Source: Rhizophagus irregularis (taxonomy: Eukaryota; Glomeromycota; Glomeromycetes; Glomerales; Glomeraceae). Taken from it: a stretch of DNA of 64,000 nt. The notes under the pieces are model-generated. The model searched no databases, had not been told where the DNA came from, and worked only from the letters and a program-made list of their open reading frames with translations. The position numbers and the translations under genes are program-made. Of this stretch, positions 1-64,000 are shown piece by piece (position 1 is the stretch's first letter; each line of letters starts with the position of its first letter). The stretch lies in the NCBI RefSeq assembly GCF_026210795.1, contig NC_089439.1, positions 2,914,001 to 2,978,000 on the forward strand, written 5' to 3'.

Positions 1-758
1 CTTTATATAATATACTTATTGATCATGTTGAAGATGTTATCGATAATGATAAGATGATGAAGATGATGAAGAAGAAAATGAAGAAAATAATGAAGAAAAT
101 GATGGAGAAAATGATGATGATGAAAAATGGAATTAAATAGTAAAAAAAGCAGCAAAAAAGTGTAAAGTAAAATTACTTGAGTATTATAACAAAACTAATG
201 ATACATATTTAATTTCAACAATTTTGGATCCAAGATTGAAATTAAAATATTACAAAGATCATAATTAAGAAACATTAGCTTAATACTATTTATCAAAAGT
301 AAATATAAATTTAATATTTTTTTTTTTTTTAATATAATATATTAATTTTATTATTATTTTTTTTAGATTTGTTAATATTTACAACAAATTTTATGCTTCT
401 ACTAAACCTGAAGTTCTTAATAATACTTCTGAAATTAAAGAAAAATCAGTTATGTCACGTGTATTTAAACGGCGTAATATAGAATATATTCGATGAAATT
501 CAAACATACCTTTCCTTATCTTTAATGAATGAAGAAACAGATCCATTGGAATGGTGGAAAGTTAATGAATCACAATTTCCTCATCTTTCACAAATGGCTT
601 GAGATTACTTACCAATACCTGCTACTAGTGTTCCTTCTGAACAAAGTTTTTCAGTAGGAAAAAATTTAATTACAGATAAACAAAATTGTTTAGCAGGTAA
701 AACAATAAGAATTTGTATATGTTTACAGTCTTGGTGGACTACTTTTTTAAGTGAATAA
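1..758 (+). pseudogene. hAT transposase, C-terminal part, decayed
   Basis: The 3' part of a hAT-superfamily transposase gene cut by the window edge. From about 170 it reads an ISTILDPRLKLKYY block. A probable intron runs from about 309 to 366 (ending TTTTTTTTAG). Further on it reads EETDPLEWWKVNESQFPHL, then DYLPIPATSVPSEQSFSVG, the C-terminal hAT dimerisation region that mediates transposase assembly. There are in-frame stops (for example before DYLPIP) and a frameshift near 490-500, so it cannot make a full protein. An acidic low-complexity stretch (about 45-130) lies upstream. No TIR is visible for this copy because its left side is outside the window. The family call is firm from the dimerisation motif; function is lost. 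Confidence 0.85.
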
Positions 759-873
759 CATATATATTATTACTTTTTTAAAATTTTAAAATTTTAAATA
801 AAATAAACTTTAACTTCAAAATTAAAGTTAAATAAATTAAGTAATTTTTAGTTTAATTAATTGTAAAATAATA

Positions 874-1304
874 TGGTGGCTGTCACCTATAAACAACAAT
901 AGTCCGAAATTTTGAAATTTATTTATTTATATTGTGTAACTTATGTTTTAAAGTACTTTGTCAAAATATTAATTGCCGCGTGAGTGGCAAAATTTTTTTT
1001 TTGCCATATTACATGGAATTCTTGTGGATTTCCATGGAATTTTTGTAAAATCCATAAAAATTACATGAAAACTAGTCCGAAATTTTATATTTTTATTATT
1101 GCTACTTATTAAAATTATCCAACTTTAACCCATAATATTAATTAAAATTCTTATTAAATTCTATAAAATAATCCGATAGAAATGTTCAGTATATGTTGCT
1201 ATATCATTTTATCGGTTTAGTTTTTTCTTTTTACTATTCAATTTACAATTTATAAAAATTTGAAGTCACTTAATATTAGTGTGGTTTATAGGTGACAGCC
1301 ACCA
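874..1304. mobile_element. Tc1/mariner-like MITE, 21-bp perfect TIRs, TA duplication
   Basis: The left end at 874-894 (TGGTGGCTGTCACCTATAAA plus C) is exactly reverse-complementary to 1284-1304. Each end is flanked by TA (872-873 and 1305-1306). The 431-bp body has no coding capacity; a TAGTCCGAAATTTT motif occurs twice inside (about 900 and 1075). TA duplication with short perfect TIRs is the hallmark of Tc1/mariner-type elements; no autonomous partner is seen here. Confidence 0.85.
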
Positions 1305-1469
1305 TAGTTATTAAATAACTCACTATTTATTACATTTAAAAATACAAAACTATTACCATTTAACTCATTTTATTAAGATTTAAATGGACTGTATTTCAAC
1401 TTTTAAAATTACTAAATAGTAAGATATTTAATAAAATGTATTTTTTTTTTAATTTTATAATATATTTAT

Positions 1470-1744
1470 AGGACCCTGGACATCTCTTATATAATTCATA
1501 ACTAACTACCTTTTTGCCAAAAAAGACCCAATTTGTTCATTTTTTTATTTTTTGATTTTTTGCGATTATCTTGGTATCTAGTGATCCAATTCATGCGGAT
1601 TTTTTTTTATTTTGTAGAGCTCGATGAGAGCTACAAAATAAAAAAAAGTTCGCATGAATCGGATCACTAGATACCAAGATAATCGCAAAAAACTGATTTT
1701 TTTTGAAATTTAGAGTCAATTTGCAAAAAGTTGTCTGGGGTCTT
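1470..1744. mobile_element. AGGACCC-family MITE with exact 8-bp TSD
   Basis: The ends read AGGACCCTGG on the left and CTGGGGTCTT on the right (inverted, few mismatches). They are flanked by the exact 8-bp direct repeat ATATTTAT (1462-1469 and 1745-1752). The interior is a near-perfect hairpin (about 1563-1690) with arms containing ATCTAGTGATCCAATTC. The ends and TSD length match the large P-like element at 35262-40002, so this is probably a non-autonomous relative. Confidence 0.85.
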
Positions 1745-1754
1745 ATATTTATTT

Positions 1755-1925
1755 CAGATTCAGATCAGATTCAGATCAGATCAGATTTGGTCAGATTCAA
1801 ATCAGATCAGATCAGATTCAGATTAAATTTAAAACCGATCTGATTCAGATCAGATCAGATCAGATCAGATTTAATTAATTTCAGATCGATTGAATTTAAG
1901 TAAAATCTGATCTGATCTGATCTGT
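1755..1925. repeat. TCAGA/GATCAGATC simple-sequence tract
   Basis: About 170 bp built of variants of CAGAT, TCAGATCAGATCAGATT and their mirror form CTGATCTGATC at the right end, so the tract can also fold back. No coding content. Confidence 0.8.
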
Positions 1926-1931
1926 TAGGAG

Positions 1932-2760
1932 CACTAGTTACTAACCATTTTTTTTTCTTTTTTTATAGGTTTGGCCATTCAGATGGGTTTCTGAAGTACA
2001 GAAACTCTAAAGATTCGTAAGTATGAATACTTTAGAGATTTTTTTTATTTTTTTTTAATATGAACAATTACTAACTGTTTTTTCTTTTTTTTATAGGTTC
2101 AGCTTTCGGGTGGGCTTCTGAAGTACAGAAACTCCAAAGATTTGTAAGTACGAATTTTTTAGAGATTTTTTTTTATTTTTTTTAATATAAACAGTTACTA
2201 ACCATTTTTTTTTCTTTTTTTATAGGTTTGGCCATTCAGGTGGATTTCTGAAGTACAGAAACTCCAAAGATTCGTAAATACGAATACTTTGAAGTTTTTT
2301 TTATTTTTTTAATCTGAACAGTTACTAACTGTACTTTTTTTTTTTTTTTTATAGGTTCAGCCATTCAGGTAAATTTCTGAAGTACGAAAACTCTGAAAAT
2401 TCATAAGTACAAATACTTTAAAGTTTTATTTTATTTTTTTTTAATAGTAACGGTTAATACTAACCATTTTTTTTTTTACTTTTTTTTAGGTTCAGCTTTC
2501 AGGTGGGCTTCTGAAATACAGAAACTCCAAAGATTTGTAAATACGAATTCTTTGGAGTTTATTTTATTTTTTTAATATGAACGTTCTTTTTTTCTTTTTT
2601 TATAAGTTCGGCTATTCAGGTAACTTCCAAAAAATAGAAAAAACCAAGTTTCATAAGTTCAGAATTTGGTTTATTTTTTTTTTAATATTATGAACAGTTA
2701 TTAACCATTCCTTTTCTTTTATTTTTTATAGGTTTGGATGGTTTCTGAAAAATAAAAACT
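1932..2760 (+). repeat. Exon-like tandem array, part 1a (about 7 units of ~129 bp)
   Basis: Units repeat about every 129 bp. The conserved T-tract plus TATAGGTT or TTAGGTT box falls near 1966, 2095, 2224, 2354, 2488, 2604 and 2730. On the plus strand each unit has a pyrimidine tract ending TATAG, a 46-48 nt segment (for example GTTTGGCCATTCAGATGGG onward), then GTAAGTA inside a palindrome with arms such as CTCTAAAG and CTTTAGAG. A T-rich spacer with a second small palindrome of AACNGTTA type follows. The unit therefore looks like 3' splice site, mini-exon, 5' splice site, repeated. Reading frames across units are not consistently open. Whether it is ever transcribed is unknown. Confidence 0.8.
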
Positions 2761-2764
2761 CCAA

Positions 2765-3298
2765 CACTGGTCAAAAACTAATATATCGGGTAGCAGATAT
2801 GTATCAGATATGTACCTGATATGTGTAGTATTAATGCTGAAAATTGGGTACCCGATATGTGTAAGATATATGTAAATATATATATCATATATATATCGGG
2901 TACCGATATGTATATGATATGTAAATGATATGTAGACGATATATATATTTACATATATCTTACACATATCGGATACCCGATTTTCTGCATTAATACTACA
3001 TATATTGGGTACATATCTGATACATATCTGCTACCAGATATATTAGTTTTTGACTAGCGTTGCTTATTTCATTTTGTTGGAATAATATTATTGTTTTAAG
3101 ATCTGAGAAATTTAGTGTAATGCGATTTTTCTTTTAGATTAATTTTTTACTTTATTTTTTCTTAGGAGACTATATAGCTTTGTTTTTAGTTAGTTTTATT
3201 TTTTATTTTTCTTTTTATTTTTTGTAAATTGTAAAGTTTGAATAAATTTAATAAAGATAAAGGCTACTATGCCACGTTTACCTAGTTTTTGACTAGTG
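2765..3298. mobile_element. CACTA-like foldback element, split by a LINE fragment
   Basis: The left end CACTGGTCAAAAACTA (2765) is inverted at the right as TAGTTTTTGACTAGTG (ending 3298). The body between is a long palindrome of ATATCGGGTA / CAGATATGTATCAGATATG motifs and their complements. Flanking trinucleotides are CAA on the left and TAA on the right, compatible with a 3-bp TSD carrying one C-to-T change. CACTG/CACTA ends with 3-bp TSDs are typical of the CACTA (En/Spm, CMC) superfamily. The right terminus was duplicated by the LINE insertion at 3061-3282. Confidence 0.65.
3061..3282 (+). mobile_element. LINE family A, 5'-truncated 3' end
   Basis: A 222-bp piece identical in layout to the 3' ends at about 55.1-55.3 kb and 59.3-59.5 kb: GTGTAATGCGATTTTTCTTT, then TAGGAGACTATATAGC, then the terminus AAAGGCTACTATGCCACG. 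It is flanked by a 17-bp TSD, TAGTTTTTGACTAGCGT (3044-3060) and TAGTTTTTGACTAGTGT (3283-3299), differing by one C/T. This is severe 5' truncation with a target duplication, as expected from target-primed reverse transcription. Confidence 0.85.
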
Positions 3299-3770
3299 TA
3301 ATAACCATTCTTTTCTTTATTTTTTAGGTTCAGTGGACTTTTAAAAAATGAAAACCCAAAAATAAAGATTCATAAGTATGAATCTTTTATAATTTTTTTT
3401 TTTATTATGAACGGTTATTAATAACCATTCTTTTCTTTATTTTTTAGGTTCGATGAACTTCTGAAGAATGAAAATTCAAAGATAAAGATTTATAAATATG
3501 AATCTTTTATAAATTTTTTTTTTAATAAAATATTATGAACAGTTATTAATAACTGTTCTTTTCTTTTTTATAAGTTCGGGTAGACTTCTGAAAATTGGAA
3601 AAATGAGAATCTTTAAGATTCGTAAGTAATATACTTATGAATTTTTTTTTAATGTTATAAAACGGTTACAAACCGTTCTTTTTATTTTTTTATAGGTTTA
3701 GCGTCTCAGAGTTTCTGAAAAATAAAAGTCCAAAAGATTCATAAGTATGAATCCATATGTGCCGATTTTT
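3299..3770 (+). repeat. Exon-like tandem array, part 1b (4 units of ~120 bp)
   Basis: Continuation of the array at 1932-2760 beyond the nested insertions. T-tract and acceptor-like boxes lie near 3327, 3447, 3570 and 3700, and each segment ends in AAGATTCRTAAGTAT or a variant. The small palindrome AACGGTTA / TAACCGTT lies in the spacers (for example about 3540-3557 and 3662-3680). The last unit decays near 3760. Confidence 0.75.
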
Positions 3771-4424
3771 GGAATTAGTCTAAATTAAGATTTTTATAAA
3801 AATTTAATATTTTAGTAAGATTAACATTACACAAATCTAAATTAAATATGTGTTACATATTTACGTAACTCAGATTTAATAAAAAATAAAAAAATTTTTT
3901 TAATCAATATTTAAAAATAATGGTAATAACCACTTCTTTTTCCCCATCACTGCCCATCACTTTTCCATCATTTTTCTATTCATTTTTATTAAATATGACA
4001 AAAAAGTTTATAAGCAAATATAGCAGTTATTTTTAAGTGGTAAGTAAAAGAAAAAATTTAATATTTTATATACATAAATAAGACATATTTTTTCATAATT
4101 TTTAGCTTTAATTTATTGTTTTTTCTTTGTAAAAAATACATGCAAATAAAAAATAATTATGATGTAAAATAGTTGTAAAATGAATAATAAGATATTTTTT
4201 TTTTCAAAATAACTAATTATATATTTGTTTTTTATCTTTTAAAATTATTTTATTAGATTTATTCTACTAAAATCCTTAAATGGCAAATAAAATCTTTTAA
4301 ATAAAGTAAAAGAATTTGGGATTCTCTTATGAAAGCATTTTTTGGTAAGAAATAAAATTTTCAGATCAGACTTTATGCAGGTGACAAAATCGTGCATTAT
4401 TATTCCTGGAGATATGCTAACGTC
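3771..4424. other. AT-rich spacer, no gene seen
   Basis: Homopolymer-rich, more than 75% A+T by eye. No open frame with protein character, no TIR pair and no RNA gene was recognised. Confidence 0.6.
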
Positions 4425-5025
4425 ATCATTTTACATTCATTTGAAAGCTGAGAATTTGCTCTATCGTAAGAATCAAAGATCAGGAAAATTGGATCACTGG
4501 ATGAGGCGTAATTAACGATCAAAGTCAAATCAAATTAAAAAATTAAAAATAAATATATTAGACGTAATTATTTACAATCCAGTGATTCAATTCATTTGAT
4601 TTTAGGCTTATTAGATAGACCTCAATTTTCTCTTTCAAATGAATATAATTTCATTCGTGTAGCTTGCATCTACAGGTATTTAATAAATTTTTTTATATCA
4701 GATTTTATCAAACTTATAAAATTTTATATTAATAATATAATTGATGATTCCTAAACATCTACATATATTAAACGAATTATTTTAAATTTATTTTAAAGAT
4801 AAAAGTTGGCATCACCTTAGGGAGCAAAGATCATTCAAATTGAATCACTACATGTGAAGTAATTAATGATCAAATTTAGATAAAATTCAATAAATATACT
4901 GAACGTGATTACTGAACAACTAGTGATTCAATTCACTTGATTTTAGATTCATTAGATAGATCTCGATTTTCTCTTTCAAATGAATGTAAATTTATTTGTA
5001 TAGCTTATTTCTACGAAGAATTATC
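4425..5025. repeat. Two direct copies of a hairpin module with inverted GTGATCCAAT boxes
   Basis: Two diverged direct copies (about 4480-4680 and 4830-5025). Each holds an inverted pair of the box AATTGGATCACTGGAT / AATCCAGTGATTCAATT about 90-100 bp apart. Each pair is followed by a shared tail, TTTTAGGCTTATTAGATAGA then TTTTCTCTTTCAAATGAAT. The same hairpin module occurs inside several TIR elements of this window (about 1.6, 5.5 and 12.7 kb). Coding potential is absent. Confidence 0.65.
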
Positions 5026-5224
5026 AATGATTTTGTCATGAGAGTTATATTTGATCTTTTAAATTTTAATGATATCTTATATTAAAAAAAAATTAAAAAT
5101 TATATAATTAATTAGTTTTTTTTGCATTATCTAGTATAAATTTATTATTCTTATATAAATGATAATTTATATTTACTTTAATAAAATTATTTTTGTATAA
5201 AAAAATTAGATTTCAAGAATCAGC

Positions 5225-6000
5225 CCATATGCTTTACTTTATTTTTTTTATTATTATTACGAACAGTTTACTAACCGTTCTTGTATTTTTTTTTATAGGT
5301 TCATAAACAGAAAACCAAGATTTGTAAATACAAATCTTGGTTTATTATTATTTTTTTTTTAATATTATTATAAAAGGACCCCGGATATCTAATATAAAGG
5401 TTATAATGGACTTTTGGCTAAAAACGCCCCTTTTTGCTGAAACTCAAAAAAATCATTTTTTGTAAACATCTCAGCATCCAGTGATTCAATTTTAATGAAC
5501 GTTTTTTATTTTGGAACCCTCATTTAGCTCTACAATTTAAAAAAAAGTTAATCAAAATTGGACCACTGGATGCCAAGATATTTACAAAAACTGATTTTTT
5601 GAACTCCTGAAAAATGGACCAATTTGCCAAAAGTGTGACTTATGACCTGTTTTGGAGATATCTGGGGTCCTATTATAAACGGTTACTAATAACCATTCAT
5701 TTTCTTTTTTTTAGGTTTTAGGATCTCTGGAAAAAGTGGAACCAAGATTCGTAAGTACGAATCTTTGGTTTATTTTTTATTTTTAATATTATTATGAACG
5801 ATTATTAATAACCATTCTTTTCTTTTCTTTTTTATAGGTTTAGTGTCTCAGATGAATTTCAAAGAACAGAAAAAAACCAAAGATTTGTAAATAAATCTAA
5901 GTTTTTTTTTGCTTTTTTTTAATATTATGAACGGTTACTAACCATTCTTTTCTTTTTTTATAGTTTCAGTGATTTCCAAAAAATTAAGATTCGTAAGTAT
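5225..6000 (+). repeat. Exon-like tandem array, part 1c
   Basis: More units of the 1.9-3.8 kb array. Acceptor-like TTTTTATAGGTT or TTTTTTAGGTT boxes lie near 5296, 5713, 5837 and 5962. Donor-containing palindromes include AACCAAGATTTGTAAATAC (about 5321) and CCAAGATTCGTAAGTACG (about 5743). AACGGTTA / TAACCGTT spacers are present. An AGGACCC MITE (5375-5671) sits between two units. Confidence 0.75.
5375..5671. mobile_element. AGGACCC-family MITE with exact 8-bp TSD
   Basis: The ends AGGACCCCGGATATCT and AGATATCTGGGGTCCT are inverted with one mismatch over 16 bp, and are flanked by the exact 8-bp repeat ATTATAAA (5367-5374 and 5672-5679). The 297-bp interior is a hairpin with boxes GCATCCAGTGATTCAATT and AATTGGACCACTGGATGC. 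It is the same family as 1470-1744, 28706-28927 and, by its ends, the coding element at 35262-40002. Confidence 0.9.
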
Positions 6001-6194
6001 ATATTAATACATGAATTATGTGATTGTGGAATTGTAGATTAGTAATACTTATTTGTAATATACATTTATAAATAAAGTTGTGATTTTATTGTGAATATCA
6101 AATAAAATGAATTGTGGCTAAATATTAATAAATAAATGTAAATTGAAATTAGTACAAATTTGCAACATAAATTAAGTAACATTTGGAAAACTAT

Positions 6195-6385
6195 TCACCA
6201 AAATTTGCTATCTGAAATTGTTCTGAATGTTAACTGAATTTTGGCCGAAATTTCAAGTTGAACTTTAAGCGAGTGATAGCGAATTGTAGCCAAAAAATTG
6301 GCTAAAGTTTGACCAGCATTAGACTATAAATCAGCCTAAAATTGGCTGGCTGAATTTTGGCTGATTTGACCAGTATTTCTTTTTG
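6195..6385. mobile_element. CACTA-like terminus fragment
   Basis: A GGCTGATTTGACCAG end (about 6367-6381) with subterminal motifs such as CTAAAATTGGCTGGCTG and GACCAGCATTAG. These resemble the GACCAGTG end and subterminal region of the CACTA-like element at 15379-19950. No matching left end was found, so this is only a remnant. It may be the eroded right end of the element that once carried the 1.9-6.0 kb array (inference). Confidence 0.4.
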
Positions 6386-7254
6386 TTTAAATGTTGTTGA
6401 CTTTACATTGATTAGTTTTTGAATAATAAAGTACTATTGTAAAGTTCTAAAAAGATAGTATTAAAGAAAAATACATGTCATAATAAACTTATATGATTAT
6501 TTACAAATATTGTAAAATGATTTATAATTTGTAAAAGCTCCTTTTTTATAAATTCTTCAGCTCTTTTATATTCTTTAAATCTATTTAAAGCAAAGATTTT
6601 TAACTTTTGCATTATAAACTTTCCATAATTTGTAATATTCTTTTTTATTCAAGCAATAAGTTAATTGGTTTTGAAAGTATTGGTAGTGATTTCAGTGGAA
6701 GATTAAGAATAATATAATTGTCAAATATATTAGATAATAAAAAATGATTTAGTTAACAGTTAACACTAAAATTTGGTAAATAATTTGGTGATAATCTACA
6801 AATGATCAGCAAATAGAAGTTTGTTTATTATTTATTATGTAAAAGATTATATTTTATTATAGAACTTTATCAAATTTACAATGTTAGGAATTTAATAAGA
6901 ATTAAGATGAACTAAAGTGAATTAACTTATAAAAAAGAAAAAACTAATGTTTACTTTTATTATATAGAGTATGTAAAAAATTTTTAGATGACAAAAAAAA
7001 ATCTCACAGAAATATATTGTATTCATAAATTTATATATAAATGTTTGATGCATGATATAATAATTAATATAATCGAAAATATCATATTAGTTTGCAGATT
7101 TTTTTAAATGTCAATTTTACAATTTGATTGAATATTATTTGCTATTTATACAGAAGGATGATGAATTGAGAGCATATAATGGAGATTCTGAGAACAAAAG
7201 TTTGAACTTCAATATTTAAATTTATTATTGCATCTTCTGTATACTTATAAAGTT
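6386..7254. other. AT-rich spacer, no gene seen
   Basis: No convincing open frame, TIR pair or RNA gene was recognised in this stretch. Confidence 0.5.
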
Positions 7255-7722
7255 TGATTTAAATATCAATTATTTCTGGTTGTCTGTGTTTAGCACAAAA
7301 TTTGCCCTTATTTGAGCCAATAATATTAAAAACTGCACATGTATTACATTCAAGTTCTAGGCATTTTCTGATCTATTAATTTCTTATTTAAATAATGGTT
7401 TACAGAATAAAAACAATTATTAAGTGAACTAGTATGGTAATCAAATCCATCTAGTTTTTTTATAGCATAAATAAAATGGCACAACTGATCTTTTAACTTA
7501 TCTTTTAAATCCACTTGTTCTATTAACTCTGGATACTAACAATTAGATTAAAATCTTTTTAAAGTATGAACCTATATAAAAGTGGCATTCTTGCAATAGT
7601 TACTATCAATTAAGGGTAAGCCAATATATTTTTAAAGTACTTTTAGCTTGTAAGCTGACTTACAAGAAGCTTTATTACTATCAATAAGCTTTTCTATATC
7701 ATCATTATTAGGTTTTTTCATA
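7255..7722 (-). pseudogene. Degraded protein fragment: tyrosine-recombinase-like N-domain plus Cys-rich motif
   Basis: The minus strand from 7721 starts MKKPNNDDIEKLIDSNKAS. After several stops it reads LCHFIYAIKKLDGFDYHT, then SSLNNCFYSVNHYLNKK, which resembles the N-terminal helical domain of Crypton-type or other eukaryotic tyrosine recombinases. In another frame (about 7270-7365) it gives CNTCAVFNIIGSNKGKFCAK followed by H, a Cys/His pattern like EsV-1-7-type repeats. Both resemblances are from memory and weak. The piece is interrupted by stops and at least one frameshift and is certainly not functional. Confidence 0.35.
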
Positions 7723-8099
7723 TGTAAATTTTGCCTAAATAATAAATGTTTAAATTTTAATATTTAAATTGGCCAAAAGTAAATAAAGTAATATTACTAA
7801 TGACTTTTTGCTTTTTAGCTAGTCTTCCATCATTATAACTTGCCAGTTCAATATTAAGATAGATAAGAAATGGAAAAAAAAATATTTTAAAATAATATAA
7901 ATGAAAAAAAAGAGAGTAGTATTATTTAATAATTAAGTTTTTATTTGACTATTTAAGCTTTTATTAAACTTTGACATTATAATGTCACACAATAATTTAT
8001 AAATATGAATTCAAAAAATTAATATACATTATATAATTATGAAATTTCAGCACATTTTGAAATAAAAGCAACATAGAACAAATAAAAGAAAAATATTAT

Positions 8100-8445
8100 T
8101 GGAAAAATAAGTTAATTTATGTTAAATCTTGTGATAGTTGTTAAAGAAGAGGAAAACCAATTGAAAGAAACAAATTACATTCAGTTATTAAAGTTAAAGA
8201 ACTATTTTATCAGATTGGAATAGATTTTGTTGAACCATTACCAATTACAGAGTTAGAGAATAGATATATTATTGTTATACATTATTTTACAAAATGGCTG
8301 AAAGTTAAAGTCATTAAAAAGGATGATTCAGAAGAAGTATTGACATTCATTTATGAAGATATTATTTGTAAATATTAATGTTCTCAAAGGATTTTAAGTG
8401 ATAGAGGAATGTATTTTAATAATAGAAAAGTTAATGAAGAAATTT
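8100..8445 (+). pseudogene. Ty3/gypsy integrase core, decayed
   Basis: Plus-strand reading includes YVKSCDSC, RRGKPIERNKLHSVIKVK, FYQIGIDFVEPLPITELENR, YIIVIHYFTKWLKVKVIKK and SQRILSDRGMYF. This is the integrase zinc-binding tail plus the rve catalytic core, with Asp in IGIDFV and Asp in LSDRG, the two Asp of the DDE triad. Stops fall after CDSC and after ICKY, and the frame dies before the catalytic Glu. No LTRs were found. A single fragment of an old LTR retrotransposon. Confidence 0.85.
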
Positions 8446-8584
8446 GAGATTAGGCGGTACGCGTGTGCGGTGTACAAGACGACACGTTTTCTGGGGTTGA
8501 GGATCTTCACAATACATGAATATCAACTAATACATTATTATCAAGAGTTAATAAATGAAAGAAGAATAGAATCCGCACAATTCC

Positions 8585-8965
8585 TCAAACTGTGCCTGCT
8601 GTTGTTTTGTTAGGACATCCATCACTTACGATGCCCTTATATTTGGCTGTATTATCATGATACTTTCTGTTAAGCGCTCCAGACTCATTAGATAATTGAT
8701 TTGTTTCTATAATGTCATCTTTCTTGAAGCGCAACTCCATGCACCCCGAATTGTAATAATTATTATCAGTTGGAATTTGTTTAAGAGCACCTTCCACGTA
8801 TGACCAAAGGGAGTATTTATTTGCCGAACCCTACATAAAATATAATTTTTTACGTTCGAGCATTTTTTCTGTATACACACTCTCTTTACCTGAATGGTCC
8901 ACGAATTCCAATATCAAATCTTTCTGCAATTTCTCTTTTAAATTATTTAGCCGATCAAAATAAAC
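8585..8965 (-). pseudogene. Unrecognised coding-like fragment, two exons
   Basis: The minus strand has an exon-like piece at 8890-8965 (reading YFDRLNNLKEKLQKDLILEF). Then comes a 59-bp intron-like gap (GTAAAG ... TATGTAG), then 8830-8585 reading GSANKYSLWSYVEGALKQ and on to CPNKTTAGTV and a TGA. Base composition is more balanced than the surroundings. The exon phases do not join cleanly, so it is probably a broken gene piece, or the join is misjudged. I do not recognise the family. Confidence 0.35.
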
Positions 8966-9516
8966 CTATCAATTGCCACATTATCATGGTAATCATGGTA
9001 GAATATTCTAATATACAGATCTATCATGACGTATCCTTACATAAAGTTGTATCACATGATTATTACGGTCGTGATCCATAGTATATTTAATAAAGGATCT
9101 CTATAAAATAGTTTATTTAGAAGTTTAATGAAAAGATTTATTTAAATTAGAAGTTGATTTATTTTTTAAGTTGATTCTCTACGGTAACTTAGTTTATGCG
9201 GATTAAATTTAATAACTAAGTATGGGATTTCTATTTGATAAATTTGGATAATAAATGAAAAAAGCAACCGATTGCTTTTGTTTTACATAAAATCATTCAT
9301 TGTTAATTTAACTATATTGAACTATATTGAAATAATGATATATGGCGTAGTCAAATTTTTATTGATGACTCACAAAAACAAGTACACAATAACTTTTTAA
9401 GGAAACTTTCTCCTTATCTTTTTTATTTGCACAAAAATATAAATACTATGAAAGTTTCAAAAGTCCCTTAAATTTTTTTTCTCTAAAATATCTTCTCGCT
9501 ACAAGTAAATTTCAAA

Positions 9517-9831
9517 ATGGAAAAAATGGAACAAAAAAACGGTTCACAACAAAGTGTAAAGGCACTCTTATATTTCGCAGTAATGTCAGTCTTTTTAAGA
9601 GCATCATTATCAGGACCAAATACTATCAGTCCACAACACAACATACACTATGAAACTCTAGTTGGCACATCTGAACCAACGACTGAAAACCTGTTGGCAA
9701 CGAACATAAGTTTAACACCAAACGACGAAGAAACTAAAGCAATTTATCAGGTTGCTTTATTACCCACGAATAACGCTGGTGTATTCAGTGTTGTATTAGC
9801 AAGCGCTGCGACATTTTTAAATCTAACATGA
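9517..9831 (+). CDS. Small hypothetical protein with N-terminal hydrophobic segment (104 aa)
   Basis: An open frame of 104 codons starting at the first ATG after an AT-rich leader with a TATA-like AAATATAAATA (about 9436). A second in-frame ATG follows three codons later. Residues about 14-32 (VKALLYFAVMSVFLRASLSG) form a hydrophobic stretch preceded by a Lys, compatible with a signal peptide or membrane anchor. The rest is Thr/Asn/Ser-rich without Cys, and a weaker hydrophobic stretch lies near the C terminus. Codon composition is clearly less AT-biased than the flanks. No family was recognised. It could be a small secreted protein, but no expression evidence is available here. Confidence 0.5.
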   Translation: MEKMEQKNGSQQSVKALLYFAVMSVFLRASLSGPNTISPQHNIHYETLVGTSEPTTENLLATNISLTPNDEETKAIYQVALLPTNNAGVFSVVLASAATFLNLT

Positions 9832-11584
9832 ATTATCTTTAAAAAGATATCAGAATTTTATTAAAGATTTTACTCTAGATTTTTGTTTTACTTTTACTTT
9901 TCCTTTTAACATCATATTTACATATAGATTGTATATACATTCATAAAAAAATTAGTATACTATTATACTAGTAGGTGGGTTTTATGGTTTATTTATTACG
10001 TGGCTATAATATGTTGGTTATAATATGTTGGTTATTTCGTCATCCAAAGGAATATTCTACATAGAAAGTGTGGGCAAATTTTACAATCCCCCTTATTTCT
10101 AATATAAATAAATATCATGTGAGGTTTTTTGGGTTTGTAAATATCTCGTTTGCGTGTGACCTAACAAATATGTCGTACTCTGATAATATGGATAAATTGT
10201 GCTGAATACGTAATTTTTAATTAGAAATGGCGGCAAAGATGGTTGGTGGCCAATAAAAAAATTATAAATTACATTTACGGAAATTTAGTCACGTAAATAT
10301 TTAGAATTTTTGATGGATTTGTGCGAGTATCCCAATTTAGAAAAGTCTTGTTAATTAGTTATTATTAGTCTATAGAGTATAAATTATATTAATGTTCCTA
10401 AGAACATAACTGTTAACCTAAAGGTAACCTCTTTTAGATTACGCAATAACGTGATTCTTATAGGGCTTGATGTATTAACTGTACAGGTACACAATCAAGA
10501 AATTTGTATAACCAACTGACGAATTATTTATGTTTATTAGATAATATACATATGATTGTGTCTATTTTATATAAGATTCTAAACGAATCCCGTACAAAAA
10601 GTATATCAATATAACAAACTTTCAAATACGAATCAGCCAATTAAATTCTTTAAATACTTTGCTCTGTATTGTAATGTGTTTAATGTGTTTACTAATTTTA
10701 AATAAAGTGAAAATATAATGACGGTTCTAAACATTTTCATAACAGTAGATGGTCAATTATATGTACTTATTTCAGTATTCTATTCTTTTTTTTTCAAAGA
10801 TTGTAATTACTTTATTTGATAAAATATTTTGTAATATACAAAATATATATATATATGCTCTAATATTATCCATTCTGATCAATGAGATGTGATCAATCAG
10901 TTTTTATATTCTACTTTAAGTATTTTATATAATTCAAATTTCAATTGATAATGTAATTTTAAGATGGTGTAAAATTTAAAAAAAATTCAATTTTCAAAAG
11001 TAATTATTTTATAATACATATAGTAATCTAAGAAATATATTATGATATATAAAAATATATTTATTATGAGATTTTTAATGTATTTTATTTAGTATTCTAA
11101 ACAAGTTAATTTAAGTTGAATTAAGAAGTAACTTATATTTAATTCAAAAAAATTGAATCAATCCAAATTAAGTTGAAATAATAATAATTTCAGCTTGACT
11201 TATTTGAATTTGAATCTTTTTTTATAAAAATATAAAATAAATTTATTATTTTAATTAAATAAATTGATAGATTTTAATATTCATTAATCATTCAATCAAA
11301 ATAATTTAAAATTTTTTTTTGGTTTATTTTTCAAAATATTTATTTATTAATATTTTTCTTAAAAAATTTAAAAAACAGATTATTTTTAATAAATTAGCTT
11401 TCTAAAAATTTTAAAAATCATTTTTTTGCTAATTTAAATAAACTTTTTATTTTATAATTTTTATTAAACTTTATAAAAAATTTATCAAAATTCAAAATTG
11501 AATTACTAGATATCAAGAAGAAACTTTCAAAAAACAATTTAAGTTTAATAAAAGAGTATAGTTAAATCCATTATAATCTATATA
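9832..11584. other. AT-rich intergenic stretch, no gene seen
   Basis: Includes a short direct repeat TATAATATGTTGGT (about 10007-10032), an AT dinucleotide run (about 10842-10855) and long A/T-rich tracts. No protein-like frame, TIR pair or RNA gene was recognised. Confidence 0.5.
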
Positions 11585-12384
11585 CAGTGGACATCAAAAA
11601 AAACGTACCAAACTTTTTTAAAATTATTAATTGTTCTTATTAAATCAATTTAAATTCAATTAAAATAAAATTTAAAACTTAAATAATATATGGTTTGGCT
11701 TACTAAAAAACATAAAATTTAATATTAATTTACTAATTAGTTTTTTAATTACATAACATTAAATCAAAACAACTTGGTGCATTCTTATCATTTCTATATG
11801 TAAAATGAAGATCATTGCCATACTTTAACAAGTAATATCTCACTATCTAAAGGTCCGTTGCACTCCATTTTTTTTTTCGCAAATTCCCCTTAATTAGGAG
11901 AATTTAATTTTGGGTATTATTTTACTATAAAATTTTTTGATTTAATGTAGTTTAAGAAAAACTGTTATAATAAAAACTGTAAAATCTATATGTTTTATAG
12001 TAATTTTTAATTATATCCATTAAATAAATTAATCAATTTATTACTAAAAAGTATTGACTTTTTTTAATTTTAATTAATAATTTAAGCTATTTAATAATTA
12101 ATTTTACATTTTTTTTATTATAAAAGCATAATATAATTTTGTGAAAATTTTGATTTTTTTAAAAATTTTAAAAAGTGGCAAAAAGAATGCACCAAGTTGT
12201 TTTGATTTAATGTTATGTAATTAAAAAACTAATTAGTAAATTAATATTAAATTATATGTTTTTTAGTAGGCCAAACCATATATTATTTAAGTTTTAAATT
12301 TTATTTTAATTGAATTTAAATTGATTTAATAAGAACAATTAATAATTTTAAAAAAGTTTGGTGCATTTTTTTTGATGTCCACTG
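11585..12384. mobile_element. Tc1/mariner-like foldback element with ~200-bp TIRs
   Basis: The left end CAGTGGACATCAAAAAAAAC matches the inverted right end TTTTTTTTGATGTCCACTG. TA lies on each side (11583-11584 and 12385-12386). The inverted arms extend for roughly 200 bp, including AATTACATAACATTAAATCA with its complement near 12205-12225. The central ~380 bp has no transposase frame. CAGTG ends with TA duplication are typical of Tc1 elements; this copy is non-autonomous. Confidence 0.88.
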
Positions 12385-12599
12385 TATTAAATATTCAGAT
12401 TCTTTTTTCTTACTAATTTTTTTAGAGTATTTCTTTGAAGAAAAAAAACATTTTTACATGGATGCATAGCAACACATTCTCCTTTTTAGTAATTTTCTTA
12501 TAATAAATATGTCTATTTTTTATTACGTTGATATCATTAAATTTTTTAATTTTTAAATAAATATTACATAAACTTTATATATATATTATAAAGCTTTTA

Positions 12600-12925
12600 A
12601 AAGATACTTACCGTATATCGCGGGCCATAATACCCCCTATGCATAGTACTCCTCTTGAAAAATTTCATAGAATTGTATAGTACCTGGGAGATATTTTACA
12701 ATTATCCTGTGATCCAGTGATCAGATTTGAGCCATCTTTTTTTTGTTTAATAGCTTTCATTGAGCTCTTCAAAATAAAAAAAGATCGTTCAAATTGGACT
12801 AGTAGAACGTGAGATATTCACAAAAAATGGAATTTTTAAGCTTTGTTTAGTACGGTACGGGAACAAAGCCGATTTTTTGTAAGATCTCGGGGAATATCGA
12901 CGTAAGATCATATATACAGTACTAT
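12600..12925. repeat. Inverted-repeat element with hairpin module
   Basis: Contains the inverted box pair ATCCAGTGATCAGATTTG (about 12712) and CAAATTGGACTAGTAGAAC (about 12809) around a TTGAGCTC centre. Weak outer inverted similarity is seen (CATAGTACT at about 12641 and AGTACTATG at about 12918). Borders and TSD could not be fixed. Confidence 0.45.
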
Positions 12926-13469
12926 GTGTATTTTTGCTTGTTTTACAACTTTACTTAAATACCAAAATATGGTTTAAAATGGTATTTTTACTTTTATTAT
13001 GAGATATTATAAAGGATGTATTTTAATGTATCTGCATATATATAAAATTTAAACCCTTCTTTGAAAACTGAAAAAAATTAAAACTATTAGTAATATTTTT
13101 ATTATTATTTTTTTAAAAGAAACATTTATTAATATTTTTTATTGAAAATTTCTTAATTTATACTAAATATTTATATATATATCATATAATTTTATTAAAA
13201 ATAATTATAATTAGTAAATTATTTACAAATAAGATTTTTAATAATAAAAAATTTTTAAGTTCTCAAATTAATTAACTAAAATAATAATTATAAGAGTGTA
13301 ATACTAGTGTAATATATTATAATAAATAAACCTAACTTTCTAATTTAACTTTAATTTAATTTTAATCATAACTTCTAATTTTAATAAATATTAAAGAAGG
13401 AAATTTCCCTTTTAATTAAATATAGTTATTTTTATTTAATAAAATATTAAAAATTAAATTTTTATAACT
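12926..13469. other. AT-rich spacer, no gene seen
   Basis: Almost pure A/T with short inverted tracts; no feature recognised. Confidence 0.5.
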
Positions 13470-14580
13470 ATAACGGGCGGTTAAAATCATCGGATCACGT
13501 AATATTAATAAATTATGTGACTTCGACACTTTGCGATTAAAAAAAACTTTATTTTTTTTTTTAGAAAAAATTCAAGAACACATTTTACTAGCATTATAAA
13601 ATAAACAAATTTCAAATTTCTCTGTACTATAACAACTGAATCTCAACTTTTATTGCCTATATTTCATTGATTTATTTATTACATGTCCTAGCATTATGAC
13701 CCGATTGTCCACAAATTTTACATAAATACACTTTCTGTTTTAATGTGTTTTCATTTGCTTCATGTCTTTGTATACCAAAATCACTATTATTAGTTAGTGT
13801 ATTTAAAGGAGTTCTTGATGAAAATGCTTGTTGAGAATTTTGTTGCATTTCGTGTACATATAAATTAGGATCAGATGGATTAATTGCGCTATTTTTTGTG
13901 CTAGCATGACATGAGTTTGATTCAGAAGCTGATTTAATCCATTTATTTGGTGGTCGTCCACGTTGTTTTTGAACTATAGGATCCAAAATTTGCAGATTTT
14001 CTTCTTTATTTTCATTGTTTGTTTCTTCAATAGTGTTTTTCTTGCAATTAATAAATCCATTAATCATATTAAAAATTTCATCTTCACAACCCAAATCAAG
14101 TGCCAAATTAAGTGCTTTCTTCATTTTTCCGAACCCATATGCATACTTAACCTTCCTTTGTAAGCATTGTTTAATATCAATTGTAAATGTATCTGGCATT
14201 CTAAATTGATTAAAGATATGCAAATCAGCTATTAAAATTTCATTATTATTATCTTGTTGAAACTGTGTTACTATTCCAACAGTTTCATCTTGTAAACTTT
14301 CGTGAATATATTGATCTTGAATATTCTCCAGATACCATCGCCTGGCAATAAGGCCAATATTAAATTTTGCAACTTTTGAATTTATCATAACATGAAAAAA
14401 ATGTGAACATACAAGTCCACGATTAATTATAGATAAACAAGTGCATAAATAGCCACCATCAATTAGAAGAATAATATAATGCTTATACGATTTTGTGATT
14501 CCAAAAAGTTTTCAGATTTTAACGATATCAGATAGTTGTATTTCTTCTAGTAGAGAAAAAAGGTTCGTCTGTGGCATATC

Positions 14581-14801
14581 TAAGGTTGCTTATTTAAACT
14601 TCTTCGTTAAAATTTTACTATAGATTTATTATAGTTTTGGCAGAGTTTCGGCAGTTTCGGCATTTATAATAAATTTTGGCAGTTTCGTCTTTCTCCAAAG
14701 TTTTGCCAGTTTTTTAATATAACTATATAGTTTTGGCAGAATTTCGCTTTTTGGCGAAATGCCATCTTACCTAAACCCCTAGGTTTTAGCAAGCAACCTT
14801 A
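14581..14801. mobile_element. hAT-like MITE, exact 8-bp TSD
   Basis: The left end TAAGGTTGCTT and right end AAGCAACCTTA are inverted. The exact 8-bp repeat GGCATATC lies on both sides (14573-14580 and 14802-14809). The 221-bp interior repeats TTTTGGCAG / TTTCGGCAG motifs and is non-coding. It is inserted in the transposase region of MULE 1. The 8-bp TSD suggests hAT (or another 8-bp-TSD superfamily). Confidence 0.85.
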
Positions 14802-15749
14802 GGCATATCAAGTTAATCTTTAAGAAATCCCTTGTTATAGTCATATTGATCGTCATTCTATTTAAAAATTTAGTAACGGTTAATCATTTCGCATATAATC
14901 ATATGACCAGCATTGCATCAGTGGCTTTTTTCCCACTTCGTTCAAAATTTTTAATTCCTAATGCATATAATCAAACTATAATGCTAATTTTTTTAAAAAA
15001 TTCCATACCTTTATTGCTTCAATTGAGTCTTTAGAAATAGTTTTAGCACAATATAGCAAAGAACCAAGTATTTGTTGTTGTTGAACTGATAAGATATGTG
15101 GAGTTAAGTATTTTTTCATCAGTTCAACAACATTAAAAAATATAGAACCAATAATGATGGTCTGCAGGTTTGGTTGGAAGACTCTGAAGATGGCATTATG
15201 TCAAGTCTACTGTGCTTCATTATCTAATAATTTTTGAACTTGCACATGTAAATTGCACAGTGAAGAAGTACTACTGGTGCTTTCTTTAATTAATCAGTTC
15301 ATAACTTCAACTCTTTGTGTACTTTAAATACCTGCTATGAAAGATTTAATTTGATAGCACCTTGCCCATGCCTGATAACACTAGTCAGAATAGTCCATTT
15401 CAGCAAAATTTTAAATTGCCGAATGTTGAACGAAATTCGGTTTGACCTTAGCCGATCAGTACCAAAAAAAATTGGCAACTAATTTTATAGGCGATTTGCA
15501 CCGTAACGCCTGCCACTTGTCAACAAATTGATCAGTAGAAATTGGCAACAAATCGGTAAAATCAAATTGACGATTATTAATAAACCTAATAATTTATTAC
15601 CGATTTTTGTACATTTAACTGATATTTTATAATAATTTATTAATTAAATTTTATTAATTCGTTTATTAAAAATTACATATTAAATTAATATCTATCTATC
15701 ATCTATATACACTATCCACCGTTCACCATCCATCATCCATCATCCTCAC

Positions 15750-16265
15750 CTAACCTGATAAAAGTCCGTAGAAAACCTACAAAAAAAAGAAATAAATTAT
15801 GTAAGACCTATTTTTTAAATAAAAACGTTGAAGTTTCAAAAGAAACTTACCCGATCTAATAAATTCTGAAGGGGAAACCTATAAAAAAAAAGTAAAGAAA
15901 CAATTAGTTCATTTCTTTAATAAAAAAAATAAAGTTTCGAAAAATTCAAAACATACCCGCCCATCTAATAAAGTCCGAAGGGGGAATCTACAAAAAAAAA
16001 AGAAGAAACAATTAGTTTAATGTTTCTTCGATAAAAAAAAATCAAAGTTTCAAAATATATTTGAAACTTACCTCCTTTACCCTCAATTCGTTAATGGAAA
16101 CCTACAAAAAAAAAAATAAAGAAAACGGTTAGTCTGTTTCTTTAATAATAATAAAAAATAAAGTTTCGAAACACATTGAAACTTACACGTCTATTTCTCA
16201 ATAATAGTACAAAGAAGAACCTACAAAAAAAATAAAGAAACGGTTAGTAAACCGATTCTTTAATA
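15750..16265 (-). repeat. Exon-like tandem array 2a, minus orientation (5 units of ~112 bp)
   Basis: On the minus strand each unit reads T-tract, TATAGGTTTCC or TGTAGGTT, a short segment, then GGGTAAGTTTC or a near form. On the plus strand this shows as GAAACTTACC ... AACCTACAAAAAAAA near 15775, 15877, 15988, 16100 and 16220. It has the same acceptor-segment-donor layout as array 1, in the opposite orientation and with different segment sequence. Confidence 0.75.
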
Positions 16266-16274
16266 AAAAAAATT

Positions 16275-17240
16275 GGTTATGGGTCAAAAGACTGACAAAC
16301 AAAAGACCAATACAACATAATCCCGATCTACAAAATCGCAAAACTACAAAATTCCGACTAGGACAAAATATCGACTAGTTCAAAATCCCGAAATACAAAA
16401 TCGTCTAATACAATAAAAATTTTATAGATTGTAATTAATAGAATTGTTACAATTGTACAAACATATATTTACTATTATAGTTAAAGAACAAATAAATCAA
16501 TAAAATTGCATAATTGATTATTTAAAGTATATTGTGTAAATCATTTAATGTACATACAAATTAGTTAATATTCCATGTTCTCATGCTCTAGCTTACTTAG
16601 TAACATAGCATATTGAAAATTCATATGAAAATTTTTTTATGGTTATGTAATCATTCTGATTAACAAATTGCGTGTTGCATATTATTATTTGACAAATTTG
16701 ATTTACACGTAATTATAAATATTTATTTTAATTAACAAAGAAAAAAGAATCATGACGATCATCAGTGATAAAGAAAACCGTTCAGTGATGGAGTATCTTC
16801 GTGGTATTGCCTATAATCTTACATTATAAGTCTTACATTATAAGTAAATTTACAAAAATCTAGTTCTTTTATCTAGTTCTTTTATAAATTACAACAATTA
16901 ATAAATAAAATAAATGATATACAATATTTTGCACAATTTACTTATTTTAATAATGTCTAAAGAATAAAAGATTTCCAAATAATTTTTACTCAATAATATA
17001 TATAAATAATATAAATATTCTAAATATTCTATTAAATTATTTTGCAAAAGACAGATTGAAACAAATTATTAATAGTATCTAATCTGTCAAGATTTTGAAC
17101 CGTCAAGATTTTATATTTCGGGATTTTGAACTAGTCGATATTTTGTCCAAGTCAGGATTTTGTAGTTTCGCGATTTTGTAGATCGGGATTATGTGGTGTC
17201 AGGATTCTGGATTTCGCGATTTTGGATAGATCCCAAAAAA
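16275..17240. mobile_element. Inverted-repeat element with ~150-bp arms
   Basis: The left arm (about 16320-16410: ATAATCCCGATCTACAAAAT, TATCGACTAGTTCAAAATCC) is matched by the inverted right arm at about 17100-17200. The ends read GGGTC on the left and GATCCC on the right. Poly-A flanks (AAAAAATT on both sides) may be an 8-bp TSD, but low complexity makes this uncertain. The central ~650 bp is AT-rich and non-coding. Confidence 0.65.
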
Positions 17241-17274
17241 TTTTAGTTTCAAAATATTTCAAAACTTACCTAAC

Positions 17275-19330
17275 CAAAAATTCAAAGTGGAAACCTACAA
17301 AAAAAAAAGAAGAACGATTAGTTCTTGAAAAAATTAATTTTGAAATAAAAATTCCTTTCTGAAAAATGAAGTTCGAAATTTGAAACCTCAAAAAAAGGAA
17401 AGAAATGATTAGTTTTTTATTAAAAGTTTCCGAAAGCGAAATTTAAACTCAACCTAATCCGAAACCGAAATTTAACCAAAACAGAAATTTAAAACAAAAT
17501 AAAAAGAAACAATTAAAAAAATGTTTTTTTTTTAAAGTTTCGAAGTTTTACTTCGAAACTTACCCATATATCCAAAGCCCAAGAACCGAAAGTTAAACCT
17601 ACAAAATAGAAAAATAAAATTAAAATAAATTTAAAAAAAAAAATATTTTTTTTTAAAAAAAAAACTTCAAAGTTTTCACTTCAAAACTCACCCATATATC
17701 CAAAATCCATGAACTGAAATCTATAAAATAGAAAAAAGAAACAGTTAAAAAAATATTTCTTTTAAAAAGTTTCAAAGATTTTACTCCGAAACTCACCCGT
17801 ATATTCAACACCCAAGAACCGAAGGCCAAACCTACAAATAGAAGAAAAAAAATTAAAATATTTTTTTAAAAAAAAGTTTCAAAGTTCACTTCGAAACCCA
17901 CCTATATATCCAACGCCCAAGAACCAAAAAAAACCTACAAAATAGAAGAAAGATACAATTAAAAAAAAAATTTTGTTTAAAAAAGTATAAAGATTCGTAC
18001 TTACGAATCTTTGGGTATTCTGTTCTTCGGAATCCCACCCGAGACACCCGAGACCTAAAAAAAAAATAGAAAAAGAACGGTTAAAAACCGTTCATAATAT
18101 TAAAAATAAAAAATAAAAAATCAAGATTCATAATTACTTACAAATCTTGATTTTTTATTGTTCTTCGAAACTCAAAAGCCCACCGAACCTAAAAAAAAAT
18201 AAAGAAAAGAACGGTTATTAGTAACCGTTCATTAATAAAATTAAAAAAAATAAATAAAAAAATAAACCAAGATTCATATATATTTACGAATCTTGGTTCT
18301 TTTCCGATCTTCAGAATTCGAAAGTCCACCGAACCTAAAAAAAAGAACGAACGGTTATTAGTAACTGTTCATTAATATAATTAAAAAAAAACAAAATAAA
18401 AAACCAAGATTCATATATAATATACTTACGAATCTTGGTTTTTTTCATTCTTCGAAACTCGGAAGCCCCTCCCGACACTGAACCTATAAAAAATAAAAGA
18501 AAAAGAACAGTTAATAACCGTTCATAATATTAAAAATTAAACAAAAAAAAATAACCAAGTTTTAAACTTACGAAACTTGGTTTTTTCCATTTTTCAGAAG
18601 TCACTCCAGTGCCGAATCTAAAAAAAAAGTAAAAAAGAATGGTTAGTATTAACTGTTCATATTTTATTAAAAAAAATAAAAAAAATCCAAAGAACTTACG
18701 AATTCTTTGGATTTCCAATCTTCGGAAGCTTACCCGAGAGCTGAACCTAAAAAAAAAGTAAAAAGAACGGTTATTAGTATTAACTGTTCATATTTTATTA
18801 AAAAAAAATAAAAAAAATTTAAAGAATTCGTACTTACGAATTCTTTGGATTTCCAATCTTTGGAAGCCCACCCGAGTGCCGAACCTAAAAAAAAAAGTAA
18901 AAAAAGAACGGTTATTAGTATTAACCGTTCATATTTTATTAAAAAAAAACAAAAAAAAAATCCAAAGAATTCGTACTTACGAATCTTTGGATTTCTTGTA
19001 CTTTGGAAGCCCACCCGAGCACCGAACCTAAAAAAAAAGTAAAAAAGAATGGTTAGTATTAGCCGTTCATATTTTATTAAAAAAAAATAAAAATAAATCC
19101 AAAGAATTCGTACTTACGAATCTTTGGATTTCTTGTACTTCAGAAGTCCACCCGAAGCACCGAACCTAAAAAAAAGTAAAAAAGAACGGTTAGTATTAGC
19201 CGCTTCATATTTTATTAAAAAAAATAAAAAAAATCCAAAGAATTCGTACTTACGAATCTTTGGATTTCTGTACTTCAGAAGCCCAACTGAGTGCCGAATC
19301 TAAAAAAAAAGAAGTAAAAAAGAATATATT
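17275..19330 (-). repeat. Exon-like tandem array 2b, minus orientation (~16-17 units)
   Basis: On the minus strand each unit has TTTTTTTTAGGTTCGG (acceptor-like), a ~47-nt segment (for example CACTCGGGTGGGCTTCC), then GTAAGTA in a palindrome such as CCAAAGAATTCGTA / TACGAATTCTTTGG (about 18817-18850), followed by a T-rich spacer with GAACGGTTA / TAACCGTTC. Unit starts on the plus strand (CCGAACCTAAAAA-like) fall near 17296, 17600, 17722, 17832, 17935, 18053, 18200, 18330, 18485, 18617, 18747, 18880, 19025, 19165 and 19295. Units near 19 kb are nearly identical to each other (recent amplification) and those near 17.5 kb are diverged. Confidence 0.82.
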
Positions 19331-19342
19331 TTATTAAAAAAA

Positions 19343-19465
19343 AAGGGACGAAAGGAAGGAAGGGAAAGAAAGGGAAGTAAGGGAAGGGAAGAAGGAAAGA
19401 AAGAAGAAGAAAGGAAGGAATAACAAGTGGAAAGAAAAGAAGAAAGGGAAAGAAAATAAGAAATT
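19343..19465. repeat. Purine-rich (GGAA/GAAA) tract
   Basis: About 120 bp of almost only A and G on the plus strand (GGGACGAAAGGAAGGAAGGG onward), directly after the exon-like array. Such asymmetric tracts can adopt triplex DNA; that is inference. Confidence 0.85.
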
Positions 19466-19467
19466 AA

Positions 19468-19512
19468 AAAAGTTTAAAAAAGGATGCATAAGAGATCCTT
19501 TTTTAAACTTTT
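19468..19512. repeat. Perfect 18-bp hairpin, 9-nt loop
   Basis: Arm AAAAGTTTAAAAAAGGAT (19468-19485) and its exact complement ATCCTTTTTTAAACTTTT (19495-19512). There is no flanking GC stem or U-tract logic, since this is a eukaryote. It is probably part of the CACTA-like element's subterminal DNA. Confidence 0.85.
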
Positions 19513-21703
19513 AATACGCGTATTACGTAATGTGTAACATTTAATTAGTAACATAATTCAATCGTAGATCATCGAATATAGGCCAATTTGTATTAAGGCT
19601 GAATATTCCAAGTCGATCATGTTGTTAATAAAAAAATCGACCAGTTGATTTATGCCAAATTTTTTCTGATTTTTGTAATTAACCGAATGTGTGATGAATC
19701 ATGTGATCGATTTGCCGAATTATTGCTGAAAGGTCTTATTGACAAAATAAATGATTTCGACCAGTGTATATAATAATCGGTATAAGTCAATTTTTCACCA
19801 AAAGACTGAACGAGTTTTCGTTTAACAATCAGTATCAGTCGATTTATGATTGATTTTACCGATTTTTGCCGTTAGTCAAAAAATGTGACAAAATCGGCAA
19901 AAATTGTGCCGAAAGCTCTTAACGGTCGAAAGTTTTGATTTCGACCAGTGTAACAATTGTTTAACATTCTATTAAAATATTCTTGAGTTTGTGGATATTT
20001 TTCAAGTAATTGTGTCCAACAGCGATAAAAATTATCTACAAATGAGCTATTTCAGGTGTGTAAAAATTCCTTGTAAAATGATTGGTATTCTTTACCTAAT
20101 TTGCCTGCTAAATTTTTTCGTAGGTTTTCTTAAATATGAAAAATATAAAGATAATGATGTGTTTCAGGAAACTTTGATGATACTGCATTTATTAAAGCAG
20201 AATCTGTGTCAGAAAATAAGCAAACAGGTGGATTATTATTAGTTGCTTTAAGAATACAATCAAGAAACTATTTGTAACTCTTAGTTGTTTCATCTTTTGA
20301 TAAACATTGAGCAACAAGACGACTTTTAGTATTATTGTCAATTATAACTAAAAGCGTTAAATACATATCAAACCAATTAGTTTGACATGTGTTATCTGTT
20401 TGTATAACATCATTATATCGTAAAAGGCATTGGTATTGATTGGATAACATCTAGAACAAACCCATAAGACGATTATCAAAAGGATCAAGCCTTGTATAAA
20501 TTATCCACCCAGGTTCATGGTCTTTTAACTCAAATAACTTATTAATTGTATTTTGAGCATCTCCATATCGATTAGTAAGTGGTGATTTAAACTTTTGTAT
20601 TGCATTATAAAGATCTCTTTTGTGAATATATTGATCTGGAAAACTTGCAACTAATAATGGATAGATTTGCTTTGATCCCATATTTCCTTTAGTAACATAA
20701 AATTCAATCCTTTCAAGAATTACTTCTGATAATCTACAATACTTAGATGCATACAAATATATATCAGGGATCATAGAATGATTGTGTTGGCCAATAATAC
20801 TTGTAATACCTATTTCTGTTGATGATTTGGGTTTGGTAAGATTTATGTGCCATGGACACATAATCTTTTTAGACACTCTTTCCCGTTGGTGAGTTATATC
20901 AATAACTTGATTAGAAACTGCTTTACCAGAGAAACTGCATTCAAATGTTCTACGTTGTATTACTCCATCTTTATCAACTTCAACGCATTTTCTTCTTAAA
21001 GAGAATCCAGAAAACTTTGCATATTGATTAAGTTTTATTTCTGCATCCTCCCATGTGGAAAAAGTAGTACCAACTTCAATATCACCAATAGATTCATCTG
21101 TTATTATACTACCTTCTATCAGAGTAGTATTATGATTTTCATCATTTAGTTATTGTCCATTTAGAACGTCAGATATAGGTCTTTCATTATGTTTGTTATC
21201 ATCCATAGTACTTATTTATTATTATGGTTAAACAAGTATGTATAATAAGTGTGTAAGATTAAACTTTAGCGAGAGGTAGTGTTTACAAAAAAACAATATT
21301 TAACGAGAGAGTAAGAAAATATAAGCCACATTTAATTAACATAAATTTTAACAATAAACATCAGAAAATACAATAAATCGCATTACTAAATTTAGATATG
21401 CAATAAGCCACTTTATATTAATTATTACTAAATTTAAACAATAAACACGAAATTTCATAATAATAAATCATGTAAATAGTGTCACATGATATCGGTGATT
21501 TTAACCGCCCGTTATTTGAAGTAATTATCTTAAAAATTAATATTATAGAATTTACATAAAATATTTTATTTAAAATTATTTTTTTTATTTAGAATTTATA
21601 TATAATTTAATAATTTTATATTTTATATAAATAATTTAAAAAATATATAAATATATAAATAATTACTATTATAATTGAATAAAAAATAAAAATGGTCAAG
21701 TAA

Positions 21704-21880
21704 TATACATGCCACCCAAATTATTTTGAGCTGCCGTAATTATAAATAAAATTCCAAATTTAATTATGACATCCCAAATTATTTTGGCACTTTACATAGT
21801 AAATTATATATAAACTGAATGAATTACAGCATCCCAAATTATAATTATGACATCCTAAAATAATTTGGATAGCATGTATA
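21704..21880. mobile_element. Small foldback MITE, 8-bp TSD
   Basis: The left end TATACATGCCACCCAAATTA and right end TAATTTGGATAGCATGTATA are inverted with few mismatches. They are flanked by TCAAGTAA (21696-21703) and TCAAGCAA (21881-21888), an 8-bp TSD with one difference. The interior repeats CATCCCAAATTA. 177 bp, non-coding. Confidence 0.75.
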
Positions 21881-21888
21881 TCAAGCAA

Positions 21889-24417
21889 GTCAAAAAAATA
21901 GATAAGTTCTTGAATGGTATTTATAAATTTACAGTTTTAGCTAAATTAGATTGATGCTAAAAAAAAACTGGAAGTATCTTATTAATAAGTTTAAAAGAAT
22001 ATTTGGATTGTTTTGGTTTTAAAAATGTAATAATTGGTAATAGTTTTATTGCTAACTAATTTTATTTTATTTTATTTTATTTTTTGTTTTTTATTTTATT
22101 TTTCTAGTTTGTTTAATATTATTTAATGCTAGTATATTTGAACATTTCTATTGTATAGTAAAAGTAGAGGTCTCAGAAATTTTGGAGTTGAATATAATTT
22201 ATTTATAAAATTTAATAAAGACTTTATTCAGTTATTTAAAATAAAAAAATATTTATTAAACTATAATCTTATTATGATACTGAAAATCTATACTTAACAA
22301 TAAAATGTAATACTTAAAAATCTTTTAGATTTTTAAAAAAAATACAATTTAGAAAAAATAAACTGGTAACTTTATTTTTTAAGATAAGTTCTATTAAATT
22401 ACTGGTTAGATTTTTAAAAGAAAATCTATATAAAAAATTATAAGCATTTGAAATTGCATAATTTTTATATAATCAGCCTAAATTTGAAATAAAATATGTT
22501 GGCCAGAATTTATGATAAATTAGGCTAACTTCATATATTGTGATAATACCAGCCTGAATTATCATAATAATTTGAATTAAATGTAATTTTTTTTTAAAAA
22601 AAATTTTATCAATATATAATGGTTTTATTGTTAAAAATTGCATTTTATTAGTACTTTATATAAGAAATCATGAGTTTTTATTGGCTGAATTTCAGATTAT
22701 ATAATATAGAATCAGCTTAAAAATTGAAATAAAATTATATAATTGTAAACTTTTAGCATCATAATATAATATTATTTGATTTATTTTATATTCTTATCAA
22801 AATAATTTAATTGATATTAAAATTATTAACTAAATTAATCTTTAAAATTATATATATATTTTTTTAGTAAAAAAATAAAAAAATATATACAAAGTAAAAT
22901 TTCCTAATAACTACTCTAATATAATTAAATTACAAACCACTCGTCATACCGGTAATACCCCTACGCGTGCATGCGATCGTCGAGGATTGTTTAATCTCAT
23001 AGTAGATCTTTAAAATTATATTAAATAATTTTTAATTATATTTTTATTAATATTAATTTATACATGTTGCCAAAACTTTTTTACAATTTCAGTTACAATT
23101 TAATTCTAAAATATAGTTACTTATAAATATATTAATAAATTTTTTAATTTAAGTCAGATCTGCAGCAACTTTTAACAAATTTCAGAAAATTTTGGCATAA
23201 TTTGCAATAATTTCAAATTAGATTTTAAAGTTTTAGCCATATATTAATTATAGGTTGTTTGAAATTCCAAAGTTTTGCTAAAATTATGTAAGTTGATCAA
23301 AATTTTTTAAAAGTTCTTTCATAAGTTTTTCAGATCTAAATTATCTATTTGAAATTTAATTTCAGTCAGATCTATAAAATCAGAAGATTTTACTTTAAAG
23401 AATTTGTCATGTAGCCAAAATAGCTAAAATATTTTAGCAATATGTATATATTAATAATATATTTAGGCTAAGATAATTTGGTTCGTAGTTTATTAATTAT
23501 ATTAGGGTAGTCGATAAAAATTTACTTTATATTTTTTTGTTTTTATATACTTTGTTATAAGATAATTTAAATAATACTAAAATTGTTAAAATCTAATTAT
23601 TAAATAGTTTTTGAATTATAAATATAATTTTACTACTATTCAATTTATCTTAATAAGACAATTTAAATAATACAAATAATACTAAAATTATTGAAATCTA
23701 ATAAAAAAGTTCATATAATTTTAATTTTAACTTCTTTTAAAATTTTATTTATTTACTATATCATATAATATTTTGCTAAATTATTTGGTATTCAGTAATT
23801 GTAATATAATAATTAATATCTTGTTAAAATTGTTTAATTAAAATAAATTAAATAGTAGTAAAATTATTATAAAATATTATCTATAATATTCTGGATCTTT
23901 TACATTTAAAATTTAAATAATATTTGTAATACTTTATAAAATTGAAATTTATTTTAATAAGTAAAAGTAAAAGATAAATCTCTTTAAATAAAATTTATTT
24001 ATATTAGTAATGTATTATTCTGCTAATTAATATTTATTAACTTTATTTTTAATTTTTTATTTTTATTTATTTTTATTTTTATTGAATTATATAGTTTTTT
24101 TTCTTTAAATATTATATTTTTATTTTTTAAAGATTAAGAATTTTATTATTATAATAAAATTTTTATTATAGTATATACTATAGTGATAAATATTTATTTA
24201 ATTAATTATAAAATATTATATAATTTTAAATTTTTTTTAAATTAAATAATTAAGAATTCTAAACTTATTAGTTTAGTTAAATATTAGTATAGACAAATTA
24301 AAAAAACAAAAAAATTATGAAAAATTACAATCTTTTTTTTCGTCAAAAAAATATTAATAAAAACTTTAAAAAAAGAAAGTAAAATTATGCACGTGTTTGT
24401 TCTGATGTAAATTTTAG
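21889..24417. other. AT-rich intergenic stretch, no gene seen
   Basis: Long A/T tracts and scattered inverted TAATTTGGCTGA-like motifs (about 22480-22740). A small GC-richer island (about 22938-22990, CATACCGGTAATACCCC onward) has no recognised content. Confidence 0.5.
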
Positions 24418-24588
24418 GACGCAGGACTGCGATCACGCGACATTCTTGTCGTCTTGTCTCAAGCTTTTAGCCAAGATGTTATTAAAACATCCAAGTATCT
24501 TGGATTTCTTAGTATTGTAATAATGATGGCATCTGATCATGTAGCACGAGTTCTTGAGTCCTACAACACGCCCAGCATTAGCAGCTAA
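24418..24588 (+). CDS. Orphan terminal-exon-like segment upstream of actin
   Basis: Directly after an acceptor-like GTAAATTTTAG, the plus strand is open for 56 codons, reading DAGLRSRDILVVLSQAF, SQDVIKTSKYLGFLSIVI, then MMASDHVARVLESYNTPSIS and TAA at 24586. Codon usage is mixed at third positions and GC is far above the flanks, so it looks like the 3' exon of a host gene ending 180 bp before actin. No upstream exons could be recognised in the AT-rich DNA, so it may be an isolated relic. The opposite strand is also open for 89 codons, which weakens the call. Family not recognised. Confidence 0.35.
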   Translation, partial: DAGLRSRDILVVLSQAFSQDVIKTSKYLGFLSIVIMMASDHVARVLESYNTPSISS

Positions 24589-24724
24589 CATCCTTATAAG
24601 AACACGCTTCATCCACCTGTCCCACCAAATTGAAGATACTAGTGCACCAAATTCTATAATAGTATTCCCACCTTTTTCCCCTAAAAAATTTTTTTTCTTC
24701 AAGCAAACAGCACATTGCTGTAAT

Positions 24725-24742
24725 ATTATATATATATATACA
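24725..24742 (+). promoter_or_regulatory. TATA-rich element before actin
   Basis: TATTATATATATATATAC lies 29-46 bp before the actin start codon, preceded by a pyrimidine-rich CCCACCTTTTTCCCCTAA stretch (about 24668-24685). It could be the core promoter or simply AT-rich leader; there is no start-site data. Confidence 0.3.
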
Positions 24743-24770
24743 AGTATAAGTTACTCATAAAGGTTTTCAC

Positions 24771-26671
<1,901 letters not shown>

Positions 26672-26767
26672 ATAAATTATTAACTTATATATATATATAT
26701 TTTTTTTATGTTTTTTTTTGTAACAATAATTGAAATGAATGAATGATTCAATTTGAAATTTCTCATA

Positions 26768-26773
26768 AATAAA
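26768..26773 (+). terminator. Actin polyadenylation signal AATAAA
   Basis: Canonical AATAAA 97 bp after the actin stop codon, in an AT-rich 3' untranslated region and followed by TTTGTAACATAATAATAA. Confidence 0.6.
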
Positions 26774-28489
26774 GATTTCAATTTAAATGGTTTTGTAACA
26801 TAATAATAAAACCAGAACATTCTTAAATGATCATTCTATATCCATATGGTTGGTTTAAATTGTGGTACATTTGATAATTATTAGCCAATTCTTTGTGTAC
26901 ATTTTCCTTTATGTTCTTCTTGATCTAATACTTACTATTTTACAATATTTTAACTTCAAATAAAAAAATGATATGTAAATAGCAAAATAGTACTTATATA
27001 TAAATAATTATTAGAGATTAATTGTAAACTAAATAAGATTTATAACCCGTTGCCTTGTAAGTTGTAATGGTAAAAAAAAGCATCATATAACTAAGCCACA
27101 TTAATAACACAACTATATTCGAAAACAATTATTATGTAGTATAAATATAGATATAGATATATAGATAAAGGCAATTTAAATTACATTTATTCTAAAAAAG
27201 TAAATTTTGTATACAAATTCATCATTTAATTCTTCCTAAATTTATGTTATAATTATATATAAAATATAATGGAATTTTATAACAAATATATTCTTTTATT
27301 AATACAAAACATATTTATATTGGAGAAAAAGCCAGAAATCGGACCAATTATATGATTTTTGTGCAATAATTATATACTTATGAGTTTAATCATCTAAAAA
27401 ATAAGTTTTTCTATTTATAATTTCTATTTATACATTTTTTTATAAGTTGTTTTTTTATTACTAAATATCACAATAATTTTATTAAAAATATTTAATATAT
27501 AAATTCCATAATTTTAATTGAAAATATGATAAAAAAAAGCTTGAAGATGCTTTTTAACAATTTAAAGACTTTAAAGAAGATTCTTTCAAAACTTAAGGCT
27601 TTAGTTTTGGAGAAGTTATATACTAGAACTAGTTTACACTAAAAATATTTTTGCTTTTACAAAACTTAAATTTACTGCATTTCTAAAAGTTATAATAATC
27701 ACAAATTAAATGGCTGGACTTTAAATATTTATATTAAGTAAAGTTTTTTTTCTGTTAGTTTTCTTATTTTTAGAAGTATAGTACTAGTTGAAATAGGGAT
27801 AGTTATTTAAAAAGTGAATTTTTTTTTATTATTAATTAAAAATTAAAATGGAAAAAAAAATTAAAAAAAAATTTGATTTATTAAAACATTTAAAAGTAAA
27901 GATGATAGTAGATTTGCTTCTTTTTTCTTTGCCATTTCAGCATTTTTCCTTTAATTATCTTTTGGAAGAACTGGAAATCTTTAGAATTTAAAGGTTTAGT
28001 AATATTAATTATTTTGAATTTATAGATTAGTCAAGTAAATAATTAATATTTTTAATTTTTAATTATTATTAATTTGCAAAGACCTGTCAAAATTAGTTTA
28101 ATTAGTTTACTAATCAAATACCTAGTTGGATTTAATGTATATGCCCATTTTTTAATATTTATATTTTATTTTATAAGTACTGTATATTCACTATTAGATG
28201 GTATTATTTTTAAATTCCGAAGATCTAAATGATTTTTACAGTCTAAATGCAATCAGAGGTAATACTAATATACTATTTTATTAAGGATAAAAAATTTTAT
28301 ATGAATTATAAGAAAATTTAATTAAAATTTAATTGGTTTATAATAATAGAATTATAATAGTATATAAGTATAATATAATATATTAAGTAATATATAATTA
28401 GTGATCTGCACAAATTAATTCATAATACAGTATAATTCTAATTGCTTCTAAAGAGTAAAAACATATTTTACAAATAACATTTAATCTAG
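26774..28489. other. AT-rich intergenic stretch, no gene seen
   Basis: Short ATATAGATATAGATATATAG simple repeat (about 27143-27166) and long A/T tracts. No protein-like frame or TIR pair recognised. Confidence 0.5.
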
Positions 28490-28582
28490 CAGTCCAATTT
28501 TGATAATTTTTTTTATTTTAATCAGGGTAACAAAAGCTATTGATTAAAAAAAGATCATTAAAGTTGGATTACTAGACTCTAA
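28490..28582. repeat. Hairpin module, diverged copy
   Basis: Inverted pair AGCAGTCCAATTTTGAT (about 28490) and TTAAAGTTGGATTACTAGAC (about 28559), the same layout as the hairpin modules at 1.6, 4.5, 4.9, 5.5 and 12.7 kb. No outer TIRs found. Confidence 0.45.
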
Positions 28583-28705
28583 TAAGATAATTATTTTTAG
28601 ATTAAATTAAGTATTTAAATTAAATCAAATTTCAGAAAAAAAATTTAATTTGTATGAAACATTACATATAATACACTTATTAATAATTTTGAAAAGTATA
28701 TAGGC

Positions 28706-28927
28706 AGGACCCTGAAAAATACATATGAAGGTCATAAATGATCGGCAAGATTTTGGCTTAAAATAAGCAACTTTTCAGGGCTGGAATTATGATAATGCTG
28801 GCCAGTATCAAAACGGACAATAAAAATTTAGGCCGGTACTATCTAAAAAAGGCAAGATTTTCATGAAAATTTAGGTTCTTTTTAAGCAAACTCAAATGTG
28901 ACCTTTTTATATATTTTTCGGGATTCT
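28706..28927. mobile_element. AGGACCC-family MITE with exact 8-bp TSD
   Basis: Left end AGGACCCTGAAAAATACAT, right end ATATTTTTCGGGATTCT (inverted, three mismatches). The exact 8-bp repeat ATATAGGC flanks it (28698-28705 and 28928-28935). The 222-bp interior contains mirrored GGTCATAAATG and GGCAAGATTTT pieces. Of the short copies, its ends are the nearest to the ends of the coding element 35262-40002 (AGGACCCAGAAATATA). Confidence 0.88.
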
Positions 28928-29336
28928 ATATAGGCTAATTTGTCTTTTATTATTAATTTTTAATAATAAATATAAATTATGATAAATATATCAATTAAAA
29001 TAATCTGATCAGTATATAAAATCTATTTACAGAATTTATAAAGCGCAACCTACTTTTAATTTTTGCTGTATATTTAAAAACTTAAGATCTTGTAAATATA
29101 GTTTTTTTTAATCAAAAGATACATGATGTACAATTCTGATCTACCAGGACAACATGATATACTTAAAAGTACTAATACAGTCAACTCTCTTTATAGTCAC
29201 ACATTTGGGACAGTCCATATTTGGTGATTATAAAAAGATGTGACTATATAAAAAATTTCTTATATTTGTATATCATAATTCCGGCCAAAAATTAACATAA
29301 TTTTAGCCAGAATTATACTTAAAACTTTATTGTATC

Positions 29337-29765
29337 GTAACTTCGCCAATATTAATCGTAGAGAGATGATCTTACCGCCATTCGATTCGTCTTGATGAGA
29401 CGGTTCTAATGGTATAAAATACGTCGAAATCCAATCACTAGATTAATTTCCGAAATTAAAAAAATATTAATGGTTTTTGTGTAATAACTCTGCCAATATT
29501 GATCCTAGAAAGACGATCTTACTACCATTCGATTAGTCTTGATGAGACGAATCTAATGGTATAAGATGCATCGAAATCTAATCACTAGATCAATTTCCGA
29601 AATTAAAAAATATTAAATGGTTTTTAAGTAATAACTCCGTCAATATTGATCACAGAGAGATGAGCTTACCACCATTCGATTCGTCTCGATGAGGCGATTC
29701 CAACGAGCTATAAATCGTCTTTTTACAATCACTAGGTACTGAGAAATCTAGCAAAATGTTAAATG
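29337..29765. repeat. Three tandem ~144-bp units
   Basis: Copies start near 29337, 29481 and 29627. Each has AATATTRATC, then TTACCRCCATTCGATTCGTC, a TGATGAGACG hairpin half, and AATCACTAGATTAATTTC at the end. Related units build the 1.2-kb foldback at 43043-44242. Confidence 0.8.
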
Positions 29766-29858
29766 GCGCAGTAAACGTAAATCAAGAAATATTATAATGC
29801 CGATGTTTAACATTTTGTTGAATAACTCGTCAGCCAGTGATCGAAAAAGGATAAAACA

Positions 29859-30407
29859 CTTCTTAATGACTTCCAAGTCGAATTATATGGTGAAATTTGG
29901 CTGTGTCGGAATGTTCTTTTCCATGCTTGGGAAGAGTCGCAGGGTATCTCGGCTGCTTCTAAATTACGTGGCCCATCTACAAATTCTTCTCCTAATACAA
30001 CTTCTCCACATCAACACATCTCTTCTTTGGCGTCAGTCTCTCAGGATTCCTGGATTTCTTGGATATCCTCTTCTATAATTCGGGGTGGATCTTGGATCTC
30101 GCACTTGGATTTTCTGCGCCGCTTAACAGTTCAACCTCTTAGGATTTCTTTCTGTAACGGACTGGATTTTTGGATGTTGGATAGTTGACTCACACTGGCC
30201 TTCGGGTAAAGTTGGGGTATGCGATTCTGTAATAGTCTAGTTTTTCTTTGCTTTAATTTTATTTTAGTTTAGATTTCTTTACTTGTATGAGTCGTGAAGC
30301 TACTCTTTTTATTTTTATTAGTTTATTTTCTTATTTTGTAATATTGTTCGTTTAAATTCTCGATGTTTAAATATAAATAAAAATAAAGTCACAAGACTGT
30401 TTGCACA
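29859..30407 (+). mobile_element. LINE family C, 5'-truncated
   Basis: Carries a degenerate C-terminal reading (ESQGISAASKLRGPSTNSSP, then DSWISWISSSIIRGGSWIS) followed by a T-rich 3' untranslated region ending AAATAAAGTCACAAGACTG. It lies between copies of the target GAAAAAGGATAAAACA (29843-29858) and GGAAAAGGATAAAACA (30408-30423). This fits target-primed insertion of a truncated LINE. The LINE assignment rests on structure and weak protein similarity. Confidence 0.6.
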
Positions 30408-30423
30408 GGAAAAGGATAAAACA

Positions 30424-31404
30424 AGGGTTGGTCACCCTATCTCGGTGGTTAGTCAAGGTAGGACCCTCATTAAGCGAGTATGGTGAGGTCGCAGGTTCGA
30501 TTCCATACGACCACGGAAATAAAAAAAGAATTTTACTGTGGACGCTACAACCAATAGCGTGAAGGTACAGGGATTAGTGTAGTTGGACTGCATCATGGTG
30601 AATTAGTGTGTACGGTTAGGCCGCACATTTCAACTTAAGGGTCATGTGGTCCTCTTAACGTTCCCTATGAGGCATTGGCATGCGTGCAGTCCTGTCCCTT
30701 GAATACTACTATACTCGAGGAGGACTTCCTGTCCGGTGGTCACTCTACGATACCGCTTGGGTCAGTAATAGCTAGATGGTTGTCCTAGATGGTAAAGCTG
30801 AGGGTGCAATGTCTTAGTGGTAGTTAGACCTTCTGTTAGGTCTTAGACCAACCAAGGTGTTCGTGCACAGAACAGGTAGCATGGCTATGGGGTTCGATTC
30901 CCTACTCCTTGGGTCCTGGTTGGTGATCCCTGGTGGTTGATACCCACCATAAGGGGTGATCCTGGACAGATGCCTGCTACCATATTCGCAGTGGTCACCT
31001 GAAAGTTATCTAACAGCCCCAGGGTAAACAACTGTACTATCGGTACTAGGTAATCGCGGGCTGTAGTGGCGCTTGAGTGAGGCTTAGTCCCCCAAATGGT
31101 GGTATGGAAGGGTACTAGATGGTTGATGTTACCTGTCGAAAGTCCTCCATGAAAGTAGATCTTCTCCCCAAAAGGTCGTTAAAATAAATTGAGTATCAGT
31201 ATCATGCAATGGGTATAGGATGAGTAGGCGGCGTGTACCTAGCTTCAGATCAGCCCTAAAATGGCCCGATGGGGGATGTCTATAGTGGTGCTGTTACTGA
31301 GGAATTAAGACTCGGTATAATGGTTGCCCATGAAGATGATGGGGCCATGACCGAAATTAGTGCATAAGAGGCAATGGGTGGTCTGGCCGTAAACAACTTG
31401 CAAA
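30424..31404 (+). mobile_element. tRNA-derived SINE, full-length copy 1
   Basis: Begins AGGGTTGGTCACC. Pol III boxes: A-box-like GGTGGTTAGTC (about 30444) and B box GGTTCGATTCC (30494-30504), forming a tRNA-like head. A second tRNA-like region has TTAGTGGTAGTTAGACC (about 30813) and B box GGTTCGATTCC (30891-30901). The remaining ~500 bp is a unique body ending CTTGCAAA. GC content is roughly double the background. Followed by the target copy GGAAAAGGATAAAACA (31405-31420). Confidence 0.75.
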
Positions 31405-31420
31405 GGAAAAGGATAAAACA

Positions 31421-31723
31421 ATGGTGGTATGGAAGGGTAGCTTAGATGGTTGATGTTACTGTCGAAAGTCTCCATGAAAGTAGATGCTCTCAAAGGTCGT
31501 TAAATAAATTGAGTATCAGGTATCGTTAGTAGGTATAGGATGAGCAGGCGGCGTGTACAGCTTCGAATCGGCCTATAATGGCCCGATGGGGGATGTCTTC
31601 ATAGTGGTGCTGTTACTAACGAAAGCATTCGGTATAACGGTTGCCCATTGAAGATGATAGGACGCGACCCGAGATTAGTCTCATAAGAGGCAATGGGGGT
31701 GTCTGGCCGTAAACACTAGCAAA
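31421..31723 (+). mobile_element. SINE copy 2, 5'-truncated
   Basis: Starts inside the SINE body at ATGGTGGTATGGAAGG and keeps the normal 3' end, followed by GGAAAAGGATAAAACA (31724-31739). Both Pol III heads are missing. 5' truncation with an intact 3' end is the signature of reverse transcription, not of tandem duplication by recombination. Confidence 0.75.
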
Positions 31724-31739
31724 GGAAAAGGATAAAACA

Positions 31740-32701
31740 GGGTTGGTCACCCTATCTCAGTGGTTAGTCACTGAGACCCTCATTAAGCCTGAGTATGGTG
31801 AGGTCGCAGGTTCGATTCCCATGACCACGGAAATAAAAAGAATTTACTTGCGGACGGCATACCAACGTGAAGGTACGGGATTAGTGTAGTTGGACTGCAT
31901 CACGGGTGAATTAGTGTGTACGGTTAGGCCGCACATTTCAATAATTCGGTAGTGTCCTTCTAACATTCCCTATGAGGCCATTGGCATGTGCGCAGTCCTG
32001 TCCTTGAGGTCACTACTATACTGAGGGGTTGCTGTCGGGTGGTCGCTCTACGATACCGCTTGGGGTCAGTAATGGCTAGATGGTCGTCCTAGATGGTAAA
32101 GCTGAGGGTGCAATGTCTTAGTGGTAGTTAGACCTTCTGTTAGGTCTTAGACCAACCAAGGTGTTCGTGCGCAGAACAGGTAGCATGGCTATGGGGTTCG
32201 ATTCCCTACTTTTTGGGTCCTGGTTGGTGATCCCTGGTGGTTGATACCCACCATAAGGGGTGATTCTGGACAGATGCCTGCTACTTCCTGTCCGAGTGGT
32301 CACTACAAAGTATACCACTTGGGGTAAACAACTGTACTATCGGTGCTAGGTAATGTGTGTATGGCAGCTCAGAGTGAGACTTAGTACTAAAATGGTGGTA
32401 TGGAAGGGTACTAGATGGTTGATGTTACCTGTCGAAAGTCCTCCATGAAAGTAGATGCTCTCTAAAGGTCGTTAAATAAATTGAGTATCAGGTATCGTGC
32501 AATGGGTATAGGATGAGTAGGCGGCGTGTCTAAAACGAGATCAGTCTAAATGGCCCGATGGGGGATGTCTTCTATAGTGGTGCTGTTACCTGAGGAATTA
32601 AGTACTCAGTTTAATGGTTGCCCATTGAAGATGATAGGACACAGACCCGAGATTAGTCTCATAAGAGGCAATGGGTGGTCTGGCCGTAAAACACTTGCAA
32701 A
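31740..32701 (+). mobile_element. SINE copy 3, full length
   Basis: Head with TCAGTGGTTAGTCACTGAG and B box GGTTCGATTCC (31809-31819); second tRNA-like B box GGTTCGATTCC (32195-32205). Ends before target copy 32702-32717. Confidence 0.75.
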
Positions 32702-32717
32702 GGAAAAGGATAAAACA

Positions 32718-32856
32718 GGATGTCTTCTATAGTGGTGCTGTTACCTGAGGAATTAAGTACTCGGTATAATGGTTGCCCATTGAAGATGATAGGACACAGA
32801 CCCGAGATTAGTCTCATAAGAGGCAATGGGTGGTCTGGCCGTAAACACTTGCAAAA
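32718..32856 (+). mobile_element. SINE copy 4, strongly 5'-truncated
   Basis: Only the last ~140 bp, starting GGATGTCTTCTATAGTGG, followed by the target copy GGAAAAGGATAAAACA (32857-32872). Confidence 0.75.
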
Positions 32857-32872
32857 GGAAAAGGATAAAACA

Positions 32873-33856
32873 ACTAGGGTTGGTCACCCTATCTCGGTGG
32901 TTAGTCACTGAGACCCTCATTAAGCCTGAGTATGGTGAGGTCGCAGGTTCGATTCCCATGACCACGGAAATAAAAAGAATTTTACTGCGGACGCTACAAC
33001 CAATAGCGTGAAGGTACAGGGATTAGTGTAGTTGGACTGCATCATGGTGAATTAGTGTGTACGGTTAGGCCGCACATTTCAACTAAGTAAGTAGGTGTCC
33101 TTCTAACGTTCCCTATGAAGCCATTGGCATGCGCGCAGTCCTGTCCTTGAGGTCACTACTATACCTCCGTTGGGGGACTTCCTATCTGCGCGTTCACTCC
33201 ACGATACCACTCTGTAGGCCAGTAATGGCCTAGATGGTCGTCCCTAGATGGTAAAGCTGAGGGTGCAATGTCTTAGTGGTAGTTAGACCTTCTGTTAGGT
33301 CTTAGGCCAACCAAGGTGTTCGTGCACAGAACAGGTAGCATGGTTATGGGGTTCGATTTTCCACTTCTGGGTCCTGGTTGGCGATCCCCTGTGGTTGTAC
33401 CCACCATAAGGGGCTGATCCTGGACAGAATGCCTCTTAGTTCCGTCCAAGTGGTCACTACATAAGTATACCACTTGGGGTAAACAACTGTACTATCGGTG
33501 CTAGGTAATCGCGGGCTGTAGTGGCCTTTGAGTGAGATCTCGTACCTAAAATGGTGGTATGGAAGTACTAGATGGTTGATGTTACCTGTCGAAAGTCCTC
33601 CATGAAAGTAGTCTTCTCTAAAGGTCGTAAAATAAATTGAAAGCACCGTGTCATCGCAATGGATTAAGGATGAGTAGGCGGCGTGTACCTAGCTTCAGAT
33701 CAGCCTAAAATGGCTTGATGGGGGATGTCTTATACATGGTGCTGTTACGAGGAATTAGAAGCTCGGTTTAATGGTTGCCTATTGAAGATGATAGGGCACA
33801 GGCCGAGGATTATACCATAAGAGGCAATGGGTGGTCTGGCCGTAAACAATAGCAAA
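32873..33856 (+). mobile_element. SINE copy 5, full length
   Basis: B box GGTTCGATTCC (32946-32956). The second B box is decayed (GGTTCGATTTT, 33350-33360). Ends before target copy 33857-33872. Confidence 0.75.
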
Positions 33857-33872
33857 GGAAAAGGATAAAACA

Positions 33873-34849
33873 GGGGTTGGTCACCCTATTTTGGTGGTTA
33901 GTCACTGAGACCCTCATTAAGCCTGAGTATGGTGAGGTCGCAGGTTCGATTCCCATGACGACAGAAATAAAAAGAATTTTACTGCGGACGCTACAACCAA
34001 TAGCGTGAAGGTACAGGGATTAGTGTAGTTGGACTGCATCATGGTGAATTAGTGTGTACAGTTAGGCCGCACATTTCAACTAAGGGTCATAGTGTCCTTC
34101 TAACGTTCCCTATGAGGCCATTGGTATGTGCGCAGTCCTGTCCTCGAGGTCACTACTATACCTTGGGAGGGACTTCCTGTCCAGGTGGTCACTCTACGAT
34201 ACCACTTGGGGTCAGTAATAGCTAGATGGTCGTCCTAGATGGTAAAGCTGAGGGTGCAATGTCTTAGTGGTAGTTTGACCTTCTGTTAGGTCTTAGACCA
34301 ACCAAAGTGTTCGTGCACAGAACAGGTAGTATGCTATAGGGTTCGATTTCCTACTCCTGGATCCCTAAGGCGATTTCTGGTGGTTGATACCCACCATAAG
34401 GGGTGATCCTGGACAGATGTTTGCTACTTCCTGTCTGAGTGGTCACTACAAAGTATACCACTTGGGGTAAACAACTGTACTATCGGTGCTGGGTAATCGC
34501 GGGCTGTAGTGGCCTTTGAGTGAGACTTAGTACCTAAAATGGTGGTATGGAAGGGTACCAGATGGTTAATGTTACCTGTCGAAAGTCCTCCATGAAAGTA
34601 GATGCTCTCAAAGGTCCGTAAAATAAATTGAGTATCGGTATCATGCAATGGGTATAGGATGAGTAGGCGGCGTGTACCTAGCTTCAGATCAGCCTAAAAT
34701 GGCCCGATGGGGGATGTCTTCTATAGTGGTGCTGTTACCTGAGGAATTAAGTACTCAGTTTAATGGTTGCCCATTGAAGATGATAGGGCACAGACCCGAG
34801 ATTAGTCTCATAAGAGGCAATGGATGGTCTGGCCGTAAACACTTGCAAA
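33873..34849 (+). mobile_element. SINE copy 6, full length
   Basis: B box GGTTCGATTCC (33943-33953); second box GGTTCGATTTC (34340-34350). Ends at the last target copy GGAAAAGGATAAAAC (34850-34864), after which the host element resumes. Confidence 0.75.
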
Positions 34850-35261
34850 GGAAAAGGATAAAACTACCACCATTCGATTCGTCTCAGTGAGACGATTCTA
34901 ACAAGCTATGATACATCTTTGTACGATTATTAGATGCCAAGTTATTTAATATATTCTTTATATAACTGTGATTATAAACGGTTCTTTTTAATATAAGATT
35001 TTTGAGGATAGGTGTGATAGTGACTATAGATAGATTGTGACTATATAGGATAGATTTTAATAATAAAGTGTTTTGAACATTCAACTGGTGTGACTATATA
35101 GTAGAATGTGACTATAACGGGAGTGACTATAGAGGGAGTTGACTGTATATTTTTAAGACAAATTTTAAAGAAATACAATGATTACAAGTTGTTCCTATAG
35201 GGATAATAATTCTAAGTTAAATGATTAAAATATAAAGAATAATATACAAGTGCATCTTAAA

Positions 35262-38200
35262 AGGACCCAGAAATATATATATAGGGGTAGGGTTTACCAA
35301 TGCGTCGCCATCATAGTGGAGTTGGGCAGAGTAAGGTTTTGATTTGCGTATAATTTAGGATTTTTTTGTCCATAGTTAGGTCATCAGATTGCGTATTTTT
35401 TACCAAAATTTTTATATGTAAGAGATTTAGTTTGCATATTTTCGCCTATATTTGGCCGATCACATATATATATAGTATATCATGTACTTATTTGGCAAAC
35501 CGCATTGTAATATTTACTTTAATTGAAATGTAAATCAACTGATTGCGACAATCTTGTTCTTTTTCAAAAAGAAAAAAAAATTTTCAGATTTTTTTATTCT
35601 AGTTTGTACATGTAAATAGTATGACAAATTGGAAATATAATTTTGAAAGACTTTCTAAACACAAATATGTTGCACATATTATACATCCCAAGAAAGTAAT
35701 ATGCATTTGTGGTAAAACAATAACACTCAACCGAAAATGGGAAGAAGATTATTTTAACCGTCATGTTCGGCGTTCTGGATGTAAAGCTGATGAAGGACAA
35801 AGGACACTTTATAATTGGTTTAAACCAAAAAAAGAGCGACAAATTGAAGAAGCTAAAGATGTTGAAGAAGAAGAAGAATATGATTCTGACGTATATGATA
35901 ATATGGATGATGATGATCTAATCCAAATTGATGAAACATTAAGCGAAGATCAAATGCAAGAATTATCAGCTATCGAAACTTTAAATATAAATGAAAAAAA
36001 TACTAAAAAAAGATATTATTGTATTGGTCTCCGATCTGCAGAAATATCAAGATATATTCAGCGAACTCCTGCACAATTTGGTGGTTCTCGTCGTGTTGAG
36101 GTTATTGCACGTGAACTTTTTCCAAATTTATTTTCACAGAAATTTAGTAGGAAAAAATTGAATGCAAAACAAAAAAGGCTATTGAATCGTACATTATTTG
36201 CAGAATCTGTGTGGAAAATTGATCGAGCAAGTATGCATTATATTCTATTTGTCATAATTAATACATTATTATTAACAATCCTTTTAAATAAGGTAATGCT
36301 GTTCGTGCAAAAAGTTGTACTGGAATTTCTGGAAAAGATAATGTGTGTGCTGAATGCTTTGCTATTCGATACAATCAAATTTTATGCAATAAAATTGTTC
36401 GTCCCTCACCATTACCTATTAATGTCAAGTTTACTCCGAAACACTATTGGGAAGATAATCCTTTAAAATATTTTCTCCAAAATCTTGATCTTCGTGATAT
36501 GTGGAATGTACTTAATAATGAATCAGAAAATGTACCAGAAAACCCATGGATTGTTCTTGCTGATAAGGCATTAAAAGGTGCTTTTAAGAATACACCAGCA
36601 TTTACTGGTCTTTGTGAAGTAATGGGCAATGCAATTGAGAGAAAAATGAAAAACAAAAGCAAAAGAAATTTGAAATATAGTGAAGAGTTTACAAGTTTTC
36701 TAGTCATATTAAGAGGATTTAGTACAAGGGCCTTGGATTTGTTTCGCCAAAATTTAGAAGGCAGAACGATTCAGTCAATCCGGTATATTAATTTTTAATT
36801 TTTTTTTTAAACTCCAGTAAATAGCAAATTTATATATGGATACGTTAAGAAAATCATTTTATATGCATGTTGTTAATCTTACATAATTTTGATTTTAAAT
36901 TTCATGTTTATAGACATTTGAGAAGGAATAGTGAAGACCATTTAACCAATCCAGATTTGTGTTTTGAAAATGTTGCTAGGTTTAAGCGGTTAATTGATTC
37001 AATTCAATATAATGGTCCAGTAGTAGTGATGACTGATAATACCAAGTTAAAATCTCGTCTTCGATATTCACCTACTTTTGGATGTATTATTGGATCCGTA
37101 TTTCCTGTAGAAGAGACAAAAATTAATGTGTATGCTGATATTCCCAATATAATTAGTAAAATTAAAAATGAAAAGGCTATTGCTAAAGATGTTCGTGCTT
37201 ACATGTTACAGGTATTATTAAAATGTTTAAATTTTATTCTTTTAAATTTAATAAGAAAATTAATTTAATATTCTAATGGTAATAGATTCCTTTACCAAAA
37301 TTTCCGCCTATCGCCGTCGCACTAATACCAAATAAAGGAAATGATAATTCAAAAACTATTAGTCAATTGCATAAGAAGCTTATTCAAGAAATTGCTTTTC
37401 AGCTTGAAATCCATATATTATCCATTGGTTCTGATGGTGCTATTACTGAATTTCAAGCACAACAATCAATAATAGATATTCAAACTTCCCAAAGACTTTT
37501 TATTCGTGAACCAACATTAAATATTAATTTTTCCTGCCCCATTTTTGATAAGATTGGTCCAGTAGTTCGGGTTCAAGACCCAAAACACGCAAAAAAAACT
37601 GCAAGAAACGCGATAATATCTGGAGCTCGGCTTTTAACTTTTGGAATATCTTCAGTCCGATATGATCATCTTCTTACTTTAATTAAACAGCACGATTCAA
37701 TTATGTACAAAAATGATGTAATCAAATTAGATAAGCAAGACGATGCTGCTGCTTATCGAACTTTTTGTTCTGCAAATTTTAAGCAATGTCTTACACATGA
37801 TTTTCAAGTAAAAGTAGGAATGGAAGGAACTATAATATATTTATTTATCATGGGTACGTAATATTAAACAAATTAAATTAAAATTGATAATTAATATTAT
37901 TTAAATTAATTTTTATTTTAAATTAATTAATTTTTTAACTTTTCATAATTAGGAGAAATTGTAGATTGCTATTTAAATCGTACTATTTCACCAATTGAAA
38001 GAGTACGTATGGCAATGACAGGTTACTTTTTTCTTCATTTATGGCGCTTTCACATTACAACTCTACACCAAAAATATCCGGACTTTGTATCTATTAAACA
38101 AAATTTCCTGGCCGACCAAAGTTTTGCTATTTTTTCTTCTCTCTGTGAATCAATGGTATTACTTGTAAAAGCTCATCGAGACTATTATCCTCAAGTACCT

Positions 38201-40002
38201 TTTCTTCCTTGGTTGCATGGATCAGAGTCATGCGAGCATTTCTTTGGTGTAGCAAGGTAGATAAATCCGGACTTTGATTTTGCTGAACTTATTCAAATGT
38301 TGCCTAAGATTTCACAATACACAAAAGCTCTACGGAATGGAAAGTTAAATTTTGATAAGGAAAGATCAGTACGTGAGGGTATATATATTTAACTATAATT
38401 AGTATTATAATTCTAATTATTAATAATAATAACTGAAAAAAAAAATTTTTAGGCTACCTTTTTGACTATACTTCTGAATTGGATAAGCTATCTTTAGAAA
38501 AACTTCGCTTATGGCCTAATGACAAGCAAATATCAGATACTATTCATCATTCATATCGTCTCGCTCAAGATCTTGCAGAATATGTTGGCATGATTCAACC
38601 ATTTGATATCTCTGTTGATATTGATACCTCACAGATCCTTATTGAATCACATGAAATTGATATTTCAAGTTTTGATGTTGACAAGCAATCCCATGATAAT
38701 AATGATGATGAATACGATTTATCAACTGCTATTGGTGAGGCTTCTTTAGAAATGAAACAAATTGCTGAAACTAGTGATGATAATGGGTGTGAATTCAATG
38801 ATGATTTTACTGAAGGCCGTTCACAGTTGGATGGAATTGTTAAGCCTCCTGAAAATTTGTATATTTTAAATGATGGGGATAGTGGTAAGCTTTATATTAA
38901 CAATGAATATAAAAATTATATTTATATTACATTTAATATTAATATTACCATATTTACTACAGTTGATTTATCATGTCGGTATTTATCCTTCAATAAATTG
39001 GATTTTGAATTCTTGTATAATCAGCGAAAATTCCATGAATCATATAGTTCAAGACCTCTTGAACGAAAATTTAAAATTGTTGGAGCAAATTCAAGAATAA
39101 TAACAGAAGATCCAAATTCAATTCAACCAAATATGGCCAGTCATTTTGTTGCATATTTCACTAAAAATGAAAATCCAGAACAAAGATTCATAACTCAAAG
39201 GGAAAAACGATGGAAGGATAATCGAAAAAATATTGCTACAACATTAGCACAGTTACACGATCAAGAATTAGCCAAATCTAAAAATGGAAAGAAATTAAAT
39301 AAAAAAAATGTCCAAGAAAGTTTAATTAAAAGTAAGTTTTTTATATTAGTTTATTAAAGAAATTTATGTTTAAACTATTAACATACATTTTAAAAATAGT
39401 TCCAAATATTGAAACTGCAAATATAACTGAAGATTTTCCATTAATAAAGGGAGATTATTTATTTGTTCGATATGGTTCTCAGATGTGCATCGGACGAGTA
39501 GAAGCTTTATATTTTGAGGCTTATAATCACCATTGTTATACTGATATGCCTATTAAGGATTTGAACGATATTTCATATATTTCATTACATGTATTTGTTC
39601 CTTTACATTTAGAATTATTTACCGATATGGTTAAAGAGGGTTGTTATATACTCACACATCATATTCCTTCAAACATTATATATCATATTAAACAGAATAG
39701 AGTAGTAATTTAAGGAAATTTTCTAAGATTAGTTGGAGATGGAAAACAATATTATTTTGATTATTTTGGCAGAAAAGATATTATTGAAAAAATGGTAAAA
39801 TAGGTTGTTTTTGTAAATGATAAAATTCGTAATACAATAAATCATGTGATCTTGAGGTCTGAAATTTTATTTGCGTATTTTTGCAGGATTTTCAATATCA
39901 GGTGTCAATTTTGCGTACCGTTCATATAAAAAACCCTTGCGTACAGCTCATAGTAAATTTTTTTTTCGCCACCTGACCCCTATATGTATATTTCTGGGTC
40001 CT
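35262..40002 (+). mobile_element. P-like DNA transposon with coding capacity (4,741 bp)
   Basis: TIRs AGGACCCAGAAATATATATA (left) and the complement of AGGACCCAGAAATATACATA (right) match at 26 of 27 bp. The exact 8-bp TSD ATCTTAAA flanks both ends (35254-35261 and 40003-40010). It holds one intron-containing gene on the plus strand (35621-39713). The untouched TSD, high TIR identity and near-intact gene argue for a young insertion. Superfamily P is inferred from the catalytic motifs of the protein; 8-bp TSDs are also made by hAT and KDZ elements. Confidence 0.88.
35621..39713 (+). pseudogene. P-superfamily-like DDE transposase, near-intact, one in-frame TAG
   Basis: Exons 35621-36230, 36293-36782, 36914-37211, 37286-37853, 37953-38378, 38453-38884, 38963-39331, 39400-39713; all phases agree and give 1,168 codons. 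Residues ~28-60 hold an N-terminal Cys/His zinc-finger-like module (ICICGK ... HVRRSGC), followed by an acidic linker. A second Cys cluster is CTGISGKDNVCAEC. Catalytic-type motifs: VVVMTDNTKLKSRL, LSIGSDGAITEF, then VQDPKHAKKTARNAI (like the D-PHL-K-RN motif of P/THAP9 transposases), then HGSESCEHFFGVAR (like E-x-FF-R). The only break is TAG at 38258-38260, right after FFGVAR, most simply CAG to TAG. After the stop at 39711 the frame stays open 29 more codons. The intron at 38885-38962 is 78 nt and open, so could be retained. Function: cut-and-paste of its own ends and perhaps of AGGACCC MITEs. Confidence 0.8.
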
Positions 40003-40173
40003 ATCTTAAACTACTGAAAAAAAAAAATATGAAATAAAAATTAACTTATATTCACCTAAATATATATAGTAACTTAATTTAATAATTAACACTGGTCAAA
40101 ATCAATGTTATCGGGTACATATCAGATACTGATATGTATGCAATATATGTGATATTATTTAACAATACTACAT

Positions 40174-42082
40174 TTATTTATTTATTTATTTTATGTGAAG
40201 TCGGGAGGGAATACAAAATGGGCATGATTCCGCAGTAATACAACCCAACTAAATCCTACCATCGAATTCCAGAGGAGCCGGAACCCAATCTTAACTTCTT
40301 GAAAAAAAAGACCTGTACTACTACTACGTCCGATAAAAGTCCAGGCGAACATACTGGGTAAAAGAAAAAAAAGTGGAGAGGACAAGTTCTCTTTCTGAGA
40401 AATTTGTGGTACGACACATAAATATATTCTATCCTAAAAATAATATAATTCTGAAATTCGTAGAACTGCTAATAAAAGCGTAGGCTAAACTAGTTTCTGT
40501 AATAAAGTCAAAATTTCTGCTAAAACCGCCTTGTTATCTTTATTATTACCCTTTTTCTTTGAGGAATTCTTTGCCTTCTTCTGAGTATTCAGGTGTTTCT
40601 TCTTCTGGTTATTATTTTTAGAGACTTCTTTCGAGGATGAAGGTGTATCCTTTTTCTTAGGCTGATTATGATCCAAATTCTTATCAGACTTACCTGACAT
40701 TTTTGCATTCGGTGTATTTTTAGCCTTCGGTTTACTTTGTGCTTTCTTCAAGGTAGGAATGGAGTGTCGACACCATTTCAACTCCTTACCATCAGGTACG
40801 AAAAACTGTGGCGTATCTAAGGCCCTTAGTGTGGTCTCCCAATTCTCGAAATAGGCCACAAGTTTCCTCCTTCCTTTACTTGTTTGAATAATTTTAAATG
40901 AGCTAGCACCGCACTTCATTAAAAATTCACATGGTTTACGGTTCATCCACAAGGTAGCCATCATCATATCCTCTGAAATGTTATGAATAACGGCTTGGAA
41001 CTTTTCACGTTGTTTTCTTTTTCGTAAGGTCCAACTTGCAGGGAACCATCTAACGGGTATACCTCCCAGGTCTGTTGTTTAATATTTGTTAAACTGGGGA
41101 AGGCTAAAGGAGGAAAGTGCTATTTTAACTCGAAGAGTCTGGTACTTATGTTGCCGTTTAATAGAACATTTAATAGCGTTCCCCCAAAGTTTTAACTCTG
41201 CTAGTATTTTCTGCAGGTTCCAGGTATACAAAATATCGTAAACTATTATGTCTCAGATTCGCTCAAGCTCCTTTCCGACAGCTTCGTATCCTGTCAGTAT
41301 CTGTATAGCTTCCAGTTTGGATGATTTCTTTCCCTTATGGGAATTTTTGGCTGATGTTTTCACAACAGGTTTTGCCTTTGTTGATTGGTTTGCGACTTGT
41401 TTATCATCTGTAACACGCGCCTTTTGTTTATCTTTCTTCCGGGAATTTTCGGGTATCACAGTTTGATCAATAGGGGGTCATTACTATATCAGGCATTGAT
41501 AGAAGCTTGATAGGTACTGGATCTGGTGGTTTTTGGAATCCTTGGCGTATTAGATCATCTACATTTTGCTCAAGAAACGGTGACGCATCCATTAGGTAAT
41601 CATCAGTATCCTGAGATTCCCTATCTTCATCGTCATCATCATCGCCCGTATCGCCAAAATTGCAATAGAATTGGGTAGAAAAATTATCCCAAGACTTGGA
41701 CGCAGCATATAGCGCTATAGAAAATATTAGCGAAAGGTGGTGGGTTGTATATTCGTAGCTTGAGCTTGAGTAGTGAAGTTCGCGGGGTTGGCTGAGTCGC
41801 CAAACCTTTCTATCAGTATCTGGACTTTATCTTTAGGTACTGAGGGGTTTTTTTCAAATAAGTCCTTGAGGAAACCGTCCTGTACAAAAGAACTTAAGTG
41901 ATATGTAACGGTGTTAAAATAATGTTCGTTAAATTTGGAAACGAAGTCTAAAGCTGCGGTGTTCGACTCTTATCCATAGACATTTTTATATTTATGTAAT
42001 AAAATTTAATAAAGGAAATTATTTTTTTAAAAAAAATTATTACGCAGAAATTTTCATAAAAAATGTATTTGGGAAAGAGTTC
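40174..42082 (-). mobile_element. ORF1-only retroelement copy H1, exact 19-bp TSD
   Basis: Flanked by TTATTTAACAATACTACAT at 40155-40173 and 42083-42101. The minus-strand 5' end is GAACTCTTTCCC; the 3' end is CTTCACATAAAATAAATAAA with an AAAT-type tail. Long exact TSD and A-rich tail indicate insertion by target-primed reverse transcription. The 1.9 kb leaves room only for the ORF1-like gene; no reverse transcriptase is present. Confidence 0.88.
40485..41970 (-). pseudogene. ORF1-like RNA-binding (gag/RRM-type) protein, H1 copy
   Basis: The start region (MSMDKSRTPQ) lies near 41970 and is frameshifted. Recognisable are TTLSLIFSIALYAASKSWDN, an acidic DDDDE stretch, and KKDKQKARVTDDKQVANQS. 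The C-terminal block at 40967-40485 (TLWMNRKPCEFLMKCGASSF, YFENWETTLRALDTPQFFVP) is followed by a Lys-rich basic tail ending LAEILTLLQKLV. The basic tail and RRM-like middle suggest RNA binding as in LINE ORF1 proteins. Several frameshifts. Confidence 0.7.
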
Positions 42083-43042
42083 TTATTTAACAATACTACA
42101 TATATCGGTGCCCAATAAGTATAGTAGAAATGTAGAAAATCGGTGACATATATTGTAAACATTATGTATATATCTTATACATATCAGGTAGTCAAATATC
42201 AGTCACATATCATAGATTTATCAGATACCCGATATATTATAGTAAAATATCATCAGGATCATTGTACTTTCTCTCCCGTTAGGCTTTGCCCATTTTTTCC
42301 TAAGCAGATATGAATGAAAAATATGAGGATTTTTTGCCTTGAGTGATAGTAAAAGGACTTTTGGATGTTATATGAAGTTATTACCGAGGTCTTTAGTTTC
42401 GCCTGAACTCCTTACGGCTTATATTGAGTTAGGACCATTATCATGAGTCTTAATAATAATTTAAGATGGCAGTTCCATACAAACGTTCTCCTGGGCTTTC
42501 TGAAAGGTTGAAAAGTAGTGTGTCTTGGTTCCTATGCCTTTAAAGTCTAACTGGCCAAGTGGTTCGCAGGCCGGACTGTTATTTCTTGGAAGAAGCTCCT
42601 AACTAACGTATTTTTTGTTAGTTAATGTTGTTAACGGGAGAGTTAGTCTTCTAAAATAAGGAGACAGAGTTGAGGTGTATGTTTGGTGATTTTTACTCAA
42701 GTTTTTCTTATTGCACTTCGAGTTTTCCTGAGGTTTGTTTTTATTTTTTGCTTTTTATTTTTCTTGGTCATTTTTTTTGGTGTAACCTTATTTTCTTTGG
42801 GAGTGAGGGATACTGGAAAATTTGATCGTCATGGTAGTTTGGTGTTACAATTTCAAAATTGATGATCACTCAGGTGATAAGGAGAGTGACAGGTTGGGTA
42901 CCGCAATTTTTGTAGTATGCTGATCAAAATGGTCACATGTTGGACTATCATTGGATTGACTTATCTAGGTAGATCTTAAGTCGAAGGATTGTTCGCAATG
43001 AGGTGGGTGTCCTCCGTTTGGGATCATTTGGAATGAGATGGG

Positions 43043-44242
43043 TAAAGCTCCGAACGGGTCGGTTTGGTCCGGATTATAGACGGTTCGGATTAGAGCCGAA
43101 ATCCGTAAGAACTGAACCGAAAAACCGGCGGTTCGGTTCGGTTTAATCCGATTTTTATAAAAATGCGAAAAATCGAATAGCCGGCCATCTAGTGATCGTA
43201 TAAAGTCGAGCCATATATCATTGGATTCGTCTCGACAAGGCGCGTCGAATGGTGGTGAGATCATGTCTCTAGCATCGATAGACCACACGTTAACCCACGC
43301 TAAATGATTTATAAATAATTAGAATTAGCAAGCTATCTATCGGTGCTAGAGACATGATCTTAGCACCATTCGACGCGTCTCAGTGAGACGAATCCAATGA
43401 ATATAAATTCGTTCGTGTACGACCACTGGATGGCGAATAATATCAAGTTTCGCATTTTTTTAAAATTTTCGAAAGCGTTAAAAATTAAAAATTCCGATAC
43501 ATGAATTTATTCGTCGTCCAATGGTCGTACAAATATGAATTAGGACTCATTGGATTCGTCTCGATGAGACGAGTCGAATGGTGGTAAGATCACGTCTCTA
43601 GCATCGATAGATAGCTTGCTAATGCCAATTTTTTATAAATTATTTAGCGTGAATTAACTTACGATCTATTAATGCTAGAGACATGATCTCACCACCATTC
43701 GACTCGTCTCATCGAGACGAATCCAATGAGTCCTAATTCATATTTGTACGACCATTGGACGACGAATAAATTCATGTATCGGAATTTTTAATTTTTAACG
43801 CTCGAAAATTTTAAAAAATGCGAAACTTGATATTATTCGCCATCCAGTGGTCGTACACGAACGAATTTATATTCATTGGATTCGTCCCACTGAGACGCGT
43901 CGAATGGTGCTAAGATCATGTCTCTAGCACCGATAGATAGCTTGCTAATTCCAATTATTTATAAATCATTTAGCGTGGGTTAACGTGTGGTCTATCGATG
44001 CTAGAGACATGATCTTACCACCGTTCGACGCGTCTCGTCGAGAGGAATCCAATGATATATAGCTCGACTTTGTACGATCACTAGATGGCTGGCTATTCGA
44101 TTTTTCGCATTTTTATAAAAAATCGGATTAAACCGAACTGAACCGCCGGTTTTTCGGTTCTAATACCTGAACCGAACCGAACCGAATTTTGAGCCGGTTT
44201 CGGATCGGTTCCCCGGTTTGGCCTGAACCATTTGGAGCTTTA
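43043..44242. mobile_element. 1.2-kb foldback element (hAT-like), ~590-bp inverted arms
   Basis: Ends TAAAGCTCCGAACGGGTCGG and CATTTGGAGCTTTA, flanked by GAGATGGG (43035-43042) and GAGGTGGG (44243-44250), an 8-bp TSD with one change. Each arm begins with GGTTCGG-rich sequence (GCGGTTCGGTTCGGTTTAAT), as in many hAT MITEs. The arms then contain CATCTAGTGATCG boxes and CACCATTCGACTCGTCTC units, related to the 144-bp units at 29.3 kb. The two arms pair almost completely. Non-coding. Confidence 0.8.
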
Positions 44243-44406
44243 GAGGTGGGTGTTCCTTCGGGAATTGCATAACACTAAAAAGCGGTATGTAAAAAATATG
44301 TCATGTATACAACCCTTTGTATGTCACGTATGGTGTTGTATACACGTATACGTATAGTTATTTTTTTTACCATACGTACATACATATTTATTATATTATA
44401 AATATT

Positions 44407-46342
44407 TATTTATTTATTTATTTATTTTATGTGAAGCAGGGAGAGAAATACAGTATACAAAGGCATGACTAAATATAGTACAATCTAAACGAATTTACCA
44501 TTGACTAACAGAGGAGCTGAAAACCAACCCTAACTTCCTGAAAAAAAAGACCTGAACCACTACCACGTCCGATAAAAGTCCAGGCAGACACACTGGGAAA
44601 AAATAAAAAAAGTGGAGAGGACAAGTCCTCTTTTCAAGAAATTGTGGCACTACACATAAATATATTCTATCCTAAAAATAATACAATTCTGAAATTTGTA
44701 AAACCGCTAATAAAAGCGTAGGCTAAACTAGTTTCTATAATAAAGTTAAAATTTCTGCTAAAACCGCCTTGTTGTCTTTATTATTACGTACCCTTTTTCT
44801 TCGAGAAATTCTTTGCCTTCTTCTGAATATTTAGGTGTTTCTTCTCCTGGTTATTATTTTAGAGACTGCTTTCAAGGACGAAGGTTTATTCTTCTTCTTA
44901 GGCTGATTACGGTTCAAATTCTTATCAGACTTACCTGACTTTTTCGTATTCAGTGTATTTTTAGCCTTCGGTTTACTTTGTGCTTTCTTCAAGGTAGGAA
45001 TGGAGTGTCGACACCATTTCAACTCCTTACCATCAGGTACGAAAAACTGTGGCGTATCTAAGGCCCTTAGTGTAGTCTCCCAATTCTCAAAATAGGCCAC
45101 AAGTTTCCTCCTTCCTTTGCTTGTTTGAATTATTTTAAACGAGCTAGCATCGCACTTTATTAAAAATTCACATGGTTTACGATCCATCCACAAGGTAGCC
45201 ATCGTCATATCTTCTGGAATGTCATGAATGACAGCTTGGAACTTTTCACGTTGTTTTCTTTTTCGTAAAGTCCAACTCGCAGGGAACCATCTAACGGGTA
45301 TACCTCCCAGGTCTGTCGTCCAATATTTGTTAAATTGGGGAAGGGCAAATGAGGATAGTGCTATCTTGACTCGAAGAGTCTGATACTTGTGTTGACATTT
45401 AACGGAACACTTGATAGTATTACCTCAAAATTTTAACTCTGCTATAATTTTCTGCAGGTCTCAGGTATACGGGATATCGTAAACTATTATGTCTTGGATT
45501 CGCTTAAGCTCCTCTCTGACAGCTTCGTATCCTCTCAGTATCTATGTAGCTTCCAGTTCAGATGATTTCTTTTCCTTATGGAAATTTTTGGCCGATGTTT
45601 TCACATCAGGTTTTGCCTTCGTTGATTGGTTCGTGATTTGTTTATCAGCTGTAACATGTTCCTTTTGTTTATCTTTCTTCTAGGAGTTTTTGGGTATTAC
45701 AGTTTGATCAACAGGGTCATTACTAAATCAGGCATTGATGGAAGCTTGATTGGTACTAAATTTGGTGGTTTTTGTAATCTTTGGCGTATAAGATCATCTC
45801 CATCAAGCGTTAGTAAAGGTGACTCATCCATCAGATAATCATCAATATTCTGAGATTCTGCATCATCGTCATCATCATCATCACCCATATCGCCAAAATT
45901 GCAAAAGAATTGGGTAGAAAAATTATCCCAAGATCTGGACGCAGCATATAGCGCTATAGAAAATATTAGCGAAAGGGTAGTGGGTTGTATATTCATAGTT
46001 TGAGCTTGTGAAGTGAAGTTCGCAGGGTTGGCTGACTTGCCAAACTTCTGTATCAGTAACTGGCCTTTATCATTAGGTACTGAGGGGTTTTTTTCAAATA
46101 AGTCCTTGAGGAAACCGTCCTGTACAAAAGAACTTAAGTGGTATGTTAAAGTTTGAAAATAAATTTCGTTAAACTTGGAAACGAAGTCTAAAGCTTCTTC
46201 GTTAGGTGTTCAGCTCTTATTCATAGACATTTTTATATTTATGTAATAAAATTTAATAAAGGGGATTATTATTTTTTTTAAAAAATTATTACGCAGAAAT
46301 TTTCGTAAAAAATGTATTCGGGAAAGAGTTATTTGGTGCATC
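44407..46342 (-). mobile_element. ORF1-only retroelement copy H2, exact 16-bp TSD
   Basis: TTATATTATAAATATT at 44391-44406 and 46343-46358. The tail (minus-strand 3' end) is AAATAAATAAATAAAT. Inserted in the subterminal region of MULE 2. Confidence 0.88.
44770..46230 (-). pseudogene. ORF1-like protein, H2 copy
   Basis: Same block order as the H1 copy: TTLSLIFSIALYAASRSWDN, an Asp-rich run DDDDDDAESQNIDD, then TLWMDRKPCEFLIKCDASSF and YFENWETTLRALDTPQFFVP. A frameshift (about 44860) separates the last block from the Lys-rich tail, and the stop/frameshift pattern differs from H1, so the copies decayed independently. Confidence 0.7.
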
Positions 46343-46607
46343 TTATATTATAAATATTAATAAAAATGTACGTATGTATGTATATATAGTGAAAATCATG
46401 TGACCATAAATTGTTACAATACAAATGTAACGTAAATTTTTTTTTAAAAAAATTTTTTTATGCCTCGGCAGTTAAAACAGTTTATTTTTACAATTATGTG
46501 CTAAAGTGCATGGCGACCATTTAGTCGTCATATTTTAAAAATAAATTATACATTTTTTAAACTTTATTGAAATTTTATAAAAACATTAATTAAACTTTTT
46601 GTTTTTA

Positions 46608-49600
46608 CTAAACTTTCTGTTTTTGTTGAAGATTAGCTAATTCCAATGCCTCAACTTCAGCTTCTAGTATTCTAACTTCGATTTCAGCAGTTCGTGCTTT
46701 AATAGTACGCTCTCTTAACCCATTTTTCTTTCTTCAATTTATAATTCAAGTATTTCATTATCATTTTCAGAAGGTTCTTTTCTACTTTTTTTTGAAGATT
46801 TCCTATTAGTAGAGGGAGAAAGTTTTCTTTTTAATGAGGATTTATTGGATAACTTGTCATTGGTTAAATCAATAACAGATTCTTTATTTTTTTGATTATG
46901 AAATCCTATATATATTAAAAAAAGTTAGTTTTTATATAAATTAATAACTGATAATTATTTTTGTGTTTATTATTACCTTTACGTGTTATTGATCCACATG
47001 TTCGTTTGATTTCACTTTTATCTATATGTGTATAAGAAACACCTGCTTTATTGTGAATTTCAATCGTTTTATAACACCTTTCATCATATCTTTTTCCCCT
47101 TTACAAAATAAAAATGTTTTAATAATTATGTATAATAAAAATTATCAAAGAAAATATAAAATAATTCACCTTAAAATGGCTGATAGTAATTTTAATTGCT
47201 TTCCCTCTCTATTTACCATGAAATGAGCTGCTTCTGCATTATTTGTATTTCCTCCACTTTTACGCCAAATCTCATAATCAATATTTGAAATAAATTGATT
47301 TAAAGAGGACAATACATATGGTTGTTTATAATATTTTAACTAATCTACGAAAAAAAAATATATTTATTTAAAATAATATATTACTTAATTTATAGTATTA
47401 AATAATTTAATATATACCTTCTATTCCATCATCATTTGTATCTTTTATTTGTTGTAACAGAATATTTACTTCATCTTTACTAGATGTATTAGGAATTTGT
47501 CTTATTAGATTTTTTGTATTCTTTTCAAATGCTTTATGATGTAAATTACTTGAAAAAAATAAATAAATAAATTAATTAAATTAAATAAATTAATGCAAAC
47601 ATTTAAAGGTTTATAAACTAATAAATTAATAAATACCGTTCAAAGTGCACAAGACAAGATTTAAAAATAAAGGTTAAGTGAGTCTCTTAATCTCTTTTAT
47701 GATCCAGATTATGTAAAGCTAATCCTAAACCTTTGGCTTGTGCATTATCTAAATCTGCCAAAATACATCCAATACCTTCTTTGTGAATATGTTGAAACTT
47801 AATGTGTTGTCCACTTATTTCATAAATTACTTGAAACAAAGATGAAAATAACCTATGATATCCTTCAGCTGTAAAAACATTTGTGAAAACTCTACAAAAT
47901 GACAATACTTTAAAATAAAAATTATATATATTTAATATATATTTTCTAATATATTTATTAAATTGAATTTAAAAAAAAAAAAATTCACTTACTTAAATGA
48001 TGATTAGAATCATATGTATTTATTTCAAATTTATTAATCTCTCCTTTTACTCGTTTGAAACTAACATCAATTTGAAACCATTCAAGTGCAATCAACCTTA
48101 TTTGTAAAAAGATCTAAAAAATAGTAATTATTAATTATATAATTTACAGATGTAAATTAAATTTAAAAACTTACCAATTTTATGAACATAATTAGATAAA
48201 TTAGAATTTGCTGTTAATACATTATGATATATACCCATTACTCCTTGACCAAATGGATGCAAATTTTTATAGGCTTTTCCTATCAAATAACGTAATTTAT
48301 CTATATTATTCAATGATACATGTACTTCTGCTAGGATATCTTTGTTAAAATATGCTTTGATTAAATTTCCTATTAATTAATATAGTATATTAAAATATTA
48401 ATAATACAACAATAATAAAGTATTCACTAAAATTCAATATTATACCTGATATAATAGATCTTGAAGTGGTAGTATCATCCTGATAAATTGCCTGTTCAAT
48501 TAAAGATTGTAAATTGTTTTAATTCCAGCAGGTGTTCTTTCTGGAGGAGGTGAGGATGGTTGTGAACACCAATACAAATAAGAGCAACAAATGGACATTT
48601 AGCAATATTGTGAGGAATAATTTTGATAAATTGTACTAAGCAAGATTTTTCAATTATATCACCGCGGACAGCAGTTCCATTGTTTAAATGAGGAATATCT
48701 TAAATTCAAAAATTAGATAATTATATATATGGCACTATATATCAAAATACAATATAAGACTAAATAATTAGATACATTACCACATTTTTTGCATCTACAA
48801 TTTCTAGGAATTATTATACTACAATTTGCCATTTCTCACGCCTAAAATAATTAATTTAGTTTTTAGTTTTAAAAAAAAGAAAATGCAAAAGATTTAAATT
48901 AAGAAGTAGTACTTACAGATGCAGTACCAGAAAATAGATTTTGGAGAAGTGAAATATCTATTTCTTCTGGTTTAATTTTAATAAATCGATGCCATTGATC
49001 ACCCTGTTTGAATTTATCACATCCAATAAAATATGTAACTATTTGAGTTTAATAATTAGTCATTCTTCCAATACGAGCTCGTCCATCACAAGGTATATTC
49101 TCTTTTTTAAAAGGGCAAGAAGATTCTTTTACTGCCAAAAATAAACTAAATAAATTTATAAATCATTAGTTCAAAATAATAAACAAAATCAAAGGAATAA
49201 TTGTTAATATCTTACGTGTATGTTTTAGCTTCTTTGGAATTAATGTCTTGCTGTTGTGTATACTTTTTAAAAGTTTCTGAATCAAAATCAACGCTACAAT
49301 GCTCTTGGTTGACAAATTCTTGATCAGTAAACTGACAGAATTTAATGCCCTGGCACATTCTTTTGTCTTTTTTAATTGATATTCCACCAAAAAAGGGACA
49401 CTCCTTAATATTTGAAGAACCACCTGAACCATTTGTTGAATATTGAATCTTATCATAATAATAGAATTTTAATTAAATATATATATTTGCTATGAAATCA
49501 AATTCAATATATACTTACATCTGAAAAGGCATCCATGTGATTCTTCCAACCAGTAACATTGTATATTGTTGCAACTCCCTCCAGTGAGGTTTCTGGGTAT

Positions 49601-49862
49601 TCTACAGGAACAGTTGTATAGATTATTTTTGGAACTTGTAGTTTGGAAGTAAAGAAAGCAACTGTTCCATTATTTTCATCATCTTCACTTTTATCTTCAT
49701 TAATATCATCTCTATCCTATTTGATTTTATTTATTAGAAAGAATAAAATATTATCTTATTTCACACATTATTTACCTTATCTTTATTAACTATTTTTGCA
49801 ACATCTGCAAAATCTTCTGCATTATATTCTTCAATATCTGAAAGCTCAATAATAGATGACAT
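46608..49862 (-). pseudogene. MULE-like transposase of MULE 2, decayed, multi-exon
   Basis: Starts MSSIIELSDIEEYNAEDF (49862), intron, then VAFFTSKLQVPKIIYTTVP and NVTGWKNHMDAFSD, intron, then KECPFFGGISIKKDKRMCQG. Downstream: VKESSCPFKKENIPCDGRAR, a zinc-binding HNH region (CPFVALICIGVHNHPHPPP), NLHPFGQGVMGIYHNVLTAN, LEWFQIDVSFKRVKGEINKF (probable first catalytic Asp) and IGCILADLDNAQAKGLGLAL (probable second Asp). It ends in a coiled-coil-like ARTAEIEVRILEAEVEALEL before TAG at 46608. Introns follow GT...AG with T-rich acceptors. Stops (after MTNY, after KTIYNL) and small frameshifts show decay. The MULE call fits the 9-bp TSD. Confidence 0.75.
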
Positions 49863-50030
49863 TGTAAATTTGTAATTTTGAAAAATGTAAAATTGGAATA
49901 AATTGATTTTTTTTAATAAAAAAAGTATTTTGACACGTTACATTATTTAGTACGTGTTTTTGATTTGTGATCAAAAATAAGTTACTATTCAACTACTTAC
50001 CATATTTATTTAAAATCAAGTTGGATAATT

Positions 50031-51798
50031 TTTTTTTTTATTTTTTAAGATAAAGACCAGTATTGGGGTTGCACAATACATAGGAACTGGAACCTACAAA
50101 GTAAGACCATTATTCCAAATTAATGATCAATCCAACCTCTCGAATGAATCGAAGGGGTTGCCTAGCCTCGCTCCACAAGGAACGCAGGCTTGGCCGCAAC
50201 TCAAGCTACGAACCAAATAGAACAAAAAAAAAGACATCCAAACACTAATTTAGCGAGAGTTCCCAGTCAAAAAAGAAAAATTAATTAATTCTGCCTATTC
50301 TGAATAAAATCTATTATTCTATATAACTACTAAATCTTTAAGAAAAAAAGTAAGAATCGCCAGCATTTAACCAACAGAAATATAGCTATACTAATTTTTG
50401 CAGTAAGGATAAAATTTCTGCTAAAACCACCGTGTTATCCTTATTACCTCCTTTATTCCTGGACTTCTTATTGGACTTCAACTTCTGGGATTTGGGATCC
50501 TTCAACGGGTCTTTAGTAGAGTTGGCTTGTTTCTTAGCACTAGTCGAGGATTTCTGGTCCTTCTTTTTAAGGTTAACATTACCAGACTGTTGTGCAGTTT
50601 TTCTGGGCTTCTTGTCAGGAACATTCTTCGCCTTTTGCTTGGTTGGTGCTTTCTTCAAGGTAAATAAGGAGTGTCAACACCATTTCAACTCCGGAGAATT
50701 CTCCCAGAAAGCTTGCGGAGTTCCTAAGGCTTTGAGCGTAGCCTCCCAATTCTCGAAATATCCTACGAGCTTCCTCTTACCTTTACTTGTTTGTATAATT
50801 TTAAACGCGCTAGCACCGCACATCGCTAAAAATGATTGTGGTTTTCAGTCTGCCCACAAGGTAGCCATCGTCATGTCAACCGGAATATCGTGAATGACAG
50901 CTTGAAACTTTTCACATTGTTTCTTTCTCGTAAAGTCCAACTTGCGGGAAACCATCTCACCGGTATACCTCCCAGGTCAGTCGTCCAGAACTTGGTAAAT
51001 TGGGGAAGGGTAAATGAGTTTAAAACTATTTTGACTCTAAGAGTCTGATATTTGTGTTGCCGTTTTAATGACAACTTAATAGTTTTGCCCCATAACGTTA
51101 ATTCTCCTAAGATTTTATCAACATCCCAGGTATACGGAATGTCATATACAATAATGTCTCTGACTTGCTCTTGCTCGTCATCGCTTTCTTTGTATCCTGT
51201 CAGTATATGTGTGACCTCAGGTGCGGTAGTTTTTGCCCCCAAAAATAGGGTATTTTGTTTGTCTGGGGTTTGTGCCTCAGGATTTGCTGTAAATGATTGG
51301 TGTATGATTTGTTTATCAGCTGTAACACGCGCCTTTTGTTTATCTTTCTTCCGGGAAGTTTCAGGTGTCACAGTATGATCAACAGGAGTCATTTCCACAT
51401 CTGGCAGTATTGGAGGTGTAACATGTACTGGTTTTGGTGTAGTTTTCGGTGTTGATATGTATGTAGATCCAAATTCGTCTTCAGCAGAGGGACATTTCGA
51501 CTCTGAGTCACCCATGTCACCAAATCTAGTATAGGCGCGGGTAGCAAAATTATCCCATGACCTGGACGAAGCGTAAAGGGCTATAGAAAATAATAGTGAA
51601 AGGGTGGTTGGTTGTATATTCATCGCCGCCGCCTGTTGAGCGAAGTTGTTCAGGTTGGCAGACTCGCCAAACATATCTACTAAAAGCTGTGCTTTATCCA
51701 CAGGTTGCTATGGGTTTTTATCAAACAAAGTTTTGAGGAAACCGTTCTCAACAAACTGTCCAAGCTGAAATGTTGTATGAGATAGGAACGTTTCCCCT
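50031..51798 (-). mobile_element. ORF1-only retroelement copy H3 (diverged subfamily), exact 16-bp TSD
   Basis: ATCAAGTTGGATAATT at 50015-50030 and 51799-51814. The 3' end (minus) is a plain poly-A, not the AAAT tail of the other copies, and the 3' untranslated region differs, so this is a second subfamily with the same protein plan. Confidence 0.88.
50386..51715 (-). pseudogene. ORF1-like protein, H3 copy (longest open piece, 276 aa)
   Basis: The best preserved frame is 51701-50871: MDKAQLLVDMFGESANLNNF, TTLSLLFSIALYASSRSWDN, a Thr/Pro-rich linker, KKDKQKARVTADKQ. Then comes an RRM-like fold region (RDIIVYDIPYTWDVDKILGE, LKRQHKYQTLRVKIVLNSF, GGIPVRWFPASWTLRER). A frameshift follows and the C-terminal basic tail lies at 50658-50386. 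A stop precedes VDKAQLL, so the N-terminal ~50 residues are also out of frame. Confidence 0.75.
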
Positions 51799-53512
51799 AT
51801 CAAGTTGGATAATTGATTTATATAGATATAAGGATGTAAAAATTATTAATTATTTTAGTACATTGTGGTCAAATTTTGATTTAAGAATAAAATCAAATTG
51901 CTACTTCTTACCATTTTAGATACTAACAATTGTGATTTTATTTAAAATAATCTTTAATAAATAAATTCCAATATTTACAGTGATTTATGGAAAAAGATTC
52001 CAATATTATAACAATATAATTGTCGTGATTAAAGTAATAGATCAGTAATCTAAAAAATTACATATTTAATAAATTAACTTAATTTGGTTAATAAATAATT
52101 AATAGACCAAGTAATAAATTTTCTCACTCCTATTCAATTTGAATACTGTAAGATTGAAAATTCAGCTAGTTATATAGTTTGATGTTGTACAATAAATCAG
52201 ATATATCAAATTATCAATTGATTTAACTTGATTTAGCATATTAAAAAAAATACGAATATCATTTTTTTTTAAAACAAAAAATATTGTCTTGTCCCAATTA
52301 CAATTAGTTTATGATTACATCAACAAAAATTAATTATATTTGTTCTATAACCAGTTTTTATTTTCTCATTATTAATCGTTGAATGCAATGTTTTAAGTCA
52401 ATTAATTAAAAAACTAATAAAAAAAGATGGTCATATAAGTAGGTTAAATAATAAAAAGGTCATATTTAGTTTTCACGTACATGATAATGAAAGAGATGCT
52501 GAAAGATTAATTAAAAAAATTAATGAATAAGCAAAAAAAATGAAAAATTTTATGTAAACAAAAAATCTTCATAAAGTTACAAGTTCAAAGGTCTACCTCA
52601 AAAACATTTCAATTATTTGATCCTATTTAGATGACGCCAAGTTAAAGTTAACATTGCAAATTCTTTTTGTTCAGTTTCTAATTCTTAGCATTGCTTAATA
52701 GCCTTTGTACCTTTTAATTCTTTTAAGATTGTTAATGTTAAGATTGTTACATGTTTAGTTATAATCTGTTTTTGCTTAATTTATTTTTTTATTTTTGACG
52801 TGCTTTTCTTTCTTTAAAACATTAAATTGACAATTTGGGTTTGTTTTTAAAGTACTTTGTTGCAACAAAGCACGTCAAAAAGTTTTTTTTTAAAATTTTT
52901 TTTTTTTTTTTTGCTATTTGTATAGCATAATACTGTATAACTGTATAGGTAACAATCTATACACAATAATTTTATTTGTCGATTGTCATGTATGGAATAA
53001 AATTGTTACATGTATGATGCACATCACCATACGCTACATACATAGGTGTCTATACGTAATATCTTTTCTATATAATCCTAAAAAGTTTCCCATCAGCTGG
53101 ACTGCACGACACTAAAAAGTTCCTGGAGGCCTTTGTGAAAATAGGTTTGTTATCCATAGTATGTAGTTAAATAGGAGAAATTGAATTTTATGCGTTTCTG
53201 ATAGTGCTAATGGTAGCTCGGAGGTTCTTTACCGATTCTAGGAGTGTAGATGGGTTACGTATAGCATAGTCAACTTTACCCATTTTGAAATAGATTTGGG
53301 GTAGTAGCTGTAGTTATTTATATAGAGAGGGTGGGGTTTATAATCTTAGCTTTTCTTTATTTGTAATTCTGGAAGATTATTTGTTTTTGTTTTTCTATTA
53401 GTTCTGCACTTGTTGTGGTTCTTTTTAGAATACTCTGTATTCTCTAAAGTGACTTATGGCGATTAATTAATAAAATTCAAGTTTCACATGCTTTGTCACT
53501 AGTAAAATATCA

Positions 53513-53745
53513 GCATAGTCGACTTTACCCATTTTGAAATAAATTTGGGGGAGTAGCCGTAGTTATTTATATAGAGAGGGTGGAGTTTATAATCTTAGCT
53601 TTTCTTTTATTTGTAATTTTGGAAGATTATTTGTTCTTTGTTTTCTATTAGTTCTGCACTTGTTGCGGTACTTTTTAGAATACTCTGTGTTCTCTAAAGT
53701 CACTTCGGCATTAATTAATAAAATTCAAGCTCAAGCTATGTTTGT
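53513..53745 (+). mobile_element. LINE family B, 5'-truncated copy
   Basis: Starts GCATAGTCGACTTTACCC, parallel to about 53262-53490 of the previous copy, and ends CAAGCTATGTTTGT. It lies between target copies ending 53512 and starting 53746 (CTATAGTAAAATATC, 53746-53760). Confidence 0.8.
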
Positions 53746-53760
53746 CTATAGTAAAATATC

Positions 53761-55290
53761 GTTCTTCTTTTGTCTACTCTAATAGCCAGCTTTATTATAA
53801 AACTACGAATTTTGAACTTTGGGCTATTATTGAACGAACCATCCTCTCCAAGAATTTGACTGTTCTTCCAATCAAAGTCAAAGCCCATTCTGGCAACTAT
53901 TTGAATGATTTTGCCAATTTCTTGGCCAATATTGCTTATACCTCATCATTTAGTATTTTAATCTCTGGCTTGGATCTTGCCTCTGCTCATGATTTTGTCT
54001 TAACCTATGATAATGATGTCATCTGCGAGTCTAATCTGAGACATCTTTTTAAACAATATTATCAAACGCAGTTGATGTGTGAGTTATTACATTTAACGCG
54101 ATTTCACTTCACTTCTTTATTATCATCTAATATAAATTACATTGTTGATTGGGATCTTACGTGGTTTACTTTGAAATTTGAATCTTCTCATGATGCTTCT
54201 TTTACCTTTGAACATGCTTCACGGCACCATACCTTCAAATTCTTACTTTTTTTGGATGAATTACCCACGTTGGAAAAGCTTAAAAGAGCACGTCCAGACT
54301 TATACATGGACGAATTAACTTACCGTTCCTGTATTGACTGCATGGAAGACTTAATGCACCTCTTTATGTGTAGATGACGTTGTTTGCCTATGCAACAAAT
54401 TCTCCAAGAAGCCAGAAAACTGGCTGATATTGATCCTACTCCATTTATTACCAAACTCGCCTTTTTTTCATGTTGGTCCTTTTCCTCTACAAATTGGTCC
54501 TCCTATGCCTCGATTTATCTATTCCTCGAAATTCTGCGATGAAGGTTGTCACTGCTATCCATAACAATTTTGTTCAAAAATTCAGAAGACGAATTTGGAA
54601 TCCGCGTTCTTATGACATCTATAGATGGAAAATTTGCGATGAATATTACTTTTAAGTTGAAAACTACTCTTAGGCCATCTAATTTGCCATTGACAACATA
54701 CACACCTTACTCATCTTTACCACCCCGACCCTATCTTTCCAAGCGTCGCCCCAAGATTTTTCACCTCTACGTGACCTGCATAAAATGTCACCCCACGTCA
54801 CACCTCACCATTTTCATTTTTTCATAAGTATTCTGGGGACTTTCATGTGAGGGTGGAATTTCACTTAGAAATCTTGGGGTGATGCTGGGTAAATCTCCAA
54901 CCCTACATGATTCATGTGACTCCAGAACCGATTGGTTAAAGAATTCGATAAAATATGGTTTGCCTTGGTTTAATCACTTTTAGGGTTTTATGGGTCGTCT
55001 AATGGTGCTACTTAATAACAGCTTTTGCAGGATGTTATAGTTGGCGCGCTATTCGTTATTTTGTTAGCATAGTTGCTTCTACTTTGATTGGAATATATCA
55101 AGGGGGAAGATCTGGGGAAATTTATTGTAATGCGATTATTCTTTTTAGATTAATTTTTACTTTATTTTTTCTTAGGAGACTATATAGCTTTGTTTTTAGT
55201 TAGTTTTATTTTTTTATTTTTCTTTTTATTTTTGTAAATTGTAAAGTTTGAATAAATTTAATAAAGATAAGGCTACTATGCCACATTTGC
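53761..55290 (+). mobile_element. LINE family A, 5'-truncated copy (RNase H to 3' end)
   Basis: Flanked by CTATAGTAAAATATC at 53746-53760 and 55291-55305. It begins inside the RNase H domain and runs through the 3' untranslated region to AAGGCTACTATGCCACATTTG. The 3' end is shared with 3061-3282 and 59290-59471. Confidence 0.85.
53763..54377 (+). pseudogene. LINE ORF2 C-terminus: RNase H end plus zinc-finger-like tail
   Basis: Reads LYYKTTNFELWAIIERTILS, LPIKVKAHSGNYLNDFANFL (RNase H His and last Asp region), then a helical tail and a terminal CIDCMEDLMHLFMC Cys/His motif typical of LINE ORF2 ends, before TGA at 54375. After a frame break the tail continues (QQILQEARKLADIDPTPFIT, NFVQKFRRRIWNPRSYD, to about 54655). 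It lacks reverse transcriptase and the first RNase H Asp. Confidence 0.8.
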
Positions 55291-55305
55291 CTATAGTAAA
55301 ATATC

Positions 55306-55381
55306 ACTACAGATCAGCTCTGTGTTCTCTAAAGTCACTTCGGCATTAATTAATAAAATTCGAGCAAAAGTTTATATTTGT
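55306..55381 (+). mobile_element. LINE family B, tiny 3' remnant
   Basis: 76 bp (CTCTAAAGTCACTTCGGCAT, TTAATTAATAAAATTCGAGC) between two exact target copies, 55291-55305 and 55382-55396. Confidence 0.75.
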
Positions 55382-56314
55382 CTATAGTAAAATATCGTGG
55401 TTTTCTCTTTTTCTTTTAAAAAGGATTATATCGCTTGCACTATTGCTCTCTTGAATTCTACTCCTTTACGCCTGCTTCAAACCCAACTTTTGAAGCTCCC
55501 AAATTTATCTTTGCTTGATGGACGCATTCCTTTATTTGATTACATGATGCCCAAAGCTTTTAAAGCTTATTATCCTATCCTACGTAAATGACAGCTGTTT
55601 TATTTATCTCAGCTCGTAACTCCTCAGGTCACCCATTTAATTTCTTGGAAGGCTTATTATAGCAATCTAGTTGGACAATGCAGCCCTGACCACACTCCCT
55701 TCTGGTACAAGGACATCCAACGACAAACTACTATTAGTTTTGATTCTAATAATCGTTTAGTCGATGGATATATCATTCCTTTACCTGTGAACAACCCCAC
55801 ATACTTTGACCTTGAATCCTGCCTTTCTTCTCCTCCTACTACTATGAACTGGATTGTCACGTTGGATGAATTTGGTTCTCCCATTTTTGGTAAACAACTT
55901 TTGGTCCAACCTGTTCGTGGCATCTGCTCCATTGTACATTGGATTTCTCCTGATTGTGAATCTTCACCTGGTGATATCATTAAACTTCTTCCCTGCCCTG
56001 GTTGCGCTGCCCATACTCCTTTACTTCCTTCTAAAAGACGGAATGCTGATTTGACCCTTTGCACACTTACAACATTCGCTCATCCCGCCTACCATTAATG
56101 AGCGGATTAGATGTGATACAACCAAAGTGACTACCCCTTTTACTTGGACTGATATAGAAGATGGTGTTCATCTCCATTATAATAGATGGGATATTGCTCC
56201 TAATTTCTCCCCTATAGATGCCATTGAGGCTTCTGTTATCCCTACCACTGTTGAATTCTCGGCTGCCGCTGTTTTTGCTAACTCTCCTTTAATTCCTTCC
56301 ACGGATTCACGTTA

Positions 56315-58238
56315 CTTATTTATTTATTTTATGTGAAGTCGGGAGGGGATACAAAATGGGCATGATTCCGCAGTAATACAACCCAACTAAATCCTACCAT
56401 CAAATTCCAGAGGAGCCGGAACCCAACCCTAACTTCTTGAAAAAAAAAGACCTGCACTACTACCACGTCTGATAAAAGTCCAGGTGAAAACACTGGGTAA
56501 AAGAAAATAAAAGTGGAGAGGACAAGTCCTCTTTCCAAGAAATTTGTGGTATGACACATAAATATATTCTATCCTAAAAATAATACAATTCTGAAATTCG
56601 TAGAACCGCTAATAAAAGCGTAGGCTAAACTAGTTTCTGTAATAAAGTCAAAATTTCTGCTAAAACCGCCTTGTTATCTTTATTATTACCCTTTTTCTTT
56701 GAGGAATTCTTTGCCTTCTTCTGAGTATTCGGGTGTTTCTTCTCCTGGTTATTATTTTTAGAGACTTCTTTCGAGGATGAAGGTGTATCCTTCTTCTTAG
56801 GCTGATTACGATCCAAATTCTTATCAGACTTACCTGACATTTTCGCATTCAGTGTATTTTTAGCCTTCGGTTTACTTTCGAAGGCTTCTTTTCAGCCGTA
56901 ATTAGTTGTCAACACCATTTCAACTCCTTACCATCAGGTACGAAAAACTGTGGCGTATCTAACGGCCCTTAGTGTGGTCACACCCAATTCTCGAAATAGG
57001 CAACAAGTTTCCTCCTTCCTTTACTTGTTTGAATAATTTTAAATGAAATTAGCTACCGCACTTCATTAAAAATTCACATGGTTTACGGTCCATCCACAAG
57101 GTAGCCATCGTCATATCCTCCAGAATGTCATGAATAACGGCTTGGAACTTTTCACGTTGTTTTCTTTCTCATAAGGTCCAACTTGCAGGGAACCATCTAA
57201 TGGGTATACCTCCCAGGTCTGTCATTTAATATTTGTTAAACTGGGGAAGGTTAAAGGAGGAAAGTGCTATTTTGACTCGAAGAGTCTGGTACTTATGTTG
57301 GAACATTTAATAGCGTTCCCCCAAAGTTTTAACTCTGCTATAATTTTCTGCAGGTCCCAGGTATACGGGATATCGTAAACTATTATGCCTCACGGATTTG
57401 CTCGAAGCTATCTCCCCTGACAGCTTCGTATCCTATCAGGTATCTGTGTAGCCACCAGTTCGGATGATTTCTTTCCTTTATGGGAATTTTTGGCTGATGT
57501 TTTCACATCAGGTTTTGCCTTTGTTGATTGGTTCGCGACTTGTTTATCATCTGTAACACACGCCTTTTGTTTATCTTTCTTCCAGGAATTTTCGGGTATC
57601 ACAGTTTGATCAACAGGGGTCATTACTATATCAGATTATCAGGCATTGATGGAAGCTTGATAGGTACTGGATCTGGTGGTTTTTGGAATCCTTGGCGTAT
57701 TAGATCATCAACATTTTGCTCAAGAAACGGTGACGCATCCATTAGGTAATCATCAGTATCCTGAGATTCCCTATCTTCGTCGTCATTATCATCGCCCGTA
57801 TCGCCAAAATTGCAATAGAATTGGGTAGAAAAATTATCCCAAGACTTGGACGCAGCATATAGCACTATAGAAAATATTAGCGAAAGGTGGTGGGTTGTAT
57901 ATTCATAGCTTGAGCTTGAGTAGTGAAGTTCGCGGGGTTGGCTGAGTCGCCAAACCTTTCTATCAGTATCTGGACTTTATCTTTAGGTACTGAGGGGTTT
58001 TTTTCAAATAAGTCCTTGAGGAAACCGTCCGCAATACAAAAGAAGCTTAAGTGATATGTAACGGTGTTAAAATAATGTTCGTTAAATTTGGAAACGAAGT
58101 CTAAAGCTGCGGTGTTCGACTCTTATCCATAGACATTTTTATATTTATGTAATAAAATTTAATAAAGGAAATTATTTTTTTAAAAAAAATTATTACGCAG
58201 AAATTTTCGTAAAAAATGTATTCGGGAAAGAGTTCTTC
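56315..58238 (-). mobile_element. ORF1-only retroelement copy H4, 17-bp TSD
   Basis: TCCACGGATTCACGTTA (56298-56314) and TCCACGAATTCATGTTA (58239-58255), differing by one G/A and one C/T. The AAAT tail and GAACTCTTTCCC-type 5' end are as in H1. Inserted within the RNase H domain of the LINE. Confidence 0.85.
56625..58130 (-). pseudogene. ORF1-like protein, H4 copy
   Basis: Same blocks as H1: KSWDNFSTQFYCNFGDTG, an acidic run, KKDKQKACVTDDKQVANQS, and the Lys-rich tail ending LAEILTLLQKLV at 56625. Multiple small indels (for example about 56880, 56965 and 57300) break the frame, including the usually preserved RRM-like and KPCEFLMKCGASSF blocks. Confidence 0.7.
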
Positions 58239-59486
58239 TCCACGAATTCATGTTATATCTTTTTCACCAATGGATCCCTTATTAGCTTAGGAACTCCTGA
58301 CATTTCTATGGGCTGTTCTTGGATGCAAATTGTACCAGATGCTGGCTTTCCCAACTCTATTGCTACTTATGCACATGGCATTATTTGGGATAATCCCTCT
58401 TCTTCATAAGCTGAAGCTGCTGCTATCTACGCAGTTTTAACTATTTCTCCTCGCGACTCAGAAGTTACTGTTTATACTGACTCACAAACTGTTATTGACA
58501 GCCTCTGAGGTTGTTCTTCTTCTATTTACTCTAATAGTTGGCTTTATTATAAAACTACGAACTTCGAACTCTGGGTTATTATTGAGCGAACCATTCTTTC
58601 CAAGAATTTGACTGTTCTCCCAGTCAAAGTCAAATCCCATTCTGGCAATTATTTGAATGATTTTGCAAGCATTGTCGCTTACCTATGCAACAAATCCTTC
58701 AATCTTATCAAAATCATTTGATTTTTAAAATTCAAGAAGCTGGTAAATTAGCTGATATTGATCCTACCCTGTTCATTGCTAAACTTACTTCCCTTTCATG
58801 CTGGTCCTTCTCCTCTACAAATTGGTCCTCTTATACCCTTATTTGTGGCTGTCTGCCCAAGCTCTTTGCCGACTTATTAGTCAATTTATCTGTCCCAAGA
58901 AATTCTGCGATGAAGGTTATCGCCGCTATTCACAATAATTTTGTTCAAAAATTCAGAAGACGAATTTGGAATTTGCGTTACTATGACAAAGGTAGATGGA
59001 AAAATGTACTCATAAGTTAAAAACTACTCCTTGGCCATCAAATTTGCTAAAGTCTACATACTTGCCTTACCACCTCCGACCTTACACGATTCACGTGACT
59101 CCAGAACCAATTGGTTGAAGAACTCAATGAAATATGATTTGCCTTAGTTTAATCACTTTTTGGGTTTTATGGGTCGTCTAATGGTGCTACTGAATAACAG
59201 CTTTTGCAGGATGGAGTGTCAATTTTTATAGTGGGCGCGCTATTCGTTATTTTGTTAGCATAGTTGCTTCTACTTTAGTTGGAATATATCAAGGGGAAAT
59301 TTAGTGTAATGCAATTTTTCTTTTTTAGATTAATTTTTTACTTTATTTTTTCTTAGGAGACTATATAGCTTTGTTTTTGATTAGTTTTATTTTTTATTTT
59401 TCTTTTATTTTTGTAAAATTGTAAAGTTTGAATAAATTTAATAAAGATAAAGGCTACTATGCCACGTTTGCCTATAGTAAAATATC

Positions 59487-60393
59487 AGATAGATATTATA
59501 CATTTATCAGATAGTGCCAATATATATGTCCGAAGTATATCTAATAGGCTTAATAGGCTAATAGCTATAATTTACTGATATTTAATGCAATAATATGAAT
59601 GCTAATAAATTTATAATTTAAATTCAATTATAATATTAATTTATTTATTTAATTGTTAATTAATTACAAATAAATAAAATTACAAAAAATCATATAAAAA
59701 TTATTCTAGCTATATAAAAAATTAGAATTATGTGTATCAAATAATGGGTTCACTTATTTGCTGCATATTTTTATCTGTTTAATATTTAAAAGAAAGAAAT
59801 AGAAATAGTAAAGTATTTTAGTAATAAAGATATTAGTATGAATAATGTTAAACGAAATTGTTAAAGAAAAGGAATGGTATTAGAAAATGTTAGTAAAAAA
59901 AAAGAAAAATAAAATGGATAGAAAATGTTAGTATGTTTAGTAGTATTAGTAGAAACAAATGTTAGATAAAGAGTGTTAAAAAAAATATTAATAATATAAA
60001 TAAAAATTAGTAAAAAATATGCCTTTATATTTATTCCAGTTTTATTCCACCTCTTTTTTTGAAGTTTGCTATTTAAAGAGAAAATAGATCTGTTTATTAT
60101 ATTTTTTTTAATAAAATAAAAAAATAAATATTTAAGTTACGTTACTCTCATATTCTTCTGAAAATACATTATATCTTCTTTTTCCTTGGATTTACTATAT
60201 ATAAACCAAATTAATATTTGATTAAATTTTTTTAAAAAGAATTACATCCTTGATGCACAGTATCAAAAAATGTCCACCCTTGATGTAGAAGATACTTAGG
60301 AACTACCTCTTCTTGCCTATCAGGTACAAGTACCCTACAACTTCATCCCTAAGTAGTCAAAAATCTCAAGTGGTTCCAGATCACAGCGTACTA
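59487..60393. other. AT-rich stretch, no gene seen
   Basis: Begins with ATATC-rich foldback remnants (to about 59570), then A/T-rich DNA. A short GC-richer piece (about 60245-60390) has no recognised content. Confidence 0.5.
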
Positions 60394-60873
60394 CACAGTG
60401 AAATTCGATAAACCGGATCTATCGGTTCCACTAAAAATATCCGGTTTATCAGGATATCCGGTATAGCGAATATATTAAAAATCTATTATACTGAATTTTT
60501 TTGAAAAATTCATGCTAATAAAATTAATACACATTATATTTTAATTTTTTATCTTAGTTTTTAGTCATAGAGGTCATGAAAATAAATATAAAATATTTTA
60601 ATTGAATATATAAGTAATATATAACTTTGGCCGGAATTAAGATTTTTATAATTCTGGCCAAAATTAAGATTTACCGCATCACGTTACTTAAATTTTATTG
60701 GTTAATGATCACGTGATCCGGTTTATCGAATCATTTTACTATAGCTGGTTAGAAAATTAATCCGTTTTATCGAATATCGAGCTTTTACTAGTAAACTCCT
60801 GGTTCCAGCAAAAAAATCCGGTTTAGGCCCAAATCCAGTTTATCAAAGATCCGGTTTATCGAATTTCACTGTG
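60394..60873. mobile_element. Tc1/mariner-like MITE with perfect 27-bp TIRs
   Basis: CACAGTGAAATTCGATAAAC at the left, its exact complement GTTTATCGAATTTCACTGTG at the right; the match extends 27 bp. TA on each side (60392-60393 and 60874-60875). The 480-bp interior is AT-rich with further CCGGTTTATC repeats. Confidence 0.88.
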
Positions 60874-60928
60874 TACATGATTAGTCTTTGGACATGTTGG
60901 GATTTGATGAGTGAGAGAAAAAATAACT

Positions 60929-62808
60929 AAAAAAAAACTCTTTCCCGAATACATTTTTTACGAAAATTTCTGCGTAATAATTTTTTTTAAAAAATAATCC
61001 CCTTTATTAAATTTTATTACATAAATATAAAAATGTCTATGGATAAGAGTCGAACACCGCAAACAGACTTCGTTTCCAAGATTAACGAAATTTATTTTCA
61101 AACTTTTACACACCACTTAAGTTCTTTTGTACAGGACGGTTTTCTCAAGGACTTATTTGAAAAAAACCCCTCAGTACCTAAGAATAAAGCCCAGTTACTG
61201 ATACAGAAGTTTGGCGAAATAGCCAACCCTGCGAATTTTACTTCACAAGCCCAAGCTACGAATATACAACCCACCACCCTTTCGCTAATATTTTCTATAG
61301 CGCTATATGCTGCATCCAGGTCTTGGGATAATTTTTCAGCCCAATTCTATTGCAATTTTGGCAATACGGGTGATGATAAATATGACGACGATGATGGATC
61401 TCAGAATACTGATGATTATGTAATGGATGAGTCATATCCGCTTGAGTCTGATGAAGATGCTTTTTTATGCCAAGGATTTCAAAAACCACCAAATCCAGTA
61501 CCTATCAAGCTTCCATCAATGCCCGATATAGTAATGCCCCTGTTGATCAAACTGTAATACCCAAAAATTCCCGGAAGAAAGATAAACAATAGGCGCGTGT
61601 TACAGATGATAAACAAGTCGCGAACCAATCAACAAAGGCAAAACCTGATGTGAAAACATCAGCCAAAAATTCTCATAGAGGAAAGAAATCATCTGAACCA
61701 GAGGCTACACAGATACTGACAGGACACGAGGCTGTTCTGAGAGGGAGCAAAGAGCGAATCCGAGACATAATAGCACGATATCCCGTATACTCCGACATGC
61801 GAGAAAATTTTAGCAGAGCTTAAAACTTTGTAACGCTATTAAATGTTCCGTTAAATAGCAACATAAGATCAGACTCTTCGAGTCAAAATAGCACTTTCCT
61901 CTTTTGCCCTTCCCCAGTTTAACAAATATTGGACGACAGACCTGGGAGGTATACCCTTCCTGCAAGTTGGACTTTACGAGAAAGAAAACAACGTGAAAAA
62001 TTCCAAGCCGTTATTCATGACATTCTGGAGGATATGACGATGGCTACCTTGTGGATGGACCGTAAACCATGTGAATTTTTAATGAAGTGCGGTGCTAGCT
62101 CATTTAAAATAATTCAAACAAGTAAAGGAAGAAGGAAACTTGTGGCCTATTTCGAGAATTGGGAGACCACACTAAGGGCCTTAGATACGCCACAGTTTTT
62201 CGTACCTGATAGTAAGGAGTTGAAATGGTGTCGACATTCCATTCCTACGCTGAAGAAAGCACAAAGAAACCGAAGGCTAAAAATACACCGAATACGAAAA
62301 AGTCAGGTAAGTCTGACAAGAATTTGGAAAGTAATCAGCCTAAGAAGAAGGATAAACCTTCATCCTCGAAAGAGGTCCTTAAAAATAATAACTAGGAGAA
62401 GAAACGCCCGATTACTCAGAAGAAGGCAAAGAATTCCTTGAAGAAAAAGGGTCATAATAAAGATAACAAGGCGGTTTTAGCAGAAATTTTGACTTTATTA
62501 CAGAAGCTAGTTTAGCCTACGCTTTTATTCACGGTTTTACAAATTTCAAAATTGTATTATTTTTAGGATAGAATTTGTTTATGTGTTGCACCACAATTTC
62601 TTGGAAAGAGGACTTGTCCTATCCACTTTTTTTCTGCTCCTTTTTTTTACCCAGTGTGTCTGCCTGGATTTCTATCAGACGTGGTAATAGTGCAGGTCTT
62701 TTTTTTTTCAGGAAGTTCAGTCGGTTTCTGTCTCACTCTCGGTTGTCGATGGTAGAGAACTTTTTTGGGTCGTATTACTTAGTAATCTATCCCTATAAAA
62801 TAAAATAA
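60929..62808 (+). mobile_element. ORF1-only retroelement copy H5, 15-bp TSD
   Basis: AGAGAAAAAATAACT (60914-60928) and AGAGAAAAAATAATT (62809-62823). The only plus-strand copy. 5' AACTCTTTCCCGAATAC, 3' CCCTATAAAATAAAATAA. Confidence 0.85.
61033..62515 (+). pseudogene. ORF1-like protein, H5 copy
   Basis: The N-terminus is intact here: MSMDKSRTPQTDFVSKINEI, SSFVQDGFLKDLFEKNPSVP, TTLSLIFSIALYAASRSWDN, then an acidic region to about 61530. A frameshift near 61537 and a stop at about 61590 follow. The RRM-like region is damaged near 61740-61830. From 61960 LRERKQREKFQAVIHDILED, TLWMDRKPCEFLMKCGASSF and ALDTPQFFVP can be read, then another frameshift, then the Lys-rich tail ending at TAG 62513. 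With the other copies this defines a protein of roughly 490 residues and nothing else in the element. Confidence 0.75.
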
Positions 62809-62823
62809 AGAGAAAAAATAATT

Positions 62824-64000
62824 CCAGTATTAGCATTTTGTAAAGAATAATAAAATAATATTTTTAAGTTAGTTCTTTCTTTAAATTTTTGAAAAAGTTT
62901 TGTTTCTTAAAATCATAATATTGTAAAAAAATGCTGGTTGCTACGACTGACGGACAACGACAAATTGTCAAACTACCCCCAGACAATGTCAATAACAGAA
63001 AATGTCCAGCCCTATTTCATAACATTTTCCTCTAGGCTAAAGCAAATATTACAAAAGAAATTGCAAATATATTTAACAAGCAATAGATACATGGCCGTTG
63101 AAAAATATATTCACATTTATACCACAAAGAAAGACTCAAACCACAACAATATTGTAAAGAAAATATGAAAAATACATGTATATCTTATTTTCATACCTTG
63201 CTTAACAGCTCCACTATTTATTTTAAATTGGCTTTTCTCTTTTTTGTATGTGGGTAGGTGGGCATTTGTAAATTTTAATAAGAAAAGAATTGAAAATAAA
63301 CAAAAAAAAAATCACACGATTTTATCTATTTTTAGATATCACATGCATGTAATCATAATAATTCTAATTGGTTAATATATATCATTAATTGATAAGTTCG
63401 GCTTAAGTCGTAAGTAACTTGATTATAACAATGATGATTATTGGAGAATTAAGTTGCAACATTTTTAAACATTTTTAATTTATAATATTATTGATGTAAT
63501 TATTTATTGATATTGATGAGAATGATGAAAGTGAGGGAAAGGAAATTTCAATAACGATGTAAATCTTAAACAACATGGACGTGACATAATAAAATTACGT
63601 TAGCAAATTTATATTTCAAAATAATCTGATTGAATAATCATATGTGATATACATCCAAAATCCAATATGAATAAATTTAGCCGCTACTTTGCATCAGGTA
63701 TTAATTGATAAATAAGCTTATATTAATTAATAGTCATAATTATGAGTTTTAGCAAATTGTATTGATTTTACAAAGTCATTTTATATTTGAGTAAATTGGT
63801 ACTTTTTTTTAAATTTAACTTATCCTTTGTTTTTAGCTTTATAAATAATATTTTTAAAAATATTAGTTTCGGGGTCTGGGTCATATTTTGGCCAAAATTA
63901 AGTATAATTCCGGCCAAAATTAAGCATAATGCGGGCCAAAAACCGTCCGTTTAGTTTCGCAACATTTATTTTTTAATAACTGATAATTATTTATTTAATT
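62824..64000. other. AT-rich stretch with a short GGCCAAAATTAAG repeat
   Basis: A short plus-strand frame MLVATTDGQRQIVKLPPDNV (62932 onward, 34 codons) is GC-richer than its surroundings but unrecognised. At 63888-63940 GGCCAAAATTAAGYATAATK is repeated three times; similar GGCCAAAATTAAG sits at about 60656. Otherwise no feature. Confidence 0.45.

Follow-up and report, generated by a model that had tools for sequence, protein, structure and literature searches.

Introduction

Tx1L of Xenopus is an APE-type LINE that inserts, with target duplication, at one site of the DNA transposon Tx1D, while SINEs and other non-autonomous elements have the 3' tail of a LINE in common. According to PMC4640811 and PMC8869645, target-specific non-LTR elements, including those of the R1 and Tx1 clades, are guided by their endonucleases into multicopy sequences, namely rRNA, tRNA, spliced-leader, snRNA, microsatellite and telomeric sequences and other transposons. 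The Zepp LINEs of Coccomyxa/Chlorella and the Zepp-like LINEs of Chlamydomonas are described, in PMC3446292 and PMC8226300, as forming tandem arrays of 3' ends through nested insertion, clustered on chromosomes.

The window considered here (the whole 64,000-nucleotide stretch of Rhizophagus irregularis DNA that was analysed) contains five plus-sense LINE-type inserts with six copies of a 14-bp target (TATAGTAAAATATC; one copy is 2 bases off) between and around them. Like the Zepp arrays, the stack consists mostly of LINE 3' ends accumulated through nested insertion at existing copies. However, Zepp itself is described as targeting Zepp copies, whereas the stack reuses a duplicated segment of a different repeat, one that serves two element families; the centromere location of Zepp-type elements is no part of this likeness. 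With Tx1L the locus has in common an APE-type LINE in a site of a DNA transposon and a duplicated target, a likeness that implies no clade placement; here, in contrast, a single LINE machinery apparently serves three repeat targets that are unrelated, and the LINE both piles up on its own copies and is accompanied by a non-autonomous partner. This partner, family A, resembles SINEs in being non-coding, with a related 3' tail and shared targets, but differs in its size of ~1.25 kb. The targets also set these elements apart from the target-specific ones cited above: in this glomeromycete they comprise a minisatellite and, in a MITE, the outer end of the inverted repeat, with specificity relaxed for A.

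Structure of the stack

An earlier note on this DNA had described five plus-sense LINE-type 3' ends stacked between target copies, and alignment to the families confirmed this arrangement (Table 1). The order of families that it gave (B, B, A, B, A) is the same pattern with the letters swapped here, intervals 1, 2 and 4 belonging to A and intervals 3 and 5 to B. Its statement that the inserts are mostly 5'-truncated at different points holds for intervals 2-5, whereas interval 1 is a full-length A, interrupted by later insertions totalling ~10 kb. The proposed 15-bp target could be aligned in all six copies but had to be shortened to 14 bp, the leading C being the last base of the inserts, since native sites have T at the position where the stack copies have C. 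TAGTAAAATATC is identical in 6/6 aligned copies, with the first two target bases changed in the copy at 53498.

Table 1. Features of the stack and of a second LINE insertion in the window (positions within the window).
Feature	Position	Strand	Remarks
Native left flank of target	42140..42237	+	ends ...CAGATACCCGATATAT; same flank before uninterrupted target copies elsewhere
Target copy 1 (TATAGTAAAATATC)	42238..42251	+	native flank on left
Interval 1, full-length A (A 2-1247)	42252..53497	+	broken up by later insertions
A pieces of interval 1	42257-43043, 44243-44282, 53078-53496	+	
Insertion within interval 1	43044..44242	.	carries ~1.05-kb near-perfect palindrome, 43114-44160, 93.8%
Further foreign sequence within interval 1	44283..53077	.	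includes 1.9-kb repeat 44389-46333
Target copy 2 (ACTAGTAAAATATC)	53498..53511	+	first two bases changed
Interval 2, 5'-truncated A (A 1017-1249)	53512..53746	+	private divergence 0.9%
Target copy 3	53747..53760	+	
Interval 3, 5'-truncated B (B 6738-8184)	53761..55291	+	
Target copy 4	55292..55305	+	
Interval 4, 5'-truncated A, 77 bases	55306..55382	+	A 1182-1236 aligned, end by eye
Target copy 5	55383..55396	+	
Interval 5, 5'-truncated B (B 5557-8184)	55397..59472	+	B 6890-7349 absent
Later ~1.9-kb insertion within interval 5	56326..58247	-	B 6471-6487 aligned on both sides
Target copy 6	59473..59486	+	native flank on right
Native right flank	59487..59620	+	extends dispersed repeat that holds the target
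MITE copy	2766..3058	.	right end TAGTTTTTGACTAG (3045-3058) = target of truncated B
Truncated B in MITE end	3098..3283	+	second target copy 3284-3298

The 1.9-kb repeat at 44389-46333 has kin at 40153-42084, 56312-58237 and 60932-62787. The B segment aligned on both sides of the later insertion in interval 5 is apparently that insertion's own duplicated target.

The two element families

Family B is an 8.2-kb non-LTR retrotransposon with two open reading frames, ORF1 carrying an RRM and a zinc-knuckle motif (the latter read by eye) and ORF2 an APE-type endonuclease, a reverse transcriptase and an RNase H. Its reverse transcriptase matched RVT_1 (1.5e-21) and, in the PDB, chains of R2 and L1 ORF2p (5e-17 to 1.5e-14). 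The endonuclease of the window copy matched Exo_endo_phos_2 at 1.7e-4 (21.9 bits, under the Pfam curated cut-off of 27.4), and a PDB sequence search with this region returned no match; Exo_endo_phos was over the cut-off in three relatives (P0081, P0084 and P0117). B is therefore classified from its sequence as an APE-type non-LTR retrotransposon, by its reverse transcriptase and apurinic-type endonuclease, and it displays the variable 5' truncation and target duplications required of such an element. For this species, L1-Tx1, L1-R1, R2-Hero, CR1-Zenon, RTE-BovB and I families are reported in PMC11075540. B has 505 homologues, and the named ones among the 120 matches listed are almost all from Rhizophagus; protein matches identify the genome as R. 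irregularis. For the body of interval 3 the best full-length match was at 80% and the best partial match at 85% (40 of 225 candidates scored), and for that of interval 5 at 86% and 93%, respectively (40 of 281 candidates scored).

Family A, treated in the earlier note as a LINE, is a ~1.25-kb non-coding element rather than one with genes of its own, its longest frame spanning 110 aa in one 1252-bp copy. Its 3' tail is related to that of B: the A-B, B-C and A-C tail alignments, made with one copy per family for A, B and C, were matched by 0-2 of 2000 shuffles. A search of 42200-59600 against Rfam gave no family at gathering score. Without coding capacity, and with a 3' tail and targets in common with B, A has the properties of a non-autonomous LINE partner and is presumably mobilised by B-type enzymes.

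Target preference

The junctions form a sample and not a census: candidates were picked for their similarity to the copies in the window, 40 of 266 being scored for B and 40 of 116 for A, and 30 junctions were then read per family, some of which belong to one shared stack. Among B 3' junctions, 27/30 lie at a MITE end (TRGTTTTTGACYAGT or a near form; L033 partial), two at the window site and one elsewhere, and B accordingly has most of its sampled copies at one defined sequence, as a target-specific non-LTR retrotransposon should. The A 3' junctions comprise 15/30 at the MITE site (L044 decayed), six at a ~52-bp minisatellite, two at the window site and seven at other, unrelated sites; the specificity of A is a preference only. 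Across the genome the MITE target with its native flank was matched 193 times and its reversed pattern once, and the minisatellite target 262 times against 0 for its control.

The MITE that provides the main target is ~300 bp long, and the site is the outer end of its inverted repeat. Inverted ends CACTGGTCAAAAACC...GGTTTTTGACCAGTG or near forms delimit all nine fetched copies (L110-L118), most of which are bordered by TA or TA-like bases (by eye); short length, terminal inverted repeats and a TA-like target agree with the definition of a MITE. Both ends are uninterrupted in 8/9 of these copies, and the ninth (L117) holds a B in its right end.

Judged from the sampled junctions, the window 14-bp site is a minor target beside the MITE-end and minisatellite targets. 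The 15-mer had been put forward as the preferred site of A and B, and this did not stand: in the refuting test proposed with it, run on the sampled junctions, 2/30 B and 2/30 A junctions adjoin it, window copies included, while 10/12 exact 15-mers of the genome are at A/B junctions. The two families share a preference and each insertion regenerates the site; shared specificity and site regeneration, offered earlier as alternatives, seem to hold together.

Nature of the repeated site

CTATAGTAAAATATC is exact at 53746, 55291, 55382 and 59472, with 1 mismatch at 42237 and 2 mismatches at 53497. Its near forms alone prove little, because at ≤3 mismatches the window holds 16 matches against a shuffle mean of 9.3 (4/100 shuffles reach 16), and at ≤1 mismatch the whole genome holds 115 against 76 for the reversed control. 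The exact 15-mer occurs 12 times in 146.7 Mb, of which 4 occurrences are in this 64-kb window, where 0.005 would be expected at even spread. Since the window-site pattern at ≤3 mismatches is barely more frequent than its control (177 vs 147), only exact copies and long flanks were counted as evidence. Together with its left flank (GATATATTATAGTAAAATATC), the site of the window has 11 exact copies in the genome; one is the leftmost copy of this stack, and the remaining 10, like one GGTATAT form, are uninterrupted (L119-L129, 11/11).

Because these uninterrupted copies lie elsewhere in the same dispersed repeat, the repeated site is, on this comparison, a target-site duplication and not a part of the element. 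Different duplications flank the inserts at other loci, for example L040, L048, L050, L053 (one mismatch), L066 and L067. A left target copy was found at 24/30 A loci; five had none and one was unparsed, two of these being seen in separately fetched sequence.

Alternative origins of the stack

That the site belongs to the LINEs themselves might be suggested by five of its six copies directly following a LINE 3' end, but other sequences come after 56/60 of the sampled A/B 3' ends, the same sequence stands with its native flank to the left of the first element, and LINE-free, uninterrupted copies of the site exist in the same repeat; we give this reading almost no credence and rejected it on the empty sites. 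Direct repeats of 14 bp could recombine, so that unequal crossing-over or replication slippage between target copies might have multiplied one or two inserts. The five inserts, however, all differ in their 5' ends, belong to two families whose bodies are unrelated and show a wide spread of pairwise identities, on which grounds tandem duplication was ruled out and such multiplication appears very improbable; the earlier argument from different truncations was borne out, with the two families adding to it. Mis-joining or collapse of repeats during assembly is conceivable in a region this rich in repeats, yet stacks obeying the same rule occur on several chromosomes with different target types, and both outer flanks match one contiguous repeat that is uninterrupted elsewhere, leaving an artefact only a slight chance. 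A somewhat better case, though still an improbable one, can be made for read-through RNA of a whole stack having been copied en bloc, some arrays then stemming from one event: B-target-A pairs recur at L019, L031, L034, L042, L056 and L059, and the target pieces on B 5' ends point to transcripts that can begin ahead of the element. Against it, the internal target copies of the window all match the local type, when an array brought in whole should show that of the donor, and no window truncation point equals a start listed for other copies (no listed start can lie beyond the end of a fetched locus).

The order of insertion bears on a further alternative, in which the native left flank CCCGATATAT is required, only the leftmost copy is used and stacks grow at their left end. 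The MITE and window targets do have a common left flank (ACCCGATATAT|T), the right-hand copy of A at L031/L065 retains a native T with B on its left, which fits a later B, and the two-base change in target copy 2 fits a late interval 1 on the left. Divergence, measured against 29 B and 29 A copies (the window's own L009 and L039 excluded; intervals 3 and 5 compared in the conserved 3' region only), is 9.0% for interval 1, 0.9% for interval 2 and 9.7% for interval 4 (12/58, 0/58 and 6/62 over the last ~60 bases only). The least diverged insert therefore lies inside, between intervals 1 and 4; moreover, the C at L034/L058 agrees with an A insertion on the right-hand side of B, and the minisatellite and other A targets have no CCCGATATAT flank, so that we consider a left-flank requirement unlikely. 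As divergence along the stack is non-monotonic and the junction marks give mixed signs of order, strictly left-only and right-only growth were both rejected, and these data do not show, as proposed earlier, that every newcomer landed in the target copy its predecessor had made. A point against the model given below is that target copies 2 and 3 are unlike at two bases, when the young interval 2 between them would be expected to copy the target unchanged. The C/T junction mark is weakened for ordering by L061, where C precedes the target even though the native site has T. Duplication length gave no order either, the target in the left copies L130-L133 ending at AGT, as in the inner copies.

Stacks and clusters elsewhere in the genome

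For the stack counts L023 was dropped, its weak match lying 56 bases away, as was L066, where B follows after 45 bases with no bare target copy between; L014, L009 and L039 were added by hand (the last two being the window). On this basis, a single target copy separates the element from a further A or B in the same orientation at 14/30 B and 5/30 A junctions. Of the MITE-target copies, 21/41 run on into a further A or B. Stacks following the same rule, with different target types, are found on several chromosomes, and C25 carries four B ends in series at 219-237 kb. LINE loci at MITE targets are clustered, 31/62 lying ≤150 kb from another, against a random mean of 7.3 and maximum of 20 (2000 trials, lengths of five contigs interpolated). 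The self-stacking of Zepp-like LINEs, with nested insertion into copies and 3'-end arrays, is present; their single (centromeric) cluster per chromosome is not, several chromosomes having more than one LINE group (e.g. C1, C2 and C29). Under even rates, five insertions in one of 14 window-type repeat copies have a Poisson P of 0.0075, which is indicative only, being based on hand counts of 9 insertions and 14 repeat copies.

Target pieces were also found on the 5' ends of full-length B. An extra piece is present at 12/27 B 5' junctions in MITE sites, and 6 of these 12 differ from the adjacent target copy; since their sequence is unlike that copy, these six probably came from a donor.

A model for stack growth

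We consider it very probable that the stack arose by five separate retrotransposition events at one repeat-borne target, through a target-specific B machinery and its non-autonomous partner A, each insertion leaving another landing site. The sequence itself shows duplicated and empty target sites, targets that A and B have in common, 3' tails that are related, stacks in several places and target pieces on the 5' ends of full-length B. B and A would be copied into a few preferred sites within other dispersed repeats: mainly the MITE inverted-repeat end, but also the ~52-bp minisatellite unit and the window TATAGTAAAATATC repeat. Each insertion would duplicate ~14-17 bp of target, n inserts giving n+1 target copies, and repeated hits would build a same-orientation stack with one target copy between elements. 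The enzyme would have to recognise the target copy itself when this lies between two LINEs, and the 5' target piece may derive from the donor transcript and help to join the 5' end to the new target.

Taken further, and only tentatively, as we lean against it, the elements may form a self-propagating landing-pad system, in which B transcripts start in a MITE end and carry a target piece that pairs with and joins a new target copy, insertions add target copies, A rides along, and MITEs develop into growing LINE clusters in a few chromosome regions.

As many full-length copies retain an apparent piece of the donor target, transcription start and 5' joining would become open to genome-only study, and stack growth could be tested directly by comparing strains of R. 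irregularis. Separate insertions at a repeat-borne target would provide a sequence-level route to LINE clusters, in which the target, and not the element alone, is copied and reused. One mobile element may thereby prepare the ground for another, the target being located within a MITE as well as a minisatellite.

Stacked insertions at one repeated target

We searched the assembly (146.7 Mb, 32 contigs; window at C11:2914001-2978000) and located all target copies and intervals again. The series of same-sense LINE inserts at one repeated target, which the earlier note had described, is a true structure. The five inserts possess five distinct 5' ends and are all in plus sense, and 12 bases are invariant in the alignment of the six target copies from the window. 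The alternation of two families proposed in that note holds, with the letters exchanged: the order is A, A, B, A, B. The exact 15-mer CTATAGTAAAATATC occurs 12 times in the genome, including four times in the window. Six of the eight occurrences outside the window lie at A/B junctions (loci L001, L002, L004, L005, L006 and L007), and two lie away from such junctions (L003, L143). At L005, the 5' end of B stands to the right of CTATAGTAAAATATC, and the left side carries only a ~10-base remnant resembling an A end. Near forms of CTATAGTAAAATATC are common by chance, since 115 genomic matches were found with at most one mismatch, versus 76 for the reversed control.

Target copies, inserts and other features of the window
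Feature	Position in window	Strand	Description
Target copy 1	42237		CTATAGTAAAATATC, one mismatch
Target copy 2	53497		CTATAGTAAAATATC, two mismatches
Target copy 3	53746		CTATAGTAAAATATC, exact
Target copy 4	55291		CTATAGTAAAATATC, exact
Target copy 5	55382		CTATAGTAAAATATC, exact
Target copy 6	59472		CTATAGTAAAATATC, exact
Interval 1		plus	Full-length A, broken by ~10 kb of later insertions
Interval 2		plus	A starting at A position 1017
Interval 3		plus	B starting at B position 6738
Interval 4		plus	A starting at A position 1182
Interval 5		plus	B starting at B position 5557
Palindrome	43114-44160		~1.05 kb, near-perfect (93.8%), within the full-length A of interval 1
1.9-kb repeat	40153-42084; 44389-46333; 56312-58237; 60932-62787
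1.9-kb repeat	50385-51755		More distant copy
AT-rich stretch	46340-50040		3.7 kb, in interval 1

The palindrome is composed of smaller inverted repeats, and the AT-rich stretch resembles, by eye, another mobile element. The 1.9-kb repeat, with four or five copies in the window, has frames of ~100-280 aa; the two frames searched against Pfam (40485-41078 and 45697-46209, minus strand) gave no match, and the copy in interval 5 apparently has its own duplicated target.

Families A, B and C

The reference for B, one genomic copy of 8184 bp (within L109, C1:242280-250560), carries reading frames for an RRM protein, an APE-type endonuclease, a reverse transcriptase and RNase H. Its endonuclease match falls below Pfam's cut-off, full matches being present in relatives at ~50% identity, and a zinc-knuckle motif was read by eye only. 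The best protein matches of the LINE are from Rhizophagus irregularis DAOM 181602 (= DAOM 197198) and R. clarus, on which basis the genome was assigned to the arbuscular mycorrhizal fungus R. irregularis. The A reference, also one genomic copy (in L065), spans 1252 bp, and its longest frame is at most 110 aa. No A-B cross-matches were detected within the window outside the families' own intervals. The terminal 20-45 bases of A and B nevertheless align far above shuffles, as does the tail of family C with both (one copy per family). Family C is LINE-like, with a related 3' tail, and lies upstream of the same MITE target in loci L078 and L105. A presumably relies on enzymes of the B or C type.

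Target preference and empty sites

Thirty 3' junctions of each family were read for target type. For B, 27 of 30 continue into the MITE end TRGTTTTTGACYAGT or a near form (partial only in L033), two into TATAGTAAAATATC and one into another sequence (L027). For A, 15 of 30 are at the MITE end (including L044, which is decayed and has an intact left copy), six at a TYGAYAAGGAYTGATGA-type site in a minisatellite, two at TATAGTAAAATATC and seven at other sites.

The MITE end preceded by its native left flank GATATAT has 193 matches at up to two mismatches, versus one for the control, and among the 100 places listed these ends are frequently paired in inverted orientation at a distance of ~271 bp. 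The nine pairs that were fetched are palindromic elements of ~300 bp, bounded by CACTGGTCAAAAACC...GGTTTTTGACCAGTG or similar sequences; in eight of them neither end is interrupted, and the ninth (L117) carries B in its right end. These MITEs (L110-L118) are rich in CGATAT words. Some MITEs hold LINEs in both ends, pointing outward from each other, as at C1:81.7-90.3 kb. Family A also uses a minisatellite dispersed through the genome, whose TTTTYGAYAAGGAYTGATGA unit has 262 matches (0 in the control) and recurs every ~52 bp in many listed arrays.

The window's target sits in a dispersed repeat distinct from both. The right part of this repeat aligns over more than 80 bases at 14 places, four of which carry a LINE (the window, C6:2409833, C8:2303955 and C1:3415779); nine are uninterrupted in the fetched sequence, and one (C9:3197 kb) looks uninterrupted from its coordinates. 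Exact GATATATTATAGTAAAATATC occurs 11 times in the genome, once as the window's own left copy and ten times uninterrupted, and its pattern at up to three mismatches barely exceeds the control (177 versus 147). The left flank ACCCGATATAT is common to the MITE and window targets, and the duplicated stretch begins directly after it.

Stacks elsewhere in the genome

Of the 30 junctions read per family, 14 for B and 5 for A lead across one target copy into a further A or B on the same strand. These counts include L014, read by eye, and the window's L009 and L039, and leave out L023 and L066. A second sample comprised 41 MITE-target copies in 40 stretches, mostly new loci, from 98 exact CTRGTTTTTGACYAGT matches; 39 copies follow a B 3' end and two follow family C, and 21 run on into another A or B. 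At C25:219-237 kb, four successive target copies each follow a B 3' end on one strand, and B and A occur at a window-type target at C8:2294-2304 kb. Stacks are common.

The 98 exact copies merge into 62 loci, 31 of which have a neighbour within 150 kb; randomisation, with the lengths of five contigs interpolated, gave a mean of 7.3 and a maximum of 20 in 2000 trials.

Order of insertion

Among the window's inserts, interval 2 has diverged least (0.9% private differences, versus 9.0% for interval 1 and 6/62 for interval 4); over the conserved 3' region, intervals 3 and 5 diverge by 2.4% and 4.6%. The position of so little diverged an insert between diverged ones speaks for the use of internal target copies by new insertions, although there are contrary signs. 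Target copies 2 and 3 differ in two bases, which counts against internal use because interval 2 should have duplicated its target unchanged. Either copy 2 was altered after interval 2 had inserted, or interval 1 arrived later, on the left; interval 1 is atypical for A, since none of the 40 copies scored, out of 126 candidates, is more than 91% identical to it. Elsewhere, the junction in L031/L065 fits B landing after A and that in L034/L058 fits A landing after B, the base serving as junction mark of this order being not fully reliable, as seen in L061.

Target pieces at B 5' ends

Among the fetched loci, a recount gave 27 distinct 5' junctions of B at targets of the MITE type. In twelve, 7 or more additional MITE-end bases separate the target copy from the first base of B, and 15 have no extra piece or only AGT-like repeats. 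Six of the twelve pieces are unlike the adjoining target copy (L030, L072, L084, L130, L134, L135), and that of L135 extends back into the MITE flank. We read these six as probable remnants of the donor's upstream target, carried on a transcript begun before the element; the other six may just as well be a repeated copy of the target at that locus. Such a 5' piece would pair with the new target.

Relation to known elements and proposed mechanism

Target-specific LINEs, some of which have other transposons as their target, have been described before (PMC4640811, PMC8869645), and the nearest stacks that we found are the Zepp arrays (PMC3446292, PMC8226300). A curated R. irregularis repeat library lists L1-Tx1, L1-R1, R2-Hero, CR1-Zenon, RTE-BovB and I families (PMC11075540); a word search of its main text found none of the terms 'MITE', 'target site', 'centromere' and 'nested'. 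A review mentions A/B compartments for this species, but centromeres in none of its three passages on Rhizophagus. In the literature searched, mostly at the level of listings, we recognised no description of MITE-targeted LINE stacks.

Duplicated targets, empty sites, targets common to both families and stacks are steps observed in this genome. The enzyme, its contact bases and the dependence of A on B are inferred from what is generally known about target-primed reverse transcription. An endonuclease would nick the preferred site, priming reverse transcription that begins at the 3' tail of the element and in many copies ends early. The stretch between two nicks (mostly ~14-17 bp, by eye) would be duplicated, so that each insertion would add one target copy, and any copy would be open to the next. 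The earlier note, which had offered a specificity shared by both families or the regeneration of a preferred site, guessed the class of cause correctly. Most likely, a target-specific LINE and its non-autonomous partner use sites in a MITE, a minisatellite and a third repeat, and each insertion renews the site.
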